Of a stretch of DNA of 64,000 nt, positions 1 through 64,000 are shown one piece after another. Each line of letters starts with the position of its first letter. The first letter of the stretch is position 1. A program made the position numbers and the translations under genes. Below the pieces are notes generated by a model. The model was not told where the DNA came from and ran no database searches. It saw only the letters and a list, made by a program, of their open reading frames with translations. The stretch is from a virus. The stretch lies in IMG/VR virus record IMGVR_UViG_3300021963_007714, positions 45,029-109,028 of that record. One strand, written 5' to 3'.

Positions 1-1
1 A

Positions 2-3000
2 ACTCACTTAGATATAGTGACTAATTTGAATGAAAACAATGTGATTAGGTTAAGCAACGGAACTAACGAATGGCAAGCTATTCTTACTCCTACAAATGTG
101 TCAACGACTGCAATCACTTTTACTTACGTTAATTTTCCAGTGATTAGTGAACCTCAGGTATCGTTCCAAAGAACCAGTAGTATTGCTACAGCAACTTATA
201 CAATGTCAAGAAGTGGCATCTATGTGGAATCTTTGTCCAAACAGACTGTACAGGTTAAAGCAGTAGAGCGTCGTCCAGAATATGCTGTTACTCGTCAAGG
301 CATAAAATTAATTGGAGAAATAAGTTATCCAGTTAGAACTCTAAGCACTGTAACATCTACCGCCACAATAAGTTATCCTGGACCTGGCATTGAAATCATA
401 GCTAGAAACAATTTTGATGTCTATAACATTGTATCAGAATATACGTTTGATAGTAATATAATAAGGTCTACATCTGTATTAGACACAGTTCAATATAATA
501 CTGTTAATCTTTATACCTTCGACAGAGATATATGGATTAGATCGGTCATACGAGAAAACATTACATTATTTTATACATTAAACGGACCAAATCCTAGCAA
601 CATAATCAAACTATACAAGACTAATACAGGTTATGAAGCAACACCTACTGTACTAGCATTTACTAATTACGAAGATGGGAAAAAATCAGTTACCATAGCC
701 TATGAACCTAACTTCCCATCAATAAGCAATATGTTTATTCAGTTTGGGTTCAACAGTATTTCTAGCACACCAATTTACTTAGATAATAATAGAATACCGT
801 TGGTTACTGGTCCTAGATTCTTAACCAAGAACTATAGGATTCTAAGTTTTGTTCCTGAAGTTAAAGAAGTATATAACCAAAAACAAACACTGACTACTGT
901 AACAACTACTGCTACACAGGTTTTTCCAAATTATGGAATACATACAAGTCATATACCTGCTACCTACACCAGTGACTATGTAACTTACTATACATATGAT
1001 AATGATCTGTTCCCACTGACTACAATTAGTCAACCTGGTAATATTACTCTATTCTTTACACCAACTGATTATATTAACAATACCAATCAAATAAGATTAG
1101 GTAATAAAGAATATACCTATCCTAGTGTAATAAATTTAACCAGTGCTACTAATACCAGTGTTAGCTTTAACATTGTGGGATCATTCCCTATTATATCAGA
1201 CCCCACAATATTTTTTGCCGAAAACTCGTATATCGACACGGCTATCTATACAGTCTCATCTAGACCTATCACCTATGATATTATTAAGCCACAAGGTATA
1301 AAATTACAGGATCCATCCAGACCGATTATCACTAAATCAACACTAACAACATTTGTAACTCCTGTAACACAGAGATCCAGCATTCCAATAACAGGAATAA
1401 TTCAGTCTCGAAATAATTTTATTCCTAGTATATATGTACGTGACAATGAAATCTTAAGTTTTACAACTAGCACAGCTAATATCAGTGACTTTGTATCGGT
1501 GTATACTTTTGATAGAGATATAATAACGGTAAGCAGCTTCAATGCTATAACGCTACAATTTACCTATCCAGGATTTAGACAAATTACCGATAAAATCGCA
1601 GTGACTAATGTTAACAGCGGATACAGAACAATTCATACTGTATTAACCAGTAGTGAACGCACAGTGACATTTGCTTCAACCAGTAATTTCCCAAGTGTTT
1701 CTGAACTGTATATTGACTTTAATTGGATTAGTTCAACAGCTACAATTTCATACAATGACAGCATCAGCAGTATTGCTCTATATCAGCCTAGTCTAATGAG
1801 CGAAGGGCAAGTTAGACCAAATGTTATCAACGGAGCCAATGTAAGAGAAGCCTACTTTAAGAGCCTGTTACAACCATCAAGAGCTGGTCGCAGATCATTT
1901 GTTTATACTACAGAGATCACACCTATAACATATAATCCAAGAATCGAATCTCTACGTACTGTGAATCAACTTAGAGCCGATAATAGTTATGCCACTAGAC
2001 AATTAACAGGGCTGTCAACTTCTACAAATATTACCTATCCAAACGCCTCTGTTCCAGTAACTGCTAGAAGTGGTTTGTTTAATTATAATATTGTGAGAGA
2101 TTACATCTTTGACAATAATATTTTACCTAGAGAGTCTAGAACAATCAGTGCCATAACATTGTTCTTTGATAAGAACACTCAATTAGTTACTAACTTGGTA
2201 AAAATACAAAGTCCAAGTTTAGGTTATAGTTTTGAAATTACAGCTCTAAGCACAAGTCAAAATAGCATTACAATACCAGCTATTCCTTTGCCAGATATAT
2301 TAGATCTAGTTGTTTATTTTGGAGTTAGTGTGAGCACTAATACACCGATTTACCTAGATTATAATAGGGTACCTAATGTAGGTAATCCTAGAGCATTGAC
2401 CAATAAAAATCAAATACTGAGCCCTGTAGTTTCTAATATAGCGGATATCTCAAACCAGTTTAAAAATTTAAACACTGTCACTACAACAAGTACATTGGTA
2501 TTTCCTAACATAGGTATTCCTATCACTAACCAGGCAGCACAGTATACCAGTGATGTAGTCTCTTACTATATCTATGATAATGATCTATTACCTATTACGC
2601 AGTTAGCATCTACTTCAACAGTTACTCTGTTCTTTAACACCACCACCTACATTAATACTGACAATAAGATTAAGATTGTTAATCCAAACTGGGAATCATC
2701 GGTATACAACCTAACATCTGCCACAAGTTCGTATATAACTTTTGAAGCTGCGAATTTTGGTATTGTAAGTGAGGGAAGAATATTATTTGCCCAGACTTCT
2801 ACAATAGACACTGCTGTATACTCTGAGATTAAGATAGCTACTCCTGTGGCTAAACTTTGGACCGGCATTGTTGTTAAGGATCCTAGCACTCCTAGAATTA
2901 CTGTAAGACAAACCAGTCAAACTGTGTTTACACCAATAAGGATAAGTGGTGCTATTCCTGTTACCGGAATAAGATCTAGATCAAATAATTTCGTCAATAC

Positions 3001-6000
3001 CTATATCTATGATACTGAATTCTTAACGTTTACAACATCAAATAATATCACCATAACCTTCGATGCTGTCAGTGCTGCTCAAGTCGGAAACAGTGTAATT
3101 ATACATAATGGTCTAGGTTATGTCTCATCGTTCAGTCTCACATCTGCTACCACAAGATTAGCCACTTTTGTTAATCCAGGTAATTTCCCAGAAATCACCG
3201 GAATGTATTTTTATTACTATACCACACAATCTTCTGCTGTGACAATAGGCAATTACGATATAGTTAATAACATTACAACAACCACAAGTCAATTAAGTTA
3301 CTCAAATCAAAGTCCATTCTTTTATCATAGACTTGGTGTAAAGGGAATACCATTCCAGCGTAATCAACTGGCTACCCAAAATACTCCTGTGGCAAATTAT
3401 GTCAAGCAGGGGCTAAAGGTTGTTGCGGACAGTTCATATCCTGCTAGATCATTGATTTCAGTTACAACTTCTTCGGACATAGTTTACATTGGTAATCCAA
3501 TTTATATCACAGCTAGAAGCACAGAATATACTAATAATGTAGTGAGCCAATATATATTCGAAACAGATAGATTTATAGGTAATAGAATTGTTACTGCTAC
3601 TATTACACTCAGCTTCTACCCGACTGTTTATATAAATCCATTGAACAAGATTAGGCTGGTAAATCCTAATAACGGGTATAGCCAAGATATCAACATCAGT
3701 AGTTCTACAAATAGAACGATTACCTTTACTCCGCCTTTGGGTGATTTTCCTGCGATCAGTGATTTATACTTCTTATTTGGACAGACATCAATTTCTTCCA
3801 CACCGATATATACTGACAACAACAAGGTTACATTAATAGCAGCAATGGCCGCTGTAAGACCAAAATCTGTTAGAGCATTAATGACTTTACCTGAAGTTGT
3901 TGATATTGATAGAGTTTTTCAAACACTGACAACAGTTACTTCGACTAGTTCTTTGGTATTCCCAGGCAGTGGCACGCCGATATTAAATCAATATCCCACA
4001 AATACAACCACAGCAGTGACATGGTACTATAATGATGAGGATATCTTATATGTAACTCAAAATACCAGCAGCACTATACGTTTGGCTTTCGAGTCTTCGA
4101 CTTACATTAATCCTGTCAATAAGATTAAGATCGCACATGATGGATATGAATATCAAAGCATTATTTCTTTGACTAGCGCCACTGATACCTACATTGAATT
4201 CGCTGACCCAGGTAATTTCCCAGTAGTAATTAATTCTAGAATTTACTTTGCTCAAAGCACCACACAAGATATTGCTGTGTATGGACAGGGACGAAGTCCT
4301 GTGCGTATTGAAAAATATAGAGATATTAGTATTCTAAAAGAAATTAGATCGACTATAACTTTTAGAACTACAAGTACAGTTTATCAAACGCCTACAGGTG
4401 CAGTATATCCATTAGCCCTAACTGGTCAGACTGATCTAGTTAATGATAATGTGGTCAATTGGTACATCTATGATTACGATACTATAACATTTACTCCAAT
4501 CACTACAAGCACCATTACCTATAGCTTTGCTACAGGTACTAATTTAATACCGTTAATAAAAAATTCTACTATCTACATTTTTAACGAAAATACAAAAATT
4601 GGGCAAACTGCGGCAATCGTTGGATTTACTACCAGTACCTTAACTGTAACAAGACCTGGATTACTACCTGAAATAAGCGGTACTACTATATATCTAAACT
4701 TTACAAGTACTACAGCAGTCAGCACATATTCAGATGATGTACAGAAGATTGCAGGTATTGAAACAAGTGACAGCTATAAGACTATTTTTGAACCGAGAAA
4801 TCAAAAGGAAGCTCTATATTGGTCCCTGTTAGCACCTGGAAAGTATGGTCAAACTTTTCCAGCACAGGGTAAGTCATTAACCGAATTAATCGATAGAAAT
4901 AAAACTGCGGCATTTTTTAACAAGCTGGTATATAGACCTATAGAAGTTAAAATAACAGACATTAATAATAGTCTGTCTAGTCCAATTACTGTAACGTCAA
5001 CTGCCCTTACTTTCTTAAATCCGGGCTATGAAATTGTTGCGCAACTTCCAACGAGCCAATCGATGGACATAGTAAATTGGTACATAAACGAAAATACTTT
5101 ATTGCCTATAACAGCCATTACTACCACAAGTTATCAATTAAACTTCTATGGCAACGTTTATCAAAATCCTCTAAACAAAGTTAGGATTGTAAAAGGAAAT
5201 TATACAAGTGCTGTATTGACTGTGACCAATTCTATACCAAATCAAATTACAGTTAATGCACCTCTAGGACTTCCACCAGTTTCTGGAGGGTTCATCTACT
5301 TCGCAGACAACATCAGTATTGACACTGCTAGCTACACTGATGTAAAACGTGTGCCTGTCACCGGTAACTTACTTACCCAATCAAGTATCGTAACTAATTT
5401 AGCACCTATAACACCTCAGCAACATTTATTTTGGAGCCTATTAAGTCCTAGTAGTTATGGTAGAAGTGAAATCATAATTGGCAAGCAGACTGCTCCTATT
5501 GTTGGCGCTAGAGATATTAATCCTACTGTACAATCTGCTGTATATGGTACAAGCACGGTTATCTATATCACTAATCCAGTATCAGTTAATGGCAGATCAA
5601 ATGAATTTACCAATAATGTTGTGAACGATTATATCTATGATAATGATATCAGTATCTTCGTTCCGATAACTACCAGCACAGTGACATTATTCTACGATAA
5701 TGATCAGGCCATAACTAGTAATTACATTAGGTTGGTGAAAAATTTCACAGGATATACACAAGATTTTAATGCTATAACAGTCACTAATTCACAAACTACC
5801 TTCGTAACAACAAGTAGTTTGCCTGCTATAAGTGAAATGCAAATTTACTTTGGCTATCCAACAATTACCGATGTTATTACTTACAATGATACCGGAAGAG
5901 TGGAGAATATAGCCGCTATTTCTAGTATACCAAAACTTCAGCTCATTACATTGGGTATAAAAGGTTATAACGGTATTACACTAAATCCGTTAGATAAGGT

Positions 6001-8644
6001 GTTAAGAGAAAGTGATCCTTTCTATAAAATTAAAACTTTAACCTCTGTTTCATCTACTTCCACTATTGTATATCCTAATCAAGGTTATGAACCTATCGCT
6101 GTAACAGATTCTATCAGTGATAATTTTGTAACTGTATATACCTACGATCAAGAAGTATTGTTACAGACCTATACCACAAGTTCGTTTATTACCTATGACT
6201 TTTATGCCACAGGATACTATATAAATCCAAATAACACTGTAAGAATAGTCAATAGCAATAATGGATTTGACAGAATTTACAGTATTGTATCTGCTACTAA
6301 TTATTCTATCACAGTTTCTAATACCGGTGATCTTCCAGATGTTTCAGGAACAAGATTGTTCTTTGGCATTAATACAACTATTGATACAGATAATTATTCA
6401 TATAGTGTACAGAACTTCGATAATCTAATTGGTAATTTAACTCAAGCGTCACAAAGACTTGGAGAGGCTGTTTCTGGAATAAAATTATCTAGCTTTAGTT
6501 TACAAAATTATGATAACCCGGGATTCATATTAGATCCTTATTATGGAATTGTATCAGACTCAACCTATCAAAATAATTCTTTAGAATATATTACCTATGA
6601 TAAAGATGTTTTTGTTACAGGGATATTAAGTCGTGGAGTAACAACTACACTCTATATCAATAATCCATATAATAAGATCTATGATCCAAAATTATTGTTT
6701 TATCCAACAAACTATGCCAAGTTAACCTTAGGTACCTTTACTAGTGTGGTTTACCTGTTGGCAACTGATTATTATACAGTGACATTTAATACTGTAGCAG
6801 GTATGCCAGTAGAAGTTAATGGTATGACAATTGTAAATGTCAGCTATGCTTACTATCCACAAAGTGAAGCTAATAAGATTGTATTGACCAATGGTATTTT
6901 ATTCCAGCCTACTACTCCTAAGCAGGCACTAGCCAGCAGTTTGTACAATCCATTAAGGGGTATTGATTATAACATTGATCGGGTTCTTCATCAACCTACT
7001 ACAATACTGAAATACGATCCTAAACTCAGTACTTTCTATAGTAGTAGAATACCTGGAGATTTCAGTCATGTATTGCTAGATCAAACATCAAATACTAGGG
7101 AAATATATGACATTCCTACCTGGTATGAATATGATCGTGACCTACTAACATATTCTACAGGTTCTGTATCTACTAAGAAGCTAAGTTTCAATACTATTGT
7201 AGGTGTACCATTTCCTGCTGGTAGATCTATAAGAATTCGTAATGACAGCATTAATCTAAATTACATTACTACAGTTACAGAAGCTGCAGTTGGATATGTT
7301 ATTATAAATCAACCTACTGTGACCTTCCCAACAGCTGGTACTTTTGTAGAATTGGTTGAATCTGTGCTTTATCCACAGAGTATGGTTGTAACCACTGTGT
7401 CTCCCCAATCCGCCAAAGAAAATCTGTATTACTTTGACAGAAGTCCAGGTTTAAGGGCTACTAAAGGACCACCAGTTGCTAGTCTACAGACTTTATTAGA
7501 TAGCGGCTCTGGAATAAGAAAAGACAGTACCATCATAAAGGGTGACGTTTTACGTTTTGATGTAGGAAAAATCCTACAACCTATCAAAATCATCGCAGTA
7601 GATAATAGAGTTTCGGTGGCAAGTACTAAGATTAAATTGACTGCACGTAGTGTTCAAGATGATCGTAGAATAGTTGGCAAGCTAAGAAGTGCTATCACAG
7701 TAAGAGCTGATAGTTCAACCATTGTCTATGGTAAGTTGGCCGAAAGACGTATAGTACCTAACCTAGTGTCTGTGAGAGATAACCTGTCAGTGTCTAAACT
7801 TACCAACTATGAAAACATAGGTGAAGTTACTGGACCATATATCACTATAACTTCACATACAGATCTAGGAAGAACAGTTACAGGATATAGTCAAGAGTGG
7901 GCAGATAACTTTACCACAGTATATGCCTTTGACCAAGACATAATTACTCAAACCTATGTTAGAACTGACACTGTTCAAATATTTTATAATGCTGGTAATG
8001 ATATAACACCCCTATTCCCTACAGGGTCAGAGTTTTACCTACAAGACCTTAACACCGGATATCAACGACAATTTATAGCTTTAGAAGGCAATATTGGAAA
8101 CGTAGTGATTAATAATCCAGGGTTCTTACCTGGTATCAGCAACATGCAGATAGTTTCAACTGCCTCTAGTTATCCAATAACATTGACATTTGGTCAACAG
8201 GTACTACAGCCTTATTATGTGGGTAGTTATATCAGTGTAATTAATAGCATTGGCCAAAGTGTGAAAGTGGTTTTAACCGCAGCGACTAGAAGTAGTGTAA
8301 CCTATGTTAAAAATTATTCTTACAGAGACTTTAGGTTTGCGCCAGGCAGTGTTAGTCTAGCCAGCTTGAGCGTACCAGTATACCCAAGTGCTACAGTTAG
8401 ACCGACAAGCAAACCTACAAATATCAGAGAAAACTTATTCTTTGTAAGCCTGGCACCAAATTACGAGCACAGAGCAGAATTAGAATTTACCTACAGCAAT
8501 TTGGTTGATGATGTCAGCGTGCTGTCCTATGATAGTGCTACCGGAATCATTAATAAATATATGGTTGGTGATACTGCTAAGGGCCAAACTGGAGTTACAG
8601 ATCCTAGCGCCAGAAGAGTAGAACCCATACAGTTCTGGAGCTAA
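2..8644 (+). CDS. Giant modular virion protein, probable tail fibre or adhesin (5' partial)
   Basis: The frame is open from the first bases of the window. The first in-window start is a GTG at 17 with no ribosome binding site, so the gene almost certainly begins upstream. At least 2875 aa are visible. The protein is very rich in Thr, Ser, Ile, Tyr and Asn and almost lacks Cys. It is built from a dozen or more degenerate beta-rich modules of roughly 150-200 aa. Each tends to run from a TLTTVTTT-like strand and a FPNxGI turn, through a YxYDND motif, VTLFF and a YINPxNKIRI-like strand, to an LTSAT, a FPxxSxxxIxFA segment and an IDTAxYS ending. This architecture and the following structural genes suggest a long virion appendage. 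No enzymatic motif was recognised. A large baseplate or tail-associated scaffold is an alternative. Confidence 0.75.
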   Translation, partial: THLDIVTNLNENNVIRLSNGTNEWQAILTPTNVSTTAITFTYVNFPVISEPQVSFQRTSSIATATYTMSRSGIYVESLSKQTVQVKAVERRPEYAVTRQGIKLIGEISYPVRTLSTVTSTATISYPGPGIEIIARNNFDVYNIVSEYTFDSNIIRSTSVLDTVQYNTVNLYTFDRDIWIRSVIRENITLFYTLNGPNPSNIIKLYKTNTGYEATPTVLAFTNYEDGKKSVTIAYEPNFPSISNMFIQFGFNSISSTPIYLDNNRIPLVTGPRFLTKNYRILSFVPEVKEVYNQKQTLTTVTTTATQVFPNYGIHTSHIPATYTSDYVTYYTYDNDLFPLTTISQPGNITLFFTPTDYINNTNQIRLGNKEYTYPSVINLTSATNTSVSFNIVGSFPIISDPTIFFAENSYIDTAIYTVSSRPITYDIIKPQGIKLQDPSRPIITKSTLTTFVTPVTQRSSIPITGIIQSRNNFIPSIYVRDNEILSFTTSTANISDFVSVYTFDRDIITVSSFNAITLQFTYPGFRQITDKIAVTNVNSGYRTIHTVLTSSERTVTFASTSNFPSVSELYIDFNWISSTATISYNDSISSIALYQPSLMSEGQVRPNVINGANVREAYFKSLLQPSRAGRRSFVYTTEITPITYNPRIESLRTVNQLRADNSYATRQLTGLSTSTNITYPNASVPVTARSGLFNYNIVRDYIFDNNILPRESRTISAITLFFDKNTQLVTNLVKIQSPSLGYSFEITALSTSQNSITIPAIPLPDILDLVVYFGVSVSTNTPIYLDYNRVPNVGNPRALTNKNQILSPVVSNIADISNQFKNLNTVTTTSTLVFPNIGIPITNQAAQYTSDVVSYYIYDNDLLPITQLASTSTVTLFFNTTTYINTDNKIKIVNPNWESSVYNLTSATSSYITFEAANFGIVSEGRILFAQTSTIDTAVYSEIKIATPVAKLWTGIVVKDPSTPRITVRQTSQTVFTPIRISGAIPVTGIRSRSNNFVNTYIYDTEFLTFTTSNNITITFDAVSAAQVGNSVIIHNGLGYVSSFSLTSATTRLATFVNPGNFPEITGMYFYYYTTQSSAVTIGNYDIVNNITTTTSQLSYSNQSPFFYHRLGVKGIPFQRNQLATQNTPVANYVKQGLKVVADSSYPARSLISVTTSSDIVYIGNPIYITARSTEYTNNVVSQYIFETDRFIGNRIVTATITLSFYPTVYINPLNKIRLVNPNNGYSQDINISSSTNRTITFTPPLGDFPAISDLYFLFGQTSISSTPIYTDNNKVTLIAAMAAVRPKSVRALMTLPEVVDIDRVFQTLTTVTSTSSLVFPGSGTPILNQYPTNTTTAVTWYYNDEDILYVTQNTSSTIRLAFESSTYINPVNKIKIAHDGYEYQSIISLTSATDTYIEFADPGNFPVVINSRIYFAQSTTQDIAVYGQGRSPVRIEKYRDISILKEIRSTITFRTTSTVYQTPTGAVYPLALTGQTDLVNDNVVNWYIYDYDTITFTPITTSTITYSFATGTNLIPLIKNSTIYIFNENTKIGQTAAIVGFTTSTLTVTRPGLLPEISGTTIYLNFTSTTAVSTYSDDVQKIAGIETSDSYKTIFEPRNQKEALYWSLLAPGKYGQTFPAQGKSLTELIDRNKTAAFFNKLVYRPIEVKITDINNSLSSPITVTSTALTFLNPGYEIVAQLPTSQSMDIVNWYINENTLLPITAITTTSYQLNFYGNVYQNPLNKVRIVKGNYTSAVLTVTNSIPNQITVNAPLGLPPVSGGFIYFADNISIDTASYTDVKRVPVTGNLLTQSSIVTNLAPITPQQHLFWSLLSPSSYGRSEIIIGKQTAPIVGARDINPTVQSAVYGTSTVIYITNPVSVNGRSNEFTNNVVNDYIYDNDISIFVPITTSTVTLFYDNDQAITSNYIRLVKNFTGYTQDFNAITVTNSQTTFVTTSSLPAISEMQIYFGYPTITDVITYNDTGRVENIAAISSIPKLQLITLGIKGYNGITLNPLDKVLRESDPFYKIKTLTSVSSTSTIVYPNQGYEPIAVTDSISDNFVTVYTYDQEVLLQTYTTSSFITYDFYATGYYINPNNTVRIVNSNNGFDRIYSIVSATNYSITVSNTGDLPDVSGTRLFFGINTTIDTDNYSYSVQNFDNLIGNLTQASQRLGEAVSGIKLSSFSLQNYDNPGFILDPYYGIVSDSTYQNNSLEYITYDKDVFVTGILSRGVTTTLYINNPYNKIYDPKLLFYPTNYAKLTLGTFTSVVYLLATDYYTVTFNTVAGMPVEVNGMTIVNVSYAYYPQSEANKIVLTNGILFQPTTPKQALASSLYNPLRGIDYNIDRVLHQPTTILKYDPKLSTFYSSRIPGDFSHVLLDQTSNTREIYDIPTWYEYDRDLLTYSTGSVSTKKLSFNTIVGVPFPAGRSIRIRNDSINLNYITTVTEAAVGYVIINQPTVTFPTAGTFVELVESVLYPQSMVVTTVSPQSAKENLYYFDRSPGLRATKGPPVASLQTLLDSGSGIRKDSTIIKGDVLRFDVGKILQPIKIIAVDNRVSVASTKIKLTARSVQDDRRIVGKLRSAITVRADSSTIVYGKLAERRIVPNLVSVRDNLSVSKLTNYENIGEVTGPYITITSHTDLGRTVTGYSQEWADNFTTVYAFDQDIITQTYVRTDTVQIFYNAGNDITPLFPTGSEFYLQDLNTGYQRQFIALEGNIGNVVINNPGFLPGISNMQIVSTASSYPITLTFGQQVLQPYYVGSYISVINSIGQSVKVVLTAATRSSVTYVKNYSYRDFRFAPGSVSLASLSVPVYPSATVRPTSKPTNIRENLFFVSLAPNYEHRAELEFTYSNLVDDVSVLSYDSATGIINKYMVGDTAKGQTGVTDPSARRVEPIQFWS

Positions 8645-8681
8645 ATAGACAGAAATGCTAAATAAATGAAAGGATCTAAGC

Positions 8682-8930
8682 ATGTTTGAAGAATTAGACA
8701 AAATGTTTCCTGGACATGGACATTTTTATGAAGTAGCAGGATTTACCGTAAATGAGGCACTAGAAAGATGTGCTAGACTTACTGTAGACGGCGACGATTA
8801 TGTTACTCAGGTGAACGGAAAAATTATTTTTGTGAGTAAAACAAAATTAGATGTTAATGGAATTCCATGGCTTAATCCTGTAGCAGGGACTCCTGTAGAT
8901 GTTGACGCAAGCCCAGTCAACCCAGAATAA
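8682..8930 (+). CDS. Small conserved-type phage protein, unknown function
   Basis: This 82-aa acidic protein lies between two large structural genes. The ATG at 8682 follows an AAGGAT-type ribosome binding site (around 8670), and a weak late-promoter-like TAAATAAA lies at 8659-8666. The N-terminus (MFEELDKMFPGHGHFYEV) and a VNGKIIFVSKTKLD strand suggest a compact alpha/beta fold. No catalytic motif is visible. Its position suggests a role in assembly or a minor virion component, which is inference only. Confidence 0.6.
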   Translation: MFEELDKMFPGHGHFYEVAGFTVNEALERCARLTVDGDDYVTQVNGKIIFVSKTKLDVNGIPWLNPVAGTPVDVDASPVNPE

Positions 8931-8947
8931 TGAGGAATAATTAAAAA

Positions 8948-11900
8948 ATGGCCAAGCATATAATTCAAGAAAGTTATACATTTACACCAGGATCAAATAC
9001 AATTGTATTACAAAATAGATTCCTGCGTCGTGAACAACTGGTTTTGATTACTAATGTTACAACTAACACGGTAATCTATAACTTCGCAGATTCGGCACTA
9101 AGAGCAACAACATTTACAACTAGTATTGTTGCCAACGTCGAAACAACTACAATCGTTCTCAACTATAACACAAGCTCAATGAGCAGCACAGACAAGCTGG
9201 CCATTTTGGTAGAAGAAACCAATGAAACATTTATGCCAGCTGAAGTGTACATTGATCCTGTTCAGAAATTACGTGTTTCAACACCACAGAGTTTGATTGA
9301 TACTGACTTCGAATATGGAGTGCAGCCAACCAAGTGGGAAACATTGAATCTAATGAATAATAGACCAAGTGGTTTTTATGACCCTACAGCACCTGTTACT
9401 ATCACTTCTGTTTCAGGTAACGGTACAAGAGTAGTTACAGTGCTACTAGCAAACACTACTGGTATTATCGCGGGTAACCCAATTTATATTCAAGATACAA
9501 TTGATCCTAATGCTAATGGTTACTTTATCATTGCGTCAGTTAGTACTAACGTTAACTTTACATATAACGCAGGAGCAAACGTAACCAACGGTATTATTTT
9601 CGATCAAACTAAAACATATGTATTCAATGCGATTCCATATACTGGCGCAGGGGTGGCTGTAACAACCACAGGTGGTGGTTCCTTTGTCAGATCAGCATTG
9701 AACGAAGTTACTGTAACAACTAAAGATAATCATGGATTGTCTGTAGGTGATGCGATCTTTGTCTGTAACACAACAGCTTCTAGTAATCCACCAAATGGTG
9801 CTTGGTTTGTTCGTCGTACACCTACAACTAACACATTTATCTATGACACTATTGCAGATCCAACAGGTACTATTACAGCCCAAGCCTCTGGTAGTGGTTT
9901 GACTGTTAATACCACAGTAGATGCTTCAGGTCGTATTATTGCTGTGGCAGTGAACGCTGCTGGTACACTATATGCAGTGGGTGACATTGCTACAATTTCC
10001 GGTGGTGGCGGTAATGCTCGTGTTAAAGTTACAGCTATTATTCCATCAGCTACTGGTTCTTTAGTTGGTGCGGTGAACGGTGTACAGGTTAACCAACCTG
10101 GTACAGGTTATTCAGGTGCTTCAGGTGTAGCTACTACACTAAACTTCAGTGGTGGTACACTCTATGTTCGTCCATGGGGTAGTGCTATTCATAGACCATT
10201 TGACGGTGGTGTGTATTTTACTGCTGGTGTTCCTTATCACGGCAATCAGTTAATTCGTCAAACACGTCGTTATTTCCGTTATCAATCTGGTAAAGGCATT
10301 CAGTTCTCAACTGGATCTAATATGACTTCACCGTTTATTGTTGATAACGTAACATCGTCAGGTTCTACTGTTACTGTAACAACCAAGTTTCCACATAATT
10401 TATTTACAGGTGCTAACATTCGTGTTAGTGGCTGTAATGAATCAGCATATAACGGAACATTCAATGTTACATTTTTAACTGCTACAACATTTAGCTACAC
10501 TGCCTTATCAACACCAAGTGCTAGTCCTGCCACAGGTAGTCCGACTGTACAGCCTAATACATGGTTTGGATCATTCATTCGTCTAGGTATGTTTGATAAC
10601 CAGAATGGATTTTTCTTTGAATACGATGGTCAAGCACTATTTGCCTGCCGCCGTTCAAGTACAAATCAACTTTCTGGTTATGTAAGTGCTTTAGGTACAG
10701 GTGAACAGTCAGTAACTGGTGTTAACAGTAAATGGTCAAGTCAGTTGAGTCCTGGTGATTTTATTGTAGTACGTGGTATGAGCTATACTGTAGTCAGTAT
10801 TGAAAGTGATACAGCGATGACAATTTACCCAGATTACCGTGGTACTGCTATTGTTCCTCCGACGCAGTTAATTATCAGTAGAACTGATACTCTACGTATG
10901 CAACAAAACACATGGAATATTGATAAGATGGATGGAACTGGAGAATCTGGTTTCAATATTGATATCAATAAGATGCAGATGTGGTATATTGACTATACAT
11001 GGTACGGTGCTGGTGCTATTCGTTGGGGATTTAGAACACAACGCGGTACAGTAGCATACGCACATAGGCTAGCACACGGTAATAACATGACAGAGGCTTA
11101 CATGCGTACTGGTAACTTACCAGCTCGTTATGAAGTTTCAACAATTGCGCCCGTAACAAAATTAGCAGCCACGTTAAGTAACTCAGAAACAGGCACAATC
11201 ACAGTAGCAAGCACAACAGGTTTCCCAAATAGTGGAACATTGATCATCAACGCCAGTGGTAATACAGGCGCTGCTATCGAATATATTAGTTATACTGGAA
11301 AAACAGCTACAACATTTACTACATTGACCAGAGCATTAACAAACCTTACAGGTCCTCAAGGCCTAGCAAGTGGAGGTGGTGCTACTACAGCACAGACATT
11401 TACATTTAGTGCTACAGCACCTCACTCAGTGAGTTATTTTAGTCCACAATGTAGTAATACAATCAGTCACTGGGGTAGTTCTGTGATGATGGATGGTAGG
11501 TTTGATGATGATAAATCTATCGTGTTTATCGCAGGTATGACCACAGCCTACTCAAACATTGGCGCAAGTGTACTCGTTCCATTATTGAGCATACGTATTA
11601 GCCCAAGTGTAGACAGTGGTTTAACTGGTGTTATTGGTGCTAGAGAACTTGTCAATAGGATGCAATTGGTTTTACGTTCAGCTGGTATCCAAACTTCTGG
11701 TACAAACTTTCTAATTACAGGACGTTTAAATGCTAGGATTACTGGTGGTACTGCTACTAGTTTTACTAGCGCTGGTGGTTCAAGCCTAGCTCAAGTGAAT
11801 TACCACGCAAGTAACAATTCCGTGTCAGGTGGTGAGATTTGCTTTGGTGCTTTCACAGCACCTGGTGTTAACGTACTAGACCTGTCTGTTGTACGTGACC

Positions 11901-12067
11901 TAGGTAATAGTATATTAGGTGGTGGTGCTGCTCTAAGTCATCCAGCTAGTGATTTAAACAAGTACCCAGATGGTCCGGACATTCTAACACTATGTGCTCA
12001 AAATACTGGTGGTGTTACAACTAACAGTATTATTGCTCGTATTGGTTGGACAGAAGCTCAAGCTTAA
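8948..12067 (+). CDS. Large virion structural protein (fibre or tail-associated)
   Basis: This 1039-aa, Thr/Gly/Ser-rich protein starts at ATG 8948, 17 nt after the previous stop. The N-terminal 100 residues (MAKHIIQESYTFTPG, then a YNTSSMSSTDKLAILVEE segment) resemble the N-terminal domain of large structural proteins in T4-like cyanophages, from general recall of those families. Further on are repeated VTVTTKxxHGLxVGD and TVTTKFPHNLFTGANI motifs, typical of phage fibre modules that recur as short beta repeats. The C-terminal part contains STTGFPNSGTLIINASGN and a long region ending in ARIGWTEAQA. No enzymatic motif is seen. A rho-independent terminator follows directly. Confidence 0.7.
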   Translation: MAKHIIQESYTFTPGSNTIVLQNRFLRREQLVLITNVTTNTVIYNFADSALRATTFTTSIVANVETTTIVLNYNTSSMSSTDKLAILVEETNETFMPAEVYIDPVQKLRVSTPQSLIDTDFEYGVQPTKWETLNLMNNRPSGFYDPTAPVTITSVSGNGTRVVTVLLANTTGIIAGNPIYIQDTIDPNANGYFIIASVSTNVNFTYNAGANVTNGIIFDQTKTYVFNAIPYTGAGVAVTTTGGGSFVRSALNEVTVTTKDNHGLSVGDAIFVCNTTASSNPPNGAWFVRRTPTTNTFIYDTIADPTGTITAQASGSGLTVNTTVDASGRIIAVAVNAAGTLYAVGDIATISGGGGNARVKVTAIIPSATGSLVGAVNGVQVNQPGTGYSGASGVATTLNFSGGTLYVRPWGSAIHRPFDGGVYFTAGVPYHGNQLIRQTRRYFRYQSGKGIQFSTGSNMTSPFIVDNVTSSGSTVTVTTKFPHNLFTGANIRVSGCNESAYNGTFNVTFLTATTFSYTALSTPSASPATGSPTVQPNTWFGSFIRLGMFDNQNGFFFEYDGQALFACRRSSTNQLSGYVSALGTGEQSVTGVNSKWSSQLSPGDFIVVRGMSYTVVSIESDTAMTIYPDYRGTAIVPPTQLIISRTDTLRMQQNTWNIDKMDGTGESGFNIDINKMQMWYIDYTWYGAGAIRWGFRTQRGTVAYAHRLAHGNNMTEAYMRTGNLPARYEVSTIAPVTKLAATLSNSETGTITVASTTGFPNSGTLIINASGNTGAAIEYISYTGKTATTFTTLTRALTNLTGPQGLASGGGATTAQTFTFSATAPHSVSYFSPQCSNTISHWGSSVMMDGRFDDDKSIVFIAGMTTAYSNIGASVLVPLLSIRISPSVDSGLTGVIGARELVNRMQLVLRSAGIQTSGTNFLITGRLNARITGGTATSFTSAGGSSLAQVNYHASNNSVSGGEICFGAFTAPGVNVLDLSVVRDLGNSILGGGAALSHPASDLNKYPDGPDILTLCAQNTGGVTTNSIIARIGWTEAQA

Positions 12068-12086
12068 AAGCATAAGCATAGAAAAG

Positions 12087-12114
12087 AAGGCTGCTATACG
12101 CAGCCTTTCTTTTT
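12087..12114 (+). terminator. Rho-independent terminator after structural gene
   Basis: Perfect 8-bp stem AAGGCTGC / GCAGCCTT (12087-12094 with 12100-12107), loop TATAC, followed by TTCTTTTT. It separates the structural gene from the late promoter of the next gene. Confidence 0.85.
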
Positions 12115-12122
12115 AATAAATA
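12115..12122 (+). promoter_or_regulatory. T4-type late promoter (AATAAATA)
   Basis: AATAAATA differs from the T4 gp55/gp33-dependent late consensus TATAAATA at the first base. It ends 7 nt before the ATG at 12130. Since T4 late transcripts start about 6 nt downstream of the octamer, the mRNA would have almost no leader. Confidence 0.65.
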
Positions 12123-12129
12123 TAAGATC

Positions 12130-15100
12130 ATGCGATTAGAAGACATCAAAGAAGGCAGCAGAGTTGATCATCAACATCAATTCAAAGAGATGTTTGCTAG
12201 ATTCCTACCTATTGCTATAGAAATTCTCAATCTAAAATCTCTGCCTGAATTTCACTTTGAAGCATTTTTAGATCATCCTCAACAACCTACCTTCGGTATG
12301 TATGTCAACGGTGAAAATAAATTGTATGTAGGCCTAAGTGGTCGTCATCCTAATGACATCTTTAGAACCATAGCACATGAATTAACTCACTACAAACAAG
12401 ACACTGAACACATGCTGGATGATCGCAGCGGCGAGACTGGTAGTCCTATTGAAAACCAAGCCAATGCCATGGCTGGTATCATCATGCGTCATTTTAACAA
12501 AACCTATCCTGACTATCTTCGCAGTAAACCTGTTATGGAAGATATTGATGTCACTGATGAAAGTCTCAAAGGTTTGGCTGCTGCTGGACTAATAGGTCTA
12601 GGCATGTTAGGTGGTCCCAAAGATGTAGCCAGTGGTAACCTACCACAAGACCTACAAAAGGCACAGCAGCAACACCGTGTTCAAATGGCTAAGAAACCTA
12701 TGGCCAAACCCGCAGCGACAAAACCAGCAGCAGCTAAACCTTTACCAGCTAAAGCGACCCCTTTGTTAAAAGTAGCCAAGGCTAATGGTATTAAAGGCGT
12801 AGAACTAGCACAGTTTTTGGCACAAATGGAACATGAAAGTCTTGACTTTAAGAAGATGAAGGAGTTAGGTAAATCGACCTACTTCAACAAATATGATCCA
12901 AAACATAACCCTAAATTAGCTAATAAATTAGGAAACAAATTCAAGGGTGACGGACTACAATTTAGAGGTCGTGGCTTTATACAATTAACAGGCAGAGAAA
13001 ACTATACACAGGCCAGTCGTGACATATTTGGTGATGATAGGTTAGTTAAGAAACCAGACCTAGCAGCACAGCCAGATATAGCAGCACGTATAGCAGTATG
13101 GTATTGGACTGATCGTGTGAAACCTTTGGTCAAAGACTTTTCAGATACTACTCGTGTTACAAAGATTATCAATGGTGGACTAAACGGACTTGAAGATAGA
13201 GAAAATAATTTCAGAGACTATATGGCCAGTCTTGGCCTAATGGAAAAATGGTCAATGAAGTATAAAAAGAGTATCAATTGCGCCAATCCCAAAGGGTTCA
13301 GTCAGCGTGCTCACTGTCAAGGTCGTAAGAAAACAGAAGATGTAGAACAAGATCCAGGAGATCCTATACCTTTTCCAGCAGGCACTACTTCGGTAGATGT
13401 TAGTGATCCCTATGATTGGTATAAACTAGGCATGGTAATAAGTGATCTAGATGATGCCAATCCTCAAGCATTTGGACGAGGTGGTCCCAGCACTGTGATT
13501 GCCTTTGGCAGTGAAGATGAAGAACATAGACTGCTGCCATACCTTAAAAGACTTGGACTTAAACTAAAAGACATTGACAAACCCAGTGACACTAGAAAAA
13601 TTGTGCCCGCCAAGGCTGTGTTAGACAAATTGGAAGAAGGTTTTAAACTAGACGAACTTAATATTAATCAAACGCTGGCCTTTATCAAACAGGCACATGG
13701 TGATCAACTCTATGGCAAACTGCCCTATTGGACCCATCCTCGTGCTGTAGCCATGACAGGCAAAAAGATCTTTGGCAACAAGTTTAATAGTGATGCTGTA
13801 AAGGTTGCCTTCTTACATGATGTGGTAGAAGATACTAATATAAGTATAGATGAATTAGGCAAGTTAGACTTTTCACCACAGGTCATTGAAGCAGTGAGCC
13901 TGCTGACAAAGAACAAGACATTGACCTATCGTCAAAATATAGAAAACATTATCAACAGCGGCAACCCTTTGGCCATGATGGTCAAATATGCTGACAACTA
14001 TGAAAACTATTCAGGTGATAAGAGCGACTGGGATTCTGCTCGAGCAGCCAGCAGTCAAAAGAAATACTTGATGAGCCTTAATATGTTAGGGAGTAAGTTA
14101 GGTGTAAAACATCACGAGCAAAATTTAAAAGAACTAGGAACTACACAATATAAAGTAACAGAACCTAGAGACATGGTCAACGTTGATTTTAGATCCAAGC
14201 AAATTACCTACAAAGTTTTTAAATTCAAAGTAGATAAGCAGGTATTTCTAATTGTGCTCACTGTAAAAGACCAGGCAATGCCGGGCTCTAAGAAAAAGGT
14301 TCCAACCCTAAATGTAGCGTTTGGTAGGCAAGATAAAAACGGTTGGGACGTTGACGATATTGACACTAACCTAACTGGTGATAATCAAAATCAATTTCAA
14401 ATCTATTCCACTGTGATCAAGGCCATACAAAAGTTTATTACTCAATTGAATCCTAATGTAGCACAAATTATAATAAAAGGAGACAATGAGAGACAACAGG
14501 TAATGTATGATAGATTTTTTAATTCACGCTACTTGGAGAAATTTTTTCCAGGTTGGCAATTAAACCCAACAACTAAAACTCTAATAAAAAATCAAAGTCA
14601 AAATTTAAAGGAACTTTTGGACCCTAAATTAGCCATAGATCTTGATTGGGCAGAGGGTAGTGATTATATTGCTGCCAGAGGTTATGTCACAGTGACTGAT
14701 CAATATGGCAACAAAGAAGATGTAGAATTAGAAGTAGAATTCGGGGAATTTCCACAAAGAAATCGTAAAGAATACGAAGTTCAATTTAAAGTAGGCGATA
14801 GTTATGATATAACAGGTGGTGGCAACGCTAATGTGATTTTTGCCACGGTTATACAGGCCTGTAAAGATTTCGTGGAAATGTATAAACCAGATCGATTATT
14901 CTTCACAGCAAAAGAGCAGTCTAGAGCAAGAATGTATGATACACTGACTAAACGTGTGGCCAAGCAGGTAGGATGGCACGTTATACCATTTGATGAAATA
15001 CAAAAGGATCCATTGTATAGAAATAACAGTGATAATGGGTTCGTGTTTGTCATAGGGAAAGGTGCTGCACCTGAAAAATGGTCCAGTGCTCAACAGCCAC

Positions 15101-15519
15101 AACACGGTAGTTTTATGCCTATTTTCTATGTATATAATGTAGATAAAGATACACCTACTGTGGCAGTTAAGGTTAGGGCCCCAAATAGGGAGACTGCTGT
15201 TCAGCACGCTATGAAAATAGAACCCAGTTTTAAAGATTTGGATTTAATGCAGATACACGCCTTGAACAGCCTACCCAAGCGTGAAGTCACTGATGTAATA
15301 GATGGTGGCACAGCAGAAGATCCTAGAAAGGTAGGAGAAAACTTTGCTGATGGTAAGAATCCACAGGATAAAGGTGATAGTGGTAGACACGGCATAAAAA
15401 AAGGTATTACAATAGCACAACTAAAAAAGATTAGATCCAGTGACTCAGCCAGTCCAAGAAAAAAGCAGTTGGCACACTGGCAGATCAATATGAGACAGGG
15501 GCGTAGTAAAAAAGGATAA
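12130..15519 (+). CDS. Capsid-targeted multidomain effector protein: Zn-protease motif, GH19 lysozyme, RelA/SpoT-type HD, repeated C-terminal module
   Basis: 1129 aa. The N-terminus MRLEDIKEG matches T4 capsid-targeting sequences, with an IxE|G site for prohead protease cleavage. Domains in order: HELTH zinc-protease motif at 83-87; Ala/Pro/Lys linker around 190-210; GH19-like glycosidase about 212-345 with candidate catalytic Glu236 and the FRGRGFIQLTG motif from 278; a Cys/His NCANPKGFSQRAHC motif at 383-396; HD hydrolase about 510-650 with H536, H563-D564, E567-D568 and D622, the residues expected in SpoT/MESH1-type (p)ppGpp hydrolases; then two related modules (about 670-820 and 830-1000), each preceded by QNLKEL; and a basic C-terminus. 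LEE|G at 501-504 and LKE at 666-668 and 826-828 also fit the LxE cleavage rule. I infer a packaged, possibly processed and injected protein. A baseplate lysozyme fusion is the alternative. Confidence 0.75.
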   Translation: MRLEDIKEGSRVDHQHQFKEMFARFLPIAIEILNLKSLPEFHFEAFLDHPQQPTFGMYVNGENKLYVGLSGRHPNDIFRTIAHELTHYKQDTEHMLDDRSGETGSPIENQANAMAGIIMRHFNKTYPDYLRSKPVMEDIDVTDESLKGLAAAGLIGLGMLGGPKDVASGNLPQDLQKAQQQHRVQMAKKPMAKPAATKPAAAKPLPAKATPLLKVAKANGIKGVELAQFLAQMEHESLDFKKMKELGKSTYFNKYDPKHNPKLANKLGNKFKGDGLQFRGRGFIQLTGRENYTQASRDIFGDDRLVKKPDLAAQPDIAARIAVWYWTDRVKPLVKDFSDTTRVTKIINGGLNGLEDRENNFRDYMASLGLMEKWSMKYKKSINCANPKGFSQRAHCQGRKKTEDVEQDPGDPIPFPAGTTSVDVSDPYDWYKLGMVISDLDDANPQAFGRGGPSTVIAFGSEDEEHRLLPYLKRLGLKLKDIDKPSDTRKIVPAKAVLDKLEEGFKLDELNINQTLAFIKQAHGDQLYGKLPYWTHPRAVAMTGKKIFGNKFNSDAVKVAFLHDVVEDTNISIDELGKLDFSPQVIEAVSLLTKNKTLTYRQNIENIINSGNPLAMMVKYADNYENYSGDKSDWDSARAASSQKKYLMSLNMLGSKLGVKHHEQNLKELGTTQYKVTEPRDMVNVDFRSKQITYKVFKFKVDKQVFLIVLTVKDQAMPGSKKKVPTLNVAFGRQDKNGWDVDDIDTNLTGDNQNQFQIYSTVIKAIQKFITQLNPNVAQIIIKGDNERQQVMYDRFFNSRYLEKFFPGWQLNPTTKTLIKNQSQNLKELLDPKLAIDLDWAEGSDYIAARGYVTVTDQYGNKEDVELEVEFGEFPQRNRKEYEVQFKVGDSYDITGGGNANVIFATVIQACKDFVEMYKPDRLFFTAKEQSRARMYDTLTKRVAKQVGWHVIPFDEIQKDPLYRNNSDNGFVFVIGKGAAPEKWSSAQQPQHGSFMPIFYVYNVDKDTPTVAVKVRAPNRETAVQHAMKIEPSFKDLDLMQIHALNSLPKREVTDVIDGGTAEDPRKVGENFADGKNPQDKGDSGRHGIKKGITIAQLKKIRSSDSASPRKKQLAHWQINMRQGRSKKG

Positions 15520-15521
15520 CG

Positions 15522-15734
15522 ATGTTTCTAAATACCATAGCAGTAATTTTTATTACGTATGCCATTTTAATTTTATTTTCAACCAAAGACGGAATTAGCA
15601 AGCAGGTAAGACAAGCCCTGGGCCCAGAAGATTTGGAAAGACTTCAAACTGAGCTCGACTATCGCGAATATTGGGCTGTTTTATTATTCCTATTTGGTTT
15701 ATTAATCTTACTACCTAAATTAATAATGTGGTAA
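15522..15734 (+). CDS. Small two-span membrane protein
   Basis: 70 aa, starting 2 nt after the preceding stop with AAGGA just upstream. It has two hydrophobic segments (about residues 4-20 and 50-68) separated by a charged stretch containing QVRQALGPEDLERLQTELDYREY. The topology would suit a holin-like or accessory membrane protein, but nothing specific identifies it. It is probably co-transcribed with the 1129-aa gene and ends in a bidirectional terminator. Confidence 0.6.
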   Translation: MFLNTIAVIFITYAILILFSTKDGISKQVRQALGPEDLERLQTELDYREYWAVLLFLFGLLILLPKLIMW

Positions 15735-15758
15735 AAAAAGGGCCTTATGGCCCTTTAA
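15733..15758. terminator. Bidirectional terminator between convergent genes
   Basis: AAAGGGCC-TTAT-GGCCCTTT (737-744 with 749-756) is flanked by an A-run on one side and T/A on the other. It sits between the forward gene ending at 15734 and the reverse-strand gene ending at 15776, so it can serve both strands. Confidence 0.85.
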
Positions 15759-15775
15759 ATCTCTATGAGATAGGT

Positions 15776-16063
15776 TTATCTTCTGCCGCCTGCAGCATTA
15801 ACAAATTGATACATTTTTTCAGCAGTCTCTAGAACTTTGTCTAGTCCCGGGAACTCAGGCATACCAACTGATGTTACAATCTGACCTGTCTTTTCGTCAC
15901 GTTTGACAGAGCTTTCCCAACCTTGCCATTTGTAGGTATATTCAGCTTGGACAAGATCTTTTGCCATGGCTAGGATGTCGGTGCGGATTTCATATCCGTT
16001 CTTATTGAACTTTACTTCGGGCATTTTTAATTCTGGTAAAATACGATCTGAATTAGACATCAT
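15776..16063 (-). CDS. Small conserved-type phage protein (promoter-distal gene of reverse cluster)
   Basis: 95 aa. The start was set at the ATG at 16063 because TAAGGAG lies just upstream; a longer in-frame extension has no such site. A central YEIRTDILAMAKDLVQAEYT helix followed by YKWQGWE is the most distinctive part and recalls small proteins of T4-like marine phages (recall only). The C-terminal helix has VLETAEKMYQFVNAAGG. It lies 30 nt downstream of the phasin-like gene, probably on the same late transcript. Function unknown. Confidence 0.7.
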   Translation of the reverse strand: MMSNSDRILPELKMPEVKFNKNGYEIRTDILAMAKDLVQAEYTYKWQGWESSVKRDEKTGQIVTSVGMPEFPGLDKVLETAEKMYQFVNAAGGRR

Positions 16064-16092
16064 TTTCTCCTTATGTGTGTATGTCTTTATTG

Positions 16093-16383
16093 TTAGGATT
16101 TTTGTGCTGCACGACTTTGCGCAGACCAGGCATCCCAACCTGCCTTGAACCAGTCAATGCTAAAAGGATTGACCAATTTTTCTACTTTGGTATGTAAAAT
16201 TTCTCTGCCACATGTTGATATAATATTGCTTGTGGCTTCTATAGCAGAGTGCAAAAATTTAGTTTGTGCATCTATATAGATAATCATGTCTGCTTTGATA
16301 TCTTGATGACGCACATATTTTTCTACAAATTGTCGCTTGGCATTCTGCATGCTGTCGATAAACAGTAAAGGTTGATTAAACAT
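16093..16383 (-). CDS. Helical protein, weakly phasin-like
   Basis: 96 aa, starting at ATG 16383 behind GGGAGA and about 35 nt downstream of a perfect reverse-strand late promoter. The sequence is predicted almost wholly helical, with YIDAQTKFLHSAIEATSNI and a C-terminal WFKAGWDAWSAQSRAAQ. That composition and pattern recall phasins, the proteins that coat polyhydroxyalkanoate granules, but the match is weak and no diagnostic motif exists. If correct, it would act at host storage granules. Otherwise it is an unknown helical late protein. Confidence 0.6.
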   Translation of the reverse strand: MFNQPLLFIDSMQNAKRQFVEKYVRHQDIKADMIIYIDAQTKFLHSAIEATSNIISTCGREILHTKVEKLVNPFSIDWFKAGWDAWSAQSRAAQKS

Positions 16384-16417
16384 TGTTGTCTCCCTGTGTG
16401 TATAATAGTATACGGTG

Positions 16418-16564
16418 TTATTTATATATGTCAATAGATCTTGGCTTAAAATTTATTCTAGTAAAATCCCATTCCTCACCTAAAACCGGTTTACGTTCTA
16501 ACATTTCGTCAATAGCCACTACCATTAATAAAAAAGCAAATATCATTATTGAAGTTATAATCAT
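16418..16564 (-). CDS. Tiny single-span membrane protein
   Basis: 48 aa, overlapping the upstream gene by ATGA (16561-16564). A hydrophobic N-terminus (MIITSIMIFAFLLMVVAI) precedes a charged tail with DEMLERKPVLGEEWDF. Its last codons lie inside the late promoter octamer of the next gene, a very tight packing. Translational coupling across the ATGA overlaps supports it as a real gene. Function unknown. Confidence 0.55.
   Translation of the reverse strand: MIITSIMIFAFLLMVVAIDEMLERKPVLGEEWDFTRINFKPRSIDIYK
16419..16426 (-). promoter_or_regulatory. T4-type late promoter (TATAAATA, reverse strand)
   Basis: Perfect TATAAATA on the reverse strand, ending 35 nt before the phasin-like start at 16383. 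It overlaps the 3' end of the upstream tiny gene. Confidence 0.8.
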
Positions 16565-16668
16565 TTGTTCATTAACCTCACAGCACTTTGCCACTTACCA
16601 CGGCGAGTTAGGTGACTGGCCAATAGTCCAGAGCACCATACATCATAAATCAACTTTAATATTTTCAT
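16561..16668 (-). CDS. Tiny basic protein in reverse cluster
   Basis: 35 aa. The ATG at 16668 is preferred over the one at 16674 because AAAGGAG then has a 7-nt spacing and the start forms an ATGA overlap with the preceding stop. The sequence (MKILKLIYDVWCSGLLAS, then HLTRRGKWQSAVRLMNK) looks like a short amphipathic helix plus a basic tail, in the style of small DUF1127-like bacterial proteins. That similarity is loose. Function unknown. Confidence 0.5.
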   Translation of the reverse strand: MKILKLIYDVWCSGLLASHLTRRGKWQSAVRLMNK

Positions 16669-16778
16669 TGCCATGCTCCTTTATTATGGGTGGTCATATA
16701 TCTACGGGCACGAGCTCGGCCGCTGGCTTCTAGGACTAGAAATATTTTGTGAAATACTGCTAAGATATAGGTAATCAT
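16665..16778 (-). CDS. Tiny amphipathic protein in reverse cluster
   Basis: 37 aa, beginning MITYILAVFHKIFLVLEA and continuing with an Arg-rich SGRARARRYM segment. It starts 4 nt after the DUF3563-like stop and ends in an ATGA overlap with the next gene. The hydrophobic-then-basic layout suggests membrane association. No family can be assigned with confidence. Confidence 0.5.
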   Translation of the reverse strand: MITYILAVFHKIFLVLEASGRARARRYMTTHNKGAWQ

Positions 16779-16782
16779 TTTA

Positions 16783-16953
16783 TTATTCCTTATGGGATTT
16801 GTATTCATACTCTTTCATATAATTTTCAAGAGTGGCTGCATCTGTAATGCTTTTTGTGCTTAAATATTGATCCAGTCTGCTCTGGTAAGAATCAGATGGA
16901 AACATCTCAGCAAGGCGCTCAAGGATATTGAGCATTATAGTTGATATAGACAT
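16783..16953 (-). CDS. Small DUF3563-like protein, first gene of reverse cluster
   Basis: 56 aa. The ATG at 16953 is preceded by TAGGAGAAATATAACAA. The body (LERLAEMFPSDSYQSRLDQYL followed by TDAATLENYMKEYEY) matches the general pattern of DUF3563, small proteins common in betaproteobacteria with a QxRxxxYLxxxxDxxxLExR core. It heads a run of six short reverse-strand genes with overlapping or near-overlapping ends. If the match is right it hints at a betaproteobacterial host. Function unknown. Confidence 0.6.
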   Translation of the reverse strand: MSISTIMLNILERLAEMFPSDSYQSRLDQYLSTKSITDAATLENYMKEYEYKSHKE

Positions 16954-17053
16954 TTGTTATATTTCTCCTATATGTATATGTGTATATGATTATATTTAGC
17001 GCAGTTTTTGTTGCGATGCCACATTATAAATGTTTTTTTAATCAGTGTCTAGC

Positions 17054-17061
17054 GATAAATA
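17054..17061 (+). promoter_or_regulatory. T4-type late promoter variant (GATAAATA)
   Basis: GATAAATA lies 17 nt before a TTG start at 17079, with a GGAG ribosome binding site between them. It supports choosing the internal TTG over an upstream ATG at 16980. Confidence 0.6.
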
Positions 17062-17078
17062 GTTTTGGAGAACTAAAA

Positions 17079-17336
17079 TTGAAAAAAGTTACTAAAAGCT
17101 TATTAGAAGAACTTAATAGTATATCTTCAAAGCGTGATAAAGAAGCTATAATAGAAAGTCGTGCTACCCATGTCATCAATAGTGCCATCAATCTGTTGCA
17201 GTTGATAAAAGAAAATTATAATGAAACTGACGCAGGTGAATTAGAAAGAAGATTATTAAACAGCATAAAAGGGTCGGATCCTAATAAGTTTTCTAGAGGT
17301 ATTAGAAAGTTGAAAGAAACAAAAGCTAGGCAATGA
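17079..17336 (+). CDS. Small conserved-type T4-like phage protein, unknown function
   Basis: 85 aa starting at TTG 17079, 8 nt after GGAG and downstream of a late promoter. The longer in-frame ATG at 16980 would place the promoter inside the gene and adds residues unlike the rest. The protein is helical and charged (KSLLEELNSISSKRDKEAI, THVINSAINLLQLIKENY, GIRKLKETKAR). Close-looking proteins occur in T4-like cyanophages by my recall, without known function. Confidence 0.7.
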   Translation: MKKVTKSLLEELNSISSKRDKEAIIESRATHVINSAINLLQLIKENYNETDAGELERRLLNSIKGSDPNKFSRGIRKLKETKARQ

Positions 17337-17356
17337 GTTATTTTTATTACAACTGG

Positions 17357-17364
17357 AATAAATA
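17357..17364 (+). promoter_or_regulatory. T4-type late promoter variant (AATAAATA)
   Basis: AATAAATA with a 46-nt gap to the ATG at 17411. The leader contains AAGGAG (17398-17403) as ribosome binding site. Confidence 0.55.
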
Positions 17365-17410
17365 AACATATTAGCATCACGGAATGCTTGCCAATTAAGG
17401 AGAAATTAAA

Positions 17411-17818
17411 ATGGCTGAGTTAGTTAAAAAGAATGAATCTGTAGCACTTCCTTTGTTCAAGAATGGTGTTAGCCTACAGTTTTTCAAAGTTACATTTGCA
17501 TCAGACGTTAGCGCAAAGCTTGCTGCTACTACTGCTGGTGTTAAGAGCCCAGTAGTACAGGCTTTAGAAGCAATTCAAGCTCGTGTAAGCGTTGAAGTTA
17601 TGGCCCCATTACAAACAGGTGGTACAGTATTACCTATCGCCGTAGCTGCGATTGGTGGTGATTACCCAAGTGATAACTATGATGGTACAAGTGGTAACGA
17701 AACACTAGCTGCTTATCTACAGACATTAGTTCAGGCTGCTGGTACAACTACAGGTTCTTTACAAAGCGTAGCAAATACAGCAACAACTGTTCTAGCAGGT
17801 TGGCCAGCACTGGCTTAA
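17411..17818 (+). CDS. Probable abundant late structural protein
   Basis: 135 aa, Ala/Thr/Val-rich, starting at ATG 17411 behind a strong AAGGAG. It has its own late promoter and its own strong terminator, an arrangement fitting a highly expressed single-gene unit. The sequence (VALPLFKNGVSLQFFKVTF, then ALEAIQARVSVEVMAPLQTGG) shows no enzyme motif. A small head decoration or internal protein is a reasonable guess only. Confidence 0.65.
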   Translation: MAELVKKNESVALPLFKNGVSLQFFKVTFASDVSAKLAATTAGVKSPVVQALEAIQARVSVEVMAPLQTGGTVLPIAVAAIGGDYPSDNYDGTSGNETLAAYLQTLVQAAGTTTGSLQSVANTATTVLAGWPALA

Positions 17819-17837
17819 TTTTGCTCATGAGCAATTC

Positions 17838-17861
17838 AAAAGCGGCTTCGGCCGCTTTTTT
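17838..17861 (+). terminator. Rho-independent terminator with UUCG loop
   Basis: AAAAGCGGC-TTCG-GCCGCTTTTTT: a stem of about 9 bp closed by a C(UUCG)G tetraloop and followed by T6. The strongest terminator in the window. Confidence 0.92.
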
Positions 17862-17865
17862 GTGC

Positions 17866-17873
17866 TATAAATA
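17866..17873 (+). promoter_or_regulatory. T4-type late promoter (TATAAATA)
   Basis: Perfect octamer directly after the terminator, 21 nt before the ATG at 17895. Confidence 0.8.
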
Positions 17874-17894
17874 TCGTAAAATAGGTATTTAATT

Positions 17895-18320
17895 ATGCAC
17901 ACAGTAGAAATACAAACTCTAATTGACATAACAGAAACTGGCGTAAATCGTCCTCATAGAGATCGTATGAAGGAATATGACCAGCAGAGAAATTTTATAA
18001 CTTTGAAACAATGCCTAGAACTACGTTCTAATATAAGTTATACAATAGATCCTGTTATGGAAATAAAAGATGTAAAAGGCCTAGAATTTGGATCGAAATA
18101 CAAGGGAAAACAGGCTATATGGACGTTTAGATTTTCAACTGATAGAAGTAATGTGTACACGGACGATTATGATGAATTAGGATTATTAATTAATGATTTA
18201 CATGGAGTTCCTATTATTCAAAATCTTACCGAATCGATAAATATTGAAAAGCCCATATTCGATTTAAAGAATTTGGAATACAAAAATACACTCATTAAGG
18301 CACTTAAAGGCATTTTTTAG
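17895..18320 (+). CDS. Conserved-type T4-like phage protein, unknown function
   Basis: 141 aa, first gene behind a perfect late promoter. A TLIDITETGVNRPHRDRMKEYDQQRNF N-terminus (given here in part) and a TLKQCLELRSNISY segment are distinctive and, by recall, shared with hypothetical late proteins of T4-like cyanophages. It has mixed alpha/beta character and no membrane segment or catalytic motif. It leads a group of small late genes that includes capsid-targeted proteins. Confidence 0.65.
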   Translation: MHTVEIQTLIDITETGVNRPHRDRMKEYDQQRNFITLKQCLELRSNISYTIDPVMEIKDVKGLEFGSKYKGKQAIWTFRFSTDRSNVYTDDYDELGLLINDLHGVPIIQNLTESINIEKPIFDLKNLEYKNTLIKALKGIF

Positions 18321-18350
18321 GCATCGCAGTATTATATCTAGGAGAGTTAA

Positions 18351-18587
18351 GTGTCTGGACCAACAGATATTGAAAAAGAAAATCTTGAGGCACATGTAGA
18401 ACTTTGTGCTGTCAGATATAAAGAAATAGAAAATAGATTAAGTGCGATTGAGGGCAGTGTTTCTAGCCTCAAAAAAACTGTAGAAGAAAGCCACATGAAT
18501 ACTATTAAAGTTTTAATAGGAACAGCTGGCACAGTAGTTGCCAGTGTGTTAGGTGTTTTAGTTGTCGTTCTACAGAAAATGTCATGA
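18351..18587 (+). CDS. Coiled-coil plus C-terminal membrane anchor protein (XhlA-like layout)
   Basis: 78 aa from a GTG at 18351 behind AGGAGAG. Residues 5-50 form a predicted coiled coil (ENLEAHVELCAVRYKEIENR, SAIEGSVSSLKKTVEE). Residues 53-75 form one transmembrane helix. This soluble-coil then C-terminal-span layout matches XhlA-type hemolysin/holin-associated phage proteins, so a role at the membrane during lysis is possible. Its stop overlaps the next start (ATGA at 18584-18587). Confidence 0.6.
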   Translation: MSGPTDIEKENLEAHVELCAVRYKEIENRLSAIEGSVSSLKKTVEESHMNTIKVLIGTAGTVVASVLGVLVVVLQKMS

Positions 18588-18970
18588 AAATACAAGAGCT
18601 ATTAGGCGAACAAACCATAGGAACTTCAGGCTCTACTACAGGACCGGTAGGAACTGTATCACAGGTTAGTCAAAAACCCAGTGATAAACCTATGACCGCT
18701 ACTAGCACACAACAAGACTCAACTACAAAAAATCTAGACAATCTATTAAAACAAAATCAAATCAATGTGAAAAATACAGATGATTTTTTAAGAGCTTTTG
18801 ACGCCATACAACAAAAGCAACCTATCAATAATCTTCCACCTGAGCAACAAAAGGCCATAGGTGACTATACCAAAGCTACTATTAATCGTCCTGGTTTACC
18901 TACACAAATGGCTTCTATAATGAAGTCTATAAAAACTGCTAATACAAACAACACAGCTAAACCTGCTTGA
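18584..18970 (+). CDS. Capsid-targeting-like small protein
   Basis: 128 aa, low complexity, rich in Gln, Thr, Ser, Asn and Lys. The N-terminus MKIQELLGEQ resembles T4 internal-protein capsid-targeting sequences, in which the prohead protease cuts after (L/I)xE; LGE fits. The rest is mostly disordered, with a Q-rich helical patch (AIQQKQPINNLPPEQQKAIG). I infer packaging in the prohead, either as a core component or as an injected internal protein. No enzymatic function is visible. The start overlaps the preceding stop. Confidence 0.6.
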   Translation: MKIQELLGEQTIGTSGSTTGPVGTVSQVSQKPSDKPMTATSTQQDSTTKNLDNLLKQNQINVKNTDDFLRAFDAIQQKQPINNLPPEQQKAIGDYTKATINRPGLPTQMASIMKSIKTANTNNTAKPA

Positions 18971-18971
18971 T

Positions 18972-19442
18972 ATGAAATCTATTCCAACTAATCTAGTTCA
19001 TGAGCTTTCTATTATCAAACAGAATGTCAAGCGTGAACTAAAAAAGAAAGGTATGGTCCCCGCCAGAACTACCAAGGATGGTAATGTTCAGGTAGGAAAT
19101 TATGTAATCGAAAAAGATTCAAATGATCTTTTTCTAATCAAAGATATTGACGGCATATCTTTATATGAAAAAATTAATCTGGCACAATCTGCTATAATAT
19201 TGGCTAATAATCTAGCTCTTGGTATTAAAACAACACATGATATTTTATTCTACGACAATTATTATGGGCATTATCTCTTTAGTGAACAACATTGTAAACA
19301 TCTTTATGATAAATCCAGAGCTAGAAAAGATTATGACCAGGCAGAAATAGTGTTTGAAAAATTAACTACTTCTAGGTTAAAGAAGAAATATTACTACAAT
19401 ATTATTACGTCAGGATTTGATAAACTGATGAAAATAGTATAA
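18972..19442 (+). CDS. Conserved-type T4-like phage protein, unknown function
   Basis: 156 aa, starting one nucleotide after the previous stop. The N-terminal helix (ELSIIKQNVKRELKKKGMVP) is followed by NYVIEKDSNDLFLIKD and a helical region with LAQSAIILANNLALG. The tail is rich in Lys and Tyr. This arrangement recalls a small protein seen beside head genes in T4-like cyanophages. No catalytic motif is seen. The next late promoter overlaps its last codons. Confidence 0.6.
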   Translation: MKSIPTNLVHELSIIKQNVKRELKKKGMVPARTTKDGNVQVGNYVIEKDSNDLFLIKDIDGISLYEKINLAQSAIILANNLALGIKTTHDILFYDNYYGHYLFSEQHCKHLYDKSRARKDYDQAEIVFEKLTTSRLKKKYYYNIITSGFDKLMKIV

Positions 19443-19445
19443 ATA
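19438..19445 (+). promoter_or_regulatory. T4-type late promoter (TATAAATA)
   Basis: Perfect octamer overlapping the end of the preceding gene, 22 nt before the ATG at 19468. Confidence 0.78.
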
Positions 19446-19467
19446 AATGAAATAATTTGGAATAATC

Positions 19468-21042
19468 ATGAAAACCGAAGATTTCAACAAAAAAATTGAT
19501 AGTAAAAAGCTGAGAGAATCAATTTCCAAAAAATTTGGCGTTGAGCTTCAGTTTGATCATTATAATAGAGAACAATTAGAAGATTATAGAAATAAACTTC
19601 GTACAAGAATTTTTCAAGCAGAAGGATCTTCAGGTATAAATGATTTACTCAATAACGAATCATATCAGAAAGATAAAGCAATTTTACAATTGCTCAACAC
19701 AAGGATTAAAGAGATGCTAGGCGAAGACCTTAAAAAATTAAGAGATAAAATTGATGCTTTGGAAGAAGCAAAAAAAGGTGTTCGCGCACCTAAATATACA
19801 AAGAAAGCCAAAGGTGCTAACGACGGCAATCTTGCTAATAATTATCCTCCATTTGATAAAGTTACCAGAGGCGATGTAATCGCTGGTGCTACTGGTAAAG
19901 ATCAAAAGGGCGGCAATAAGAAAGATGTAAAAGCTGACGAAGGACGCCGTATTTCAGGCAAAGGCTATGACAATCCTGAGCATGATAGTAAACCGCCAGA
20001 GGGCAAAGTTCCCTTTACCAGTTTCCATCAAGGCAAGCAAGGTGATCAAGCAGCAAGACTACATGCCACACAGGTCAAAGGTAAGTTGGTCAAGGGCAAG
20101 GCACAGAGCGCCAAGCAGGATGAGCCAGGTGTAAAAGAAGAAAAGTTTGATCCGTTAAAGCACGTTAAAAATCCTACACCGGGTGAAAAGAAAGCCGCTA
20201 AAGATGTTAAACGTAGTAGCTATGCTGATCGTGCCGCAATGTTAAGATCAGCAGAAAAAGATGGACGCTTAAAAGAAGCCGATGACAAGTGTAATCACAC
20301 ACCAAAAGGTAAGAAATGTCCAGTCCATGGCCTAAAAGAGTGCGGCACAATGGAAGGCAAGGACGAAGGTAAGCCAGGCAAGAACTTTGCTAAGATCGCC
20401 AAGAAAGCAGGCGAGAAGTATGGCAGCAAGGCAGCAGGCGAGCGTGTAGCAGGCGCTGTCCGTCAAAAATTAAAGAAGGCTGGTAAGTTAGAAGAATCTA
20501 ATCTAATCTTCAAGCGTAATGTTCGCACAGTGAACGAAAGCTTAGCCTATCTACTCAGTGAAAATGAAGAAGAAAAAGCAAAGAGCATCACAGCAGCTGG
20601 TGATATTGTAAATGATTTTACTAGTTGGATGCAGCGTGTAGGCCAATATCAAACCAAATCAATGATTGAACTTGCTGATAAGATTCGCAGTGATTTTGGT
20701 CCAGCAGAAGCTGAAGCATTTAAGCAGGCTGTAGGCCCAGCTCTAAGTGCAACATTAGAACTACTAACTCAACAGCGTGAAATAATCAGTAACGCAGTAG
20801 CAGCACTGGCCGGAGAACAAATGCCTACAGAACCAATGGGCATGGAACCAGGAGCTGATATGTCTGAACCAGGAATGGACGCTGCTGAACCAGACATGAT
20901 GAATGAACCACCTAGCGATGAGTTTGCCGCAGCAGACGCAGCAGCAGGCGGCGCTGAAGCAGCTGGTCGTGAAATGCGTGAAAGCAAGTTTGCTCGCAAA
21001 CTGGCAGAAAGTCATAGCATTATCAGCAAACTAGCAAGATGA
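19468..21042 (+). CDS. Head-associated (prohead core type) protein with Cys/His motif
   Basis: 524 aa. Residues 1-90 are helical (FDHYNREQLEDYRNKLRTRI), a pattern I associate with head-related proteins of T4-like cyanophages. Residues about 100-270 are low-complexity Lys/Gly/Asp-rich. Around 275-290 there is a possible zinc motif, CNHTPKGKKCPVHGLKEC. A KLEES site fits LxE-type prohead-protease cleavage. The C-terminal 150 aa contain a long helix (NDFTSWMQRVGQYQTKSMI) and an acidic Met/Pro/Glu/Ala tail. The composition suits a prohead core or packaged protein. The stop overlaps the next start. Confidence 0.6.
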   Translation: MKTEDFNKKIDSKKLRESISKKFGVELQFDHYNREQLEDYRNKLRTRIFQAEGSSGINDLLNNESYQKDKAILQLLNTRIKEMLGEDLKKLRDKIDALEEAKKGVRAPKYTKKAKGANDGNLANNYPPFDKVTRGDVIAGATGKDQKGGNKKDVKADEGRRISGKGYDNPEHDSKPPEGKVPFTSFHQGKQGDQAARLHATQVKGKLVKGKAQSAKQDEPGVKEEKFDPLKHVKNPTPGEKKAAKDVKRSSYADRAAMLRSAEKDGRLKEADDKCNHTPKGKKCPVHGLKECGTMEGKDEGKPGKNFAKIAKKAGEKYGSKAAGERVAGAVRQKLKKAGKLEESNLIFKRNVRTVNESLAYLLSENEEEKAKSITAAGDIVNDFTSWMQRVGQYQTKSMIELADKIRSDFGPAEAEAFKQAVGPALSATLELLTQQREIISNAVAALAGEQMPTEPMGMEPGADMSEPGMDAAEPDMMNEPPSDEFAAADAAAGGAEAAGREMRESKFARKLAESHSIISKLAR

Positions 21043-21398
21043 AAATTGTAGAGCTCTTTGAAGATCCAACTTATGACGTTGGATCTCTTAGAAGTGCTTT
21101 GGCTGTAAGACAGGGCCAGGCTCGTAAATCAGGCCTGGCCAAAGAATTACCACTCAGTGTAATAAAAGATATAGCTCGTGATCTAGGTATTAGTATCACT
21201 GACTTAGATACACTAAAACAATTCAAAGATAAAATTGATCCAGCTGGTGATGTTTTTGATATCACCGACCAAGGATCTATATTACTCAAAAATCCAGATA
21301 AATTAGCCCACTTAACCAAAGGTGGGGGTCCTAGTGTAGATGCAATGGCCAGCAGTAATGCTAAAACTATTGGATCTGCTCACGGCTCAAAAATTTGA
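21039..21398 (+). CDS. Capsid-targeting-like protein
   Basis: 119 aa starting in an ATGA overlap with the preceding gene. MKIVELFEDP matches the capsid-targeting pattern (hydrophobic residues, Glu, then LFE as an LxE cleavage site). The remainder is a small globular protein with SVIKDIARDLGISITDLDTL and KFKDKI-like helices and a Gly/Ser-rich tail. Together with the upstream gene it forms a late head-related pair. Function after packaging is unknown. Confidence 0.6.
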   Translation: MKIVELFEDPTYDVGSLRSALAVRQGQARKSGLAKELPLSVIKDIARDLGISITDLDTLKQFKDKIDPAGDVFDITDQGSILLKNPDKLAHLTKGGGPSVDAMASSNAKTIGSAHGSKI

Positions 21399-21422
21399 CA
21401 TCTTAAAATTAATCTGTATAAT
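21395..21422 (+). promoter_or_regulatory. Sigma70-type promoter, near consensus
   Basis: TTGACA (21395-21400), 16-bp spacer, TATAAT (21417-21422). Both hexamers are perfect. It overlaps the end of the preceding late gene and directs transcription into the exonuclease gene, suggesting early expression of that gene. Confidence 0.88.
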
Positions 21423-21432
21423 TATTAGGAAT

Positions 21433-22140
21433 ATGAATAATTATATCCCACCTCCCTTCGTCGAACGATTTCAATATAAAAATTGTAAACAAATAAATGA
21501 TCCTGTAACTCGTAAACGTGTTTATCTAACACCAGACGGTGAAAGATTGCCCAGTGTAACAACCATACTGAGCGCAACCAAAGACATGACTGCACTAAAT
21601 GAATGGCGTGATAGAATAGGACATGAAAAGGCTCAGCAGATTACCACAGAGGCTGCTGGCGTGGGCACAGCCATGCACGGAAACTTGGAAAGATTTATAG
21701 CTGGTCTACAACGCCAACCCGGTAATAATCCAGTTCATGTTCAAGCCAACAAGATGGCTGATATAATTATTGAGAATGGTCTAAAGCATGTAAATGAAGT
21801 CTGGGCTATGGAACAGAGCTTATACTTTCCTGGACTTTATAGTGGAACCACTGACCTTGTTGGTGTGTTTAAAGGTAATCCTGCGGTAATGGATCATAAA
21901 CAGACCAATAAACCTAAAAAAGAAGCCTGGATTGACGACTACAAAATACAACTTGTAGCTTATATCATGGCTCATAATACGGTTTATGGCACAGATATCA
22001 GAGAAGGACATGTATTCATGTGCTCTAGAGATCTTCAATATCAGCAATTCGATCTATGGCCTGACGAATATCTACATTGGCAAAACAAATGGTTAGACAA
22101 GGTTGAAGAGTTCTATAACTTAGAAAAGGCAAGAGCTTAA
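21433..22140 (+). CDS. PD-(D/E)XK superfamily exonuclease
   Basis: 235 aa. The start at 21433 was chosen because it follows the promoter and an AGGA site; an in-frame ATG at 21340 lies upstream of the promoter. Motifs seen: RLPSVTTILSATKD near the N-terminus, GVGTAMHGNLERFI, then GTTDLVGVFKG followed by VMDHKQTNKPKKE, which supplies the acidic residue and DxK core of Cas4/RecB-like nucleases, and YKIQLVAYIMAHN. T4-like cyanophages carry a similar exonuclease. It probably acts in recombination or DNA degradation early in infection. Confidence 0.8.
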   Translation: MNNYIPPPFVERFQYKNCKQINDPVTRKRVYLTPDGERLPSVTTILSATKDMTALNEWRDRIGHEKAQQITTEAAGVGTAMHGNLERFIAGLQRQPGNNPVHVQANKMADIIIENGLKHVNEVWAMEQSLYFPGLYSGTTDLVGVFKGNPAVMDHKQTNKPKKEAWIDDYKIQLVAYIMAHNTVYGTDIREGHVFMCSRDLQYQQFDLWPDEYLHWQNKWLDKVEEFYNLEKARA

Positions 22141-22154
22141 ACAACTTCTCTACT

Positions 22155-22162
22155 GATAAATA
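22155..22162 (+). promoter_or_regulatory. T4-type late promoter variant (GATAAATA)
   Basis: GATAAATA, 22 nt before the tailspike ATG at 22185, with AAGGGG between as ribosome binding site. Confidence 0.68.
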
Positions 22163-22184
22163 TCCTATAAGGGGATATAATTCT

Positions 22185-24260
22185 ATGGCTGTGGTAGAGA
22201 TCAGTAAACTTCAAGTCCGTCGCGGACAGGAAAACCAAACTGGTGTTCCAGTTTTAGACAGTGGTGAATTTGGCTGGGCCAGTGACACTGAAAACCTTTA
22301 TATTGGCCTTAGACGAATTGACGGTGGCGCACGAGATGCCAATGTAAGGATTCTTACAGAAAATGACTTAAGAAATTTCTTTTCTTCTTCTAGTAATCTA
22401 ACAGGCCTTAATACCAGCAGTATATATACCTTTAGAGACGGAACTGGTATTGCTACTACTACCACTGTTTTCAATCCTGTCCCTGCTGCAATATTAGAAG
22501 AATGGTCTAGAACAGTACAAAACAAATTAGACGACATCGTTAATGTAAAAGATTTCGGTGCTGCCGGAGATGGTCTAAATGATGATTCTGGTCCTATTCA
22601 AGCTGCTATAACCAGCTTGTTTTTATCAGATCGCTGGAGTGCTGATCTATCACTTTCTACAGGCACAGAAAAAGTTTTATATTTTCCTAAGGGCGATTAT
22701 AGAATAAGTCAAAGGATTTATATACCCGGCAAAACGAAAATTGTTGGGGAGGGTAAGGATAGCACTTTTGTTATTCAAACCAATAACAATGTCAGTTTTT
22801 TTGCTAGTGTAGGTAATGATGCGCAAACAAATCCTGGCACAGCAGATTTTTTCCCTGTGAATACTTTGGCTAGTCCTGATTATATCGGTATAGAGAAAAT
22901 GACCCTTATTCACAAAGGTTCAAGCATCAGTTCCGGACAGCCTTTCATTCAATTAAATTGTTCTAGTCATAGCTATGTTCGTGATGTAAAAATGGTAGGA
23001 CTTTATACAAGCACTACTACAGTGAGTGTTACATCATATGCGGGTATAGAACTGAGAGGATTAAGAGGGGCAGATAAATCACAACATATATCTATTGAGA
23101 ATTGCGAATTTGAAAAACTATATACTGGAATTATAAGCAATTATGATATAGATCATATAGCAATTGATAATAATTATTTTTATGATTTAGATAGGGCAGT
23201 GGTTTTTTGTGATACTCCTGCATATACAGATCCTATAAGTGGAGATACTCGACGATTTACTGATTACGGACCTCGTTTTGCTAAGATAACAAATAATTAT
23301 TTTGATAACATTTTTAGACATGGAATTTATGTAGGCGCAGGTGGGGGTATTACTTCTACAATGACCGGTACATATCATGTCAGTATGAATAATACCTTTG
23401 TAAAAGTTGGTAATATCGTTGATCATCTTATGACTAACGACACAGGAACGTCAGTAATAAAATTTATACCAAATAATAATATCAGCAGGAATGATTATTT
23501 TTACAGATACGATTATGAATTAACCACTGTTGATGCCACGACTTCTACCTTTGTTCAACTAGTAGAAGGTAATACTGCAATAGAAAGTGATGTGGTTAGA
23601 ACTACAAGAGTTGCAGCGAATACTTCTGCTACAGCGATGTTATTGCCAATTACAGGAAATCCACAATATGTTACAGTCAAGTATCATATGTATAATTTTG
23701 CTAGCGGTGGTGATCTAGTAGATCGTAGAGGCAACCTAGATATATATGTTAGTTCTGGAGCTGTACCTACTATAAGTTTTACAGATAATTATAACTATTT
23801 TACCAATGATGCCAGTTCTTATTCAGATTGGATAACAAGCATCAACAGTTCGAAAAGATTTTATCAAATTAAGTTATGGAATAAATCACCTACTGGCACA
23901 GGCGCTACTTTTAATGTGACAAATAATAATGTTTTGAGCACTGGTACTTATAGCACAGTTACATTGGTATCAGGTGGAACTAACTACCAAGTAGGCGATG
24001 TTATAACCTTAGATGGCACATGGTTCGGTACAAGCACAGTATTCACGTACTCTACTACTACCAGCCTAAATTCTGTGTACGTAACGGTAACAGCACTTAC
24101 AGGTTCTGCTGTGGCTTCAGGCGGATTTACATTTACCGGTATTGCTGCTACAATAACTAATACCACTACATTCTTTATCAGCACTTCTACAAACAGTCGT
24201 GCTGGTGGCGCTGGTAGTGCTTTATTTTTAGATCACCAATTGAGTATAATGACTGTTTAA
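22185..24260 (+). CDS. Tailspike or fibre with pectate-lyase-type beta-helix
   Basis: 691 aa. Residues 1-60 (ISKLQVRRGQENQTGVPVLD, GEFGWASDTENLYIG) match the N-terminal adaptor common in phage receptor-binding proteins of the major-tropism-determinant type. A Pectate_lyase_3-like beta-helix begins near 120 with VKDFGAAGDGLNDDSGPIQAAI and YFPKGDYRIS, IPGKTKIVGEG. The C-terminal part is Thr/Ser-rich with a VSGGTNYQVGDVITLDG module. The fold commonly binds or cleaves surface polysaccharide. Catalytic residues cannot be assigned by eye. Confidence 0.8.
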   Translation: MAVVEISKLQVRRGQENQTGVPVLDSGEFGWASDTENLYIGLRRIDGGARDANVRILTENDLRNFFSSSSNLTGLNTSSIYTFRDGTGIATTTTVFNPVPAAILEEWSRTVQNKLDDIVNVKDFGAAGDGLNDDSGPIQAAITSLFLSDRWSADLSLSTGTEKVLYFPKGDYRISQRIYIPGKTKIVGEGKDSTFVIQTNNNVSFFASVGNDAQTNPGTADFFPVNTLASPDYIGIEKMTLIHKGSSISSGQPFIQLNCSSHSYVRDVKMVGLYTSTTTVSVTSYAGIELRGLRGADKSQHISIENCEFEKLYTGIISNYDIDHIAIDNNYFYDLDRAVVFCDTPAYTDPISGDTRRFTDYGPRFAKITNNYFDNIFRHGIYVGAGGGITSTMTGTYHVSMNNTFVKVGNIVDHLMTNDTGTSVIKFIPNNNISRNDYFYRYDYELTTVDATTSTFVQLVEGNTAIESDVVRTTRVAANTSATAMLLPITGNPQYVTVKYHMYNFASGGDLVDRRGNLDIYVSSGAVPTISFTDNYNYFTNDASSYSDWITSINSSKRFYQIKLWNKSPTGTGATFNVTNNNVLSTGTYSTVTLVSGGTNYQVGDVITLDGTWFGTSTVFTYSTTTSLNSVYVTVTALTGSAVASGGFTFTGIAATITNTTTFFISTSTNSRAGGAGSALFLDHQLSIMTV

Positions 24261-24694
24261 TGTTTAAGTTGGACCTAGACCAAAGACTAGATTTTTGGTT
24301 GAATTTTAGAAGAACATTTGATAATACTAAAGATCCTCTACAAGAGGTTAGTAATCTTTGGGTTTCCGCCCCTTTTATACCAAAAAATCATAAAATTGAT
24401 CCATTTAATAGCCAAAGCTGGCCTACACCATGGGAAATCGTTTCAGAAAATAGATATGATGATTTCACTAGAGCCTTAATGATAGGCTGGACATTAAAAT
24501 TGAGCAAAAAATATTGTGATTCCAATATAATAATTAAAACTTATATAGACAAAGAGAGACAAAGAGAATATAATATGGTCTGTATAGATGATATCTGGGT
24601 GCTTAATTATAGTGATCATGGTCCTGTAGGCATTGAATCTATTCCTGAATCGTTTAGGCTGGAAAACCTTATAGAACTTCAGGCACCGAGGTAA
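24260..24694 (+). CDS. Conserved-type phage protein, unknown function
   Basis: 144 aa, starting at the last base of the tailspike stop codon (TAATG). Aromatic-rich segments (LDLDQRLDFWLNFRRTFD, PWEIVSENRYDDFTRALMIGW) suggest a compact folded protein. Proteins of this type sit next to tail genes in T4-like cyanophages by recall. A chaperone or connector for the tailspike is possible, given the coupling, but unproven. Confidence 0.6.
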   Translation: MFKLDLDQRLDFWLNFRRTFDNTKDPLQEVSNLWVSAPFIPKNHKIDPFNSQSWPTPWEIVSENRYDDFTRALMIGWTLKLSKKYCDSNIIIKTYIDKERQREYNMVCIDDIWVLNYSDHGPVGIESIPESFRLENLIELQAPR

Positions 24695-24726
24695 ATATCT
24701 CATCCAAACAAAAAGAGGTAGGTTCT

Positions 24727-27042
24727 ATGATCACAGTGGTCAAGAGGAACGGGGATCGTGTTCCCCTAGATATTAGTAAGATACAGAGACAGGTAGCAAA
24801 TGCGTGTAAGGGCATAGACGGTGTGAGCCCAAGCATGATAGAAATTAAGGCACAGATTGAATTACATGATGGAATGACCACAAAAACCATAGATGAATTG
24901 CTACTAAAGGCTATGGTCAATCTCATAGATGAATCAGAAAATCCAGAAATAAACAATGTTAACTATCAATATGTAGCAGGTCGCCAGCGTGTCAGTATGC
25001 TGCGAAAAGAAGTTTATGGAAAGTATGAACCAGATAGTCTTTATGAAATCGTCAAAAGAAACGTAGAGTTTGGTATGTATACTGCTGATCTTCTTTCATG
25101 GTACAGCGAAGAGGATTGGAAAACCATTGAGTACTTTATTGATCATGATAAAGACCAAAATTATACCTATGCGGCAATAGCACAACTTTGTGAAAAATAT
25201 CTTGTACAAAATCGTGCCACAGGGCAAATTTTCGAAACCCCTCAGATACGATATGCCATTGCCGCTGCTACTGCTTTTCACAACGAACCAAAAGATCGTA
25301 GATTAAAGTATGTAAAGGACTATTATGAGTGCGCTTCAGATGGTCATTTCACTCTTGCCACCCCTGTGCTTGCTGGGCTTGGCACTACTACTAAACAGTT
25401 CAGCTCTTGCGTTCTTATCAGTAGTGATGATACCCTTGATAGCATATTCGCTGCTGGCGAAATGATGGCCAAGTATGCTAGTAAACGTGCTGGCATTGGT
25501 TTGGAAATTGGTCGTATCCGCCCACTTGGTGCCCCCATTCGTAATGGCGAAATCAAGCACACAGGAATGATCCCATTTCTAAAGAAATGGTTTAGCGATC
25601 TACGCAGTTGTAGCCAAGGTGGAATACGTAATGCAAGTTGTACGGTAACTTTTCCCATCTGGCACTATCAATTTGAAGATCTTATTGTGCTAAAGAATAA
25701 TCAGGGCACAGAAGAAACTCGTGTGCGCCAAATGGATTACTCAGTTGTGGTAAATTCTCTATTTTGGAATCGGTTTAAGAATAAAGAAAATATTACATTA
25801 TTGGATCCACACGAAGTCCCAGATTTATATGAAGCATACTACAGAGACAGCAAAGAATTTGAAAAACTATATCTACGCTATGAGCAAGATAAGACAAAAA
25901 AGAAAAAAGTATTATCAGCGGATGAGATATTCAAAAATGGAATTCTTAAGGAAAGAACTGACACTGGTAGAATATACCTTGTCAATATTGACAACGTCAT
26001 CCAACAAGGGCCCTTTGATACAAGCACTGACCCGATATATCAATCAAATCTATGCCAGGAGATACTACTACCCACGAAACCTTTCCAAAGAATTGAAGAC
26101 GCTAATGGACGAATTGCTCTTTGCACACTTGGGTCGATTAACTGGGGTTCATTCCGTGGTCCGCAGGATATGCGCAAGGCCTGTAGGATCCTGGTAAGAA
26201 GTCTCAGTAATCTACTCAGCTATCAAGACTTTCTATCTGTACAAAGTCAATTGGCTAACGAAGACTTTGAACCATTGGGTGTAGGTATTACTAATTTAGC
26301 CTATTGGCACGCACGTAAAGGACTAAGGTACGGAGAAAAGGACAGTCTTGCAGAGGTTAGGCGTTGGATGGAACATCAGGCATTCTATCTTACAGAGATC
26401 AGTGTAGAGCTAGCAGAAGAAAGAGGTGCCTGTAAACGCAGTCAATATAGCTTTTATGGCAAAGGCGTATTTCCTTGGGAAAGAAGAAATAAAAATGTAG
26501 ATGAACTTACAGATTTTAAGCCTTCTCTAGATTGGGAACCTCTTAGGGTGAAAATGAAGAAACATGGTATTAGGAATGGTACCTTAATGGCTGTAGCCCC
26601 AGTTGAATCTAGTTCTGTTGTACTAAACAGCACTAATGGCATTGAAATGCCTATGGAACTAATTAGTGTAAAAGAAAGTAAGGCAGGCAGTTTCGTACAG
26701 GTAGTACCAGAATATAGAAGATTAAAAAATAGATATGAATTGATGTGGGAACAAAAAGACTGCCTAGGTTATCTAAAAACCGCCGCGGTTTTGGCAGCAT
26801 ATATAGATCAAAGTCTTAGCACAAATACTTTTTATAATCCAGCACACTTTGTTAGCGGCAAGGTGCCAGCTACCCTTGTTGCTAAAAATCTAATGCTGGC
26901 CTATAAGTGGGGAATCAAAACCATATACTATAGTTTAATTAACAAGGTTGGGGCCAAGAGTGATGTAATCACAGCTACAACTATTAAGAGCGTTATTGAA
27001 CTAGACGAATCGGAAGAAAATTGTGAGGCATGTGTACTATGA
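24727..27042 (+). CDS. nrdA: Class Ia ribonucleotide reductase, alpha (large) subunit
   Basis: 771 aa, a usual length. It reduces ribonucleoside diphosphates to deoxy forms with NrdB, feeding phage DNA synthesis. An ATP-cone-like N-terminus (VVKRNGDRVPLDISKIQRQV) is followed by the catalytic barrel: FSSCVL holds the first redox cysteine, NLCQEI the Asn, thiyl-radical Cys and Glu, and ALCTLGSIN the second redox cysteine. The C-terminal NCEACVL gives the swinging Cys pair. RBS GAGGT precedes ATG 24727. It heads an operon with nrdB and a glutaredoxin that can recharge it. A weak late-promoter-like sequence lies just upstream. Confidence 0.96.
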   Translation: MITVVKRNGDRVPLDISKIQRQVANACKGIDGVSPSMIEIKAQIELHDGMTTKTIDELLLKAMVNLIDESENPEINNVNYQYVAGRQRVSMLRKEVYGKYEPDSLYEIVKRNVEFGMYTADLLSWYSEEDWKTIEYFIDHDKDQNYTYAAIAQLCEKYLVQNRATGQIFETPQIRYAIAAATAFHNEPKDRRLKYVKDYYECASDGHFTLATPVLAGLGTTTKQFSSCVLISSDDTLDSIFAAGEMMAKYASKRAGIGLEIGRIRPLGAPIRNGEIKHTGMIPFLKKWFSDLRSCSQGGIRNASCTVTFPIWHYQFEDLIVLKNNQGTEETRVRQMDYSVVVNSLFWNRFKNKENITLLDPHEVPDLYEAYYRDSKEFEKLYLRYEQDKTKKKKVLSADEIFKNGILKERTDTGRIYLVNIDNVIQQGPFDTSTDPIYQSNLCQEILLPTKPFQRIEDANGRIALCTLGSINWGSFRGPQDMRKACRILVRSLSNLLSYQDFLSVQSQLANEDFEPLGVGITNLAYWHARKGLRYGEKDSLAEVRRWMEHQAFYLTEISVELAEERGACKRSQYSFYGKGVFPWERRNKNVDELTDFKPSLDWEPLRVKMKKHGIRNGTLMAVAPVESSSVVLNSTNGIEMPMELISVKESKAGSFVQVVPEYRRLKNRYELMWEQKDCLGYLKTAAVLAAYIDQSLSTNTFYNPAHFVSGKVPATLVAKNLMLAYKWGIKTIYYSLINKVGAKSDVITATTIKSVIELDESEENCEACVL

Positions 27043-27275
27043 TAGAAGAACAAATTGAAGACGGTACCCCTAAACGGGACGTAATAACTAAATGGCTTGC
27101 CTATTATGGCATCCATGAATATGTAGAAATAGAAGATGAGGCTCTAGACTTTTTATGTATGGCTCTAATGAAGCCTGATGTCAAGGCCGTTAGGTTAAAC
27201 GGAGAAGGTGGTATCGTAATAGAATATGATGAAGATAACCCATGGGATACAGAATATGTCACACGACCAGTATAA
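27039..27275 (+). CDS. Small acidic protein between nrdA and nrdB
   Basis: 78 aa, starting in an ATGA overlap with nrdA and ending 20 nt inside nrdB. The sequence is acidic (YVEIEDEALDFLCMALMKPD, GGIVIEYDEDNPWD). Position and coupling suggest a role tied to the reductase, for example an assembly or regulatory partner, but no known domain is visible. Confidence 0.65.
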   Translation: MIEEQIEDGTPKRDVITKWLAYYGIHEYVEIEDEALDFLCMALMKPDVKAVRLNGEGGIVIEYDEDNPWDTEYVTRPV

Positions 27276-28356
27276 TATAAAAAAACAAACGAACTATCTT
27301 AAACGAAAAATGTTTCTGGACCCAGAAGGCCCAGTCACAGTTCAACGATTTGAAGAAGTCAAATACCCAAAGATACAAAAGTTTGAAGAATTAGCCAGAG
27401 GTTTTTTTTGGGTACCTGAAGAGGTCAGTTTAACCAAGGACAAAATTGATTTCAAAGAATCCAGTGATGCTGTACGTCATATCTTTACCAGCAACCTACT
27501 TCGACAAACCGCTCTAGATAGCATTCAGGGCAGAGCGCCTAGTCAGATTTTTTCACCGGTGATTAGCTTGCCTGAACTAGAAGCACTAGTTAGTAATTGG
27601 AGTTTTTTCGAAACCAATATTCACAGCAAGAGCTATAGTCACATTATCAGAAATGTCTACGGTGTACCTAAAGAAGTTTTCAATACTATTCATGACACCA
27701 CTGAAATCGTTGACATGGCGGCTAGTGTAGGAAGGTATTATGACAAGTTACATTTATTAAACTGTAATAAGGAAGCCGGACTCTATGTGAACGAGGTTGA
27801 ACATATTAAAGCAATCTGGTTAGCCCTAAATGCCAGCTATGCCCTAGAGGCACTACGCTTTATGGTGTCATTTGCAACCAGTCTTGCTATGGTAGAAAAC
27901 CGTATTTTTATTGGTAATGGAAACATTATCAGCTTAATCTTACAGGACGAACTATTACACACAGAATGGACAGCTCATTTGATCAATCAAGTGGTTAAAG
28001 ATGATCAAAGATTTTCCAATATTGTTGACGAATGCCGTAGCGAAGTTTATAACATGTATATGGATGTGATTAAGGAAGAAAAAGCATGGGCAGATTATTT
28101 GTTTAGCAAGGGTGTGGTAATCGGATTGAATCCTCAAATTCTCAAGGATTTTGTAGATTATACTGCTTTTGTGAGACTGAAAGATATTGGCATTAAGTAC
28201 AATGAAGAACATCCCAAAACCAGTCCTATTCCATGGTTCAACAAACATGTCAATATTAATAAGAAACAGACAGCACTTCAAGAAAATGAATCAACTAATT
28301 ATGTTATCGGAGTAATGAGCGACGTAATTGAATATGATGCCCTACCCGCACTATAA
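27256..28356 (+). CDS. nrdB: Class Ia ribonucleotide reductase, beta (radical) subunit
   Basis: 366 aa from ATG 27256 (an ATG at 27310 is an alternative). It houses the diiron-tyrosyl radical that activates NrdA. Motifs: ALDSIQGRAP with the first Asp ligand; WSFFETNIHSKSYSHI with Glu, His and the radical Tyr; ALEALRF with Glu; LQDELLHTEW with Glu and His. One oddity: the Glu-His pair is ExxxH, where E. coli and T4 have ExxH, so one residue appears inserted. Overall length and remaining motifs are normal, so activity is still expected. Confidence 0.95.
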   Translation: MSHDQYNIKKQTNYLKRKMFLDPEGPVTVQRFEEVKYPKIQKFEELARGFFWVPEEVSLTKDKIDFKESSDAVRHIFTSNLLRQTALDSIQGRAPSQIFSPVISLPELEALVSNWSFFETNIHSKSYSHIIRNVYGVPKEVFNTIHDTTEIVDMAASVGRYYDKLHLLNCNKEAGLYVNEVEHIKAIWLALNASYALEALRFMVSFATSLAMVENRIFIGNGNIISLILQDELLHTEWTAHLINQVVKDDQRFSNIVDECRSEVYNMYMDVIKEEKAWADYLFSKGVVIGLNPQILKDFVDYTAFVRLKDIGIKYNEEHPKTSPIPWFNKHVNINKKQTALQENESTNYVIGVMSDVIEYDALPAL

Positions 28357-28367
28357 GGAGAATAATA

Positions 28368-28604
28368 ATGAAGGCAATTGTATGGAGTAAATATCACTGT
28401 AGCTTTTGTGATCAGGCAATGATGTTATTAAAGCAGCGTGGCATGGAAATCGAAGAACGTAAAATAGGTGATGGTTGGTCAAAAGAAGAATTATTAGAGG
28501 CTGTGCCCACAGCAAGAACAGTACCACAGATCTTTATAGACGATCGACTTATTGGTGGCTATACAGAATTAAAACAATATCTATTAGAGGCAGCTAATGG
28601 ATAA
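28368..28604 (+). CDS. grx: Glutaredoxin
   Basis: 78 aa. A thioredoxin-fold redox protein with active site CSFC near residue 12, the cis-Pro segment TVPQIFIDD and the glutathione-site IGGYTEL. It starts behind AAGGAG, 12 nt after nrdB. Its likely role is recycling the NrdA cysteines at the expense of glutathione, as with T4 NrdC. Confidence 0.93.
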   Translation: MKAIVWSKYHCSFCDQAMMLLKQRGMEIEERKIGDGWSKEELLEAVPTARTVPQIFIDDRLIGGYTELKQYLLEAANG

Positions 28605-29082
28605 TAATGAGGAAAAATTAACGATCTCAGCAAGTGATGATATGTCATCGCCTGTTATATCTGCTCTAGATACAGAACAAATAAAACCATTGGATTTTTC
28701 CGATCTCAACCTTGATACTATCAGCATAGATACATCTCTCAACGCCTATTCAACTGCTATTTCAGGAGCAGGACAGTATGGGGCTGCTGGTAATTATGTC
28801 CTTAGCACGAACGGAACTAATCCTGGTTGGAATCCTCTCAGTTGGCCATCAATCACTAATAGTGGATCCACAATAGACAACTCATTGTCAGTTAAAGGTG
28901 ATGCAGAGTTTGACGGTGATGTAAAAATTAAAGGTCATAGTATATTACATCTACTTAAAAAGATTGAAGATAGGTTAGCAGTTTTACAAGAACCTAATCC
29001 GGAAAAACTTGAAAAATTCGCAGCCTTGAAAAAAGCCTACGATCACTACAAAACTCTAGAAAGGCTTATAGGTGAGGAATAA
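28597..29082 (+). CDS. Conserved-type structural or assembly protein, unknown function
   Basis: 161 aa, overlapping the glutaredoxin stop by 8 nt. The N-terminal 80 residues are Ser/Thr/Asn-rich. The C-terminus has a GDAEFDGDVKIKGHSI strand repeat and a helix (LEKFAALKKAYDHYKTLERL). That KFAALKKAYDHYK region is familiar from hypothetical proteins in marine T4-like phages. The strand-then-coiled end suggests a trimeric fibre or baseplate component. Confidence 0.6.
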   Translation: MDNNEEKLTISASDDMSSPVISALDTEQIKPLDFSDLNLDTISIDTSLNAYSTAISGAGQYGAAGNYVLSTNGTNPGWNPLSWPSITNSGSTIDNSLSVKGDAEFDGDVKIKGHSILHLLKKIEDRLAVLQEPNPEKLEKFAALKKAYDHYKTLERLIGEE

Positions 29083-29372
29083 TGTTAATTAACAAAGGAT
29101 TTAAAACCGGCGATATCATTACTATAAAATTAATAAATGGTGATGAAATAATAGCCAGATATGAAAATGAAACTATTGATGAAGTTTCTATAAACAGACC
29201 TTTGGCTTTAACATTAGGAGGCGGTGGTGGATTAGGTATGATTCCTTGGGTGTTTTTAAGCGACAAACAAGACTACAATCTAAAAAAAAGCCACATGTTT
29301 GTTATGGTTCCCAGTAAGGCTGATGCTGCTAAACAATATATGCAGGGAACTACAGGAATAGCATTAGGATAA
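29082..29372 (+). CDS. Small Sm/Hfq-like fold candidate
   Basis: 96 aa, starting at the last base of the preceding stop (TAATG). The pattern FKTGDIITIKLINGDEIIAR, then YENETIDEVSINRPLAL, resembles the five-stranded Sm barrel seen in phage LSm-like proteins. It continues with GLGMIPWVFLSD and SHMFVMVPSKADAAKQYMQG. This family is common in T4-like cyanophages without a proven role. RNA binding is possible but not shown. Confidence 0.6.
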   Translation: MLINKGFKTGDIITIKLINGDEIIARYENETIDEVSINRPLALTLGGGGGLGMIPWVFLSDKQDYNLKKSHMFVMVPSKADAAKQYMQGTTGIALG

Positions 29373-29376
29373 AATT

Positions 29377-30231
29377 ATGCCGTATATACCCGGTGATGGC
29401 AAAATTAAAGATGTATTCAATAGCAGCGATGTATATGTTAATAACGTCCCTGTAGCATTATGGTTGCAAGCTGGAACCAGCTCTGCCTATGCCAATGTAA
29501 ATGCAGATGGAGCTAGTGCATTAGTAAATTCTAGTGTAGTTACCGTTACTAAGGGAAATACAGATAGTCTATTAGCACAACAACAATCTAATCCCAACGG
29601 ACCTAATAGTTTTTACAATGGTAATGCTGCAGCAGATGGTGTAAAAGGCAACTATAGTCCAGTTGAAGATGGTGTAGATGTGACACCTATAACAGGAACC
29701 ACCGGCACTACGACTAGCACTACAGCAACAACAGGTCTTTTACTACTTCTAAGAAATGTATTAGGAGAAGCTAGTAGAGGATTATGGAGAGAAACTGGAC
29801 AGGGAGGTGCAGCCAGTAACCCAAACATAACAGGTATATGGCCAAAGCTAGGATTCGGATCTGCCAGTCCTTGGAATACAGACCAAACAGCATGGTGTAT
29901 GGGCTTTGTAAATTATTGCCTAATGGCAAGTGGCAACAAATTTGTAAAAACTGCTTCTGCTGCTGCGATTACTCAAAATCCTGCTGCATGGGGTGCTGTA
30001 AGTGTTCCTAAAGATCAAGCTCAACCGGGTGATATTGCTTTTTGGAGTTATAGGCATGTGAATTTTGTCTACACAGCCGCAGGAGGTAGATACACATTTA
30101 TAGGTGGTAACCAAAGTCCTAGGGCTAGTAATAACCCTAACGATGGGGATGTTACGCAAAGTTATCCAAATGGCGCTCCTGCGAGCACACCTACCTGGAT
30201 AGGTTGCTATCGTATAAATGGACTAAAGTAG
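29377..30231 (+). CDS. PAAR-like tip joined to CHAP/NlpC-type peptidase domain
   Basis: 284 aa. Residues 1-50 (PGDGKIKDVFNSSDVYVNNV and PVALW) look like half of a PAAR spike-tip repeat. A low-complexity linker follows to about 125. Residues 125-280 resemble the TIGR02594/CHAP class of cell-wall peptidases: TAWCMGFVNYCLMASG carries the candidate catalytic Cys, YRHVNFVY the His, and GGNQS a possible third residue. A tail-tip peptidoglycan hydrolase is the natural reading. A free endolysin is less likely because of the N-terminal domain. Confidence 0.72.
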   Translation: MPYIPGDGKIKDVFNSSDVYVNNVPVALWLQAGTSSAYANVNADGASALVNSSVVTVTKGNTDSLLAQQQSNPNGPNSFYNGNAAADGVKGNYSPVEDGVDVTPITGTTGTTTSTTATTGLLLLLRNVLGEASRGLWRETGQGGAASNPNITGIWPKLGFGSASPWNTDQTAWCMGFVNYCLMASGNKFVKTASAAAITQNPAAWGAVSVPKDQAQPGDIAFWSYRHVNFVYTAAGGRYTFIGGNQSPRASNNPNDGDVTQSYPNGAPASTPTWIGCYRINGLK

Positions 30232-30250
30232 TGGCATAAAAGCCACGCTA

Positions 30251-30279
30251 TTGACAGAAGTCAATCTCTGTCATATACT
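30251..30279 (+). promoter_or_regulatory. Sigma70-type promoter with internal palindrome
   Basis: TTGACA (30251-30256), 17-bp spacer, TATACT (30274-30279). TGACAG (30252-30257) and CTGTCA (30268-30273) form a 6-bp inverted repeat spanning the -35 box and spacer, an operator-like arrangement. Confidence 0.82.
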
Positions 30280-30311
30280 AACAACTTGTAAACAATTTAT
30301 AGGAGATTCAG

Positions 30312-30461
30312 ATGTATAAGTATGCTATTTGGGTTCGTATTAATCAGTTTCAAACCGCTAATACTTTTGTTTTTGCCAATAACGACTATGAGGCCAAAAT
30401 GCTTGCTGAGGCTCAATATGGTCAGGGCAATGTTCTTAACTACTCACGAGTGTCAGAATAA
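30312..30461 (+). CDS. Small phage protein, unknown function
   Basis: 49 aa with an AGGAGA ribosome binding site, 33 nt downstream of a sigma70-type promoter. The sequence (MYKYAIWVRINQFQTANTF, then NDYEAKMLAEAQYGQGNVL) resembles very small proteins of marine T4-like phages. It is a single alpha/beta unit. The promoter and good ribosome binding site argue for strong early expression. Confidence 0.65.
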   Translation: MYKYAIWVRINQFQTANTFVFANNDYEAKMLAEAQYGQGNVLNYSRVSE

Positions 30462-30464
30462 TCT

Positions 30465-30857
30465 ATGAGCATGCACCTAGAAGGTCCTTGGCTTAGTACT
30501 ACCGGTAAAAGAAAGGGCAAATTCAAATGGGCTTCTGCCGATGCTAAACGTAGGCAGCAATCTTTAGAAAAAGAGTGGCAAGATCTAAAAAGCAAGTATA
30601 ATATAGAGCAAGAAGAAAAGAAAAAGAAACAGGCTTTATCTGCTAAAAAATTAGTTTATAGTCTTAAGCCACCACCTGGTAGAACTACTACAGACAATAT
30701 TAAGAGTCATGACAGCGGTTTAGGTAATGCTGCTAAAAAAGCTACCCCAGTATACACTGGCGATAATGTCATGGGTGTTACAATCCTACATAAGAGCTGT
30801 CTACAGCCGGTATTCAATCAACAACAAGCTATTGACGCTGCTTCGATGCGTAGATAA
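30465..30857 (+). CDS. Basic conserved-type phage protein, unknown function
   Basis: 130 aa, 3 nt after the preceding stop. It is very basic, with FKWASADAKRRQQSLEKEW and a Lys-rich helix, then a Pro/Thr-rich middle and a C-terminal VMGVTILHKSCLQPVFNQQQ strand. Nucleic-acid binding is plausible from charge alone. Related hypothetical proteins are familiar from T4-like cyanophages. Confidence 0.6.
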   Translation: MSMHLEGPWLSTTGKRKGKFKWASADAKRRQQSLEKEWQDLKSKYNIEQEEKKKKQALSAKKLVYSLKPPPGRTTTDNIKSHDSGLGNAAKKATPVYTGDNVMGVTILHKSCLQPVFNQQQAIDAASMRR

Positions 30858-30873
30858 TTAGTAAGAGATGGGC

Positions 30874-30881
30874 TATAAATA
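30874..30881 (+). promoter_or_regulatory. T4-type late promoter (TATAAATA), leaderless position
   Basis: Perfect octamer ending 5 nt before the ATG at 30887. By T4 geometry, +1 would be the A of the ATG. Confidence 0.82.
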
Positions 30882-30886
30882 TCTCT

Positions 30887-31936
30887 ATGAGTAAATTCAA
30901 TGAGATATTATTAGCCTATCTGGCTTTATTAAGTGGATTAGCCATATCAGGTGTGGCTGTATACTATTCTGTAGTAGGGCTTACTGCTATATTTGCTGCG
31001 GCAGCGATTCCCATCATTATAATGGGGATAGCACTAGAAATTGGTAAAATTGTTGCCACTGTTTGGCTAAAACAGAATTGGTCTATATGTCCAAGACCTG
31101 TTAAAATATACTTAATAACCGCTATTGTTCTCCTAATGGTTATTACCAGTATGGGTATATTTGGATTTCTATCTAAGGCTCATAGCGACCAAAGTCTGGT
31201 AGGTGGAGAAATATTAGGACAGTTAGCAATTTATGATGAAAAGATTAAAACTAGCAAAGAAAGTATTGAAACCAAGCGCCGTGAACTTAAACAAATGGAC
31301 GAGGCAGTGGACCAAGTTATGGCACGATCGCAGGACGAAAAAGGTGCAGATAAGTCCATTGCTCTACGTAAAAGTCAACAAAGGGATCGCTCTCGTATTT
31401 CCTCAGAAATTGAGACCGAACAGAAAAGACTTAGTGAACTTAGTAATGAGGCCGCACCTTTACGTGCGCAAGTTAGGCAGGTTGAAGCTGAGGTAGGCCC
31501 ACTCAAATACATTGCGGCATTTTTCTATGGTGAAACTGATCAAACTGTATTAGAAAAATCAGTTGTCTGGGTCATATTGATTTTAATTGTAGTATTCGAT
31601 CCATTGGCCATAATCCTATTACTGGCTAGTCAAATCAGTTTCCAAAATTTTAGAAATGAAGCCACGACACCAGAGCCTGTAGAATCAATCCAAACCAATT
31701 TACAGCCCACAATCGAGCCATTAGAAGAAATACAATCGGTAAGTAACATAGAGTCAGTTGATCCTTGGTCACAGCCACAACAGTCTAGAACCAAGGTAAA
31801 TTTGCGTAATTTTAAAACGGGCGGATCAGTACTTACTGAATACTATGTTAATATGATTAAAAATGGTAATATGAAGACTGCTGATGTTCCATCCGATCTT
31901 AGGGAAGAGGTTGATGCCAGATTAAATGAAAAATAA
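30887..31936 (+). CDS. Multi-span membrane protein with coiled coil
   Basis: 349 aa. Three hydrophobic segments lie within the first 100 residues (about 8-28, 31-56, 75-95). A charged coiled coil follows (about 105-200, rich in Lys, Glu and Arg), then a fourth segment (about 226-248) and a Pro/Gln-rich tail with a small C-terminal domain (NLRNFKTGGSVLTEYYVN). There is no ribosome binding site, and the start sits at the predicted +1 of a late promoter. The layout could suit an envelope-remodelling or lysis-control protein. Unidentified. Confidence 0.65.
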   Translation: MSKFNEILLAYLALLSGLAISGVAVYYSVVGLTAIFAAAAIPIIIMGIALEIGKIVATVWLKQNWSICPRPVKIYLITAIVLLMVITSMGIFGFLSKAHSDQSLVGGEILGQLAIYDEKIKTSKESIETKRRELKQMDEAVDQVMARSQDEKGADKSIALRKSQQRDRSRISSEIETEQKRLSELSNEAAPLRAQVRQVEAEVGPLKYIAAFFYGETDQTVLEKSVVWVILILIVVFDPLAIILLLASQISFQNFRNEATTPEPVESIQTNLQPTIEPLEEIQSVSNIESVDPWSQPQQSRTKVNLRNFKTGGSVLTEYYVNMIKNGNMKTADVPSDLREEVDARLNEK

Positions 31937-32333
31937 GGTTACTTTAATTACACCTCCGGATATCTATGAAAACAGCAGCAATAGCGTCTTGTTTATCAAT
32001 GTTCAGGATAGGGACCAAGAGAAGATTACTAATTGGTTGAGCAATTCCGAATCAGAAGATAATATTAATATATATTTTTATAGCGGCGAGCAGGAAACTG
32101 AATGGTTGCTATATGCTTTATCTAGAGCAGACTTAACATTTTTTGATGTTGATAATCATTGTGGCTTGACTCAACTTCTTGCTGGTTATATCATTTCAAT
32201 GAATAAGGTTTATTACCAAACACAGCAAGCAGATATAGGTCAGGTCTATCAACATATCAATAGTCGTCGTGTACCGGACATGGATTTTTTCTTAAGCGAC
32301 GTTCTACAACCTTTCCATATTCCAAATAAATAA
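31926..32333 (+). CDS. Conserved-type phage protein, Rossmann-like candidate
   Basis: 135 aa, overlapping the preceding gene by 11 nt. Alternating strands and helices (KVTLITPPDIYENSSNSVLF, INIYFYSGEQETEWLLYALS, LTFFDVDNHCGLTQLLAGYI) suggest a small Rossmann-like or nucleoside-deoxyribosyltransferase-like fold. No catalytic site can be confirmed. Similar hypothetical proteins occur in T4-like cyanophages by recall. Confidence 0.6.
   Translation: MKNKVTLITPPDIYENSSNSVLFINVQDRDQEKITNWLSNSESEDNINIYFYSGEQETEWLLYALSRADLTFFDVDNHCGLTQLLAGYIISMNKVYYQTQQADIGQVYQHINSRRVPDMDFFLSDVLQPFHIPNK
32325..32332 (+). promoter_or_regulatory. Possible late promoter variant (AATAAATA) for rpsU
   Basis: AATAAATA overlapping the stop of the preceding gene, 22 nt before the bS21 ATG. 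Its location within coding sequence makes it less certain than the others. Confidence 0.4.
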
Positions 32334-32354
32334 TTTTTTGACTTAAAGGATGAT

Positions 32355-32591
32355 ATGGCGAAATATAAGACAACAGTGTTAGGCAACAAAGTTATTAGTG
32401 GAGATATGCCCTTTAACACGGTTTTGAAAAAATTCAAACAAAAAGTAGATGACTCGGGTGTTTTAGAAGAAGTTCGTAGTAGGATGTTCTATGAAAAGCC
32501 TACTACAGAAAGAAAAAGAAAAAAAGGTGCTGCCCGTGCTCGTTGGTTGAAAAAGTTGCGTAATCAAGAGCTGCCAAAAAAACTCTATTGA
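32355..32591 (+). CDS. rpsU: Ribosomal protein bS21
   Basis: 78 aa, typical for bS21. The core FNTVLKKFKQKVDDSGVLEE, then RSRMFYEKPTTERKRKKGAA, matches the family signature (FYEKPTxxRKRKxxxA) and the C-terminus is basic. bS21 sits near the 3' end of 16S rRNA and takes part in translation initiation. Phage-encoded copies are known from pelagiphages and large phages. An AAGGAT site precedes ATG 32355. It could replace the host protein and bias ribosomes toward phage mRNA, which is inference. Confidence 0.93.
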   Translation: MAKYKTTVLGNKVISGDMPFNTVLKKFKQKVDDSGVLEEVRSRMFYEKPTTERKRKKGAARARWLKKLRNQELPKKLY

Positions 32592-32616
32592 CTTATCTCT
32601 TAGTTCATGTTACACT
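32588..32616 (+). promoter_or_regulatory. Sigma70-type promoter, start at or near ATG
   Basis: TTGACT (32588-32593), 17-bp spacer, TACACT (32611-32616). The ATG of the next gene at 32622 lies 5 nt after the -10, so the transcript would be leaderless or nearly so. Confidence 0.75.
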
Positions 32617-32621
32617 ACAGC

Positions 32622-32873
32622 ATGAACAAGAAACTTAAAATTACCTATATGCCTGGTGCCTTTGACAGTTTTGATGGGACTCAGGAAGAATTAGACGAAC
32701 TAATCAAACAAATTGAAGGCAGTGTAGAATCTGGAGAAATTTTAGAAAATAGCCAGCCTGTAGATTTAGAACGCATGGCTGAAGAAGATCCAGAATTAGC
32801 CCAATTACTAACTGAACTTTTTGAAAAACTAGAGCAAGAAGATATTGAAACTAGAAAGAGGAAATTAAATTAA
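32622..32873 (+). CDS. Small acidic conserved-type phage protein
   Basis: 83 aa. The ATG at 32622 was chosen over 32607, which falls inside the promoter spacer. The protein is strongly acidic (DGTQEELDELIKQIEGSVES, EDPELAQLLTELFEKLEQED) and helical. The stop overlaps the exonuclease start (TAATG). No family function is known; a small regulator or inhibitor is conceivable. Confidence 0.65.
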   Translation: MNKKLKITYMPGAFDSFDGTQEELDELIKQIEGSVESGEILENSQPVDLERMAEEDPELAQLLTELFEKLEQEDIETRKRKLN

Positions 32874-33400
32874 TGGCTAAGCATTTAATGGTTGATATGG
32901 AAACACTAGGTGTCAGCCCTAGATCTGTTGTACTTTCCCTAGGCGCAGTTCATTTTGATCCAATGGGCGAAGGATATACAGATTCAATCTATTTTAAGAT
33001 TAATCTTGATGATCAAGATACTCTAGGACGTGAAATTGACCCAAATACTATTGAATGGTGGGGCAAGCAAGATCCGCTGATAATGGAGGAAGCTTTTGAT
33101 GAAAACGGAAGAATTGGCTTAAATGATGCTCTAAATCGTTTTCATAAGTTTGCCTGGGGTTGTGATGCTTTTTGGAGTCACGGGGCAACCTTTGACCTTG
33201 TCATACTAGAAGACATCTATAGACAGCTAAACAGACCTTTACCATGGAATTATTGGCAACTTCGCGATACAAGAACACTGTTTGATTTAGGATGGGATCC
33301 AGAAATGCCAAAAGATAATAAACATGATGCTCTACAAGATGCTATTAGGCAAAGTGTGGGTGTTCAAAACATTTATAGAAAACTAAATGAAAATAGGTAA
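32873..33400 (+). CDS. DEDDh 3'-5' exonuclease (DexA/Rv2179c-like)
   Basis: 175 aa. MVDMETLGVSPRSVVLSLGAV provides the first Asp and Glu, HGATFDLVIL the second Asp, and KHDALQDAIRQS the catalytic His and last Asp, so the whole DEDDh set is present. The NTIEWWGKQDP segment is characteristic of the Rv2179c/DexA-like branch. It probably trims 3' ends of DNA or RNA. It is translated together with the acidic protein before it and the small protein after it. Confidence 0.88.
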   Translation: MAKHLMVDMETLGVSPRSVVLSLGAVHFDPMGEGYTDSIYFKINLDDQDTLGREIDPNTIEWWGKQDPLIMEEAFDENGRIGLNDALNRFHKFAWGCDAFWSHGATFDLVILEDIYRQLNRPLPWNYWQLRDTRTLFDLGWDPEMPKDNKHDALQDAIRQSVGVQNIYRKLNENR

Positions 33401-33653
33401 ATTAGATCGCCGTCATAACGGGCATAATCAATTCAAATATTATGCTCGCTTTCTAACCTTCCAAATGGATCAGTTTTGTGAAGTAAGAAATTGGTGTTGG
33501 CAAACCTGGGGGCCTAGCTCAGAATTAGATACGATACGATATTTGGAATATGGCAGGGATTTAAAGTGGGCTTGGATCTGCGATCAATACAATGTTAAAA
33601 TATTTTTAGCCTCTGATAAAGAGTATCAATGGTTTACATTGAAGTGGAAATAG
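33387..33653 (+). CDS. Small Trp-rich protein, unknown function
   Basis: 88 aa, overlapping the exonuclease by 14 nt and ending 1 nt before the phosphoesterase. It is aromatic and basic (YYARFLTFQMDQFCEVRNWC, WTWG-like residues, LKWAWICDQYNVKIFLAS). It has the look of a small folded cytoplasmic protein. Not recognised. Confidence 0.55.
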   Translation: MKIGKLDRRHNGHNQFKYYARFLTFQMDQFCEVRNWCWQTWGPSSELDTIRYLEYGRDLKWAWICDQYNVKIFLASDKEYQWFTLKWK

Positions 33654-33654
33654 A

Positions 33655-34509
33655 ATGAAAATTACCTTAGTATCAGATCTACATCTTGAGTTTAGCGACG
33701 TCAACCTTACTAACGAACAAGGTGCTGATGTCCTAATCCTTGGTGGCGATATTATGGTGGCACAGGATCTACACGATCATCCTGAACCTGCTAATGCTAT
33801 AGAGCGATCAATGATTGCTCATGGTCAAGGGTTGGGGCGTAGGCAAGAAAAGGCACAACAGTTTAGAGATTTTCTAAAAAGGGTCAGTTTTCAGTTTCCG
33901 CATGTAATCTACATTGCGGGTAATCACGAATACTATCATGGTAAATGGCCAGACACTATTCAATATCTACGTGATGAAGTCAGTAGATTTCCTAACATTT
34001 ATTTTTTAGAAAATGACGTAAAGGAAATCGATGATGTAATATTTGTGGGTGGTACTTTATGGACTAATATGAACAAGGGTGATAATACTACTATAAACAT
34101 GGTAAAGGCTATGTTAAATGACTATCGTGTGGTAAGAGACAGCAACAAGAATTATAGCAAACTACATCCACTTACCACACTAGGTAGACATCGTGAAACC
34201 TTGTCCTATATCAGTAAAGTTGTAGACAGTGACCCTACTCGTAAGTATGTGGTAGTTGGACATCACGCACCTAGTAAGCGCAGCACCAAACCAAAGTATG
34301 AAAAGGACTTTCATTTGAATGGTGGTTATAGCAGTGACCTAAATGAATTTATTGAGGCACGCCCTCAAATAAAATTATGGACTCATGGGCATACACATGA
34401 TTGCTTTGATTATATGATTGGATCTACCAGAGTGGTTTGTAATCCAAGAGGCTATGAGGGCTACGAACCAGATAGTGGTTGGAATCCAAATTTCACAGTT
34501 GAGGTATGA
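33655..34509 (+). CDS. Calcineurin-like metallophosphoesterase
   Basis: 284 aa. All motifs of the family are visible: SDLHLE (residues 7-12), LGGDIM, AGNHEYYHG, VVGHHAPS and THGHTHDC, which supply the two-metal site. Such phage enzymes may act on nucleotides, cyclic nucleotides, phosphoproteins or DNA ends; the substrate cannot be told from sequence. In this genome, with two nucleotide cyclases, a phosphodiesterase role is worth testing. It overlaps the next gene by ATGA. Confidence 0.9.
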   Translation: MKITLVSDLHLEFSDVNLTNEQGADVLILGGDIMVAQDLHDHPEPANAIERSMIAHGQGLGRRQEKAQQFRDFLKRVSFQFPHVIYIAGNHEYYHGKWPDTIQYLRDEVSRFPNIYFLENDVKEIDDVIFVGGTLWTNMNKGDNTTINMVKAMLNDYRVVRDSNKNYSKLHPLTTLGRHRETLSYISKVVDSDPTRKYVVVGHHAPSKRSTKPKYEKDFHLNGGYSSDLNEFIEARPQIKLWTHGHTHDCFDYMIGSTRVVCNPRGYEGYEPDSGWNPNFTVEV

Positions 34510-34715
34510 TAGCAATTAGACTTATGGACATAAAACCCAATGAGGTTTTAGAAATAGTATATCAACTTAAGCAACAGGGATATAAACAGGCTATAGATTT
34601 TGATTTTGCTCATTTTCAGGGAAAAATTTCTCTGGAAGGACAAACAAGAAGTTATACTAACTTTATATTTTACAATGAAAAATTAGCCACATATTTTGCT
34701 TTGAGATATAAATGA
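34506..34715 (+). CDS. Small phage protein, unknown function
   Basis: 69 aa between ATGA overlaps at both ends, which supports translation. Segments DIKPNEVLEIVYQLKQQGYK and FAHFQGKISLEGQTRSYTNF suggest a small alpha/beta protein. Not recognised. Confidence 0.55.
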   Translation: MIAIRLMDIKPNEVLEIVYQLKQQGYKQAIDFDFAHFQGKISLEGQTRSYTNFIFYNEKLATYFALRYK

Positions 34716-34993
34716 GATCAAATAAAGAAGAATACTATGAAGAATGGTGCGAGCGTGCTCGAATTTATGAATATGAAATAGCAAAAAATAAGACCACCAA
34801 AAACTATGATATAGAGATTATTTTGGAAGAAATGACGTCTCGTCTATTGTCCAAAATGCTACATCCACTCTTTGACATGATTAAAGATGATAACCTTAAA
34901 AATTATGATGGTGATAAGTCTAGAGCAGAATATAAAAAACTATATTTGGATAAAGTGGGTCCTGTGGCAGATCACATACAGCTAGATAGTTAA
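34712..34993 (+). CDS. Small charged helical protein, unknown function
   Basis: 93 aa, starting in an ATGA overlap. It is rich in Glu, Lys and Asp, with RSNKEEYYEEWCERARIYEY and LEEMTSRLLSKMLHPLFDMI helices. It is the last gene of the transcription unit before the next sigma70-type promoter. No motif identifies it. Confidence 0.55.
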   Translation: MRSNKEEYYEEWCERARIYEYEIAKNKTTKNYDIEIILEEMTSRLLSKMLHPLFDMIKDDNLKNYDGDKSRAEYKKLYLDKVGPVADHIQLDS

Positions 34994-35004
34994 TTTGAAA
35001 GTTC

Positions 35005-35033
35005 TTGACCTAATAGCCAATGGCTGTTATACT
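35005..35033 (+). promoter_or_regulatory. Sigma70-type promoter
   Basis: TTGACC (35005-35010), 17-bp spacer, TATACT (35028-35033). The spacer contains the imperfect inverted repeat TAGCCA-ATGGCT. It drives the ParB-like gene. Confidence 0.85.
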
Positions 35034-35063
35034 AGCTTTTCCTACAACTTTTAGAGATTACCA

Positions 35064-36188
35064 ATGAAACTATTAACTTCAACATCTAATCTTTCTTACG
35101 CAGACAAGATTAACAAACAGTTTTATAAAAGTATTTCACAATATGTTACAATACCTGATAGATTATCCCAAACTATAGGTAGTGATACTTATTATCAGTC
35201 ATTGTTGGCAGATGCCATTGAGGAATTTAAACTTCGTAATCCACAATTGCAAACATGGTCTGATCTTAAATTATGTAGATCTGAATTAGTTACATTGGAT
35301 AAGATAGTTATTGACATTACACTACAGAGAATGTTGATGATTATTCATGCTCTTAACATATTAGATAGATTTAAGGCCATTAAGGTAATGCCCATATCTG
35401 TATATGTAGATCCACTAGCTCCTGGAAAGTATGTGTGTTGGGATGGTCAGCACACTGCTGTGGTTTTATACATCATTTGTAAGATCCTTGGGGCAGATAT
35501 TTCAAAATGTCTTGTACCTGTAAACATTTATCAAAGTTCTCTCAAAAGTGAAATGCGCGAAAACTTTATGGTATTGAATGGTGACGCTAAATTTCCTTTG
35601 GATCAAATTGATAAATTTCACCAAATGGTTTTTGGTGTGAGAACAGACAATTCAACAATCCCTTCATGGGTCATAGCCGAAGAAAAACAACAAGCACTGG
35701 AATCAGTGGGAATGTTTGCTACAAACAATAAGTTTGGGGATACTGATGAGCCAGGTGCCTTATCAAGACTTGACGAACTTATGGATCCTAAGTATAATAT
35801 AGACGTAACAATAAACTTCTGTAAATACTTTTCAGCAATTTGTAAGAGCAGTAGGCCGGTTCAACCAAAAGAGTGCTGGTTATTTTATGATTTCTTTAGA
35901 CAGTGCCAAATTGAAAAAATTACAGTTGATGATCACTATATAAATGATATTGCTAGCTCTTTGAAATTAGCATTTAACGGAGATTTTGATTCAATTGCCA
36001 TGTTAGCTAGAGCTAAAACTGCCTACAGAGATTACTATGAAAGTCTACATGGAAGCCTTTTAGGGATTCGATATCCAGAAAAATCTATGGGGTTAACGTT
36101 CCTTATTAAGCAGATTTCTAAGTATTCCAATAAGCCCTTGCCAAAAGGTCCTCAACACTGGCCTGTCCAATCTGATTTCTTGTTTTAA
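35064..36188 (+). CDS. ParB/Srx-fold-like protein
   Basis: 374 aa. The central region has ALNILDRFKAIKVMPISVYV, then YVCWDGQHTAVVLYIICKIL, which resembles the DGQHRx box of ParB/sulfiredoxin-fold proteins in phages. The flanking sequence is helical and lacks further recognisable domains. Such phage proteins include DNA-binding factors, nucleases and ADP-ribosyl-type enzymes, so the activity is open. A strong sigma70-type promoter suggests early expression. Confidence 0.6.
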   Translation: MKLLTSTSNLSYADKINKQFYKSISQYVTIPDRLSQTIGSDTYYQSLLADAIEEFKLRNPQLQTWSDLKLCRSELVTLDKIVIDITLQRMLMIIHALNILDRFKAIKVMPISVYVDPLAPGKYVCWDGQHTAVVLYIICKILGADISKCLVPVNIYQSSLKSEMRENFMVLNGDAKFPLDQIDKFHQMVFGVRTDNSTIPSWVIAEEKQQALESVGMFATNNKFGDTDEPGALSRLDELMDPKYNIDVTINFCKYFSAICKSSRPVQPKECWLFYDFFRQCQIEKITVDDHYINDIASSLKLAFNGDFDSIAMLARAKTAYRDYYESLHGSLLGIRYPEKSMGLTFLIKQISKYSNKPLPKGPQHWPVQSDFLF

Positions 36189-36190
36189 TC

Positions 36191-36640
36191 ATGTTTAGAC
36201 TACCAGAAGATGACAAAAGGAAGTCACTTACTAAAATTAGAAATCAACAAAGATTAAAACTTCTTTGTTGTATAGATAAGTGTGGTTCCCCGGTTAGTTT
36301 TTGGACAGGGCCGGGGTCTGATAAACTATGCCGTCGTCACCAAATCATGCAAAGGGAATATGGCGGCATGGGCAGATATGATAGGCCTCATACATTTCAT
36401 AGAAGCTGGATTTGTTCGAATTGTAAAACTAATATCTTAGAAGATTCTAGAATTTTAGAAAGTGGATTAGATGAAAAGGATCAACATGCAGTCGCCAGAA
36501 TATTAATGCACGGAGATCATAAGATTCGTCCAGTCGATGGGGGAGATAATTCTGCGGAAAATGTGAATAGTTTGTGTCAGGTATGTCACGCAATTAAAAC
36601 TATAAAATCCAAAGATCATATAAGGAGTCCGTCAATTTGA
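36191..36640 (+). CDS. HNH endonuclease-type protein with zinc-binding cysteines
   Basis: 149 aa, 2 nt after the ParB-like gene. Cys pairs in CCIDKCGS and CSNCKTN suggest a zinc site. The C-terminal MHGDHKIRPVDGGDNSAENV, then NSLCQVCHAIKT, is a canonical HNH motif (His, Asn, His plus Cys). It may be a free homing-type nuclease or a DNA-processing nuclease. The coupling with the ParB-like gene is notable. Confidence 0.78.
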   Translation: MFRLPEDDKRKSLTKIRNQQRLKLLCCIDKCGSPVSFWTGPGSDKLCRRHQIMQREYGGMGRYDRPHTFHRSWICSNCKTNILEDSRILESGLDEKDQHAVARILMHGDHKIRPVDGGDNSAENVNSLCQVCHAIKTIKSKDHIRSPSI

Positions 36641-36646
36641 TAAATA
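36639..36646 (+). promoter_or_regulatory. Late promoter variant (GATAAATA) upstream of dnaK
   Basis: GATAAATA overlapping the preceding stop, 71 nt before the dnaK ATG. The intervening leader ends in AAGGAGAAAAG. It suggests late expression of the chaperone cluster. Confidence 0.5.
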
Positions 36647-36717
36647 AATTTATAATAGACCTAATGGCTATTATATGGGCATAAGCCAAATTACTCACTT
36701 AATAAGGAGAAAAGATT

Positions 36718-38613
36718 ATGAGTAAAGTCATCGGTATCGATCTTGGTACCACCAATAGCTGCGTGGCAGTCATCGAAAATGGAAATCCCCGTGTAATTGA
36801 AAATTCAGAAGGTGCTAGGACTACACCTAGTATAATTGCCTACGGCGATGAAATCCTTGTAGGAGCTCCTGCTAAACGACAGGCAGTTACTAACCCAAAA
36901 AACACAATCTATGCCAGTAAACGTTTGATTGGTCGAAAATTCAAAGAAGAGGCTGTTCAAAAAGATATTGATCTTATGCCATATAAAATCATTGAGGCAG
37001 ACAATGGCGATGCTTGGGTAGAGGCACATGATCAAAAATTAGCGCCTCCACAGATTTCTGCAGAAGTCCTGCGTAAAATGAAAAAAACAGCAGAAGATCA
37101 TTTAGGCCATGAAGTTACACAAGCAGTGATTACGGTACCTGCTTATTTCAACGACAGTCAACGTCAAGCAACCAAAGATGCTGGTCGTATTGCTGGACTA
37201 GAAGTTCTGCGTATTATCAATGAGCCTACTGCGGCTGCTCTTGCCTATGGTGTGGACAAGACGGACAAAAAAGATCGTAAGGTCGCTGTATACGATCTAG
37301 GTGGTGGTACATTTGATATTTCTATTATTGAAATAGCCAATATAGATAACGACAAACAGATTGAAGTTTTAAGTACCAATGGTGATACATTTTTAGGTGG
37401 TGAGGATTTTGATCAACGTATTATGGACTATCTGGTATCTGAGTTCAAAAAAGAACAAGGTGTAGACCTTACAAAGGATGTTTTGGCACTCCAGCGTTTA
37501 AAGGAAGCAGCTGAAAAAGCTAAGATTGAATTAAGTAATAGCAGTCAAACCACCGTAAATTTACCATATGTTACGGCAGACGCAAGCGGACCTAAACATT
37601 TGAACATTAGTATAACCAGAGCTAAATTAGAAAGTCTGGTAGATGAATTAATCCAACGTAGTATTCAACCTTGTCGTACAGCAATGACTGATGCTGGTGT
37701 TCAACCCAGTGATATTGATGAAGTAATCTTAGTCGGTGGTATGACTCGTATGCCTAAAGTTCAACAAGCAGTTGAAGAGCTGTTTGGAAAGGCACCACGT
37801 AAAGATGTCAATCCAGACGAAGCAGTAGCAGTAGGTGCTGCTATTCAAGGCGCTGTTCTTGTAGGGGATCGTAAGGATGTCCTATTATTAGATGTTACAC
37901 CATTGAGTTTAGGTATTGAAACTCAGGGCGGTGTAATGAGCAAGGTAATTAAGAAAAATACAACTATTCCAACTAAGACAAGTGAAATTTTCAGTACTGC
38001 TCAGGATAATCAACCAGCGGTAACTATTAAGGTATACCAAGGAGAAAGAGAACTAGTTGTTTATAACAAATTGCTAGGTGAATTCAATCTAGGTGATATT
38101 GATCCTCAACCCCGTGGGTTACCTCAAATCGAAGTTACTTTTGATATTGATGCTAATGGTATCTTAAAAGTCAGTGCTAAAGATAAAAAGACCAATAAAG
38201 AAGCAGAAATTACTATTAAATCTAGCAGTGGATTGAGCGAGTCTGAAATTCAACGTATGGTAAAAGATGCTGAAGACAATGCAGAATCTGATAAAAAACA
38301 GCGTGAACTAATTGATGCTAAAAATCAAGCAGAAGGACAACTCTATGCCACTAGAAAAACTCTCAGTGAAGTAGAGGAAAAATTAAGTCAGGAAGATAAA
38401 GATAAAATCACTGCTGCTATTAAAGATCTAGAAACTGCTATGTCTGAGTCAGATATGGAAGCAATTAAGACAAAAACAATGGATCTCACTAATGCCATGT
38501 TGCCGGCAATTAATGCCAAACAGGCTGCTGATAAAGAGAAACAGGAAAAACCAGCTACAGACAACAAAGACAAGGATGTAGTTGACGCAGAATTTACTGA
38601 AGTCAAAAACTGA
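36718..38613 (+). CDS. dnaK: Hsp70 chaperone DnaK, full length
   Basis: 631 aa, the full bacterial DnaK length. The nucleotide-binding domain opens with [14 protein letters not shown] and includes [12 protein letters not shown] and [12 protein letters not shown]. The substrate-binding domain begins around [19 protein letters not shown], and the helical lid ends in a charged tail ([14 protein letters not shown]). No dnaJ or grpE is seen in the window, so host co-chaperones are presumably used. Complete DnaK genes are rare in phages of this type. With hsp20 and clpS downstream it forms a proteostasis block, perhaps supporting folding of very large virion proteins. Confidence 0.96.
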
Positions 38614-38678
38614 TTTTAGTAATACACTAGGGGTACCTTATAGGGCCCCACTTATCTTACTTTTTAAGGAGAAATTTT

Positions 38679-39110
38679 ATGACACAAGTAGTACGTTTTG
38701 ATACAAATGCTTTAAACAGAGCCCTTTTAGGCTTTGACACATTGTTTAATGACTTTGAAAGACGTTTTCAAAATCAAATCAATAATAATTATCCACCATA
38801 TAATGTAATTAAAACACAAGAAAATCATTATGAATTACAGGTCGCTGTAACAGGGTTTGATAAATCTGAAATTACAGTAGAAGTAGATAATGATCAACTG
38901 ATCGTAAAGGGTCAAAGTATGACCACAGAGTATCCACCCGAAGCTTATCTTCACAGGGGACTGGCATCCAGGGACTTTACTAGAGTTTGGCCTTTGGCTG
39001 AACATATTGAAGTTGGTGATGCTAAAATTAAAAACGGTGTTTTGACTATCAATCTGGAAAGAATCGTTCCAGATTCAATGAAACCTCGTGTAGTCACAAT
39101 CAAAGAGTAA
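38679..39110 (+). CDS. hsp20: Small heat shock protein (Hsp20/IbpA type)
   Basis: 143 aa. The alpha-crystallin domain spans about residues 35-135, with NYPPYNVIKTQENHYELQVA, VTGFDKSEITVEV and the conserved GVLTINLERIVP near the end. These are ATP-independent holdases and are common in T4-like marine phages. A strong AAGGAG precedes the ATG. Clients are likely handed to the adjacent DnaK. Confidence 0.94.
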   Translation: MTQVVRFDTNALNRALLGFDTLFNDFERRFQNQINNNYPPYNVIKTQENHYELQVAVTGFDKSEITVEVDNDQLIVKGQSMTTEYPPEAYLHRGLASRDFTRVWPLAEHIEVGDAKIKNGVLTINLERIVPDSMKPRVVTIKE

Positions 39111-39115
39111 TCAAT

Positions 39116-39132
39116 AGGGGGCTTGTCCCCCT
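39116..39132 (+). terminator. GC-rich hairpin between hsp20 and clpS, probable terminator
   Basis: AGGGGG-CTTGT-CCCCCT: six perfect pairs, followed by only a short T-containing tract. It is placed just before the late promoter for clpS. Confidence 0.6.
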
Positions 39133-39140
39133 TCATTAAC

Positions 39141-39148
39141 TATAAATA
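39141..39148 (+). promoter_or_regulatory. T4-type late promoter (TATAAATA), leaderless position
   Basis: Perfect octamer with exactly 5 nt to the clpS ATG at 39154. No ribosome binding site is present. Confidence 0.82.
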
Positions 39149-39153
39149 TTATT

Positions 39154-39456
39154 ATGTCAATAACTGATGTTATACTAGAAACCACTACCTCTGATAAAAT
39201 CAAAGTCCCAAAAAAATATAAAGTTATATTTTGTAATGACAATGTAACACCTGTTGAATTTGTGGTAGCAGTGTTAATGAGTGTGTTCAAACATGAACAA
39301 AATGCTGCCATGGAAATCACACTAAAGGTCCATAATGAAGGCAGTGCTGTAGCGGGTATCTATAGCTACGAAATAGCAGAACAAAAAAGTATTGATGTAA
39401 TGGCATTAGCTCGATCAAATGGATATCCCCTACAGGTCAAAGTAGAGGCAGAATGA
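39154..39456 (+). CDS. clpS: ClpS-like protease adaptor
   Basis: 100 aa. The core YKVIFCNDNVTPVEFVVAVL, then EITLKVHNEGSAVAGIYSYE and the C-terminal AEQKSIDVMALARSNGYPLQ, match ClpS, which delivers N-degron substrates to ClpAP. Phage ClpS homologs are known in cyanophages. It could redirect host Clp proteolysis. The start lies at the predicted +1 of its late promoter. It overlaps the heme oxygenase gene by 4 nt. Confidence 0.88.
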   Translation: MSITDVILETTTSDKIKVPKKYKVIFCNDNVTPVEFVVAVLMSVFKHEQNAAMEITLKVHNEGSAVAGIYSYEIAEQKSIDVMALARSNGYPLQVKVEAE

Positions 39457-39998
39457 ATCTCAAAGAACAAACAGCAGACAAACATAGGCAGGCAGAATCT
39501 ACCAAATTTATGAAGGCAGTGTTCGCACAAACATTGCCAATATCTTTATGGGTAGATTGGACCAAACAAAAAAGTTTTTTCTACAACAAAATTGAATACT
39601 ATGCTGGACATTTAGGACTGCTAGAAGATATAGAAGATATAAGACGAAGTTATTATATTTTACAAGATTACAATGTAATGAACAGTGGAAATCCATCTTT
39701 ACATGCCATTAGAAATACTGTATTAGAATACGGAGATTATATAGATCAAATAGGCAGCGATGGCAGTAAAATTCTTGCGCATTTATACACTTGGCACATG
39801 GGTGACATGTTTGGAGGACAAATGATTAAAAAAATTATACCCGGTTCTCATCTTGCTCTTGAATTTGAAAATCCTCAAGCCTTAATGAAAAATTTAAGAT
39901 CTAAATTATCAGATGATCTCGGTAGAGAGGCTAATACTGCTTTTGATTGGGCAATTAAAATGATGAGGGACTATGATGGAGATTTGGAACAAAATTGA
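39453..39998 (+). CDS. ho1: Heme oxygenase
   Basis: 181 aa. It opens heme to biliverdin, CO and iron. The proximal heme ligand is probably His11 in EQTADKHRQAES, and the distal helix reads LYTWHMGDMFGGQMIKK, matching GDxxGGQ of HO1-type enzymes. Slightly shorter than plant or cyanobacterial HO1 (about 240 aa). Its 3' end overlaps the bilin reductase gene by 26 nt, so the two are coupled and likely act in sequence. It may also free iron from host heme. Confidence 0.88.
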   Translation: MNLKEQTADKHRQAESTKFMKAVFAQTLPISLWVDWTKQKSFFYNKIEYYAGHLGLLEDIEDIRRSYYILQDYNVMNSGNPSLHAIRNTVLEYGDYIDQIGSDGSKILAHLYTWHMGDMFGGQMIKKIIPGSHLALEFENPQALMKNLRSKLSDDLGREANTAFDWAIKMMRDYDGDLEQN

Positions 39999-40644
39999 AG
40001 AACTAGCAGAATACCTAGAACAGCAATTTAATAACACAGGTGATGCTATAGAAGGAAAACTTAATGAAGACTACGATTGGGAAAATAATCTTTGGTCCAG
40101 TCCAAGATATCGTAGAGCTCACATTGAAATAGTAGACAAGCGTGATTCGCATGGAATCTACATTTTACATTCTACTATATTCCCACATTATAATGATCCT
40201 AGCCCTATTTGGGGCTTTGATGCTATATGCGGACGTAATAAAATTACAGGTGCTTTTCATGATTTTAGCGCAGCCGGGGATAGAAATCATGACATGATGT
40301 TATGGTTTGAACAGCATTCGTCACCTTTACAATGGACTAAACCTAGAACTTTACCCGACTGGGCAAAACAAATCTTCAGTCCTTCTATGATAGCCGCGGG
40401 TAATATAAGCGATGAGCAAGAAATTGAATTACTTTGTAAGATAGCTAGGGAATCCTTAGACTATTATTTGGCTAATGTGGGATTCACCCAGACCTCTGGC
40501 GCAGATTTTCATATGGCACAAAATCGCTATTGTTACTATCAAAAACAAAATCCGCAAGTGATAAAAAGCATGGTAGCAATGGGTGTTCCTGAACCTACTA
40601 TCTTAAAATTTGTAGACGAGATACTATTCCCAGAAGCCGCATAA
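39973..40644 (+). CDS. Ferredoxin-dependent bilin reductase (PcyX/PcyA-PebS family)
   Basis: 223 aa (the ATG at 39976 has a better spacing to GAGGGA and is an alternative). RRAHIEIVDKR, HSTIFPHYNDPSPIWGFDAI with the candidate catalytic Asp, CGRNKITGAFHDFS, then ADFHMAQNRYCYYQKQNPQV and FVDEILFPE follow the order of FDBR motifs. The family reduces biliverdin with ferredoxin electrons to coloured bilins. Phage members include PebS in cyanophages and PcyX in oceanic phages linked to non-cyanobacterial hosts; the context here (no photosynthesis genes) favours a PcyX-like assignment. The product is not predictable from sequence alone. Confidence 0.82.
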   Translation: MMEIWNKIEELAEYLEQQFNNTGDAIEGKLNEDYDWENNLWSSPRYRRAHIEIVDKRDSHGIYILHSTIFPHYNDPSPIWGFDAICGRNKITGAFHDFSAAGDRNHDMMLWFEQHSSPLQWTKPRTLPDWAKQIFSPSMIAAGNISDEQEIELLCKIARESLDYYLANVGFTQTSGADFHMAQNRYCYYQKQNPQVIKSMVAMGVPEPTILKFVDEILFPEAA

Positions 40645-40647
40645 ATA
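40640..40647 (+). promoter_or_regulatory. T4-type late promoter variant (CATAAATA)
   Basis: CATAAATA overlapping the FDBR stop, 7 nt before the ATG at 40655. It predicts a nearly leaderless mRNA. Confidence 0.65.
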
Positions 40648-40654
40648 TTTTATT

Positions 40655-41776
40655 ATGCGATTTAGTGAATTTTCAAAACCTTTAGAGGAAGGTGGCAAAT
40701 CTAGTGGAGTTCGATATAATAGCGAAATTGCTATGTTATGTGCTCTTGCTGGAGCGGACCCTGAATCCTTCAACCCTTCTAAACCTGAGCTTACTTTACC
40801 TGCTCAAATACTTTCCGATCCCAATGGCACATATAATTCAATTAAAAAGTTATTGGCTCCAAATTTTGATCAGGGATTGTTTCTTAGGTGGCATCAAATT
40901 GGCACAGCATATGCTGAACTTATTAATAAAAAATTGGCAGAAAACGGCCAATCAGTTGAACAATTTACATGGGCGGGTGGAAAAAATAAGGCAGATAACG
41001 CTGCCGATGTAGGATTTGAAGGCACAGATGTCGCCGGTATCAGTCTAAAAGCAGAAGGCGGTATTACTCTAGCTAATCTTACTCCTAAAGTATTAGGACT
41101 AACTCCCGAACGAGGCAATGATATTTTTTATCAATACGCCCAAGAAGAATTTAAAAAAATGAAACAAGACATTTTTAATGATGTTCTTGCTCTAGCACAA
41201 AGTAAACCAGGAGAAGTCATTGCTCCTATTTCAGACAAATACACTATAGTTTTTGATCCAAATACACAGAAGTTTACTTGTAAAGGAAAAACAAGTTTAA
41301 CAGCAGATGCTAGCACAATAATAGCATCTTCGGGTAAAAATGCCAAATGGCAACGTGTATTTGGTGATTGGTTTCAGGCTAATTGGCAATCAAAGAAAGC
41401 CTATGCTACACCTCTGTTTTCAAAGATCGCTACAGTGTTTGAATCCATAATTGAAAACACACTGAAACAAAATGCTAGTCTTACTTCTATGCTGAGATTT
41501 TCACAACAACCATATTTTTACGCAAGTGTTAATGGATTGTATTATGTACCAAGCATAACTGAAGTAGAAGATCTACAACTTATGGGATTGAAATACGGAG
41601 CACCAGACGGTACCAGTCAACTTTTTATAGCACAAATCGGACGTCCTGATAGTAATGAATTTGCAGAATTAGATTTATATATAAGATATGCCAACGGTAT
41701 GTTTGAAAGCAATCCCACTGTTAGGGTCCAAACCCTACGTAACCCACAATTCATCAGTTGGGAAAAACTAAATTAA
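40655..41776 (+). CDS. Capsid-targeted protein, possible PD-(D/E)XK-type nuclease
   Basis: 373 aa. The N-terminus MRFSEFSKPLEEGG has the form of a capsid-targeting sequence with an LEE|G cleavage site. Around residues 125-145, GFEGTDVAGISLKAEGGITL resembles the D-x(n)-xSLK core found in restriction-type PD-(D/E)XK nucleases. The rest is mixed alpha/beta with no other known domain. If both readings hold, this would be a nuclease carried in the head and injected with the DNA. A structural internal protein is the main alternative. Confidence 0.55.
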   Translation: MRFSEFSKPLEEGGKSSGVRYNSEIAMLCALAGADPESFNPSKPELTLPAQILSDPNGTYNSIKKLLAPNFDQGLFLRWHQIGTAYAELINKKLAENGQSVEQFTWAGGKNKADNAADVGFEGTDVAGISLKAEGGITLANLTPKVLGLTPERGNDIFYQYAQEEFKKMKQDIFNDVLALAQSKPGEVIAPISDKYTIVFDPNTQKFTCKGKTSLTADASTIIASSGKNAKWQRVFGDWFQANWQSKKAYATPLFSKIATVFESIIENTLKQNASLTSMLRFSQQPYFYASVNGLYYVPSITEVEDLQLMGLKYGAPDGTSQLFIAQIGRPDSNEFAELDLYIRYANGMFESNPTVRVQTLRNPQFISWEKLN

Positions 41777-41790
41777 ACTTTAAGTAAGTA

Positions 41791-41798
41791 TATAAATA
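41791..41798 (+). promoter_or_regulatory. T4-type late promoter (TATAAATA), leaderless position
   Basis: Perfect octamer with exactly 5 nt to the ATG at 41804. Confidence 0.82.
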
Positions 41799-41803
41799 GT
41801 GAT

Positions 41804-42172
41804 ATGGAAATATTACTATTAATGTTTCTGCTACAGGCCAAACATTGGTACGCAGACTTTTTTATTCAAACTTACGATCAAACAGTTAAAAAGGGTCTAT
41901 ACGGTGATCCTGTTGGTATAAGCCATAGCCTAGATCATATGTTATGGACACTGATAGCCCTACTGTTATTCAGTTTAATTCACCCTGTTGAACTTGTAAT
42001 GATTTTAACAATTAGTATATTAGAAGGGTTCGCTCACTATCATATTGATTGGTTTAAGGTAAAATATGGTATAAAAGATATGTACAAGCCTAGATTTTGG
42101 AGAGAATTTGGCGCTGATCAAATGGCTCACCATATCTGTTACTTGTTTATTATTTGGTACTTATTACTATGA
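41804..42172 (+). CDS. DUF3307-like membrane protein
   Basis: 122 aa with several hydrophobic helices (about 1-12, 45-80, 105-122). The sequence LLQAKHWYADFFIQTYDQTV, SHSLDHMLWTLIALLLFS and FAHYHIDWFK, then GADQMAHHICYLF, follows the DUF3307 pattern of conserved His and Asp residues in membrane helices. Function unknown. It starts at a late promoter +1 and ends in an ATGA overlap with the LamG-like adhesin. Confidence 0.72.
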   Translation: MEILLLMFLLQAKHWYADFFIQTYDQTVKKGLYGDPVGISHSLDHMLWTLIALLLFSLIHPVELVMILTISILEGFAHYHIDWFKVKYGIKDMYKPRFWREFGADQMAHHICYLFIIWYLLL

Positions 42173-43572
42173 TAATTTCAGGTGGTATGACCCTAGTAGG
42201 TGGTGTTACATACTTTGACAGTGCAGGTTATACAAGTTTTTTATATCCCCCTAGTCCGGATACCTATGTAGCATTTAGACAAGAAATCGCCTATGCGTAT
42301 GGATATTCCGGTAGTACTGCTGGCCATCTGTCTACAGCTACCCAAAATGTAGTTTATGATATAGGGACAGGTAATTTTACAATAGAAGCAAATGTTTATC
42401 TAACAACAACACCTGGCGCCGGTTCAATTCGTGGTATTTTAAACAAAGGTGCTATTGGACCTAGTGGTTGGACATTTGGAGTTAATGATACCTTACGACT
42501 TTACATGTATGGTTCTAGTCCTACATTTGGAGGACCAACTAGCACACAGATTATAGCATTGAATAGTTGGACATATGTTGCCGTGGTGAGAGAAGGAACT
42601 GGTGCTAATCAAACTAAATTTTATATAAATGGATACTTAGCTGGAACTGGAACATGGGCCCACCCTATGACAAATACTGACCCTCTACGAGTGGGTACGT
42701 TCGCTGCTTCAGGTACTTATGTAAATTGGATAGGAGCAATTACAGATCTTAGATGGTCAAATTTTGCTAGAACAATAGAAGTACAGGGATGTACTCCTAA
42801 GCCGTTTGATTCAGGAACTATACTAGTAACAGGTAATACTTCAACCCACGCATACGCACTTAGTGGTAATACATGGACAAATTGGCTCCTACAGAGTTCT
42901 CCTAGTCCCACTGTTAGTAGCAATCCTGTAAGCGTAGATGTTGTCACTAATCAATTAAACATTGGATTTGGTGACTATACTATTGAATGCTGGATATATA
43001 GAACAAGTGGAGGTACTATGGGAATTTACAGCCATGGACTAAATGATTTAAGCCAAGGGTATCATATCTATATTAATGCATCTAATAGGTTAGTAGTTAC
43101 CCATGATGCAATTATTGTGTCATCCGGTAGCATTGACTTAAACAATAATACTTGGTATCACATAGTTGTACAACGTTCGGGACAAACTTCACTGAAGACA
43201 TTTGTGAATGGACAGCAAGATAATTTCCAATCAGTTGGTGCTTTCTCAATAAACTTCGCCTACACATATCAGAATAGAATTGGTTATTATAAATCAGGTG
43301 GTTGGATTTCTAGTCCATTCCGAGGATATATAAGTAATTTTAGAATATCTAAAGGAACTAGATATCCAACTGGTAGCGGACAAGGATTTACTAGGCCCAC
43401 TGAACCATTTAGATGGGACAGCAGTACTTTAATTCTTACTGCCAACAAACAATCATTATCTTATACATTTGATGGGAGCCTCGATCAATATTGGACTTCT
43501 GCTGCAGCAGGTTCGACTACACCGACAACAACTATACGATCTCCGGAAGTATCAAATTTTAATCCATTTTAG
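42169..43572 (+). CDS. Adhesin-type virion protein with two LamG/ConA-like domains
   Basis: 467 aa from ATG 42169 (ATGA overlap). The N-terminal MIISGGMTLVGGV peptide is shared in form with two other proteins at 48921 and 50159. Two jelly-roll domains follow: about 65-215 (FTIEANVYLTTTPGAGS, WTYVAVVREGTG, FYINGYLAGTGTW) and about 265-445 (YTIECWIYRTSGG, WYHIVVQRSGQ, FVNGQQDNFQSVG, YISNFRISKGTRY). LamG-like domains bind glycans or proteins, so a tail-tip or fibre-tip receptor-binding role is inferred. Confidence 0.75.
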   Translation: MIISGGMTLVGGVTYFDSAGYTSFLYPPSPDTYVAFRQEIAYAYGYSGSTAGHLSTATQNVVYDIGTGNFTIEANVYLTTTPGAGSIRGILNKGAIGPSGWTFGVNDTLRLYMYGSSPTFGGPTSTQIIALNSWTYVAVVREGTGANQTKFYINGYLAGTGTWAHPMTNTDPLRVGTFAASGTYVNWIGAITDLRWSNFARTIEVQGCTPKPFDSGTILVTGNTSTHAYALSGNTWTNWLLQSSPSPTVSSNPVSVDVVTNQLNIGFGDYTIECWIYRTSGGTMGIYSHGLNDLSQGYHIYINASNRLVVTHDAIIVSSGSIDLNNNTWYHIVVQRSGQTSLKTFVNGQQDNFQSVGAFSINFAYTYQNRIGYYKSGGWISSPFRGYISNFRISKGTRYPTGSGQGFTRPTEPFRWDSSTLILTANKQSLSYTFDGSLDQYWTSAAAGSTTPTTTIRSPEVSNFNPF

Positions 43573-43601
43573 TAGATACACTTATTAAAACGTTCTGTTC
43601 C

Positions 43602-43609
43602 TATAAATA
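43602..43609 (+). promoter_or_regulatory. T4-type late promoter (TATAAATA) of the curli-like cluster
   Basis: Perfect octamer 20 nt before csgF, followed by TTAGGAGCG as ribosome binding site. It appears to drive the whole csgF-to-curlin-repeat block, since no other promoter or terminator is seen until 48.9 kb. Confidence 0.82.
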
Positions 43610-43629
43610 TATGTAACTTAGGAGCGAAT

Positions 43630-44103
43630 ATGAAGAAGATTGCGTTAGCATTGTTTTTACTACCATTGCTGGCTCATGCGGAACTGGTTCAACAATTCAA
43701 AAGTCCAAGTTTTAATGGACAAAATTGGAGCAGCCATGTTCTTACTATAGACAGTATAGAAAAAGCACGTAAAGATAATATAGAAAGTCAAAAGAAATCA
43801 GAAGAGGCTAAATTGTTAGCCGAAGCACAGAATACACCATTGGCTCGCTTTATGAGCCTATTTACCAGCCAAGTATATGCGCAATTAGCCAGCCAACTTA
43901 GCACAAATCTATTCCAAAATAAATGTCAAGGTGCAGACGGATTAGCGATTCCAGGATGTGTAAACCCTTCAAGCGGAGTGTTTAGTTTAGACGGCAATAC
44001 TATTACCTGGGTAAAAACAGACAAAGATGTTACTTTAACAGTGGTTGATAAGGCAGGCACCGTGACTGTTGTTAAAGTTCCTATAGCAAGTTTTGGATTC
44101 TAA
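43630..44103 (+). CDS. csgF: CsgF-like curli nucleation/assembly protein
   Basis: 157 aa. A Sec signal peptide (MKKIALALFLLPLLAHA) is followed by ELVQQFKSPSFNGQNW, the conserved CsgF start that inserts in the CsgG pore (E. coli: FQFRNPNFGG). The C-terminal domain has ITWVKTDKDVTLTVVDKAGT, like the end of CsgF. A Lys/Glu/Ser-rich insert makes it slightly longer than the E. coli protein. CsgF anchors the nucleator at the outer membrane. It shares the GGAGCGAATATGAAGAA initiation sequence with the curlin gene. Confidence 0.85.
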   Translation: MKKIALALFLLPLLAHAELVQQFKSPSFNGQNWSSHVLTIDSIEKARKDNIESQKKSEEAKLLAEAQNTPLARFMSLFTSQVYAQLASQLSTNLFQNKCQGADGLAIPGCVNPSSGVFSLDGNTITWVKTDKDVTLTVVDKAGTVTVVKVPIASFGF

Positions 44104-44104
44104 T

Positions 44105-45016
44105 ATGAAGAACACGTTAAAATTATCAATATTAGCAGCAAGTATAGCCTTAGGTGGTTGTAATGCCATGCGTCCTGTTTTAGAGGCTAAATTAGATACT
44201 CCTCCCAGAGTTAGCCAAAACATGCTGAAAGACCTAAATACCATTCCAGCACCAATGGGTCCTCCAATCACTGTAGCGGTATACAACTTTAGAGACCTAA
44301 CAGGACAACGTAAGCCAAGTAATACATTGAGCCTTTTCAGTTCAGCGGTAACACAAGGTGCAGAAAGTTATCTAATTAAGACATTGGCAGAAGCAGGCAA
44401 TCGTCAATGGTTTACTGTGGTAGAACGTGTGGGCTTAGATAACCTGCTTAAAGAGCGTCAAATGATCAAGCAGACTCGTGAGATCTATGATGGCGAAAAA
44501 GCCAAAATGCTACCCCCAATGACGCTGGCAGGAGTTATCATTGAGGGCGGTATTATAGATTATAATTCAAACACACTGACAGGTGGTACCGGAGCACGTT
44601 GGTTGGGCATAGGGCCATATACTCAATACACACAAGATTTGGTCGTAATTAGTCTAAGACTGGTCAGTGTTCAAACAGGTGAAGTATTAACCAGCGTCAC
44701 TATTGAAAAGAACTTACTATCTACAGCAGAAGGTGTAACTACATTTAAATTCTTTAACACTGCCACAAGAGCCTTTGAATTAGACTCAAGTCAGACTTTT
44801 AATGAACCAGGCAACTATGCTCTGCGTTCGGCCATAGAAGCGGGTGTAATAGAACTTATTCGTCAAGGAGAAAGCCAAGGACTGTGGAAATACAAGGAGC
44901 AAGTGAAACATGACGTGGTTCCGACACCGCAGCCCAAAACTGCCCCCCAGTCTACTGAATCAGCCCCCAATCAAGGATTGGTCGATTCCAGCGGCCAGCC
45001 AATTAAAACAAACTAA
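44105..45016 (+). CDS. csgG: CsgG-like outer-membrane curli secretion channel
   Basis: 303 aa from ATG 44105, 1 nt after csgF. A lipoprotein signal ends in ALGGC (Cys19). The body follows CsgG: VAVYNFRDLTGQRKPSNTLS, SSAVTQGAESYLIKTLAEAG, WFTVVERVGLDNLLKERQMI, then GARWLGIGPYTQYTQDLVVI and VSLRLVSVQTGEVL. CsgG forms a nonameric pore for unfolded curlins. The C-terminus has an extra Pro/Gln/Thr-rich tail. It could export the adjacent curlin proteins, or open the outer membrane late in infection. Confidence 0.95.
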   Translation: MKNTLKLSILAASIALGGCNAMRPVLEAKLDTPPRVSQNMLKDLNTIPAPMGPPITVAVYNFRDLTGQRKPSNTLSLFSSAVTQGAESYLIKTLAEAGNRQWFTVVERVGLDNLLKERQMIKQTREIYDGEKAKMLPPMTLAGVIIEGGIIDYNSNTLTGGTGARWLGIGPYTQYTQDLVVISLRLVSVQTGEVLTSVTIEKNLLSTAEGVTTFKFFNTATRAFELDSSQTFNEPGNYALRSAIEAGVIELIRQGESQGLWKYKEQVKHDVVPTPQPKTAPQSTESAPNQGLVDSSGQPIKTN

Positions 45017-45033
45017 ACAAGGACGGAGCGAAT

Positions 45034-45900
45034 ATGAAGAAAACATTACTAACACTGCTGATGATGGCAGCATTTCCGGTAGCAGCACAAACCACAGTGG
45101 CAGCACCAACTCCAACAACTCCCGTTGATCCTACAGTAGGGGTCATGGCAGGCACCGCCACAGCACTGACACAGAGTGCTACCAATCGTGTGTTCATTGA
45201 TCAAGACGGTGAGCGTCCCAATGTCAGCATTACACAGACAGGCAGTGGTAATACTGCTGGCAGTGATTCAACCTATAGCAAAATTATAACAGGTATTGTA
45301 GATAGACTAAACGCAGGCGGTGTGCGTCAATATACAGTAAACAGTGCTATATACCTACGTGGTGATGATCATAACATTATCTTAAACCAAGTGGGCAATA
45401 ATAACACCATTGCTATGAAGGCAATAAGCCCAGATGTAGCAGCACAGGGAGTAGATATTACTATTCAACAATTAGGCAACAGTAACTTTGCTGATGTTCT
45501 ATGTGGATCTGGATCAAGTTCAGCAGGAACAGCATTAACAGGCTGTAAAGATGCTACATTAAATTGGAAGTTTACAGGTAACAGCAATGCCATACAGTTT
45601 CGTGGCACAGGTGACGATCTAAACAGTCAGATCACAGTGACCAGTGGTAATAGCAATGAATTTAATATTGACTCAGTGGGTAATAAGCACAATCAAACTA
45701 TAACCGTGGCAGGTAATTTCAATGTGTTTAATATCAGTCAAACTGGCAATAGTGCTTATGGTAGCAGCATATGGATGGATGTAAACGGAGCCAGCAATAG
45801 ATTCGCTATCAGCCAAGCAGGCACACAAGATAATGTAGTTAAAATTACCACAGTGGGCAGCAGTGGAGTTTGGAATATAATTCAAAGAACAACACCATAA
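45034..45900 (+). CDS. Curlin-repeat amyloid protein (CsgA/CsgB-like)
   Basis: 288 aa. The signal peptide MKKTLLTLLMMAAFPVAAQ precedes about seven degenerate curlin repeats with the SxxQxGxxN theme: VSITQTGSGN, IILNQVGNNN, ITIQQLGNSN, FNIDSVGNKHN, FNISQTGNS, FAISQAGTQDN and a last WNIIQR. These stack as a beta-solenoid amyloid in CsgA. It is longer than E. coli CsgA (151 aa) and the repeats are less regular. It is a probable substrate of the neighbouring CsgG. Confidence 0.88.
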   Translation: MKKTLLTLLMMAAFPVAAQTTVAAPTPTTPVDPTVGVMAGTATALTQSATNRVFIDQDGERPNVSITQTGSGNTAGSDSTYSKIITGIVDRLNAGGVRQYTVNSAIYLRGDDHNIILNQVGNNNTIAMKAISPDVAAQGVDITIQQLGNSNFADVLCGSGSSSAGTALTGCKDATLNWKFTGNSNAIQFRGTGDDLNSQITVTSGNSNEFNIDSVGNKHNQTITVAGNFNVFNISQTGNSAYGSSIWMDVNGASNRFAISQAGTQDNVVKITTVGSSGVWNIIQRTTP

Positions 45901-45909
45901 GGAGTTGTC

Positions 45910-47064
45910 GTGAGATATTTCTGTTTAAGTTTATTGTTTTGCGCCACCACGGCCTGGGCTGACATAGGGTCAGTTACAGAGGTCACAGGCAGTGGCACAA
46001 TAAAACGTGGTAAAGATTCTGTGACAATAGCCAAGGGAACGGTGATTCAAACCAATGATAAGATTGAAACAAAGAATGGCAAGGTTAAAATTACTTTTAA
46101 AGACAATACTACAGTATCAGTCACGGAACACAGTAGTTTGGTTATTGATGATTTTGTTTATGATCCTAAAAATGCTCAGGGAGGAAAACTTGGTCTAAAG
46201 GCCACTGGTGGTGCTGTGCGCTATGTTAGTGGTGCCATAGCCGGTGCCAACCCTAATGCTGTGAAAATCAATACACCTACTGCGGCAATTGCTGTGCGTG
46301 GCACTGACTTTGTCATGGCAGTAAACGAAGTTGGAGCATCCACTGTGATCCTCATGCCCAGTTGTGAAGATAATGTAGGACCTAATGTTAGAGGTGCCAT
46401 ATGTGGTAGTGGAGCCATTGATGTAGAAAGTGGCCCTAACCTTGTAACAATGAATCGTCCCTTTCAAGCCACTATGGTAGAAACAGCGGGCGCACCTCCT
46501 ACACCCCCCATGACTATTAATATATTTGGCACACCAGTAGGAACTAATTTGTTAGTGAGCCCACCGCCTACTATGAGTGGTGCGCCGTTGGTAGCAGCAG
46601 CAAGAGCCGCAGCGGCAGCAGCAGGTGTTCCAGGAGCGAAAAAAGATGACTCAAAGAAAGAGAGCAAAGAAGAGAGCAAAGATGGTGGTGATAACTCAGA
46701 ACAAGTCGCAAGTAACCAGGCGGCAGACGCTAAAAAGGCTCAAGAAGCCCCTGCTTCAGACACTAAAACCACAGTAGCACAAGCAGAAGTTAAAGAAGAA
46801 ATTCCTGTCACTGCTGCCAAAGAAGAAACAAAGTCAGAAGATCCAGAATGGCTACGTAAGATTTATAAAGATAAATCAGAGACCAAACAGGTAGGTTGGG
46901 CTGTAGAATCAGTTAGCCAAAATGGTCGTAATGTAGCACAGGTTTCATTACAGATGAATACTCAGGTGCAGGTCAGTGTCACACAGGACATGCTGAACGT
47001 GAGCAATAACTTCTCAAGTGGTCGTCCTCAGGGACAGATTATAATTAATCAAACATACAGATGA
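45910..47064 (+). CDS. Secreted FecR-domain protein of curli-like cluster
   Basis: 384 aa from a GTG at 45910 with AAGGAG upstream. A signal peptide (MRYFCLSLLFCATTAWA) is followed by a FecR domain, about residues 19-140 (IGSVTEVTGSGTIKRGKDSV, GTVIQTNDKIETKNGKVKIT, TPTAAIAVRGTDFVM). A Pro/Ala-rich stretch and a Lys/Glu/Ser-rich low-complexity region come next, then a C-terminal QVSLQMNTQVQVSVTQDMLN segment. FecR-domain proteins occur next to secreted fibre systems in bacteria. A periplasmic or surface scaffold for the curlin export unit is inferred. Confidence 0.8.
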   Translation: MRYFCLSLLFCATTAWADIGSVTEVTGSGTIKRGKDSVTIAKGTVIQTNDKIETKNGKVKITFKDNTTVSVTEHSSLVIDDFVYDPKNAQGGKLGLKATGGAVRYVSGAIAGANPNAVKINTPTAAIAVRGTDFVMAVNEVGASTVILMPSCEDNVGPNVRGAICGSGAIDVESGPNLVTMNRPFQATMVETAGAPPTPPMTINIFGTPVGTNLLVSPPPTMSGAPLVAAARAAAAAAGVPGAKKDDSKKESKEESKDGGDNSEQVASNQAADAKKAQEAPASDTKTTVAQAEVKEEIPVTAAKEETKSEDPEWLRKIYKDKSETKQVGWAVESVSQNGRNVAQVSLQMNTQVQVSVTQDMLNVSNNFSSGRPQGQIIINQTYR

Positions 47065-48902
47065 AATACGGATATCGTTGGACTTCGGGTTTTGGCATTG
47101 TTATACTGGTGCTGTTCCTCTCCTTGGTTTATTTTTGGGCTGAACCTGCTCGTGCTGATGTCACTGATCTACAACTACCGGTAGGTAAAGTATTCGACAG
47201 TCAATGGAATGTAGGAGCCTGCACCCAATCAAGCGGAACCTGCTCAGTAAGCGGCCTTGTATCAAGTCAACTTTACAGTCCATCAGCAGGATGGAAAAGT
47301 TTTACCTCAGGTATGACTGTGCGTTTTAGTTATAATAACGGCAGTGTAGCAGGCAATCCCATACAGTTAGAATTATGGAACAGTAACAATACTCTTAACA
47401 CTGTGATGATTCCTTATGGTAGATTCATTGCTTTTGAAAATGGTGCCAATGAAGGTCGTCAATATATGTTTGTGGATAACACCACTTGGTATGGATATTA
47501 TATTAACCTACAAGCATCTACATCTACCACTAGTTCAACTTGGAATCATGGTGGCACTGCCACTACAGCACAATATCAAGCACTAACACAGGCCATGGTC
47601 ACTGCGCCACCGCCACCTGCTATGCCCACAAACAATGTAGCACAGACCAGTGGGTCAAGCCTATATCCCTATACCAGAGGAACCAGTAATCGTGGATTTA
47701 CAATACAATGGTGGGACTGCTGTGGCAGCGGTGGTTGGAATATGTCAAATGCTACTTGGAGTCAAGGCGGCACAGGCAGCGGCTTTTATGCTTGGGTCAC
47801 AGGATATCTCCGCTGGCCAGGTGCTCAAGACGGTGTAAGTAGAACCATATGGTTTAGAACAGGTTGGGATGACAAGCACAAATTGTTTATCAATGGCACA
47901 CAGATAACCAATGGTGATTGCTGTGCCTATGCCTATGGATCATATACTGCTAAACCTGGTGAATTTGTATATATTCATTTTTATACAGATAACAGTGGCG
48001 GTGGACCTACCAGTTGGGAAATAGCCTGGGATCCACAGGGTGACGGCACCTATGAAGTTATAGGTGGCGAAAGCGTAGGATTAGAATCAGGTGGTGGTTC
48101 AAGTTGGTATTCAAGCACAGAGACTGCCGCACAGATCAATCAAAAAAATTCAGATCGTGCTCGATTAGCAGCATTGGCACAGGGTAACAAATTGTATATC
48201 GCACAAAGCGGTAGTTACGCAGATGTTGATATTATACAAGAAGGTTCAACAAACTATATACAAGGACGTGGTGGAGTAGGCGATGCTCAACTCATAGGCA
48301 ATTATAATACACTGAGAATAAGACAAGGTGATGGATTAGGATCAGGTAAGAACCTAATCGAGTTTGATGTCAATGGAACAAGCAATACTGTGACACTGCT
48401 ACAAGGATGGAACGGAACTTGGCCCTCTGTCAGCAAGGATGGCATTGAAAGTGGCGGACACTACAGTGACCTTAAACTGACAGGCAACAATAACACAGTG
48501 ACATTTCAACAGGCCAACACAGGAGCGGCCAATTCCGGACACTATAACAGATCAGAGATCACAGGTGACACTAATACAGTGTTAGTAAGACAATTATGGG
48601 GCAACGCAGCCTATCACACTTTCTTCAGTAACATAACAGGTAATAGCAACAATGTAGATGTATTACAGGCAGGCGCAGCAGGCAAGTATATGGATCTTAC
48701 CTTGACAGGAAATGGACATACTGTAGTCGCGACCCAGGATGGTGCAGGTAGTCATAGAGCCACTATTAACCTAAGTAGAGTGCTGGGGTCATCCACATTA
48801 AATCTTACGCAGCAAGGGACAGTGGCACAACAATATAACATTACACAGGCCTGCGCTAATCTAAGTGGTTGCTCAGTGACAGTAACACAGGGCACACCAT
48901 AA
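47061..48902 (+). CDS. Large secreted protein with C-terminal curlin repeats
   Basis: 613 aa, ATGA overlap with the FecR gene. A signal anchor lies at 10-35 (FGIVILVLFLSLVYFWA). Residues about 40-350 form beta-rich, Trp- and Gly-rich domains resembling PA14-like or carbohydrate-binding modules (WFRTGWDDKHKLFINGTQIT, FVYIHFYTDNSGGG). From about 375, curlin-like repeats follow (KLYIAQSGSYADVDIIQEGS, LTGNNNTVTFQQANTG, ITGNSNNVDVLQAG, LNLTQQGTVAQQYNITQ). It looks like an adhesive head joined to an amyloid-forming tail, perhaps the nucleator or tip of the fibre. Confidence 0.82.
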   Translation: MKYGYRWTSGFGIVILVLFLSLVYFWAEPARADVTDLQLPVGKVFDSQWNVGACTQSSGTCSVSGLVSSQLYSPSAGWKSFTSGMTVRFSYNNGSVAGNPIQLELWNSNNTLNTVMIPYGRFIAFENGANEGRQYMFVDNTTWYGYYINLQASTSTTSSTWNHGGTATTAQYQALTQAMVTAPPPPAMPTNNVAQTSGSSLYPYTRGTSNRGFTIQWWDCCGSGGWNMSNATWSQGGTGSGFYAWVTGYLRWPGAQDGVSRTIWFRTGWDDKHKLFINGTQITNGDCCAYAYGSYTAKPGEFVYIHFYTDNSGGGPTSWEIAWDPQGDGTYEVIGGESVGLESGGGSSWYSSTETAAQINQKNSDRARLAALAQGNKLYIAQSGSYADVDIIQEGSTNYIQGRGGVGDAQLIGNYNTLRIRQGDGLGSGKNLIEFDVNGTSNTVTLLQGWNGTWPSVSKDGIESGGHYSDLKLTGNNNTVTFQQANTGAANSGHYNRSEITGDTNTVLVRQLWGNAAYHTFFSNITGNSNNVDVLQAGAAGKYMDLTLTGNGHTVVATQDGAGSHRATINLSRVLGSSTLNLTQQGTVAQQYNITQACANLSGCSVTVTQGTP

Positions 48903-48908
48903 ACTATA

Positions 48909-48916
48909 TATAAATA
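48909..48916 (+). promoter_or_regulatory. T4-type late promoter (TATAAATA), leaderless position
   Basis: Perfect octamer 4 nt before the ATG at 48921. No leader can exist if T4 spacing holds. Confidence 0.8.
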
Positions 48917-48920
48917 GAAG

Positions 48921-50039
48921 ATGGCTTTATTAATTTCTGGAGGTGTAAGAATTATAGGCAGTACAATAAGTGCGTTACCCGTAACACCACCACCTCTGAA
49001 TATTGGAGAAAGTTTCGGTGGAGGTTATTACGCCGGGTTGTATTCAGCAAGTGGAGACGGAAATCCTACTCACTTTTTAGTTGTATCTCCAGGGTCATCT
49101 GAAACTACTTTATCTTGGAAGTCGTCTCTTACAAATACACCGGGTACAAGTAGTTTATTCGATGGTAGTGCTAACACTGCCGCTATGACAGATGCTTCTC
49201 ATCCTGCGGCAGAATACTGTGGTAATTTAACAACTGGAGGTTATAGTGATTGGTATCTACCTTCTAGATATGAGTTGGCTATAATATATTCAAACACAAG
49301 GGCATGGCCTGGCGATAATGTTACAACGTCCGGTATTAACCCTTACTCGGTATTACCCCGTACTTCTAATTACTCTCTTTATGTACCTGGAGAAGCCACA
49401 TATGCAACTGTATTTAGAAACGTAACAGCACAATTTAATGGAGGTCTTTATTGGACGAGCTCTTCATCTGCCTCACCTACTGCTTGGTTTATCAATACTA
49501 CTGATGGAACTGAAAGCGTTGATTTTAAAGATCAAAATTATACTGTTAGAGCTATAAGAAAAGTACCTTACTATACACAACAAACTGGAGTATCTTACGG
49601 ACCGTATAGATACTGGAGAATGTATATAACCAAGGTAAGGGAAAGTTCAAATCTATCTGATTGTCAAATGGCTGAATTCAAGTTTCAAGTAGATGGTATA
49701 GATAGAGATCTTTACGGAGCTACCTTAACAAATCCTGGAGGTGTGGTAACCGGTCAGGAAGAGGTTTATAGATTAATTGATAATTCAATGTTTTATAAAT
49801 TTTATAATGCAGGCCATTATACTAATGGGACCACTGATATAAGGTTTGATTTTGGGACTCCTGTAAGTTTTACCGGTTATCGATGGGCAACAGCTAATGA
49901 TGTAATATCAAGAGATCCAGAATCCTGGACTATACAGGCAGGTGCTACAACAGCAAGTTATACCACTATTCACACTGTAACAGGATATACAGCAACCACC
50001 GAACGAAACACTTGGCAAAATCCATGGACGTTCACCTAA
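48921..50039 (+). CDS. Adhesin-type virion protein with DUF1566-like and discoidin-like domains
   Basis: 372 aa. The N-terminus MALLISGGVRIIGS shares the ISGG-type anchor peptide with the proteins at 42169 and 50159. Residues about 30-210 follow DUF1566 (FGGGYYAGLYS, WYLPSRYELAIIYSNTRAW, GGLYWTSSS, YTVRAIRKV). Residues about 225-372 resemble an F5/8 type C (discoidin) domain (YRYWRMYITKVRESSNLSDC, QMAEFKF, GYRWATANDVISRDPESWTI). Both are binding modules. A tip adhesin is the likely role. Confidence 0.72.
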   Translation: MALLISGGVRIIGSTISALPVTPPPLNIGESFGGGYYAGLYSASGDGNPTHFLVVSPGSSETTLSWKSSLTNTPGTSSLFDGSANTAAMTDASHPAAEYCGNLTTGGYSDWYLPSRYELAIIYSNTRAWPGDNVTTSGINPYSVLPRTSNYSLYVPGEATYATVFRNVTAQFNGGLYWTSSSSASPTAWFINTTDGTESVDFKDQNYTVRAIRKVPYYTQQTGVSYGPYRYWRMYITKVRESSNLSDCQMAEFKFQVDGIDRDLYGATLTNPGGVVTGQEEVYRLIDNSMFYKFYNAGHYTNGTTDIRFDFGTPVSFTGYRWATANDVISRDPESWTIQAGATTASYTTIHTVTGYTATTERNTWQNPWTFT

Positions 50040-50052
50040 TAGATTAAATACA

Positions 50053-50133
50053 AACATAGGATCCTTACAGCAAACTATTTGGCCTTCTTAATCGCTACGT
50101 GTAGCGTGTAGATCTCCCAAAACGGATCCTGTT
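50053..50133. other. Nested inverted-repeat element in the spacer between adhesin genes
   Basis: Four colinear complementary pairs nest inside the spacer: AACA/TGTT (50053-56 with 50130-133), GGATCC/GGATCC (59-64 with 124-129), TTTGG/CCAAA (78-82 with 117-121) and CGCTA/TAGCG closing a CGTG loop (93-97 with 102-106). No T-run follows, so it is not an ordinary terminator. It ends where a TATAAATT late-promoter-like octamer begins. It could be a structured RNA end or processing site. Confidence 0.45.
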
Positions 50134-50140
50134 ATAAATT
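50133..50140 (+). promoter_or_regulatory. Late-promoter-like TATAAATT
   Basis: One mismatch at the last base of the late octamer, 18 nt before the ATG at 50159. The next gene has no ribosome binding site. Confidence 0.5.
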
Positions 50141-50158
50141 TTTAGCAATAATAACTCT

Positions 50159-51076
50159 ATGCAAATTACAGGCGGAATATTACTCGGTCAAGGCTTTAAC
50201 ATAAGTCCACCATTTTTTTACACAGTAGATGTGCTTATTTTAGGTGGAGGAGGAGGTGGAGGCGCCGGAAGTAATTGGCAAAACAATGCCAATGGCGGAG
50301 GTGGAGGCGCCGGCGGATACAGGTATATATCCAGTGTAACAGTACAATCTGGAACTGTGTATCCCATGATAGTAGGTCAGGGTGGTATAGGTTCGATTAC
50401 CACAGGAGGGGTAGGTGACATCAATGCCACTTATACTGAAGGAACTAGCGGAACAACAAGTACAGCCTTTGGATATGCTGCTGCAGGTGGTGGCCTTGGT
50501 GGTTCATATACTCCACTAAATGGTATTACCTCAGGTAGGAACGGAGGCTCTGGTGGAGGAGGTGGCGGAGCAGGTGGAGGTCAGCCTACAAGTGGCGGAA
50601 CAGGAAATATACCCGTTACTGTACCAAGCCAAGGAAATAATGGCGGTAGTAATTTTACCAATGATGCTAGCGGAGCCAGCGGTGGAGGAGGTGGTGCTAG
50701 CGCAGCAGGTGCTTCGGGTGCGGCAAATGTAGGAGGTAATGGAGGAGCAGGCAGATATCCGGATATTTGGTATGCTTCAACCTCTGGTGTTTTTGTCTGC
50801 GGTGGAGGAGGTGGTTCTGGATCAACCAATGGCACAGGTGGAGTAGGTGGCGGTGGCAATGCATCTAGAACACCAGGAGCTAACTGTGCCGGCACAGATG
50901 GTCTAGGTGGAGGCGGAGGTGGAACCGGTCTAGGATCAGGCAGAGGAGGTAGTGGAGGCAGAGGTAGAATTTTGGTTAGGTACCCTACTAATATTAGAGC
51001 TAGCGGAGGTACTATTGTTATATATAATGGGTATGTATACCATGACTTTACCTCATCAGATTTTTTTCAAGCTTAA
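50159..51076 (+). CDS. Glycine-rich adhesin-type virion protein
   Basis: 305 aa. The N-terminus MQITGGILLGQGFNIS carries the shared ITGG/ISGG anchor peptide. From about residue 22, VDVLILGGGGGGGAGSNWQ, then long runs of poly-Gly with GGAGGY and GAGG motifs, match the glycine-rich (polyglycine sandwich) domains of phage adhesins such as T-even gp38-like tips. It ends in GRGGSGGRGRILVRYPTN and a short C-terminal domain. Receptor recognition is the probable role. Antisense open frames here are composition artefacts. Confidence 0.78.
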   Translation: MQITGGILLGQGFNISPPFFYTVDVLILGGGGGGGAGSNWQNNANGGGGGAGGYRYISSVTVQSGTVYPMIVGQGGIGSITTGGVGDINATYTEGTSGTTSTAFGYAAAGGGLGGSYTPLNGITSGRNGGSGGGGGGAGGGQPTSGGTGNIPVTVPSQGNNGGSNFTNDASGASGGGGGASAAGASGAANVGGNGGAGRYPDIWYASTSGVFVCGGGGGSGSTNGTGGVGGGGNASRTPGANCAGTDGLGGGGGGTGLGSGRGGSGGRGRILVRYPTNIRASGGTIVIYNGYVYHDFTSSDFFQA

Positions 51077-51079
51077 AAA

Positions 51080-51376
51080 ATGAACAAAATTATATTAGGA
51101 TTTTTATGTTTTCCAATTACTGTTTGGGCACAACAAACTGCCTATAAAGCCGTGATGTGCGCAGATACTCAATCTGTCATTACTGCTCTTACTGGAAAGG
51201 ATTATAAAGAAAAACCATTCTGGATGGGCGTTGATCAAAAGGAACACACCTACAGCATATTCTATAACAAAGAAACCTCAGGCTGGACCATAATTGAGTT
51301 TAAAGGTAAGACTGCCTGTATATTGGGCGCAGGTGAAGAAAGCCAGTTAAGTCAAGAATTAAGTAGCAAACATTAA
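51080..51376 (+). CDS. Small secreted protein, unknown function
   Basis: 98 aa, 3 nt after the adhesin stop. The signal peptide MNKIILGFLCFPITVWAQQ is followed by a small domain with two Cys (VMCADTQSVITAL and KTACILGAGEES). It is periplasmic or secreted. Small exported proteins of this type occur in T4-like marine phages. No function can be assigned. Confidence 0.6.
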   Translation: MNKIILGFLCFPITVWAQQTAYKAVMCADTQSVITALTGKDYKEKPFWMGVDQKEHTYSIFYNKETSGWTIIEFKGKTACILGAGEESQLSQELSSKH

Positions 51377-51406
51377 AAAAACATAGATTTTATTTTTCAA
51401 ATAGTC

Positions 51407-51435
51407 TTGGCTAATGATATTAAATAGTGTATAAT
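51407..51435 (+). promoter_or_regulatory. Sigma70-type promoter
   Basis: TTGGCT (51407-51412), 17-bp spacer, TATAAT (51430-51435), 32 nt before the ATG at 51468. Confidence 0.8.
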
Positions 51436-51467
51436 CGTTGTTTAGGACAAATACACAAGGACACACT

Positions 51468-51626
51468 ATGAAGTATTTAATTGCTACGTTTCTAGCCTTT
51501 GGGCTACCAATTCTAATCGGCATTGGTTTATATTCTATCAAAGATCAGCACCATGCTGTAACCAATGTATGTAATGAACAATTTTACCCAGATCTCTGCG
51601 GTAAAAAGACCGACAAAGAATCTTAA
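51468..51626 (+). CDS. Small membrane protein
   Basis: 52 aa. The ATG at 51468 follows AAGGA; an in-frame ATG at 51438 lies too close to the -10 box. One N-terminal membrane helix (YLIATFLAFGLPILIGIGLY) precedes a short tail with two Cys (NVCNEQFYPDLCG), probably periplasmic. Function unknown. Confidence 0.6.
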   Translation: MKYLIATFLAFGLPILIGIGLYSIKDQHHAVTNVCNEQFYPDLCGKKTDKES

Positions 51627-51648
51627 TTTTTAACAGGAGACACAGACC

Positions 51649-52023
51649 ATGTTTGGACTTATTAAATTCCTCATTGCTCTATATCGTGCTTTTGTAGCAC
51701 TACTTGATCCCAATCGTAATGCTCTAAAAGATGCTCCACCACAGATCAAATATATCACCAGTGTGTTACTGGCCAGTTTTTGGGCAGTGGCATTTAGTCT
51801 GTGGGCAGGAGAACTCTATTTCATTGGCTATAATGTAATTGGACATGTAGCGGTAGTAAGTATGGCATTTGCCACTTGGTTGGTATTCCGTCACTTTAGA
51901 AAGACCTATACTAAAAGGTCGGAATACGATCTACTACGTGATCCTAACCGCTTGCCCAAGTGTTACGAACTAACTGATGAAGAGAGACTACAGGCCGCAC
52001 AGAAAGCAAGTTTTCAAAATTAA
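51649..52023 (+). CDS. Two-span membrane protein, unknown function
   Basis: 124 aa behind CAGGAGAC. Hydrophobic segments lie at about 1-18, 38-60 and 65-85 (VLLASFWAVAFSLWAGELYF, NVIGHVAVVSMAFATWLVF). A basic cytoplasmic tail follows. It is co-directional with the small membrane protein before it and the polymerase gene after it. Not recognised. Confidence 0.58.
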   Translation: MFGLIKFLIALYRAFVALLDPNRNALKDAPPQIKYITSVLLASFWAVAFSLWAGELYFIGYNVIGHVAVVSMAFATWLVFRHFRKTYTKRSEYDLLRDPNRLPKCYELTDEERLQAAQKASFQN

Positions 52024-52029
52024 ACCAAA

Positions 52030-52103
52030 TCCCTGTATCTCGGCATTAAATATTCCATATTATGGCAACTATAAAGGCACAACATGGAATCAAGATACAG
52101 GGA
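52030..52103 (+). promoter_or_regulatory. Long hairpin enclosing the start codon of the polymerase gene
   Basis: TCCCTGTATCT (52030-52040) is perfectly complementary to AGATACAGGGA (52093-52103). Nested inside, ATTCCAT (52052-52058) pairs with ATGGAAT (52084-52090), which contains the ATG at 52084. The AAGG Shine-Dalgarno-like sequence lies in the apical loop. The start codon would be hidden when folded, suggesting translational control. Confidence 0.6.
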
Positions 52104-53748
52104 ACTAGAACACCTCATCACTAAATTTACCAGGCAAATACCCGATACTGAAGAATACAACCAAAGACTAGCAGAAGAATTAGAACTAATAGCACAATTA
52201 GGTTTTGCCAAACACTTTCTAAGAGTTAGGGAAATACTGGATCTAACTCGTGACATTCCACATATAACCAGAGGATCAGCAGGCTCAAGCCTGATCTGTT
52301 ATCTAATGGCTATATCAGATGTAGATCCTGTAAAAGAACGCATACCCCTGGCAAGGTTTATGAATCCCAAGCGTGATGACTTACCTGACATTGACTTAGA
52401 CTTCCCTCACTGGCAACAGGAAACTGTTATGAACAGGATCTACAAAAGATGGCCAGGACAATCAGCCCGTGTTAGCAACTATGTAACCTATAAAGAAAAG
52501 TCTGCCATACGTGAGGCAGCTAAGAGATATGGTGCTAAGGGTAGACTACCTCGCAATATTGATCTCGATAAGGTTGTGCCCGAGTTCGCAGATGATGCTA
52601 AAAGATTAGTTAAAAAACTATTAGGTAAGAAACGCTGTATATCCAAGCACTGCGGTGGCATACTGATCTTCGATCGAGCGGTGCCTAAGAGTCTAATCAA
52701 TGCCGAAAATCAAATTCTACTGGACAAGTATGAAATTGAGGACCTAGAACACTTTAAGATAGATATACTTGCCAACAGAGGACTGAGTCAACTATGGGAA
52801 ATAGAACAGCGTTCATTGTCTGACTATCCTGAACATGATGAGGCTACCAGCGAATTATTGTGTCGTGGTGATATACTGGGTGTAACACAGGGTGAATCAC
52901 CTGCTATGAAGCGTCTGTTTCGTGCTATTCGTCCCAAGAGTAAAAGTGACTGCACTTTGGCCACTGCCCTAATTCGTCCAGTAGCTACACAAGGTCGTCG
53001 TAAGGCTTCATTCTTTCAAGACTGGTCTAAAGATGGCTTTCAAGATACCATAGTGTTCGAAGATGATGCCATAGAACTTATATCAGAAATTTTAGGCTGT
53101 GATAGTTATACCGCAGACATGTGGCGTCGTGCCTTTGCTAAAAAGAACGAAGAAAAGATGTTTGAGTTCCTACAACTAGTGGGCGATCATCCACGCAAAG
53201 ACGATGTGTTCATGGCGCTGAAAGAACTCAGTCACTTTGGTCTATGCCGTGCTCATGCTATAAATTTAGGTAGATTGATTTGGGCTTTAGCATACCAAAA
53301 GGCACATAATCCCGAAGCGTTCTGGCGTGCTGCTCTAAAACACTGTCAGGGATCATATGCTCGTTGGGTCTATTGGCAAGAGGCCAAGTTGGCTGGTGCT
53401 GTGCCTGCCATAGGTCAAGGTGGAGAAATTGAGGACCTAATGAAAACAGGTCGTTGGCGTTCAAAGAGTTTTATACCTGTATGCCAAGAAGTACGAAAGC
53501 CTGGGCAGGTAGAGTTCTGCGGCCTGGTAGCAAACTATCGTGTGTTTAAATCAAAGCCCAAAGAGTATATCACATTCGTCACACTGGGCACAGGCAACGG
53601 GCGTTATTTAGATGTGGTCCTACCTCATGCTGTGAGCCTACATGATCATCCTATCATATGGGGAACGGGCAAATTGGGGTATAAAAATAACACAGAGTAT
53701 GTTACAGTATACAAGCATAAAAGAATCAAACTACAAGAATTAGTATGA
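52084..53748 (+). CDS. Minimal C-family (DnaE-like) DNA polymerase
   Basis: 554 aa, half the size of bacterial DnaE (about 1160 aa). It lacks the N-terminal PHP domain and shows no C-terminal OB or tau-binding region. The palm is recognisable: RGSAGSSLICYLMAISDVDP, then FMNPKRDDLPDIDLDFP with catalytic Asp102 and Asp104, and FKIDIL with Asp227. Fingers-region matches include GESPAMKRLFRAI and GLCRAHAINLGRLIWALAYQ, followed by KAHNPEAFWRAAL. All three catalytic Asp of C-family polymerases are present. T4-like phages normally use a B-family polymerase, so this may be an accessory or translesion enzyme. Activity is unproven. Confidence 0.82.
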   Translation: MESRYRELEHLITKFTRQIPDTEEYNQRLAEELELIAQLGFAKHFLRVREILDLTRDIPHITRGSAGSSLICYLMAISDVDPVKERIPLARFMNPKRDDLPDIDLDFPHWQQETVMNRIYKRWPGQSARVSNYVTYKEKSAIREAAKRYGAKGRLPRNIDLDKVVPEFADDAKRLVKKLLGKKRCISKHCGGILIFDRAVPKSLINAENQILLDKYEIEDLEHFKIDILANRGLSQLWEIEQRSLSDYPEHDEATSELLCRGDILGVTQGESPAMKRLFRAIRPKSKSDCTLATALIRPVATQGRRKASFFQDWSKDGFQDTIVFEDDAIELISEILGCDSYTADMWRRAFAKKNEEKMFEFLQLVGDHPRKDDVFMALKELSHFGLCRAHAINLGRLIWALAYQKAHNPEAFWRAALKHCQGSYARWVYWQEAKLAGAVPAIGQGGEIEDLMKTGRWRSKSFIPVCQEVRKPGQVEFCGLVANYRVFKSKPKEYITFVTLGTGNGRYLDVVLPHAVSLHDHPIIWGTGKLGYKNNTEYVTVYKHKRIKLQELV

Positions 53749-54032
53749 AATCAAGACTACAGATATACACCAGTAAAGATGTCAAAGACCCCGCCTACAT
53801 AGTGGGAGAACGTGCCGCACTGAAAGAACTAGCACAGGCCTTAATTCAAGCAGCAGACAGCCCCGCAGGTTTTCAAACTGTAAACTTATACAAGGGCAAC
53901 GGGCACGACTATGAAATCTTTGTTACTAAGAATGTCAAAGAAGCAGAATGGCAGGACATGCCCTCTACAGCAGACAAGATGAATTTTATTTCTGAGTATC
54001 TTGATCTTAAAAATTCCTTATTAAACAAATAG
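53745..54032 (+). CDS. Small protein coupled to polymerase gene
   Basis: 95 aa, ATGA overlap with the polymerase gene. Segments YIVGERAALKELAQALIQAA and TVNLYKGNGHDYEIFVTKNV suggest a small alpha/beta protein. Coupling hints at a shared role with the polymerase, for example as a partner, but no domain is recognisable. Confidence 0.58.
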   Translation: MKSRLQIYTSKDVKDPAYIVGERAALKELAQALIQAADSPAGFQTVNLYKGNGHDYEIFVTKNVKEAEWQDMPSTADKMNFISEYLDLKNSLLNK

Positions 54033-54066
54033 TTGTAATAATTCTGTAATCATTAAATGCTAATAT
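54033..54066 (+). promoter_or_regulatory. Pho-box-like promoter upstream of phoX
   Basis: TTGTAAT-AATT-CTGTAAT (54033-54050) matches two PhoB half-sites (CTGTCAT) in direct orientation with the canonical 4-nt AT-rich gap. Eleven nt after the box starts a -10-like TAATAT (54061-54066), the distance expected for PhoB-dependent promoters. Three of 14 conserved bases differ from E. coli. Confidence 0.68.
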
Positions 54067-54109
54067 AAATGTAAATATTACTAACAATCATTTACATAGG
54101 AGAAAGCAG

Positions 54110-56317
54110 ATGATTACAGAGACTGAGAATACGTCTAATAATCCACACATCAGCGATGTGATTAAAGCGATGTTAGGCAATCCAAATCGCCGAAGTTTCC
54201 TAAAAGGAAGTTCGGCTTTTTTTACGGCTGCTACAGCAGCAACAATAGCAGGTTGTGCCAGTAGTGATGATGATCTACTACCGACACCGAGCACATTGAG
54301 TTTCGAAGCAGTTCCTAAGAACACATTTGACAAGGTCACACTACCCCCAGGTTATCAATTCACAGTGCTACATGGCACAGGAGATAGGCTAGTCAGTAGC
54401 ATTCCTGCCTATTCAAACAAGGGTGTAGAGACAGATGATTGGAGTCAGCGAGTGGGTGACCATCACGATGGCATTGAATTATTTCATATTGATGCCAATG
54501 GTAAGTATACCACACAGATGACTGGTCGTGCTGTGTTGGCAATGAATCACGAAAGTTCAGCAGACGCACATTTTTTCCACCCCAATGGACAGACCAGTAA
54601 CGGTCAAAATGGTAAAAAGTTTGATCAGTTTGGTCAATGGGATTTGGGTGTTCGTCCCGGATTAGAAGTATTAAAAGAAATCAATCACCACGGTGTCAGT
54701 CTCGTGGAGATTAACAAGGGTAGCACAGGTTGGACATACAAGGTAGATAGCGGATTAAATAGAAGGGTTACAGCACAAACTCCCGTGCGAATCAGCGGAC
54801 CGGCCGCAGACATGGCTAACATAAAAGGTTTAATGTCTACCAAGTTTGATCCAACAGGTGCTACCGCTCGCGGCACATTAAACAACTGCGGCACAGGGTC
54901 TACACCTTGGGGAACCATGCTGACCTGTGAAGAAAACTGGGCTGTATATACTCATATGCCCAAAGGCAGCAATCCAGTAGATGCCAGACTGGTTCAAACT
55001 CGCAAGCGTTATGGCGTAGCAGCAGAACCACTTTCCGGTAGTGCCACAGCCAGCACCAGTCAAGGATGGCATACTCCTTCAGACATGCCCGACACAGGTC
55101 TGCGTTTTAGTCGCTGGGATACCAGTGCTCGTGGAGCCACAGCACAGGAAGACTTTCGCAATGAACCACATACTTTTGGTTACAATGTAGAAATTGATCC
55201 TCTTAATCCCAATGCTCAACCAGTGAAGCGTGTGGCCATGGGTCGTTTCGCACACGAAGCCGCTGTATATGGTAAACTGGAAGCAGGTAAGCCTGTGGTG
55301 TTTTACATGGGCTGCGATAGTCGTAATGAGTATATCTATAAGTTTGTCAGTGCTCAACCTTGGAATCCTGCTGATGTGGGCGGCGGTATGGCTGCTGGTG
55401 ACAAATATCTCAACGAAGGTAAATTGTATGTGGCCAAGTTTAACAATGATGGAACAGGCACATGGATTGAATTGAGTATTGCCAATCCTGCTATTGCCAA
55501 CTATGCCACATTCAAATTTAATAATCAAGCAGAAATATTTGTATTCACTCGCATAGCCGCTGATGCTGTAGGTGCTACCAAAATGGATCGTCCAGAGTGG
55601 GGTGCTGTAAATCCTGCCAATGGCGAAATCTATTTTGCCCTGACCAACAACTCAGCCAGCAATCGCACTCCAATGACCACAGATGGTGCCAATCCAAGAA
55701 GTTATGCTGATCCCGATGGCAACAAGCGTACGGGCAACCCCAATGGACATATTATTCGTTGGCGTGAGACTGCTACAGGATTTCAATGGGATATCTTCTT
55801 GTTTGGTTCAGAAGAAGACAATGCTGCCAGCAACATTTCAAAACTCACTGCCAAGAATTCGTTTAGTAGCCCAGACGGATTGTGGTTTAGCAAGGCCACA
55901 GGTCTTTGCTGGATACAGACAGATGATGGTGCGTATACAGATGAAGTACATAATCAACTGTTAGTGGCCATTCCTGGTCGGGTAGGAGATGGTGGAGCTA
56001 AAACCATTACCAATACACTAAGCGGTGCTACTAAAGATCAGGCCACATTTGTGGGTGCTGAATTAGGCGAAACAAAATTGCGTCGATTCCTAACTGGTCC
56101 TGCTGGTTGTGAAATCACCGGTATCGCTGAATCCGCAGATGGACGCACTATATTTGTCAATGTTCAGCATCCAGGCGAGGACACAGAAGCCACTTTCTGG
56201 AAAGGATCTGCTCCACAAAGTCAATGGCCAGCCAATCAAGGCTATGGACCACAAGGGCGTCCTCGTTCAGCCACTTTGGTAATCACCAAGGTTGACGGCG
56301 GCTTAATCGGCCTATAA
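54110..56317 (+). CDS. phoX: PhoX-family alkaline phosphatase (DUF839), Tat-exported
   Basis: 735 aa behind AGGAGAAAGCAG. A Tat signal (NPNRRSFLKGSSAFF, twin Arg at 27-28) leads to TIAGC, a possible lipobox at Cys49. The DUF839 body includes TLPPGYQFTVLHGTGDRL, WSQRVGDHHDGIELF, VLAMNHESSADAHFF, TPWGTMLTCEENWAVY, RFAHEAAVY and YMGCDSRNEYIYKFV, then PDGLWFSKATGLCWIQTDDG. PhoX enzymes release phosphate from organic esters outside the cytoplasm using calcium and iron. With PstS downstream and a Pho box upstream it forms a phosphate-scavenging operon. Phage PhoX is unusual; cyanophages are known to carry PhoA and PstS. Confidence 0.92.
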   Translation: MITETENTSNNPHISDVIKAMLGNPNRRSFLKGSSAFFTAATAATIAGCASSDDDLLPTPSTLSFEAVPKNTFDKVTLPPGYQFTVLHGTGDRLVSSIPAYSNKGVETDDWSQRVGDHHDGIELFHIDANGKYTTQMTGRAVLAMNHESSADAHFFHPNGQTSNGQNGKKFDQFGQWDLGVRPGLEVLKEINHHGVSLVEINKGSTGWTYKVDSGLNRRVTAQTPVRISGPAADMANIKGLMSTKFDPTGATARGTLNNCGTGSTPWGTMLTCEENWAVYTHMPKGSNPVDARLVQTRKRYGVAAEPLSGSATASTSQGWHTPSDMPDTGLRFSRWDTSARGATAQEDFRNEPHTFGYNVEIDPLNPNAQPVKRVAMGRFAHEAAVYGKLEAGKPVVFYMGCDSRNEYIYKFVSAQPWNPADVGGGMAAGDKYLNEGKLYVAKFNNDGTGTWIELSIANPAIANYATFKFNNQAEIFVFTRIAADAVGATKMDRPEWGAVNPANGEIYFALTNNSASNRTPMTTDGANPRSYADPDGNKRTGNPNGHIIRWRETATGFQWDIFLFGSEEDNAASNISKLTAKNSFSSPDGLWFSKATGLCWIQTDDGAYTDEVHNQLLVAIPGRVGDGGAKTITNTLSGATKDQATFVGAELGETKLRRFLTGPAGCEITGIAESADGRTIFVNVQHPGEDTEATFWKGSAPQSQWPANQGYGPQGRPRSATLVITKVDGGLIGL

Positions 56318-56339
56318 ACTAGTAGCAAGGAGATCAATG

Positions 56340-56426
56340 ATGGCAAAACTAAAACAATGTTGGTGTTGGGTATGTGAAAAACTTCGTATGTGTTATTGCG
56401 AATGTAAGACTGCCTGCCGTTGTTGA
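56340..56426 (+). CDS. Cys-rich 28-aa peptide, metallothionein-like composition
   Basis: Starts at ATG 56340, 7 nt after AAGGAG (an ATG at 56337 is an alternative). Eight of 28 residues are Cys, arranged CWCWVC, then CYCECK and a final CRC. The spacing resembles metal-binding clusters but fits no named family I can confirm. It lies between phoX and pstS, in the same transcription unit. Metal handling for PhoX is one speculative role. Confidence 0.55.
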   Translation: MAKLKQCWCWVCEKLRMCYCECKTACRC

Positions 56427-56458
56427 TCTCAATCTAATTAAACTCAAAAGGAAATTAA

Positions 56459-57472
56459 ATGAAACGATTCTTAATGGCCACAGCGGCCGCTTTATTCTCT
56501 GTTGCTGTTCAAGCAGCAGAAATCACAGGGGCTGGTGCTACCTTTCCCTATCCTATCTATGCCAAATGGGCCGAAGCATATAACAAGGCCACTGGCAATA
56601 CCTTGAACTATCAAAGTATTGGTAGTTCAGGTGGTATTCGTCAAATCAACAACAAAACAGTATCATTTGGAGCCAGTGATGCTCCAGTAAAAGGAGAAGA
56701 TCTTGATAAACTTGGACAAGTTCAATTCCCTGCTATCATCGGTGGCACAGTGCCTGTTATCAATCTTGATGGCTTCAAGGCAGGTGAACTTCGCATCACA
56801 GGACCTGTCATGGCAGAAGTTTTTATGGGAAACATTACCAAATGGAATGACCCAAAACTACAAGCATTAAATCCAGGTAAAAAGTTACCAGACATGAACA
56901 TCACTGTGGTTCATCGTGCTGATGGTTCTGGCACTACTTTCAATTGGACCGACTACTTGACTGTGATCAGCCCAGAGTGGGAAAAGCGTGTGGGCCGTGG
57001 AGCAGCAGTAAAATGGCCTGCTACCAGTTCAGTTGGTGGCAAGGGTAACGAAGGTGTTGCTGCCAATGTAAATAGAATTAAAGGCAGTATTGGTTATGTT
57101 GAATATGCCTATGTTAAGAAAAATCTAATGAATTATATGTTGTTACAAAACAAGGCTGGTAACTTTGTTGCCCCTGATGATACAACTTTCGCAGCAGCCG
57201 CAGCGGGAGCAGATTGGTTCTCAGTTCCAGGAATGGGCTTGAGTATTGTAAATCAGGGCGGCAAGGATACTTGGCCTGTGACTACTGCTTCGTTTATAAT
57301 TATGTATAAGGAACCAGCAGACAAGCGAGCCAGCCAAGAAGTTATCAAGTTTTTTGATTGGGCATTCAAGAACGGTGCTAAGTTAAGCGCAGAACTTGAT
57401 TATGTTCACTTACCAGATAAACTACAGGCTGATATTCGCAGTCGTGTTTGGAGTCAAATTAAAAATCAATAG
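56459..57472 (+). CDS. pstS: Periplasmic phosphate-binding protein PstS
   Basis: 337 aa. The signal peptide ends at AVQA, followed by the PstS start AEITGAGATFPYPIYAKWAE. Phosphate-site motifs are visible: SIGSSGGIRQI, FGASDAPVKGEDL, VVHRADGSGTTFNWTDYL and SVGGKGNEGVAANV. It binds phosphate for the host PstCAB transporter, none of whose subunits are in this window. PstS is a well-known phage accessory gene in cyanophages. The sequence is of proteobacterial type, in line with a heterotrophic host. Confidence 0.95.
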   Translation: MKRFLMATAAALFSVAVQAAEITGAGATFPYPIYAKWAEAYNKATGNTLNYQSIGSSGGIRQINNKTVSFGASDAPVKGEDLDKLGQVQFPAIIGGTVPVINLDGFKAGELRITGPVMAEVFMGNITKWNDPKLQALNPGKKLPDMNITVVHRADGSGTTFNWTDYLTVISPEWEKRVGRGAAVKWPATSSVGGKGNEGVAANVNRIKGSIGYVEYAYVKKNLMNYMLLQNKAGNFVAPDDTTFAAAAAGADWFSVPGMGLSIVNQGGKDTWPVTTASFIIMYKEPADKRASQEVIKFFDWAFKNGAKLSAELDYVHLPDKLQADIRSRVWSQIKNQ

Positions 57473-57479
57473 GTGACGT

Positions 57480-57695
57480 ATGAGTGACGCAGCGGGTGGA
57501 TTTTTAGCAGTATTTGAACAAAGAGTAGGACAACTTAGAAAACGTCTTCGAGATGAATTAGACAAAGACAAACCCATCCGCTGTCGTAGAACACTTAAAA
57601 AAGTTATAAAAGAAATAAAAGAATGGGAAGATGTTCTACATCAACATCGTAAGGACACTAAACGGTGTCCGCATTGTGGGGAGAAGTTAGAATGA
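57480..57695 (+). CDS. Small coiled protein with zinc ribbon end
   Basis: 71 aa, 7 nt after pstS with a GGTGA-type site. The helical, basic body (VGQLRKRLRDELDKDKP, RTLKKVIKEIKEWEDVLHQH) ends in RCPHCGEKLE, a single CxxC half-site. It could dimerise around zinc. Part of the phosphate operon by position. Function unknown. Confidence 0.6.
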   Translation: MSDAAGGFLAVFEQRVGQLRKRLRDELDKDKPIRCRRTLKKVIKEIKEWEDVLHQHRKDTKRCPHCGEKLE

Positions 57696-57793
57696 CTACA
57701 GAACTTTGGTTGTTTGTATTAGCAGTATTTGCCATCACCGCCGCCATTGTTATACCTAATTTGATAACATGGCGACGTAGGCGAAAAGATTAA
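57692..57793 (+). CDS. Tiny single-span membrane protein
   Basis: 33 aa, starting in an ATGA overlap. One hydrophobic helix (ELWLFVLAVFAITAAIVIP) ends in an Arg/Lys cluster (WRRRRKD), a positive-inside anchor. It is the last gene of the phosphate operon and converges by 4 nt with the reverse-strand gene. Function unknown. Confidence 0.5.
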   Translation: MTTELWLFVLAVFAITAAIVIPNLITWRRRRKD

Positions 57794-57957
57794 CTCATTC
57801 CTAATGCTACGATAACAGACACAACCAATATTAAAAATACAATGAAACCTGACCTGTCCTTGTGACCACCATGGACAGGATCTACATCCCGAAAATCAGG
57901 CTTAGTTGTATTTTTCTTTTGTGCTGCTATCAGGGCTTGAAGTAGAACTGGCTTCAT
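57790..57957 (-). CDS. Small membrane protein overlapping terC
   Basis: 55 aa from ATG 57957 behind AAGGAAA, overlapping the terC 3' end by 56 nt in another frame. The charged middle (KPDFRDVDPVHGGHKDRSG) precedes a hydrophobic helix (FIVFLILVVSVIVALGM). The ribosome binding site and clear membrane helix support it, but overlap this long lowers confidence. Confidence 0.45.
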   Translation of the reverse strand: MKPVLLQALIAAQKKNTTKPDFRDVDPVHGGHKDRSGFIVFLILVVSVIVALGMS

Positions 57958-58630
57958 TTTTTGATTTCCTTATGCGTGTTCTATAATATTGCTTACAGGT
58001 TAAAACAATTGCTAGAACCCAAGGTAGTCCCATTTCGGACCAATCATGCAGGGGATCTATATACTTATCAACAAAGGGTTCTGCTACAATCATCTTAAAG
58101 GCCACAGCATATAATACAAATGCGCCGATAAAGATTGTGTCAGGATGCTTTTCTAATATACGAGCAACAATTGTACTACCAAACAAGATAATAGGAACAC
58201 TGACAAGAAGTCCAAATATAATTAATATCCAGTTTCCATTAGCAGCACCAGCAATAGCTAGGGCATTATCCAAGCCCATAACAGCATCTGCTAACACAAT
58301 AGTTGCCATAGCGCCCCAAAATGTGTCACTGGCCTTAACATCCTTATGATCATCACTGCCTGTGGTTAAACGCCAGGCAATCCATATAAGCATAAGACCA
58401 CCTATAAACCTAAGACCAGGAATCATAAGCAAATAGGTAAGTGCTGCTACACAGGCAAATCGAACAGCTACAGCACCAAATGTTCCCCATATCATGGCTC
58501 GCTTTCTTAAATTTTCGGGCAACTTATTAGCAGCCATGGCAATAACTAAGGCATTCTCACCACCTAAAACTACATCTATTAAAATAATAGCCAATAAGGC
58601 CCATAAAAATTCAAATGATAATATTTCCAT
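57902..58630 (-). CDS. TerC/YjbE-family integral membrane protein
   Basis: 242 aa with about seven membrane helices. The two paired acidic motifs of the TerC family are present: IDVVLGGENALVIAMA near residue 20 and LADAVMGLDNALAIAGA near 115. Members have been linked to manganese or calcium export and tellurite resistance, and are thought to serve metal loading of exported enzymes. A Ser/Thr-rich tail follows. Phage-borne copies are unusual. One possible link is metal supply for exported PhoX, which is inference. Confidence 0.9.
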   Translation of the reverse strand: MEILSFEFLWALLAIILIDVVLGGENALVIAMAANKLPENLRKRAMIWGTFGAVAVRFACVAALTYLLMIPGLRFIGGLMLIWIAWRLTTGSDDHKDVKASDTFWGAMATIVLADAVMGLDNALAIAGAANGNWILIIFGLLVSVPIILFGSTIVARILEKHPDTIFIGAFVLYAVAFKMIVAEPFVDKYIDPLHDWSEMGLPWVLAIVLTCKQYYRTRIRKSKNEASSTSSPDSSTKEKYN

Positions 58631-58665
58631 AAATTGTCCTGTACAAAATCATTTTATTTAATAAA

Positions 58666-58687
58666 AAAAGGCCCCTAAGGGCCTTTT
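58666..58687 (-). terminator. Terminator for reverse-strand winged-helix gene
   Basis: AAAAGGCCC-CTAA-GGGCCTTTT, a 9-bp perfect stem with runs of T on either strand. It separates the gene at 58706-58975 from terC and could work in both directions. Confidence 0.88.
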
Positions 58688-58705
58688 AGTTTGAACTGGA
58701 TCGAA

Positions 58706-58975
58706 TTACAGACCAAGTTGAAGAGCACGATAACCTGCAGCAATCAAACGACGGCTGGGTTGTCCCATAACGTATTCAGTAACTTGAACACCATTGCCTG
58801 CTTTGCGGCTGTTGGCATAAACAGCAAAACCAGCCTGACGGATACGGCTTGCTTCTGCTGAAATGTTCTTAATGCCAAAACGCTTTTCTGCCTGTGCAGG
58901 AGTAAGTTTCTCACCTGACTTAAGTGCGGTGAAAAGTTTATGGGTCTTAGTGCCTTCATTAATAGAATATAACAT
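58706..58975 (-). CDS. Small winged-helix-like phage protein
   Basis: 89 aa from ATG 58975, chosen for AGAGGAAAT just upstream; an upstream in-frame extension would cross the promoter. TKTHKLFTALKSGEKLTPAQ, then AEKRFGIKNISAEASRIRQAG and FAVYANSRKAGNG, resemble winged-helix DNA-binding proteins abundant in T4-like cyanophages. A role as a small transcriptional regulator is plausible. It has its own sigma70-type promoter and terminator, so it is an independent unit. Confidence 0.75.
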   Translation of the reverse strand: MLYSINEGTKTHKLFTALKSGEKLTPAQAEKRFGIKNISAEASRIRQAGFAVYANSRKAGNGVQVTEYVMGQPSRRLIAAGYRALQLGL

Positions 58976-59021
58976 ATTATTTCCTCTTAGATGTTTATAC
59001 TGCTTCTTAGCAGTTAGAGCA

Positions 59022-59050
59022 AGTATAGCAGTATAATTATAGTAGGTCAA
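59022..59050 (-). promoter_or_regulatory. Sigma70-type promoter, reverse strand
   Basis: On the reverse strand TTGACC (59050-59045), 17-bp spacer, TATACT (59027-59022). The hexamers are identical to those of the promoter at 35005-35033. Confidence 0.85.
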
Positions 59051-59065
59051 GAACTATTTTTGCCA

Positions 59066-59073
59066 AATAAATA
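59066..59073 (+). promoter_or_regulatory. T4-type late promoter variant (AATAAATA)
   Basis: AATAAATA ending 7 nt before the cyclase ATG at 59081. It predicts a nearly leaderless late transcript. Confidence 0.6.
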
Positions 59074-59080
59074 AAGTATC

Positions 59081-61135
59081 ATGAGAAAGATATTATTAAA
59101 TCCATATTGGGCCCTATTAACCCTCGTAGCCGTGTTAGCACTGAGATTTTTTGATCCCAGTTTTGTTGAGTCGGTTAGACTACGCTATTTTGATCAACTT
59201 ATAACCAGTCAACCAAAGGTTGAAGTTCCTGTTCATACTGTTAACATTGATGAACAGACTTTGGAAAAATTAGGTCAATGGCCCTTTCCAAGAGGCGACT
59301 ATGCTAAAATGATCAACGATCTATACCAGCGTAACGCAGGACTTGTTGTATTCAATGTGTTAATGCCCGAATTTGATCGTTTCAAAGAGGACAAAGAATT
59401 AGCACAATATCTGAAGTCTCACCCAGTTGTTCTTCCTATATTAGGGCATACCAAAGACCGTAATGCCACACAGCCACCGCATACACAGGTAGTTGGACAA
59501 GATCCACAGGGCAAGGTGGTTGAATATCCAGGAGTTATAAGTTCAGTGGCAATAATAACAGGTCAGGCCACAGGTTATGGGGTAGTTAATACCTTTCCGG
59601 AAATAGATGGTGTTGTTCGTCGTATGCCCCTGGTAATTGCCAGCCAAGGTAAGTTACATCCAGCATTGGCTTTAGAAACACTGCGAGTAGCAGCACAAGA
59701 TCCTCGTGTTCAAATAAAGATAGGAGACATTGGTGTAGAGGCTTTGCGTGTGCCCAAGATAGGCAAGATACCGACAGATCCATTGAGTCGTATATGGATT
59801 GATTGGTCAGCACAGCCTAAAGAACATAGTTTTATGTCGTTGCCCGATGACTTCAAAGGTGAAATAGTCATTGTGGGTTTATCAGCAGCGGGCTTGGCTA
59901 ATCCTGTGGCCACAGCCAGAGGAGAAGTATGGCCTCACTTTTTACAGGGCACGGTGTTAGGAACACTAACTACACAGAGCCACATACAGAGACCCGACTG
60001 GGCAGATGCCGCCGAATTAGGTGCTATTGCTGTATTTGGCATTTTAATTATATTCTTATCAAGGTGGGTCTATGTCGGTATCGGATTTTATCTTATTCTT
60101 GCTGGTTCATGCGTGGCAGGCAGCATGTACGGGTATAGTAATTATAGGTGGCTTATTGATGCTACTTTGCCTACCCTTAGTATTCTTCTTGTAGCACTAC
60201 ATGCCTATACAGTGAAGTTTATTTCAGAATTCCTACAGAAACAGCAGATACGCAAACAGTTTCAAAGTTATCTATCACCAGATCTTGTGGCCAAACTGAT
60301 AAAAGATCCTAGCCTACTTAAACTGGGCGGTGAAGAAAAAGAACTCTCAATCATGTTTACAGATGTGCGCGGCTTTACATCAATATCAGAACACTATGGC
60401 AAAGATGTTCAAGGTCTTACAAAAATCATGAATCGTTATATGACTGCCATGACACGCAAGATATTAGAAAATCATGGCACATTAGACAAGTATATTGGTG
60501 ATGCTCAAATGGCGTTTTGGAATGCTCCATTAGATGAAACTATTCACTGTAAGGAAAGCGTCAAGGCAGCACTGGAAATGTTAGAAGATCTAAAGGTATT
60601 CAATGATGAAATTACCAAAGAAGGAATCCCTGCGTTTGGCATGGGCATTGGCATTAACACTGGGGTTGTTGTTGTCGGCAATATGGGCAGTGAGCAACGC
60701 TTTGACTATACTTGTTTGGGTGACGCAGTTAATTTGGCCAGCCGCTTAGAAGGTCAGAGCAAGAACTATGGCGTCCTATTGGTCATTGGTCCTGTAACAG
60801 AAAGCAGATTAGAGGGCACAGCATTTAGCCTACCTCTAGATTGTATTGCGGTCAAGGGCAAACACGAAGGTGTAAACATTTTTACAGCGTTTCATAATCC
60901 ACCTGAAAATCTCAAGGCACAATGGCTAGCAGACAAAGAACGTCATGTTGAGATGTTGGGTTATTATCGTGCTCAACAATGGAACAAGGCCTTGAAAGCA
61001 GTAGAAGCACTTAAAGGAAAATTCAATGGACAAATGGATCACTACTATGAACTATGGACCGAACGCATTCATGAAATGGCCAGCGCTGGATTACCCGCAG
61101 ATTGGGATGGCGTCTTTAGAGCAACCAGCAAGTGA
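59081..61135 (+). CDS. Membrane class III adenylate cyclase with CHASE2 sensor
   Basis: 684 aa. A membrane anchor (about 8-24) is followed by a CHASE2 extracytoplasmic domain to about 290 (LRYFDQLITSQPKVEVPVHT, VNIDEQTLEKLGQWPFPRGD). Three membrane helices occupy about 305-385, then a class III cyclase domain about 415-610. Catalytic residues visible: metal Asp428 (FTDVRGFTS) and Asp474, purine-selecting Lys470 (DKYIGDAQ) with Thr544, and transition-state Asn551 and Arg555 (GDAVNLASRLEG). The set fits ATP-to-cAMP conversion. A late promoter precedes it. CHASE2 cyclases are common in bacteria but not expected in phages, so recent transfer from a host is likely. Confidence 0.9.
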   Translation: MRKILLNPYWALLTLVAVLALRFFDPSFVESVRLRYFDQLITSQPKVEVPVHTVNIDEQTLEKLGQWPFPRGDYAKMINDLYQRNAGLVVFNVLMPEFDRFKEDKELAQYLKSHPVVLPILGHTKDRNATQPPHTQVVGQDPQGKVVEYPGVISSVAIITGQATGYGVVNTFPEIDGVVRRMPLVIASQGKLHPALALETLRVAAQDPRVQIKIGDIGVEALRVPKIGKIPTDPLSRIWIDWSAQPKEHSFMSLPDDFKGEIVIVGLSAAGLANPVATARGEVWPHFLQGTVLGTLTTQSHIQRPDWADAAELGAIAVFGILIIFLSRWVYVGIGFYLILAGSCVAGSMYGYSNYRWLIDATLPTLSILLVALHAYTVKFISEFLQKQQIRKQFQSYLSPDLVAKLIKDPSLLKLGGEEKELSIMFTDVRGFTSISEHYGKDVQGLTKIMNRYMTAMTRKILENHGTLDKYIGDAQMAFWNAPLDETIHCKESVKAALEMLEDLKVFNDEITKEGIPAFGMGIGINTGVVVVGNMGSEQRFDYTCLGDAVNLASRLEGQSKNYGVLLVIGPVTESRLEGTAFSLPLDCIAVKGKHEGVNIFTAFHNPPENLKAQWLADKERHVEMLGYYRAQQWNKALKAVEALKGKFNGQMDHYYELWTERIHEMASAGLPADWDGVFRATSK

Positions 61136-61139
61136 TATC

Positions 61140-61262
61140 ATGGACACACAAATAAAATTCTTTGTCACTGCTTGGTTTTGGCCCTACTTTGTCATGGGCA
61201 ATTTAGACAGTTGGCAAAAACTTGGTATAACACTAAACGGAGCAAGACCAATAAGGTGCTAA
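61140..61262 (+). CDS. Small hydrophobic protein between the two cyclases
   Basis: 40 aa, 4 nt after the first cyclase and directly abutting the second. The sequence (TQIKFFVTAWFWPYFVMGNL, then DSWQKLGITLNGARPIRC) has one weakly hydrophobic segment. No strong ribosome binding site is present, and translation would rely on coupling. It may be a real linker gene or a spacer. Confidence 0.4.
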   Translation: MDTQIKFFVTAWFWPYFVMGNLDSWQKLGITLNGARPIRC

Positions 61263-62492
61263 ATGGACAAAAAATTAACCACCATACTGTGTAGTGATGT
61301 TATAGGATACAGTCGTATGATGGGAGAGAATGAACATCTAACTCTCCAAAAATTAGATCAATGTAGACAGATCATTGATCCCAGTATAGCAAAATATAAT
61401 GGCCGTATTTTTAACACAGCAGGTGATGCTGTGTTGGCAGAGTTTGCCAGTCCCACTGACGCTGTAAAATGTGCTGTAGACATTCAAAACTCAATCAACA
61501 AACTTAATACGGACATGCGTTGGCGTATTGGCCTACATCTAGGCGAAGTCTATGCCTACGGTGATAATCTCATGGGCGACACCGTGAACATTGCTGCTCG
61601 TATAGAAAGCACTGCTGACTTGGGAGGTGTCTGCTTTAGCAGTCAGGTCTTTGATGCTATCAGTGGCAAGGTTACCATGGATATAGAATGGCGAGGACCA
61701 CAGTCATTTAAGAATATTAAAGATCCTATCAAAATCTATGCTGTAAAAATAGCAGGTGCCCAAAAAAACCCCAATGTAGTTCATAAAGAAACTGTGAAAT
61801 ATAGCAAGGAACAATTGATCAAGAGTGTGATAAATGACAAACCTGCCGTAGGTAAAACTCTACAAGATGCTCAAAATCTTAAACGTGATCGTCAGTTTGG
61901 TCCTGCTGTTCGTGTGTTAATGTGGCGTATTACAAAAAAGTGCGGAGCCAGTCTAAATGAACTGTTAGATATGAGCCAAAAAGAATTAGTGCCTGTAGAA
62001 CTAAGGCATGTTGTAGTGGCCATACTCAGTGAATATTGTAAAGGTGTAGACAGTGATCGAGCCATGTTAATTTACAAATTACTACAAGGACCGTTAGGTG
62101 TTCATCGTAGCCTTGGTTTACAGTTTTTAAAACAAGCGGCCAAGACCAATCCCGAAGCGCAGATGGAATATAGTTCTACAATTATGGAAGATCCACACAG
62201 CAGCCAAAATGAAATTACTGATGCTGTAGAACAGTTGGTCACTATGGCTCGAAGAAAGAGTCAACCTGCTATGTTGAAGTTATGTGACTACTATAATAAG
62301 GTGGGTGAAAAACATCAACAGTTTTTATGGTTGTGGGTATTGAGAGGACTGTTTGAACCTTCGGCACAGAACAAACTTCAACTGTTAATGAATACAATTA
62401 GCAAGACTGATTTTACTAATTGGAAAATAGAAGGGGAATCGCTGTTAGATGAAATTAAATTTAAGAACGATCCTGGTAACTATGGTTATTAA
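61263..62492 (+). CDS. Soluble class III nucleotide cyclase with helical repeat region
   Basis: 409 aa. The N-terminal cyclase domain (1-165) has Asp12 (LCSDVIGYSRMMG), Asp55 (FNTAGDAVLAEF), and Asn109 and Arg113 (GDTVNIAARIES). The Lys that usually selects adenine is replaced by Asn51, and the partner position is Asn102, so substrate specificity is uncertain. Residues about 195-400 are helical, in the style of Sel1/TPR repeats. This domain pairing occurs in bacterial cytoplasmic cyclases. It lies directly behind the CHASE2 cyclase. Confidence 0.82.
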   Translation: MDKKLTTILCSDVIGYSRMMGENEHLTLQKLDQCRQIIDPSIAKYNGRIFNTAGDAVLAEFASPTDAVKCAVDIQNSINKLNTDMRWRIGLHLGEVYAYGDNLMGDTVNIAARIESTADLGGVCFSSQVFDAISGKVTMDIEWRGPQSFKNIKDPIKIYAVKIAGAQKNPNVVHKETVKYSKEQLIKSVINDKPAVGKTLQDAQNLKRDRQFGPAVRVLMWRITKKCGASLNELLDMSQKELVPVELRHVVVAILSEYCKGVDSDRAMLIYKLLQGPLGVHRSLGLQFLKQAAKTNPEAQMEYSSTIMEDPHSSQNEITDAVEQLVTMARRKSQPAMLKLCDYYNKVGEKHQQFLWLWVLRGLFEPSAQNKLQLLMNTISKTDFTNWKIEGESLLDEIKFKNDPGNYGY

Positions 62493-63186
62493 TTTTAGCC
62501 AATCTTAGGAATTCAAATAACTTGAGATAACAATAACCAATATCTATTTCAAACCACCTACGTGATAATTTAATGCTGGCTGGGTTAAGATGGTGGTTGT
62601 TGTGCAACTCCTCTCCACCAATAACAATACCCCAAGGACAAATGTTCCTACTATTATCTTCTGTATGCCCATTTTTATATCCTAACCAGTGTCCTACACC
62701 GTTGATTACACCTGCTGCCCAAAATGGTATCCAGGCCATTTGGATCAGCCATATTATAATGCCCCATAATGAAAAACACAAGATGTTTATAATTAGCAGA
62801 ATAGTTATCCCCAACCAAGGAAGTTCGGAATAAACTCTGCGTTCTATCCAATCAGAGGGCGCATCGGGAGCGTAGGTCTTGGCCAATAACCCTCCCTTAA
62901 TAGCCAAACTATAATATCTAACGCCACGTAGCAGAATATTGAAGTTGCCAAAAACAACAGGACTATGCGGATCGCCAGGCCGATCGCTGTACCTATGATG
63001 CGCACGATGAACAGCCATCCACTCTTTTGTAACCATACCAGTAGTCAGCCACAACCACAACCTCATAAAGTGGCTTAATAGGGGATGAAACACGATACCA
63101 CGGTGTGCCATGCCCCTGTGTAGATATAGCGTCACGCAAATTATTGTTATATGTGTAGCTATCAGAGTCCATATAATCATCCACAT
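62461..63186 (-). CDS. Membrane fatty acid desaturase (acyl-CoA/acyl-lipid type)
   Basis: 241 aa. All three His boxes of membrane diiron desaturases are present: HRGMAHR (H23, H28), HRAHHRYSD (H60, H63, H64) and LHNNHHLNP. A late Gly-rich His motif (GHWLGYKNGHTEDNSRN) is also typical of delta-9 desaturases. Shorter than most bacterial members (about 300 aa or more) but complete in motifs. It introduces a double bond into fatty acyl chains in the host membrane. It starts in a TAATG overlap with the preceding gene, and its 3' end overlaps the cyclase end by 32 nt. Confidence 0.93.
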   Translation of the reverse strand: MWMIIWTLIATHITIICVTLYLHRGMAHRGIVFHPLLSHFMRLWLWLTTGMVTKEWMAVHRAHHRYSDRPGDPHSPVVFGNFNILLRGVRYYSLAIKGGLLAKTYAPDAPSDWIERRVYSELPWLGITILLIINILCFSLWGIIIWLIQMAWIPFWAAGVINGVGHWLGYKNGHTEDNSRNICPWGIVIGGEELHNNHHLNPASIKLSRRWFEIDIGYCYLKLFEFLRLAKINNHSYQDRS

Positions 63187-63383
63187 TAAACTACGCTGGC
63201 TGCTATATGAACAGCCTGCACTATGTATCTAAACATTTCTTCATTGCCTGCGCACTCTTGTGCCGCACGAACTTCTTTTATTTCTTGTAGTAAATAATTA
63301 CGTTCTTCGAGACTGAGTTGCCCACCACGATAGGCTGCTTCTATGTTGCTGATTTCTTGTATCAAAGGGTGTCCTACGGTCAT
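63186..63383 (-). CDS. Small phage protein, unknown function
   Basis: 65 aa. The ATG at 63383 is preferred (GGAGAAAGCG upstream and an ATGA overlap) over 63395. Helical, with HPLIQEISNIEAAYRGGQLS, then LEERNYLLQEIKEVRAAQEC. Phage proteins with this QLSxEEYxxLLxDL-like theme occur beside lysis genes. The assignment is weak. Confidence 0.6.
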   Translation of the reverse strand: MTVGHPLIQEISNIEAAYRGGQLSLEERNYLLQEIKEVRAAQECAGNEEMFRYIVQAVHIAASVV

Positions 63384-63754
63384 CGCTTTCTCCATGCGTT
63401 AATTGCTACGTCTAATCTCTGTATGGCTGTTCGTTTTCCTAATTCACAAAATATCTTGTTGGTATTAGAACGAAGTTTTATTATATGATTTTCAAGACCT
63501 TTTATATTCTCTGCCTGAGGGTCATTCCTTAATTCTGCGTATCTGCTGAGTCTTATAGCTTTGGGCACTAACTCACTGTAGTCTGGTTGCTCGCAATTGA
63601 GATTTTCTATAGCTATATGTAGTTCTACTACCTTGTCAAACATAACTGGATCGTGATCTCTGGGCCAATATTTTTTCACAGTATCAACACTGGATTGTAT
63701 TGTAGAACAACCTGTGATTAGAAAAAATAAGAATCCTACAAATAGCTTATTCAT
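63380..63754 (-). CDS. Small lipoprotein, possible lysis or envelope factor
   Basis: 124 aa from ATG 63754. The signal MNKLFVGFLFFLITGCS has a lipobox (ITGC, Cys16). The mature part has a YWPRDHDPVMFDKVVELHIA segment and a helix with IKGLENHIIKLRSNTNKIFC. It is an outer-membrane or periplasm-facing lipoprotein. An outer spanin is possible but the length and lack of a Pro-rich linker make it unsure. It overlaps both neighbours. Confidence 0.62.
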   Translation of the reverse strand: MNKLFVGFLFFLITGCSTIQSSVDTVKKYWPRDHDPVMFDKVVELHIAIENLNCEQPDYSELVPKAIRLSRYAELRNDPQAENIKGLENHIIKLRSNTNKIFCELGKRTAIQRLDVAINAWRKR

Positions 63755-63992
63755 CACCAGCAGCATCTTTGATTTCTTGTGCGGTGGCCTTACGACCTTT
63801 TGGTCCACCTATTGGTTTGTTAGCTTCATCTACTGCTTTCTTAGCAGCAGCATCTTCTTCACGTTTTTTCTTAAATGGATCTACATTTATTTCTTGTTCA
63901 GCAATAATACGCTCTTTGTCAATTGTTTTACCACGTAGTTGTAGGACAACTTCAACCTTTTGATTTAACCTAATTAGATCATTATCTAACAT
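63747..63992 (-). CDS. Charged C-terminal part of phage protein, start uncertain (may be partial)
   Basis: 81 aa from an ATG at 63992. The frame is still open to the window edge and no ribosome binding site is visible in the remaining 8 nt, so the gene may start outside the window. It is charged and helical (NQKVEVVLQLRGKTIDKERI, DPFKKKREEDAAAKKAVDEA) with a disordered Gly/Lys end. It overlaps the lipoprotein start by 8 nt. Unknown function. Confidence 0.5.
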   Translation of the reverse strand: MLDNDLIRLNQKVEVVLQLRGKTIDKERIIAEQEINVDPFKKKREEDAAAKKAVDEANKPIGGPKGRKATAQEIKDAAGDE

Positions 63993-64000
63993 ACGTATAC

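Follow-up and report, generated by a model that had tools for sequence, protein, structure and literature searches.

The window, as we call the whole stretch analysed here, comprises 64,000 nucleotides of the IMG/VR virus record IMGVR_UViG_3300021963_007714, with a T4-like phage background and an aquatic source setting. Five genes, csgF-csgG-Cur1-FecR-Cur2, form a single run at 43630-48902 with TATAAATA sites at both ends, and a sixth member of the module lies further downstream:

43602..43609, + strand: TATAAATA, T4-late-type promoter motif, 5' of csgF
43630..44103, + strand: csgF, 157 aa, with a Sec signal and an N-terminal F-K-[NSD]-P-x-F motif of the CsgG-binding type (Pfam CsgF 8e-9)
44105..45016, + strand: csgG, lipoprotein outer-membrane pore, 303 aa (Pfam CsgG 2e-49; PDB CsgG 4e-48; lipobox)
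45034..45900, + strand: Cur1, secreted CsgA/B-like curlin-repeat protein, 288 aa (Curlin_rpt 2e-6; repeat motifs; dN/dS)
45910..47064, + strand: FecR-domain protein, 384 aa, GTG start, with a Sec signal and without an anti-sigma domain (Pfam FecR 6e-10; alignment; AlphaFold model and fold search)
47061..48902, + strand: Cur2, secreted adhesin-like protein, 613 aa, with an N-terminal PA14-like head region and C-terminal curlin-type repeats plus a terminal Cys pair (alignment; domains of orthologs; strand motifs; model; weak fold match)
48909..48916, + strand: second TATAAATA, straight after Cur2, opening the next unit (motif scan)
59081..61135, + strand: CHASE2-adenylate/guanylate cyclase, 684 aa, displaced sixth module member (CHASE2 2e-38; Guanylate_cyc 8e-19)

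The five reading frames of the original prediction and the TATAAATA motif before them are all in place, and the sequence supports its reading: a pore, a coupling factor and two substrates with curlin repeats, preceded by a promoter motif of the T4-late type. The cluster is not, however, limited to five genes, the CHASE2 cyclase having been overlooked. For csgG we adopt the ATG at 44105; the mechanical ORF opens at an overlapping TTG (44093), which was judged an unlikely start.

Setting and distribution of the module

The total number of TATAAATA copies in the window is chance-like (8 found vs. 8.7 expected), so that only their position is non-random: each of the seven + strand copies precedes an ORF start, at a distance of between a few and some two dozen bases. 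In 25 of 32 related phage loci, against 3.5 expected, a TAAATA core lies in the 60 nt before csgF. Of the two genes upstream of the module, one encodes a membrane protein of 122 aa (phrog_2470) and the other a Laminin_G_3 protein, and the phosphate genes phoX and pstS sit between Cur2 and the cyclase, outside the conserved module. Each of the five module proteins carries a Sec signal or a lipobox, which indicates that they are destined for the cell envelope and not for the virion, and dN/dS values of 0.03-0.13 across the five genes denote purifying selection.

A search for the same gene order in related phages had been suggested as a check of the original prediction, and this order is found in all 46 phage loci compared: csgF, csgG, the curlin gene and FecR are contiguous, with the second curlin gene next in most. 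The IMG/VR comparison set consisted of 44 fetched loci, and the module recurs in every one of them.

Pore, coupling factor and curlin-repeat proteins

The lipobox cysteine of CsgG (Cys19) is invariant in the alignment. Searched alone against the PDB, CsgF of the window returns chance matches only; a profile built from 23 phage and bacterial CsgF sequences reaches E. coli CsgF (6l7a). P26 and F28 are among the six invariant columns of this set, and the N-terminal CsgG-binding motif is kept in phages and bacteria. In E. coli the channel of CsgG is lined by 27 N-terminal residues of CsgF (PMC7304575). Judged by the kept motif, a pore that has lost its CsgF partner would seem to be contradicted. 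The absence of csgE, as originally predicted, is borne out in the 12 genomes tested for PF10627, this record included, the E. coli control being positive; without csgE, the gating and specificity of export are unaccounted for in a curli reading of the module.

Cur1 matches the NCBIfam CsgB-like model at 1.5e-8, a score far under the model's cut-off; its repeat motifs exceed those of every shuffle, and its dN/dS is 0.03-0.06. Cur2 of the window has no Pfam match of its own, head region included, but Curlin_rpt does score in its orthologs. Within the final 253 aa of the window protein, seven Nx[ILVFMT]x[ILVFMTQS]xQ strand motifs occur where 0.4 would be expected, a number attained in none of 2,000 shuffles. 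From these repeats and the signal sequences, Cur1 and Cur2 may be taken as putative amyloid-forming substrates exported by CsgG.

Significant matches to a PA14 or F5/8 type C model were obtained for the Cur2 orthologs L002, L033, L007, L023, L047 and L024. Domain models place a PA14 head before the curlin repeats in HTVC008M and L033, and an F5/8 type C head in L007, L023, L024 and L047. For the window protein, whose head region covers approximately residues 30-350, likeness to PA14 comes from the alignment and from a weak Foldseek match to PA14 sugar-binding domains (E 0.04-0.08, model pLDDT 60). Cur2 heads are 80-84% identical across modules whose CsgG proteins are 46-48% identical, and such similar heads on distant modules indicate that the heads have been swapped between modules. 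The exchangeable head is probably sugar-binding, to judge from its domain type.

The YNSIATAYV head type also occurs on signal-bearing phage proteins that are not curli proteins, and an outer-membrane-protein-like C-terminus is present in all 14 complete ones. Their barrel-like end is recognised solely from this C-terminal signature, the searches of Pfam, NCBIfam and PDB, a known autotransporter barrel included, giving no match. Since 6 of the 11 contigs with such carriers also have csgG, we rejected the idea that these proteins replace curli by mutual exclusion. The occurrence of the head on signal-bearing proteins of this kind, partly alongside csgG, suggests that it may reach the cell surface by two routes, Cur2 and the barrel-like carrier.

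In the FecR protein a Sec signal is followed at once by the FecR domain (27 aligned sequences). Neither a Pfam anti-sigma family nor, in the 27-sequence alignment, an anti-sigma domain was detected, and no ECF sigma-factor gene was found among the window genes scanned with Pfam and PHROGs, a scan that covered small ORFs only partly. A fold match (6ovk, E 5e-4) links the model to the surface signalling domain of PupR. The C-terminus of the FecR protein, with a suggestive I-x-I-x-Q ending, was considered as a true curlin repeat and discarded (P ~0.05 in the best of four shuffle tests). The class III cyclase signature residues are visible in the cyclase, and a CHASE2 cyclase is present on 17 of 17 csgG-bearing phage contigs tested; in 50,697 phage records, the full-length protein was retrieved only from the six csgG-positive HTVC008M/Melnitz records. 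In Caulobacterales, FecR adjoins five of the six best-matching CHASE2 cyclases, three of them with no csg gene on the fetched stretch. We infer that FecR, devoid of an anti-sigma part, pairs with the CHASE2 cyclase, possibly by direct contact.

Possible roles in infection

What curli do for phages has been debated since 2020, with sibling capture, a lysis pore and an import channel among the proposals. We regard it as reasonably probable that the module works as a type VIII (curli) secretion system through which the infected cell, at a late stage, comes to bear adhesive fibres of curlin on its surface. Late transcription from 43602 would give rise to the five exported proteins, with CsgG forming the outer-membrane pore and CsgF capping it via its N-terminal loop. 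Cur1 would pass through the pore as the fibre subunit, while Cur2, taking the same path, would join or nucleate the fibre through its curlin-repeat tail and present a sugar-binding-type head. FecR, once secreted, would remain periplasmic or surface-located and pair there with the CHASE2 sensor cyclase encoded at 59081, an arrangement that would tie the state of the fibre to cAMP. By binding glycans on neighbouring cells or particles, the head might ensure that phages set free by lysis have new hosts close at hand, and competing phages might be blocked as a side effect. Gluing cells or virions together was one of the roles first suggested, and the gluing gains support from the exchangeable heads of sugar-binding type; infected cells of Melnitz, however, were not seen clumping in culture (PMC9004378), which counts against adhesion. 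In a bolder form, which we put forward tentatively and hold to be somewhat less likely true than false, the infected cell bears amyloid fibres whose tips carry glycan-binding heads that can be interchanged, a related head is presented in some phages by a second carrier resembling an outer-membrane barrel, and the whole is a fast-exchanging adhesion system controlled by a FecR-CHASE2 cAMP sensor. If true, this would be a phage-encoded adhesion system comparable to tail-fibre exchange, yet acting between cells.

Other readings account for part of these data. Superinfection exclusion, in which a fibre coat or bound matrix hides the receptors of the infected cell from competing phages (suggested in PMC9599517), would agree with the surface display implied by the export signals, but the late-promoter motif points to a time that is late for exclusion, and a passive coat has no need of exchangeable heads; as the main function it appears unlikely. 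We find still less probable a CsgG repurposed for lysis timing, as a pinholin or secretin whose late opening depolarises or weakens the envelope while CsgF has drifted to another role. The T4-late-type motif upstream fits such a pore, which was put forward for Melnitz on the grounds that csgA/B are missing (PMC9004378). Yet Melnitz has two curlin-repeat proteins right after csgG, Curlin_rpt scoring for one, and its pore is therefore not substrate-less, which bears on that published statement. Moreover, the CsgG-binding motif of CsgF is kept in all phages, and two substrates, FecR and the cyclase are retained with the pore under purifying selection. Because of the kept motif and the co-encoded, selected substrates, opening of the outer membrane at lysis becomes the least favoured of the roles originally suggested.

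CsgG as an import pore without a gate, taking up nutrients or cofactors (PMC7029224, PMC9599517), would suit the lack of csgE and the presence of phoX and pstS between Cur2 and the cyclase; given that this reading leaves the curlin proteins, the heads and CsgF unexplained, and that phoX and pstS do not belong to the conserved module, we lend it little credence. Least credible of all is a place for Cur1 and Cur2 in the virion, as tail-fibre proteins. The neighbouring genes at 42154-43572, 48921-50039 and 50159-51076 do resemble tail or fibre genes, but no signal sequence was detected in these three, whereas Cur1 and Cur2 have one in the 18-19 relatives inspected and travel with csgFG across phage lineages. 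Returning to adhesive fibres on the infected cell, the exchangeable heads of Cur2, common to another type of surface-bound phage protein, make this hypothesis directly testable.

Comparison with known systems

The phage curli module itself is already known, including FecR, the second curlin protein and the cyclase. The same order with an adenylate cyclase has been described in pelagimyophages (2020), HTVC008M, Melnitz and pelagipodophages (2022) (PMC7029224, PMC9599517, PMC9004378), and the window shares with the pelagimyophage and pelagipodophage modules the csgF-csgG-curlin-FecR-curlin series, a CHASE2-type cyclase, no detected csgE and a T4-like background. It has the features by which Wittmers et al. 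(2022) define the module, namely csgF, csgG and a CsgA/B-like gene in order, FecR followed by a second curlin, and an adenylate cyclase; the upstream histidine kinase which they report for the podophage form is absent from the two upstream genes examined. In contrast to the pelagiphage arrangement, the cyclase of the window is some 10 kb away, past tail-like, phoX and pstS genes, and its CsgG, 43% identical to those of HTVC008M and Melnitz, falls in a separate, well-supported phage clade. What goes beyond these three reports is the exchangeable heads, the kept CsgF motif, and FecR without an anti-sigma part together with a CHASE2 cyclase.

Two Caulobacteraceae MAGs (L051 and L052) have csgF-csgG-curlin-curlin-FecR-CHASE2 cyclase on contigs that are ordinary bacterial DNA, and their CsgG groups with phages and not with other alphaproteobacteria (support 100/99). 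In these bacteria, unlike the phages, both curlins precede FecR, no head domain was found, and FecR lies directly before the cyclase, which it overlaps. With E. coli curli (csgBAC-csgDEFG) the phage module has in common the CsgG pore, the N-terminal coupling motif of CsgF and the curlin repeats; it differs in lacking csgE, in the addition of FecR and the cyclase, and in the large Cur2 head, and no csgC or csgD was seen in it. Like the FecR/PupR iron-signalling regulators, the FecR protein has a FecR domain, and in fold it matches the surface signalling domain of PupR, but it has a signal sequence where these regulators have a cytoplasmic anti-sigma domain, a make-up different from that of an iron regulator, which again bears on a published statement. 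A secreted FecR protein beside a CHASE2 sensor is also known from a biofilm-controlling operon of Burkholderia (PMC5192318), where the sensor is a kinase and not a cyclase, an extra LysM domain is present and curli genes are missing.

The gene cluster and its late promoter motif

The five-gene curli-like cluster of the original prediction is present on the plus strand, its genes separated by gaps of 1-17 bases or by short overlaps, and the T4-late-type promoter octamer TATAAATA stands at both of its ends.

Curli genes and promoter motifs in the window
43630-48902, +, csgF, csgG, Cur1 (first curlin-repeat protein), FecR-domain gene and Cur2 (second, 613 aa), in this order; ORFs, Pfam for the first four
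43602 and 48909, +, TATAAATA at the two cluster ends; sequence match
17866, 19438, 30874, 39141, 41791, 43602, 48909, +, copies of TATAAATA
59081-61135, +, CHASE2-adenylate cyclase, sixth module gene; domain match

Pfam assigns CsgF (E=8e-9), CsgG (E=2e-49), Cur1 (E=2e-6) and the FecR-domain protein (E=6e-10). The order csgF-csgG-curlin-FecR is identical in 44 IMG/VR loci and in the known pelagimyophages HTVC008M and Melnitz, and a second curlin protein comes next in most of those loci whose contig extends far enough. All five genes show dN/dS values of 0.03-0.13 against the near relatives L005 and L006, and the GC content of the cluster is 43% vs 39% for the record. Three flanking fibre-like genes (42154-43572, 48921-50039 and 50159-51076), in which no signal peptide was detected, have in common an I-[ST]-G-G motif at the N-terminus that may anchor all three products to the virion. 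The phage record is 109,028 bases long, and the window covers its bases 45029-109028. It also carries one uninterrupted reading frame of 5,392 aa (record bases 37494-53672, ending at window position 8644) and a full-length Hsp70 (DnaK) gene (36718-38613, plus strand; Pfam 6e-259).

Of 32 loci, 25 have the motif core TAAATA in the 60 nt before csgF (3.5 expected), an excess that supports a predicted late expression of the phage curli module. Across the window and related loci, TATAAATA is followed by an ATG exactly 5 nt on at 11/37 sites of a non-redundant set and 22/95 of a larger one, mostly opening ORFs of at least 100 aa; among control octamers, two give 2/111 and 2/157, and ATATAATA gives 7/110. 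The mRNAs of many late genes in this phage group may be leaderless, and a literature search found no earlier report of leaderless late genes behind TATAAATA.

Export proteins and the head of Cur2

The lipobox cysteine of CsgG is invariant, and the protein matches CsgG in the PDB at E=4e-48. At the CsgF N-terminus, all 23 phage and bacterial sequences compared keep the proline and phenylalanine of an [NSD]-P-x-F motif, and the CsgF profile places these two residues opposite FRNPNF of Escherichia coli. Since the N-terminal 27 residues of E. coli CsgF line the CsgG channel (PMC7304575), the conserved motif argues that phage CsgF would still dock on CsgG.

The window Cur2 has no Pfam match of its own; its C-terminal 253 residues hold 7 strand motifs vs a mean of 0.4 and a maximum of 3 in shuffled sequence, and orthologs in HTVC008M, Melnitz and four related loci (L010, L011, L023, L039) exceed the Curlin_rpt cut-off. 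In an alignment of 24 Cur2 proteins, the curlin-type tail is conserved and closes with a segment that contains cysteine; the N-terminal parts before it (heads) vary in kind and length. Pfam detects PA14 in HTVC008M and L033, and F5/8 type C in L007, L023, L024 and L047. The window head aligns with the PA14-type group, and its AlphaFold model (mean pLDDT 60) weakly matches the PA14 sugar-binding domains of a Marinomonas primoryensis adhesin (probability 0.99, E 0.04-0.08). The head of L008 is 80-84% identical to those of L029, L032 and L047 while their CsgGs share 46-48% identity, and L011 and L024 have a common 269-aa head (74% identical; CsgG 49%). To judge from these disparities, heads are exchanged between modules. 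Scans with two heads yielded 86 loci, and two loci from another search bring the total to 88; FecR and a curlin tail are both seen in 65 of the 88, contig ends cutting some of the others.

At some 17 loci, one head type also occurs on proteins that belong to no curli module and are about 730-1250 aa long. All 14 complete proteins have a C-terminus of outer-membrane-protein type, although family models recognise no barrel in them, and csgG is also on 6 of 11 contigs encoding such proteins. Given this recurrence on two kinds of exported carrier, the head is best read as putatively working at the infected cell's surface.

Head proteins outside curli modules
L206, L208, L209, L211, L214, L215, L226-L228, L232-L234, L241, L242, large phage-encoded exported proteins with a head type also found on Cur2 and an outer-membrane-barrel-like C-terminus; matched by no family model

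The cyclase and the FecR-domain protein

While all five predicted genes stand, the extent originally proposed missed a sixth, the CHASE2-adenylate cyclase. Tail-like genes, a DNA polymerase III alpha-like gene (52084-53748, plus strand; 554 aa), and the phoX alkaline phosphatase and pstS phosphate-binding protein genes (54110-57472, plus strand) separate it from Cur2. Present on 17 of 17 csgG-bearing contigs tested, this gene is the cyclase of the published phage module; among 50,697 phage records, only those of HTVC008M and Melnitz, also csgG-positive, give full-length matches. The window protein contains the metal-binding aspartates of class III cyclases, in FTDVRGFT and KYIGDAQMAFW, and their NLASR segment. 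The gene directly after it (61263-62492, plus strand) encodes another protein with a class III cyclase domain, which is soluble (409 aa; Guanylate_cyc 8e-9).

The FecR domain directly follows the signal sequence in 27 of 27 aligned proteins. Its model (pLDDT 66) matches the surface signalling domain of PupR (E 5e-4), and also an adhesin cell-surface anchoring domain (5ix9; 61 columns, 1.0 A, E 7e-3); the best NCBIfam likeness is a surface adhesin, far below cut-off. There is no anti-sigma domain as in FecR regulators. A survey covered 32 CHASE2 loci, almost all belonging to the same order as the Caulobacteraceae MAGs. Of the six cyclases most similar to that of the phage, five have a FecR gene as neighbour, and in three of these five cases the 4 kb fetched contains no csg gene. 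In Burkholderia, biofilm is under the control of a FecR-CHASE2 kinase pair (PMC5192318). For these reasons, a role of FecR as outside partner of the CHASE2 cyclase seems more likely than one in iron regulation.

Known phage modules and bacterial relatives

Melnitz was described with csgA and csgB held missing and with infected cells that did not clump, and a pinholin or secretin was proposed (PMC9004378, 2022); its record has curlin-repeat proteins annotated on either side of the FecR gene. CsgA/B-like proteins, FecR and the cyclase have been reported in podophages and myophages and are expressed at sea (PMC9599517, 2022). Given these earlier descriptions, the window system belongs to the already known phage curli module. 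Most likely, it would give the infected cell adhesive fibres on its surface, with putative amyloid formation and sugar binding.

A tree of 54 CsgG proteins unites the phages with two Caulobacteraceae MAG operons (support 100/99) and separates them from every other alphaproteobacterium sampled, save for one contig binned as Candidatus Pelagibacter. This 3-kb contig (L053) has the module and groups with HTVC008M; it is probably a phage contig within the bin. Both MAG operons sit in ordinary bacterial surroundings.

Complete Caulobacteraceae MAG operons (csgF-csgG-curlin-curlin-FecR-CHASE2 cyclase)
L051, 7489-13546
L052, 7510-13530

Among bacteria, these two operons are the nearest kin of the phage module.

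Follow-up and report, generated by a model that had tools for sequence, protein, structure and literature searches.

A curli-module CHASE2 cyclase followed by a second class III cyclase in a phage record

Introduction

Why a phage should carry two class III nucleotide cyclase genes in a row is the question raised by a stretch of 64,000 nucleotides (hereafter the window), which comprises bases 45029-109028 of the 109,028-base IMG/VR record IMGVR_UViG_3300021963_007714 and shares its right end. An initial annotation, made from the sequence alone, described there two tandem class III cyclases with intact catalytic residues, the first (cyclase A) ending 4 nt before a small gene that separates it from the second (cyclase B), and this description holds.

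An adenylate cyclase has been described as part of the phage T8SS (curli) module in both podo- and myophages, together with data on the co-distribution of the module and on expression (PMC9599517), and two other papers discuss phage curli genes without a cyclase (PMC7029224, PMC9004378). The purposes proposed for curli in phages are the capture of siblings, exclusion of superinfecting phages and the timing of lysis (PMC7029224, PMC9599517, PMC9004378). Beyond these curli papers, our search of the literature found nothing on phage-encoded cyclases.

Results

Cyclase A carries a CHASE2 domain and a complete catalytic set

The gene of cyclase A (59081..61135, + strand) is an ORF of 684 amino acids that matches the PHROG family phrog_35576 over its full length (769 bits), residues 1-684 aligning on the 681-position profile, and its Pfam domains are CHASE2 (PF05226, E 2e-38) and Guanylate_cyc (PF00211, E 8e-19). 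An N-terminal TM is followed by CHASE2 at residues ~14-322, more TMs and a class III catalytic domain at residues ~420-596, and the hydrophobic stretches are located at residues 3-29 and 307-381. The residues of a class III adenylyl cyclase are all present, that is, the two metal Asp (D428 and D474), the Lys of the base-selecting pair (K470) with Thr at its Asp/Thr position (T544), the Asn (N551) and the Arg (R555). This set suggests that A would make cAMP from ATP. Our reading turned up no biochemical work on a phage-borne member, and none of the enzymes in this large family of phage cyclases is known to have been assayed.

D428, K470 and D474 are invariant in the family of A (83 of 83 sequences). 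Twelve of the 83, including Melnitz, carry Ser at 551 in place of the catalytic Asn and Asp at 544 in place of Thr, and cyclase output may therefore not be essential in all phages. The loci of this subclade are L015, L017, L021, L022, L025, L027, L031, L033, L036, L037, L041 and L088.

A small hydrophobic protein is encoded between the two cyclases

The small gene (61140..61262, + strand) has 40 codons, starts 4 nt past the stop of A, and its own stop abuts the ATG of cyclase B at 61263 with no gap. The hydrophobic 40-aa product contains the motif [YW][FY]WPYF[VL]xGNxD and has no Pfam or PADLOC match. In the copy of locus L007, ATA replaces the ATG of the window. Using a profile built from seven copies we detected the gene in the window and in seven other records, one of them with a weaker match (E 9e-9); the matches always lie within 0.9 kb downstream of A and on the same strand, with none elsewhere in 30,207 ORFs, and five of these records have A and the small gene without B. 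A wider scan gave 14 loci, of which nine are beside A and five are without it, so this small phage gene lies often, not always, behind A, and the idea that it is a strict partner of A was rejected. The copies of the window and of L281-L285 represent a family of small hydrophobic WPYF-motif proteins in phages that is partly independent of the cyclase. At locus L006, an ORF with a NUMOD3 motif (10098-10781 of that locus) separates the small gene from cyclase A; it is of the homing-endonuclease type, with a start that by eye looks like GIY-YIG.

Among the three copies of the block, dN/dS is 0.07-0.10 for A, 0.06-0.10 for the small gene and 0.03-0.08 for B, ratios that are rough because several of the dS estimates approach or exceed unity. 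All three genes appear, from these ratios, to be under strong purifying selection.

Cyclase B is a soluble class III cyclase with a predicted helical tail

Cyclase B (61263..62492, + strand; 409 aa; PF00211, E 8e-9) comprises a soluble class III cyclase domain (residues ~1-161) and a predicted alpha-solenoid tail (residues ~182-400), and its gene shares 32 nt with that of a convergent fatty-acid desaturase. B retains D12 and D55 as metal Asps as well as the Asn/Arg pair (N109/R113), and the AlphaFold model (mean pLDDT 86, pTM 0.51) has the class III fold plus the helical solenoid, its best Foldseek matches being Rv1900c (1ybu) and 3mr7; in residues and in fold, B is thus a class III nucleotide cyclase. 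In L202, as in each of the three copies, the base-selecting positions are occupied by N51 and N102 in place of the canonical ATP-selecting K/D pair, and we therefore do not assign ATP specificity to B. Cellular and phage relatives have N/D, K/D or G/N at these positions; the pocket of B is therefore best seen as a variant within a diverse group, whose substrate is not readable from sequence.

Profile searches yielded relatives of B that are up to 48% identical, the cellular ones covering mainly the catalytic domain, and a scan of genome contigs with B alone gave no close cellular donor. The tail is common to two more phage records, L202 (46% over residues 1-403) and L203 (39% over residues 1-398), both short and neither with a CHASE2 gene. 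B is also not a bifunctional LipJ (NF058673), as it scores 80.6 bits against a curated cut-off of 800 and matches in the cyclase domain only.

The block belongs to the phage

Phage-family genes for structural proteins, RNR and exonuclease fill the window, phage genes are found on both sides of the A-small gene-B block, and the ORF at the extreme right has a counterpart in another phage record (54% identity over 81 aligned positions). The same gene order, with its neighbours, is also present in IMGVR_UViG_3300021963_007890 and IMGVR_UViG_3300047457_001050; together with the record of the window, these are the three of 49 records, many of them fragments, in which a PF00211 search found two cyclases. 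PHROG families match A, PstS and TerC, no tRNA was found in the window, and an Rfam search gave no matches. The block is phage DNA, the product neither of chance nor of an assembly join. The initial annotation had considered that host DNA might have been joined to the phage contig by error, and a prophage boundary could have had the same effect. PhoX, PstS and TerC are indeed cellular-type genes and the block is close to the end of the record, but its conservation in two other records and its phage-gene flanks led us to reject host contamination or a prophage edge, which we judge to have hardly any chance of being the explanation.

Several other genes in the window deserve mention. A chaperone run encodes DnaK (HSP70, E 6e-259), Hsp20 and ClpS (36718-39456), and heme oxygenase (PF01126) followed by a ferredoxin-dependent bilin reductase (PF05996) forms a two-gene bilin pathway (39453-40644). 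The proposal that the phage could also alter (p)ppGpp had been drawn from an HD hydrolase and a metallophosphoesterase. The latter is indeed encoded at 33655-34509 (PF00149). The supposed HD hydrolase is only part of a 1129-aa endolysin-like protein that matches phrog_990 at residues 512-678 and has no RelA/SpoT or HD Pfam match at E 0.001, and for this reason the (p)ppGpp link was abandoned.

Cyclase A is linked to a phage curli module

The window also contains a curli cluster that the initial annotation had missed. Pfam identifies, all on the + strand, csgF (PF10614, 43630..44103), csgG, the curli outer-membrane pore (PF03783, E 2e-49; 44093..45016), a CsgB/CsgA-like curlin-repeat protein (PF07012, 45034..45900) and a FecR-domain protein (PF04773, 45910..47064). 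The next gene (47061..48902, + strand) has no Pfam match and was therefore assigned by similarity and position as the counterpart of the second curlin-repeat protein of HTVC008M and Melnitz; in related loci, its matches fall on the same stretches. The sequence from there to A (48921..59050) is a cargo region with unassigned ORFs, a DNA polymerase III alpha fragment, PhoX, PstS, TerC (- strand) and a winged-HTH protein (- strand). The polymerase fragment (52084-53748; 554 aa) has only the NTPase and finger domains and has homologues in L006, L007 and L026, and PhoX alkaline phosphatase followed by PstS (54110-57472) is a phosphate-acquisition pair kept in L006 and L007. PstS or TerC homologues are also found near A in L023, L027, L030, L032 and L036, which suggests a cargo hotspot.

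Relatives of A are encoded in at least 595 stretches of IMG/VR contigs, and relatives are annotated in four Melnitz-type Methylophilales phage records and in Pelagibacter phage HTVC008M. The initial view that even one such enzyme would be very unusual in a phage does not survive these numbers or the published description (PMC9599517): the CHASE2 cyclase is widespread in aquatic T4-like phages, and only the paired arrangement is unusual. In the cultured phages Melnitz and HTVC008M the gene run is csgF-csgG-curlin-FecR-curlin repeat-cyclase, with the cyclase last, the FecR and second curlin proteins of HTVC008M being annotated only as hypothetical and matched here by similarity. The fetched stretch includes csgG in 68 of the 80 loci of A. 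Where at least 7 kb of upstream sequence was available, csgG and FecR were both present in 61 of 63 loci, and the two exceptions are the nearest relatives of the window, which have the same layout, with csgG ~15-18 kb upstream of A. FecR is beside CHASE2 in only 5 of 69 bacterial loci, and a general FecR-CHASE2 partnership is therefore not supported; we dropped this cellular adjacency as independent support for FecR as a partner.

In the window, A and the csgF-csgG-curlin-FecR genes are ~12 kb apart, and in L006 and L007 the distance exceeds the 8 kb flank, whereas in L008, L012, L017 and most other loci no more than a few kb lie between A and the curli genes. A is inverted relative to these genes in L024, L071-L073 and L081, and in L071-L073 and L081 it is also several kb away from them. 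Since the order is broken in clear members, adjacency is a common, not a defining, trait of curli-module cyclases, and the membership of A therefore rests on its full-length homology to the curli-module cyclase, CHASE2 and class III domain included, and on the co-occurrence of csgF, csgG, curlin repeat and FecR in the same phage.

Putative late-promoter elements precede csgF and cyclase A

The element TATAAATA, a T4-type late promoter sequence that may function as such here, is found 28 nt before csgF (43602..43609, + strand), and AATAAATA, with one mismatch to it, is located 15 nt before the ATG of A (59066..59073, + strand) and likewise before A in L006 and L007. The eight copies of TATAAATA in the window are by number no more than expected by chance, but seven of them are within 30 nt before an ORF start (17866, 19438, 30874, 39141, 41791, 43602 and 48909), at distances of 12-13 or 28-30 nt; if T4 spacing holds, the short-spacing class would give leaderless late mRNAs. 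Of 59 upstream stretches, 7 contain TATAAATA, compared with 0.4% of random 45-nt stretches. TAAATA is found within 24 nt upstream of 25 of 63 distinct cycA starts, at 10-14 nt in 24 of these, and in 0.95% of random 24-mers. These elements are consistent with T4-type late transcription of both csgF and A, which are probably expressed in this way.

Discussion

The reading that we favour, at a probability of roughly 55%, is that A is the CHASE2 cyclase of the curli module and tunes the cell surface and curli through late cAMP, with B as an added second source. A would be anchored in the inner membrane and, according to the predicted topology, expose CHASE2 to the periplasm, and it would be expressed late, like the curli genes. 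A change in the state of the envelope would then lead A to convert ATP to cAMP, which could tune the surface programme of the infected cell and curli export late in infection; no gene for a cAMP receptor was identified among the window proteins scanned. One small clade of phages would have gained the second, soluble class III cyclase behind A. Because it is co-oriented with A and directly downstream, B is probably co-expressed, and it may add cytosolic cyclic nucleotide under the gating of its alpha-solenoid tail. A more elaborate version, in which the block is a two-input cyclic-nucleotide circuit giving the phage its own second messenger late in infection, strikes us as unlikely; here the CHASE2 cyclase would work with a small membrane partner, and the Asn/Asn pocket of B would make a different cyclic nucleotide.

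Cyclic AMP could also serve other ends. A and B might raise it simply to reprogramme host metabolism through Crp-family regulators, under stress for carbon or phosphate, and have no tie of their own to curli. This possibility, which we hold to be the less probable one though worth serious attention, would fit the distance of A from the curli genes in this clade, where it is only a few genes away from PhoX and PstS, and the inverted loci described above; against it stands the near-constant company of csgG and FecR (61 of 63), for which a gene of general metabolism would have no use. It is unlikely that A, B or both lack catalytic activity and are regulators kept for binding. In one natural subclade of A the transition-state Asn is gone, and the base pair of B is unusual, but in the window each of the two enzymes retains its two metal Asps together with the Asn/Arg pair, and selection on them appears strongly purifying.

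The initial annotation had further suggested that the cyclic nucleotide could feed or confuse nucleotide-based anti-phage signalling, so that A and B would provide counter-defence or a decoy against Pycsar- or CBASS-type immunity. PADLOC models of PycC match A (E 5e-26) and B (E 5e-8), and the base pair of B differs from the canonical K/D; such matches, however, are expected for any class III cyclase. The pyrimidine-selecting residues are F100/R142/Q144 in EaPycC and F60/K104/F109 in AnPycC (PMC11224242). The corresponding positions of A, counted out from the metal Asps and not taken from aligned structures, are F426, K470 and the region of G473, without a Q/K selector. Of the PycC set, A shares only the Phe that stands two positions ahead of its first metal Asp; it has instead the ATP-type K470/T544. 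In B the corresponding positions are C10, N51, A53 and L58, the first three at positions where PycC enzymes have an aromatic residue and R/Q/K selectors. No effector or receptor gene, PycTM and PycTIR included, is adjacent, the other neighbours being the desaturase and the winged HTH. On this residue check we rejected Pycsar identity for A and B, and the counter-defence idea, which gained no positive support, seems very improbable. A phage with two intact cyclases, one with an altered base pocket, offers a good test case for whether these phages actively set cyclic-nucleotide levels, and the natural Asn-to-Ser subclade, with the cultured Melnitz in it, a built-in comparison.

Comparison with known systems

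A and B have the class III fold in common with the PycC enzymes of Pycsar, and PADLOC models match, but the base-selecting residues of PycC and its effector are absent. The catalytic domain of A aligns with the class IIIb adenylyl cyclases of the CyaB/CyaC type (3r5g, 1wc1) and like them has K and T at the base-selecting positions; unlike them, A has an N-terminal CHASE2, membrane anchors and a phage context. The catalytic domain of B finds its best matches, in both sequence and fold, in class IIIc Rv1900c/LipJ (1ybu) and 3mr7. Both B and the aligned motif of LipJ have N at the Lys position, whereas at the second base position B has N, unlike the D of Rv1900c/LipJ. B also has no hydrolase domain, and its helical tail has so far been found only in phage records.

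The closest system is that of the phage T8SS/curli adenylate cyclases (Melnitz, HTVC008M, pelagiphages; phrog_35576; PMC9599517), which like A combine CHASE2 with a class III domain. A is 38% identical to the Melnitz and HTVC008M cyclases over most or all of its length, the same module genes share its phage, and A is the adenylate cyclase already published for phage curli (T8SS) modules. Unlike the typical phage curli cyclase, it lies ~12 kb from the curli genes and has a second cyclase behind it. What is new is cyclase B and the A-small gene-B block, a modest variant of this system present in three related phage records.
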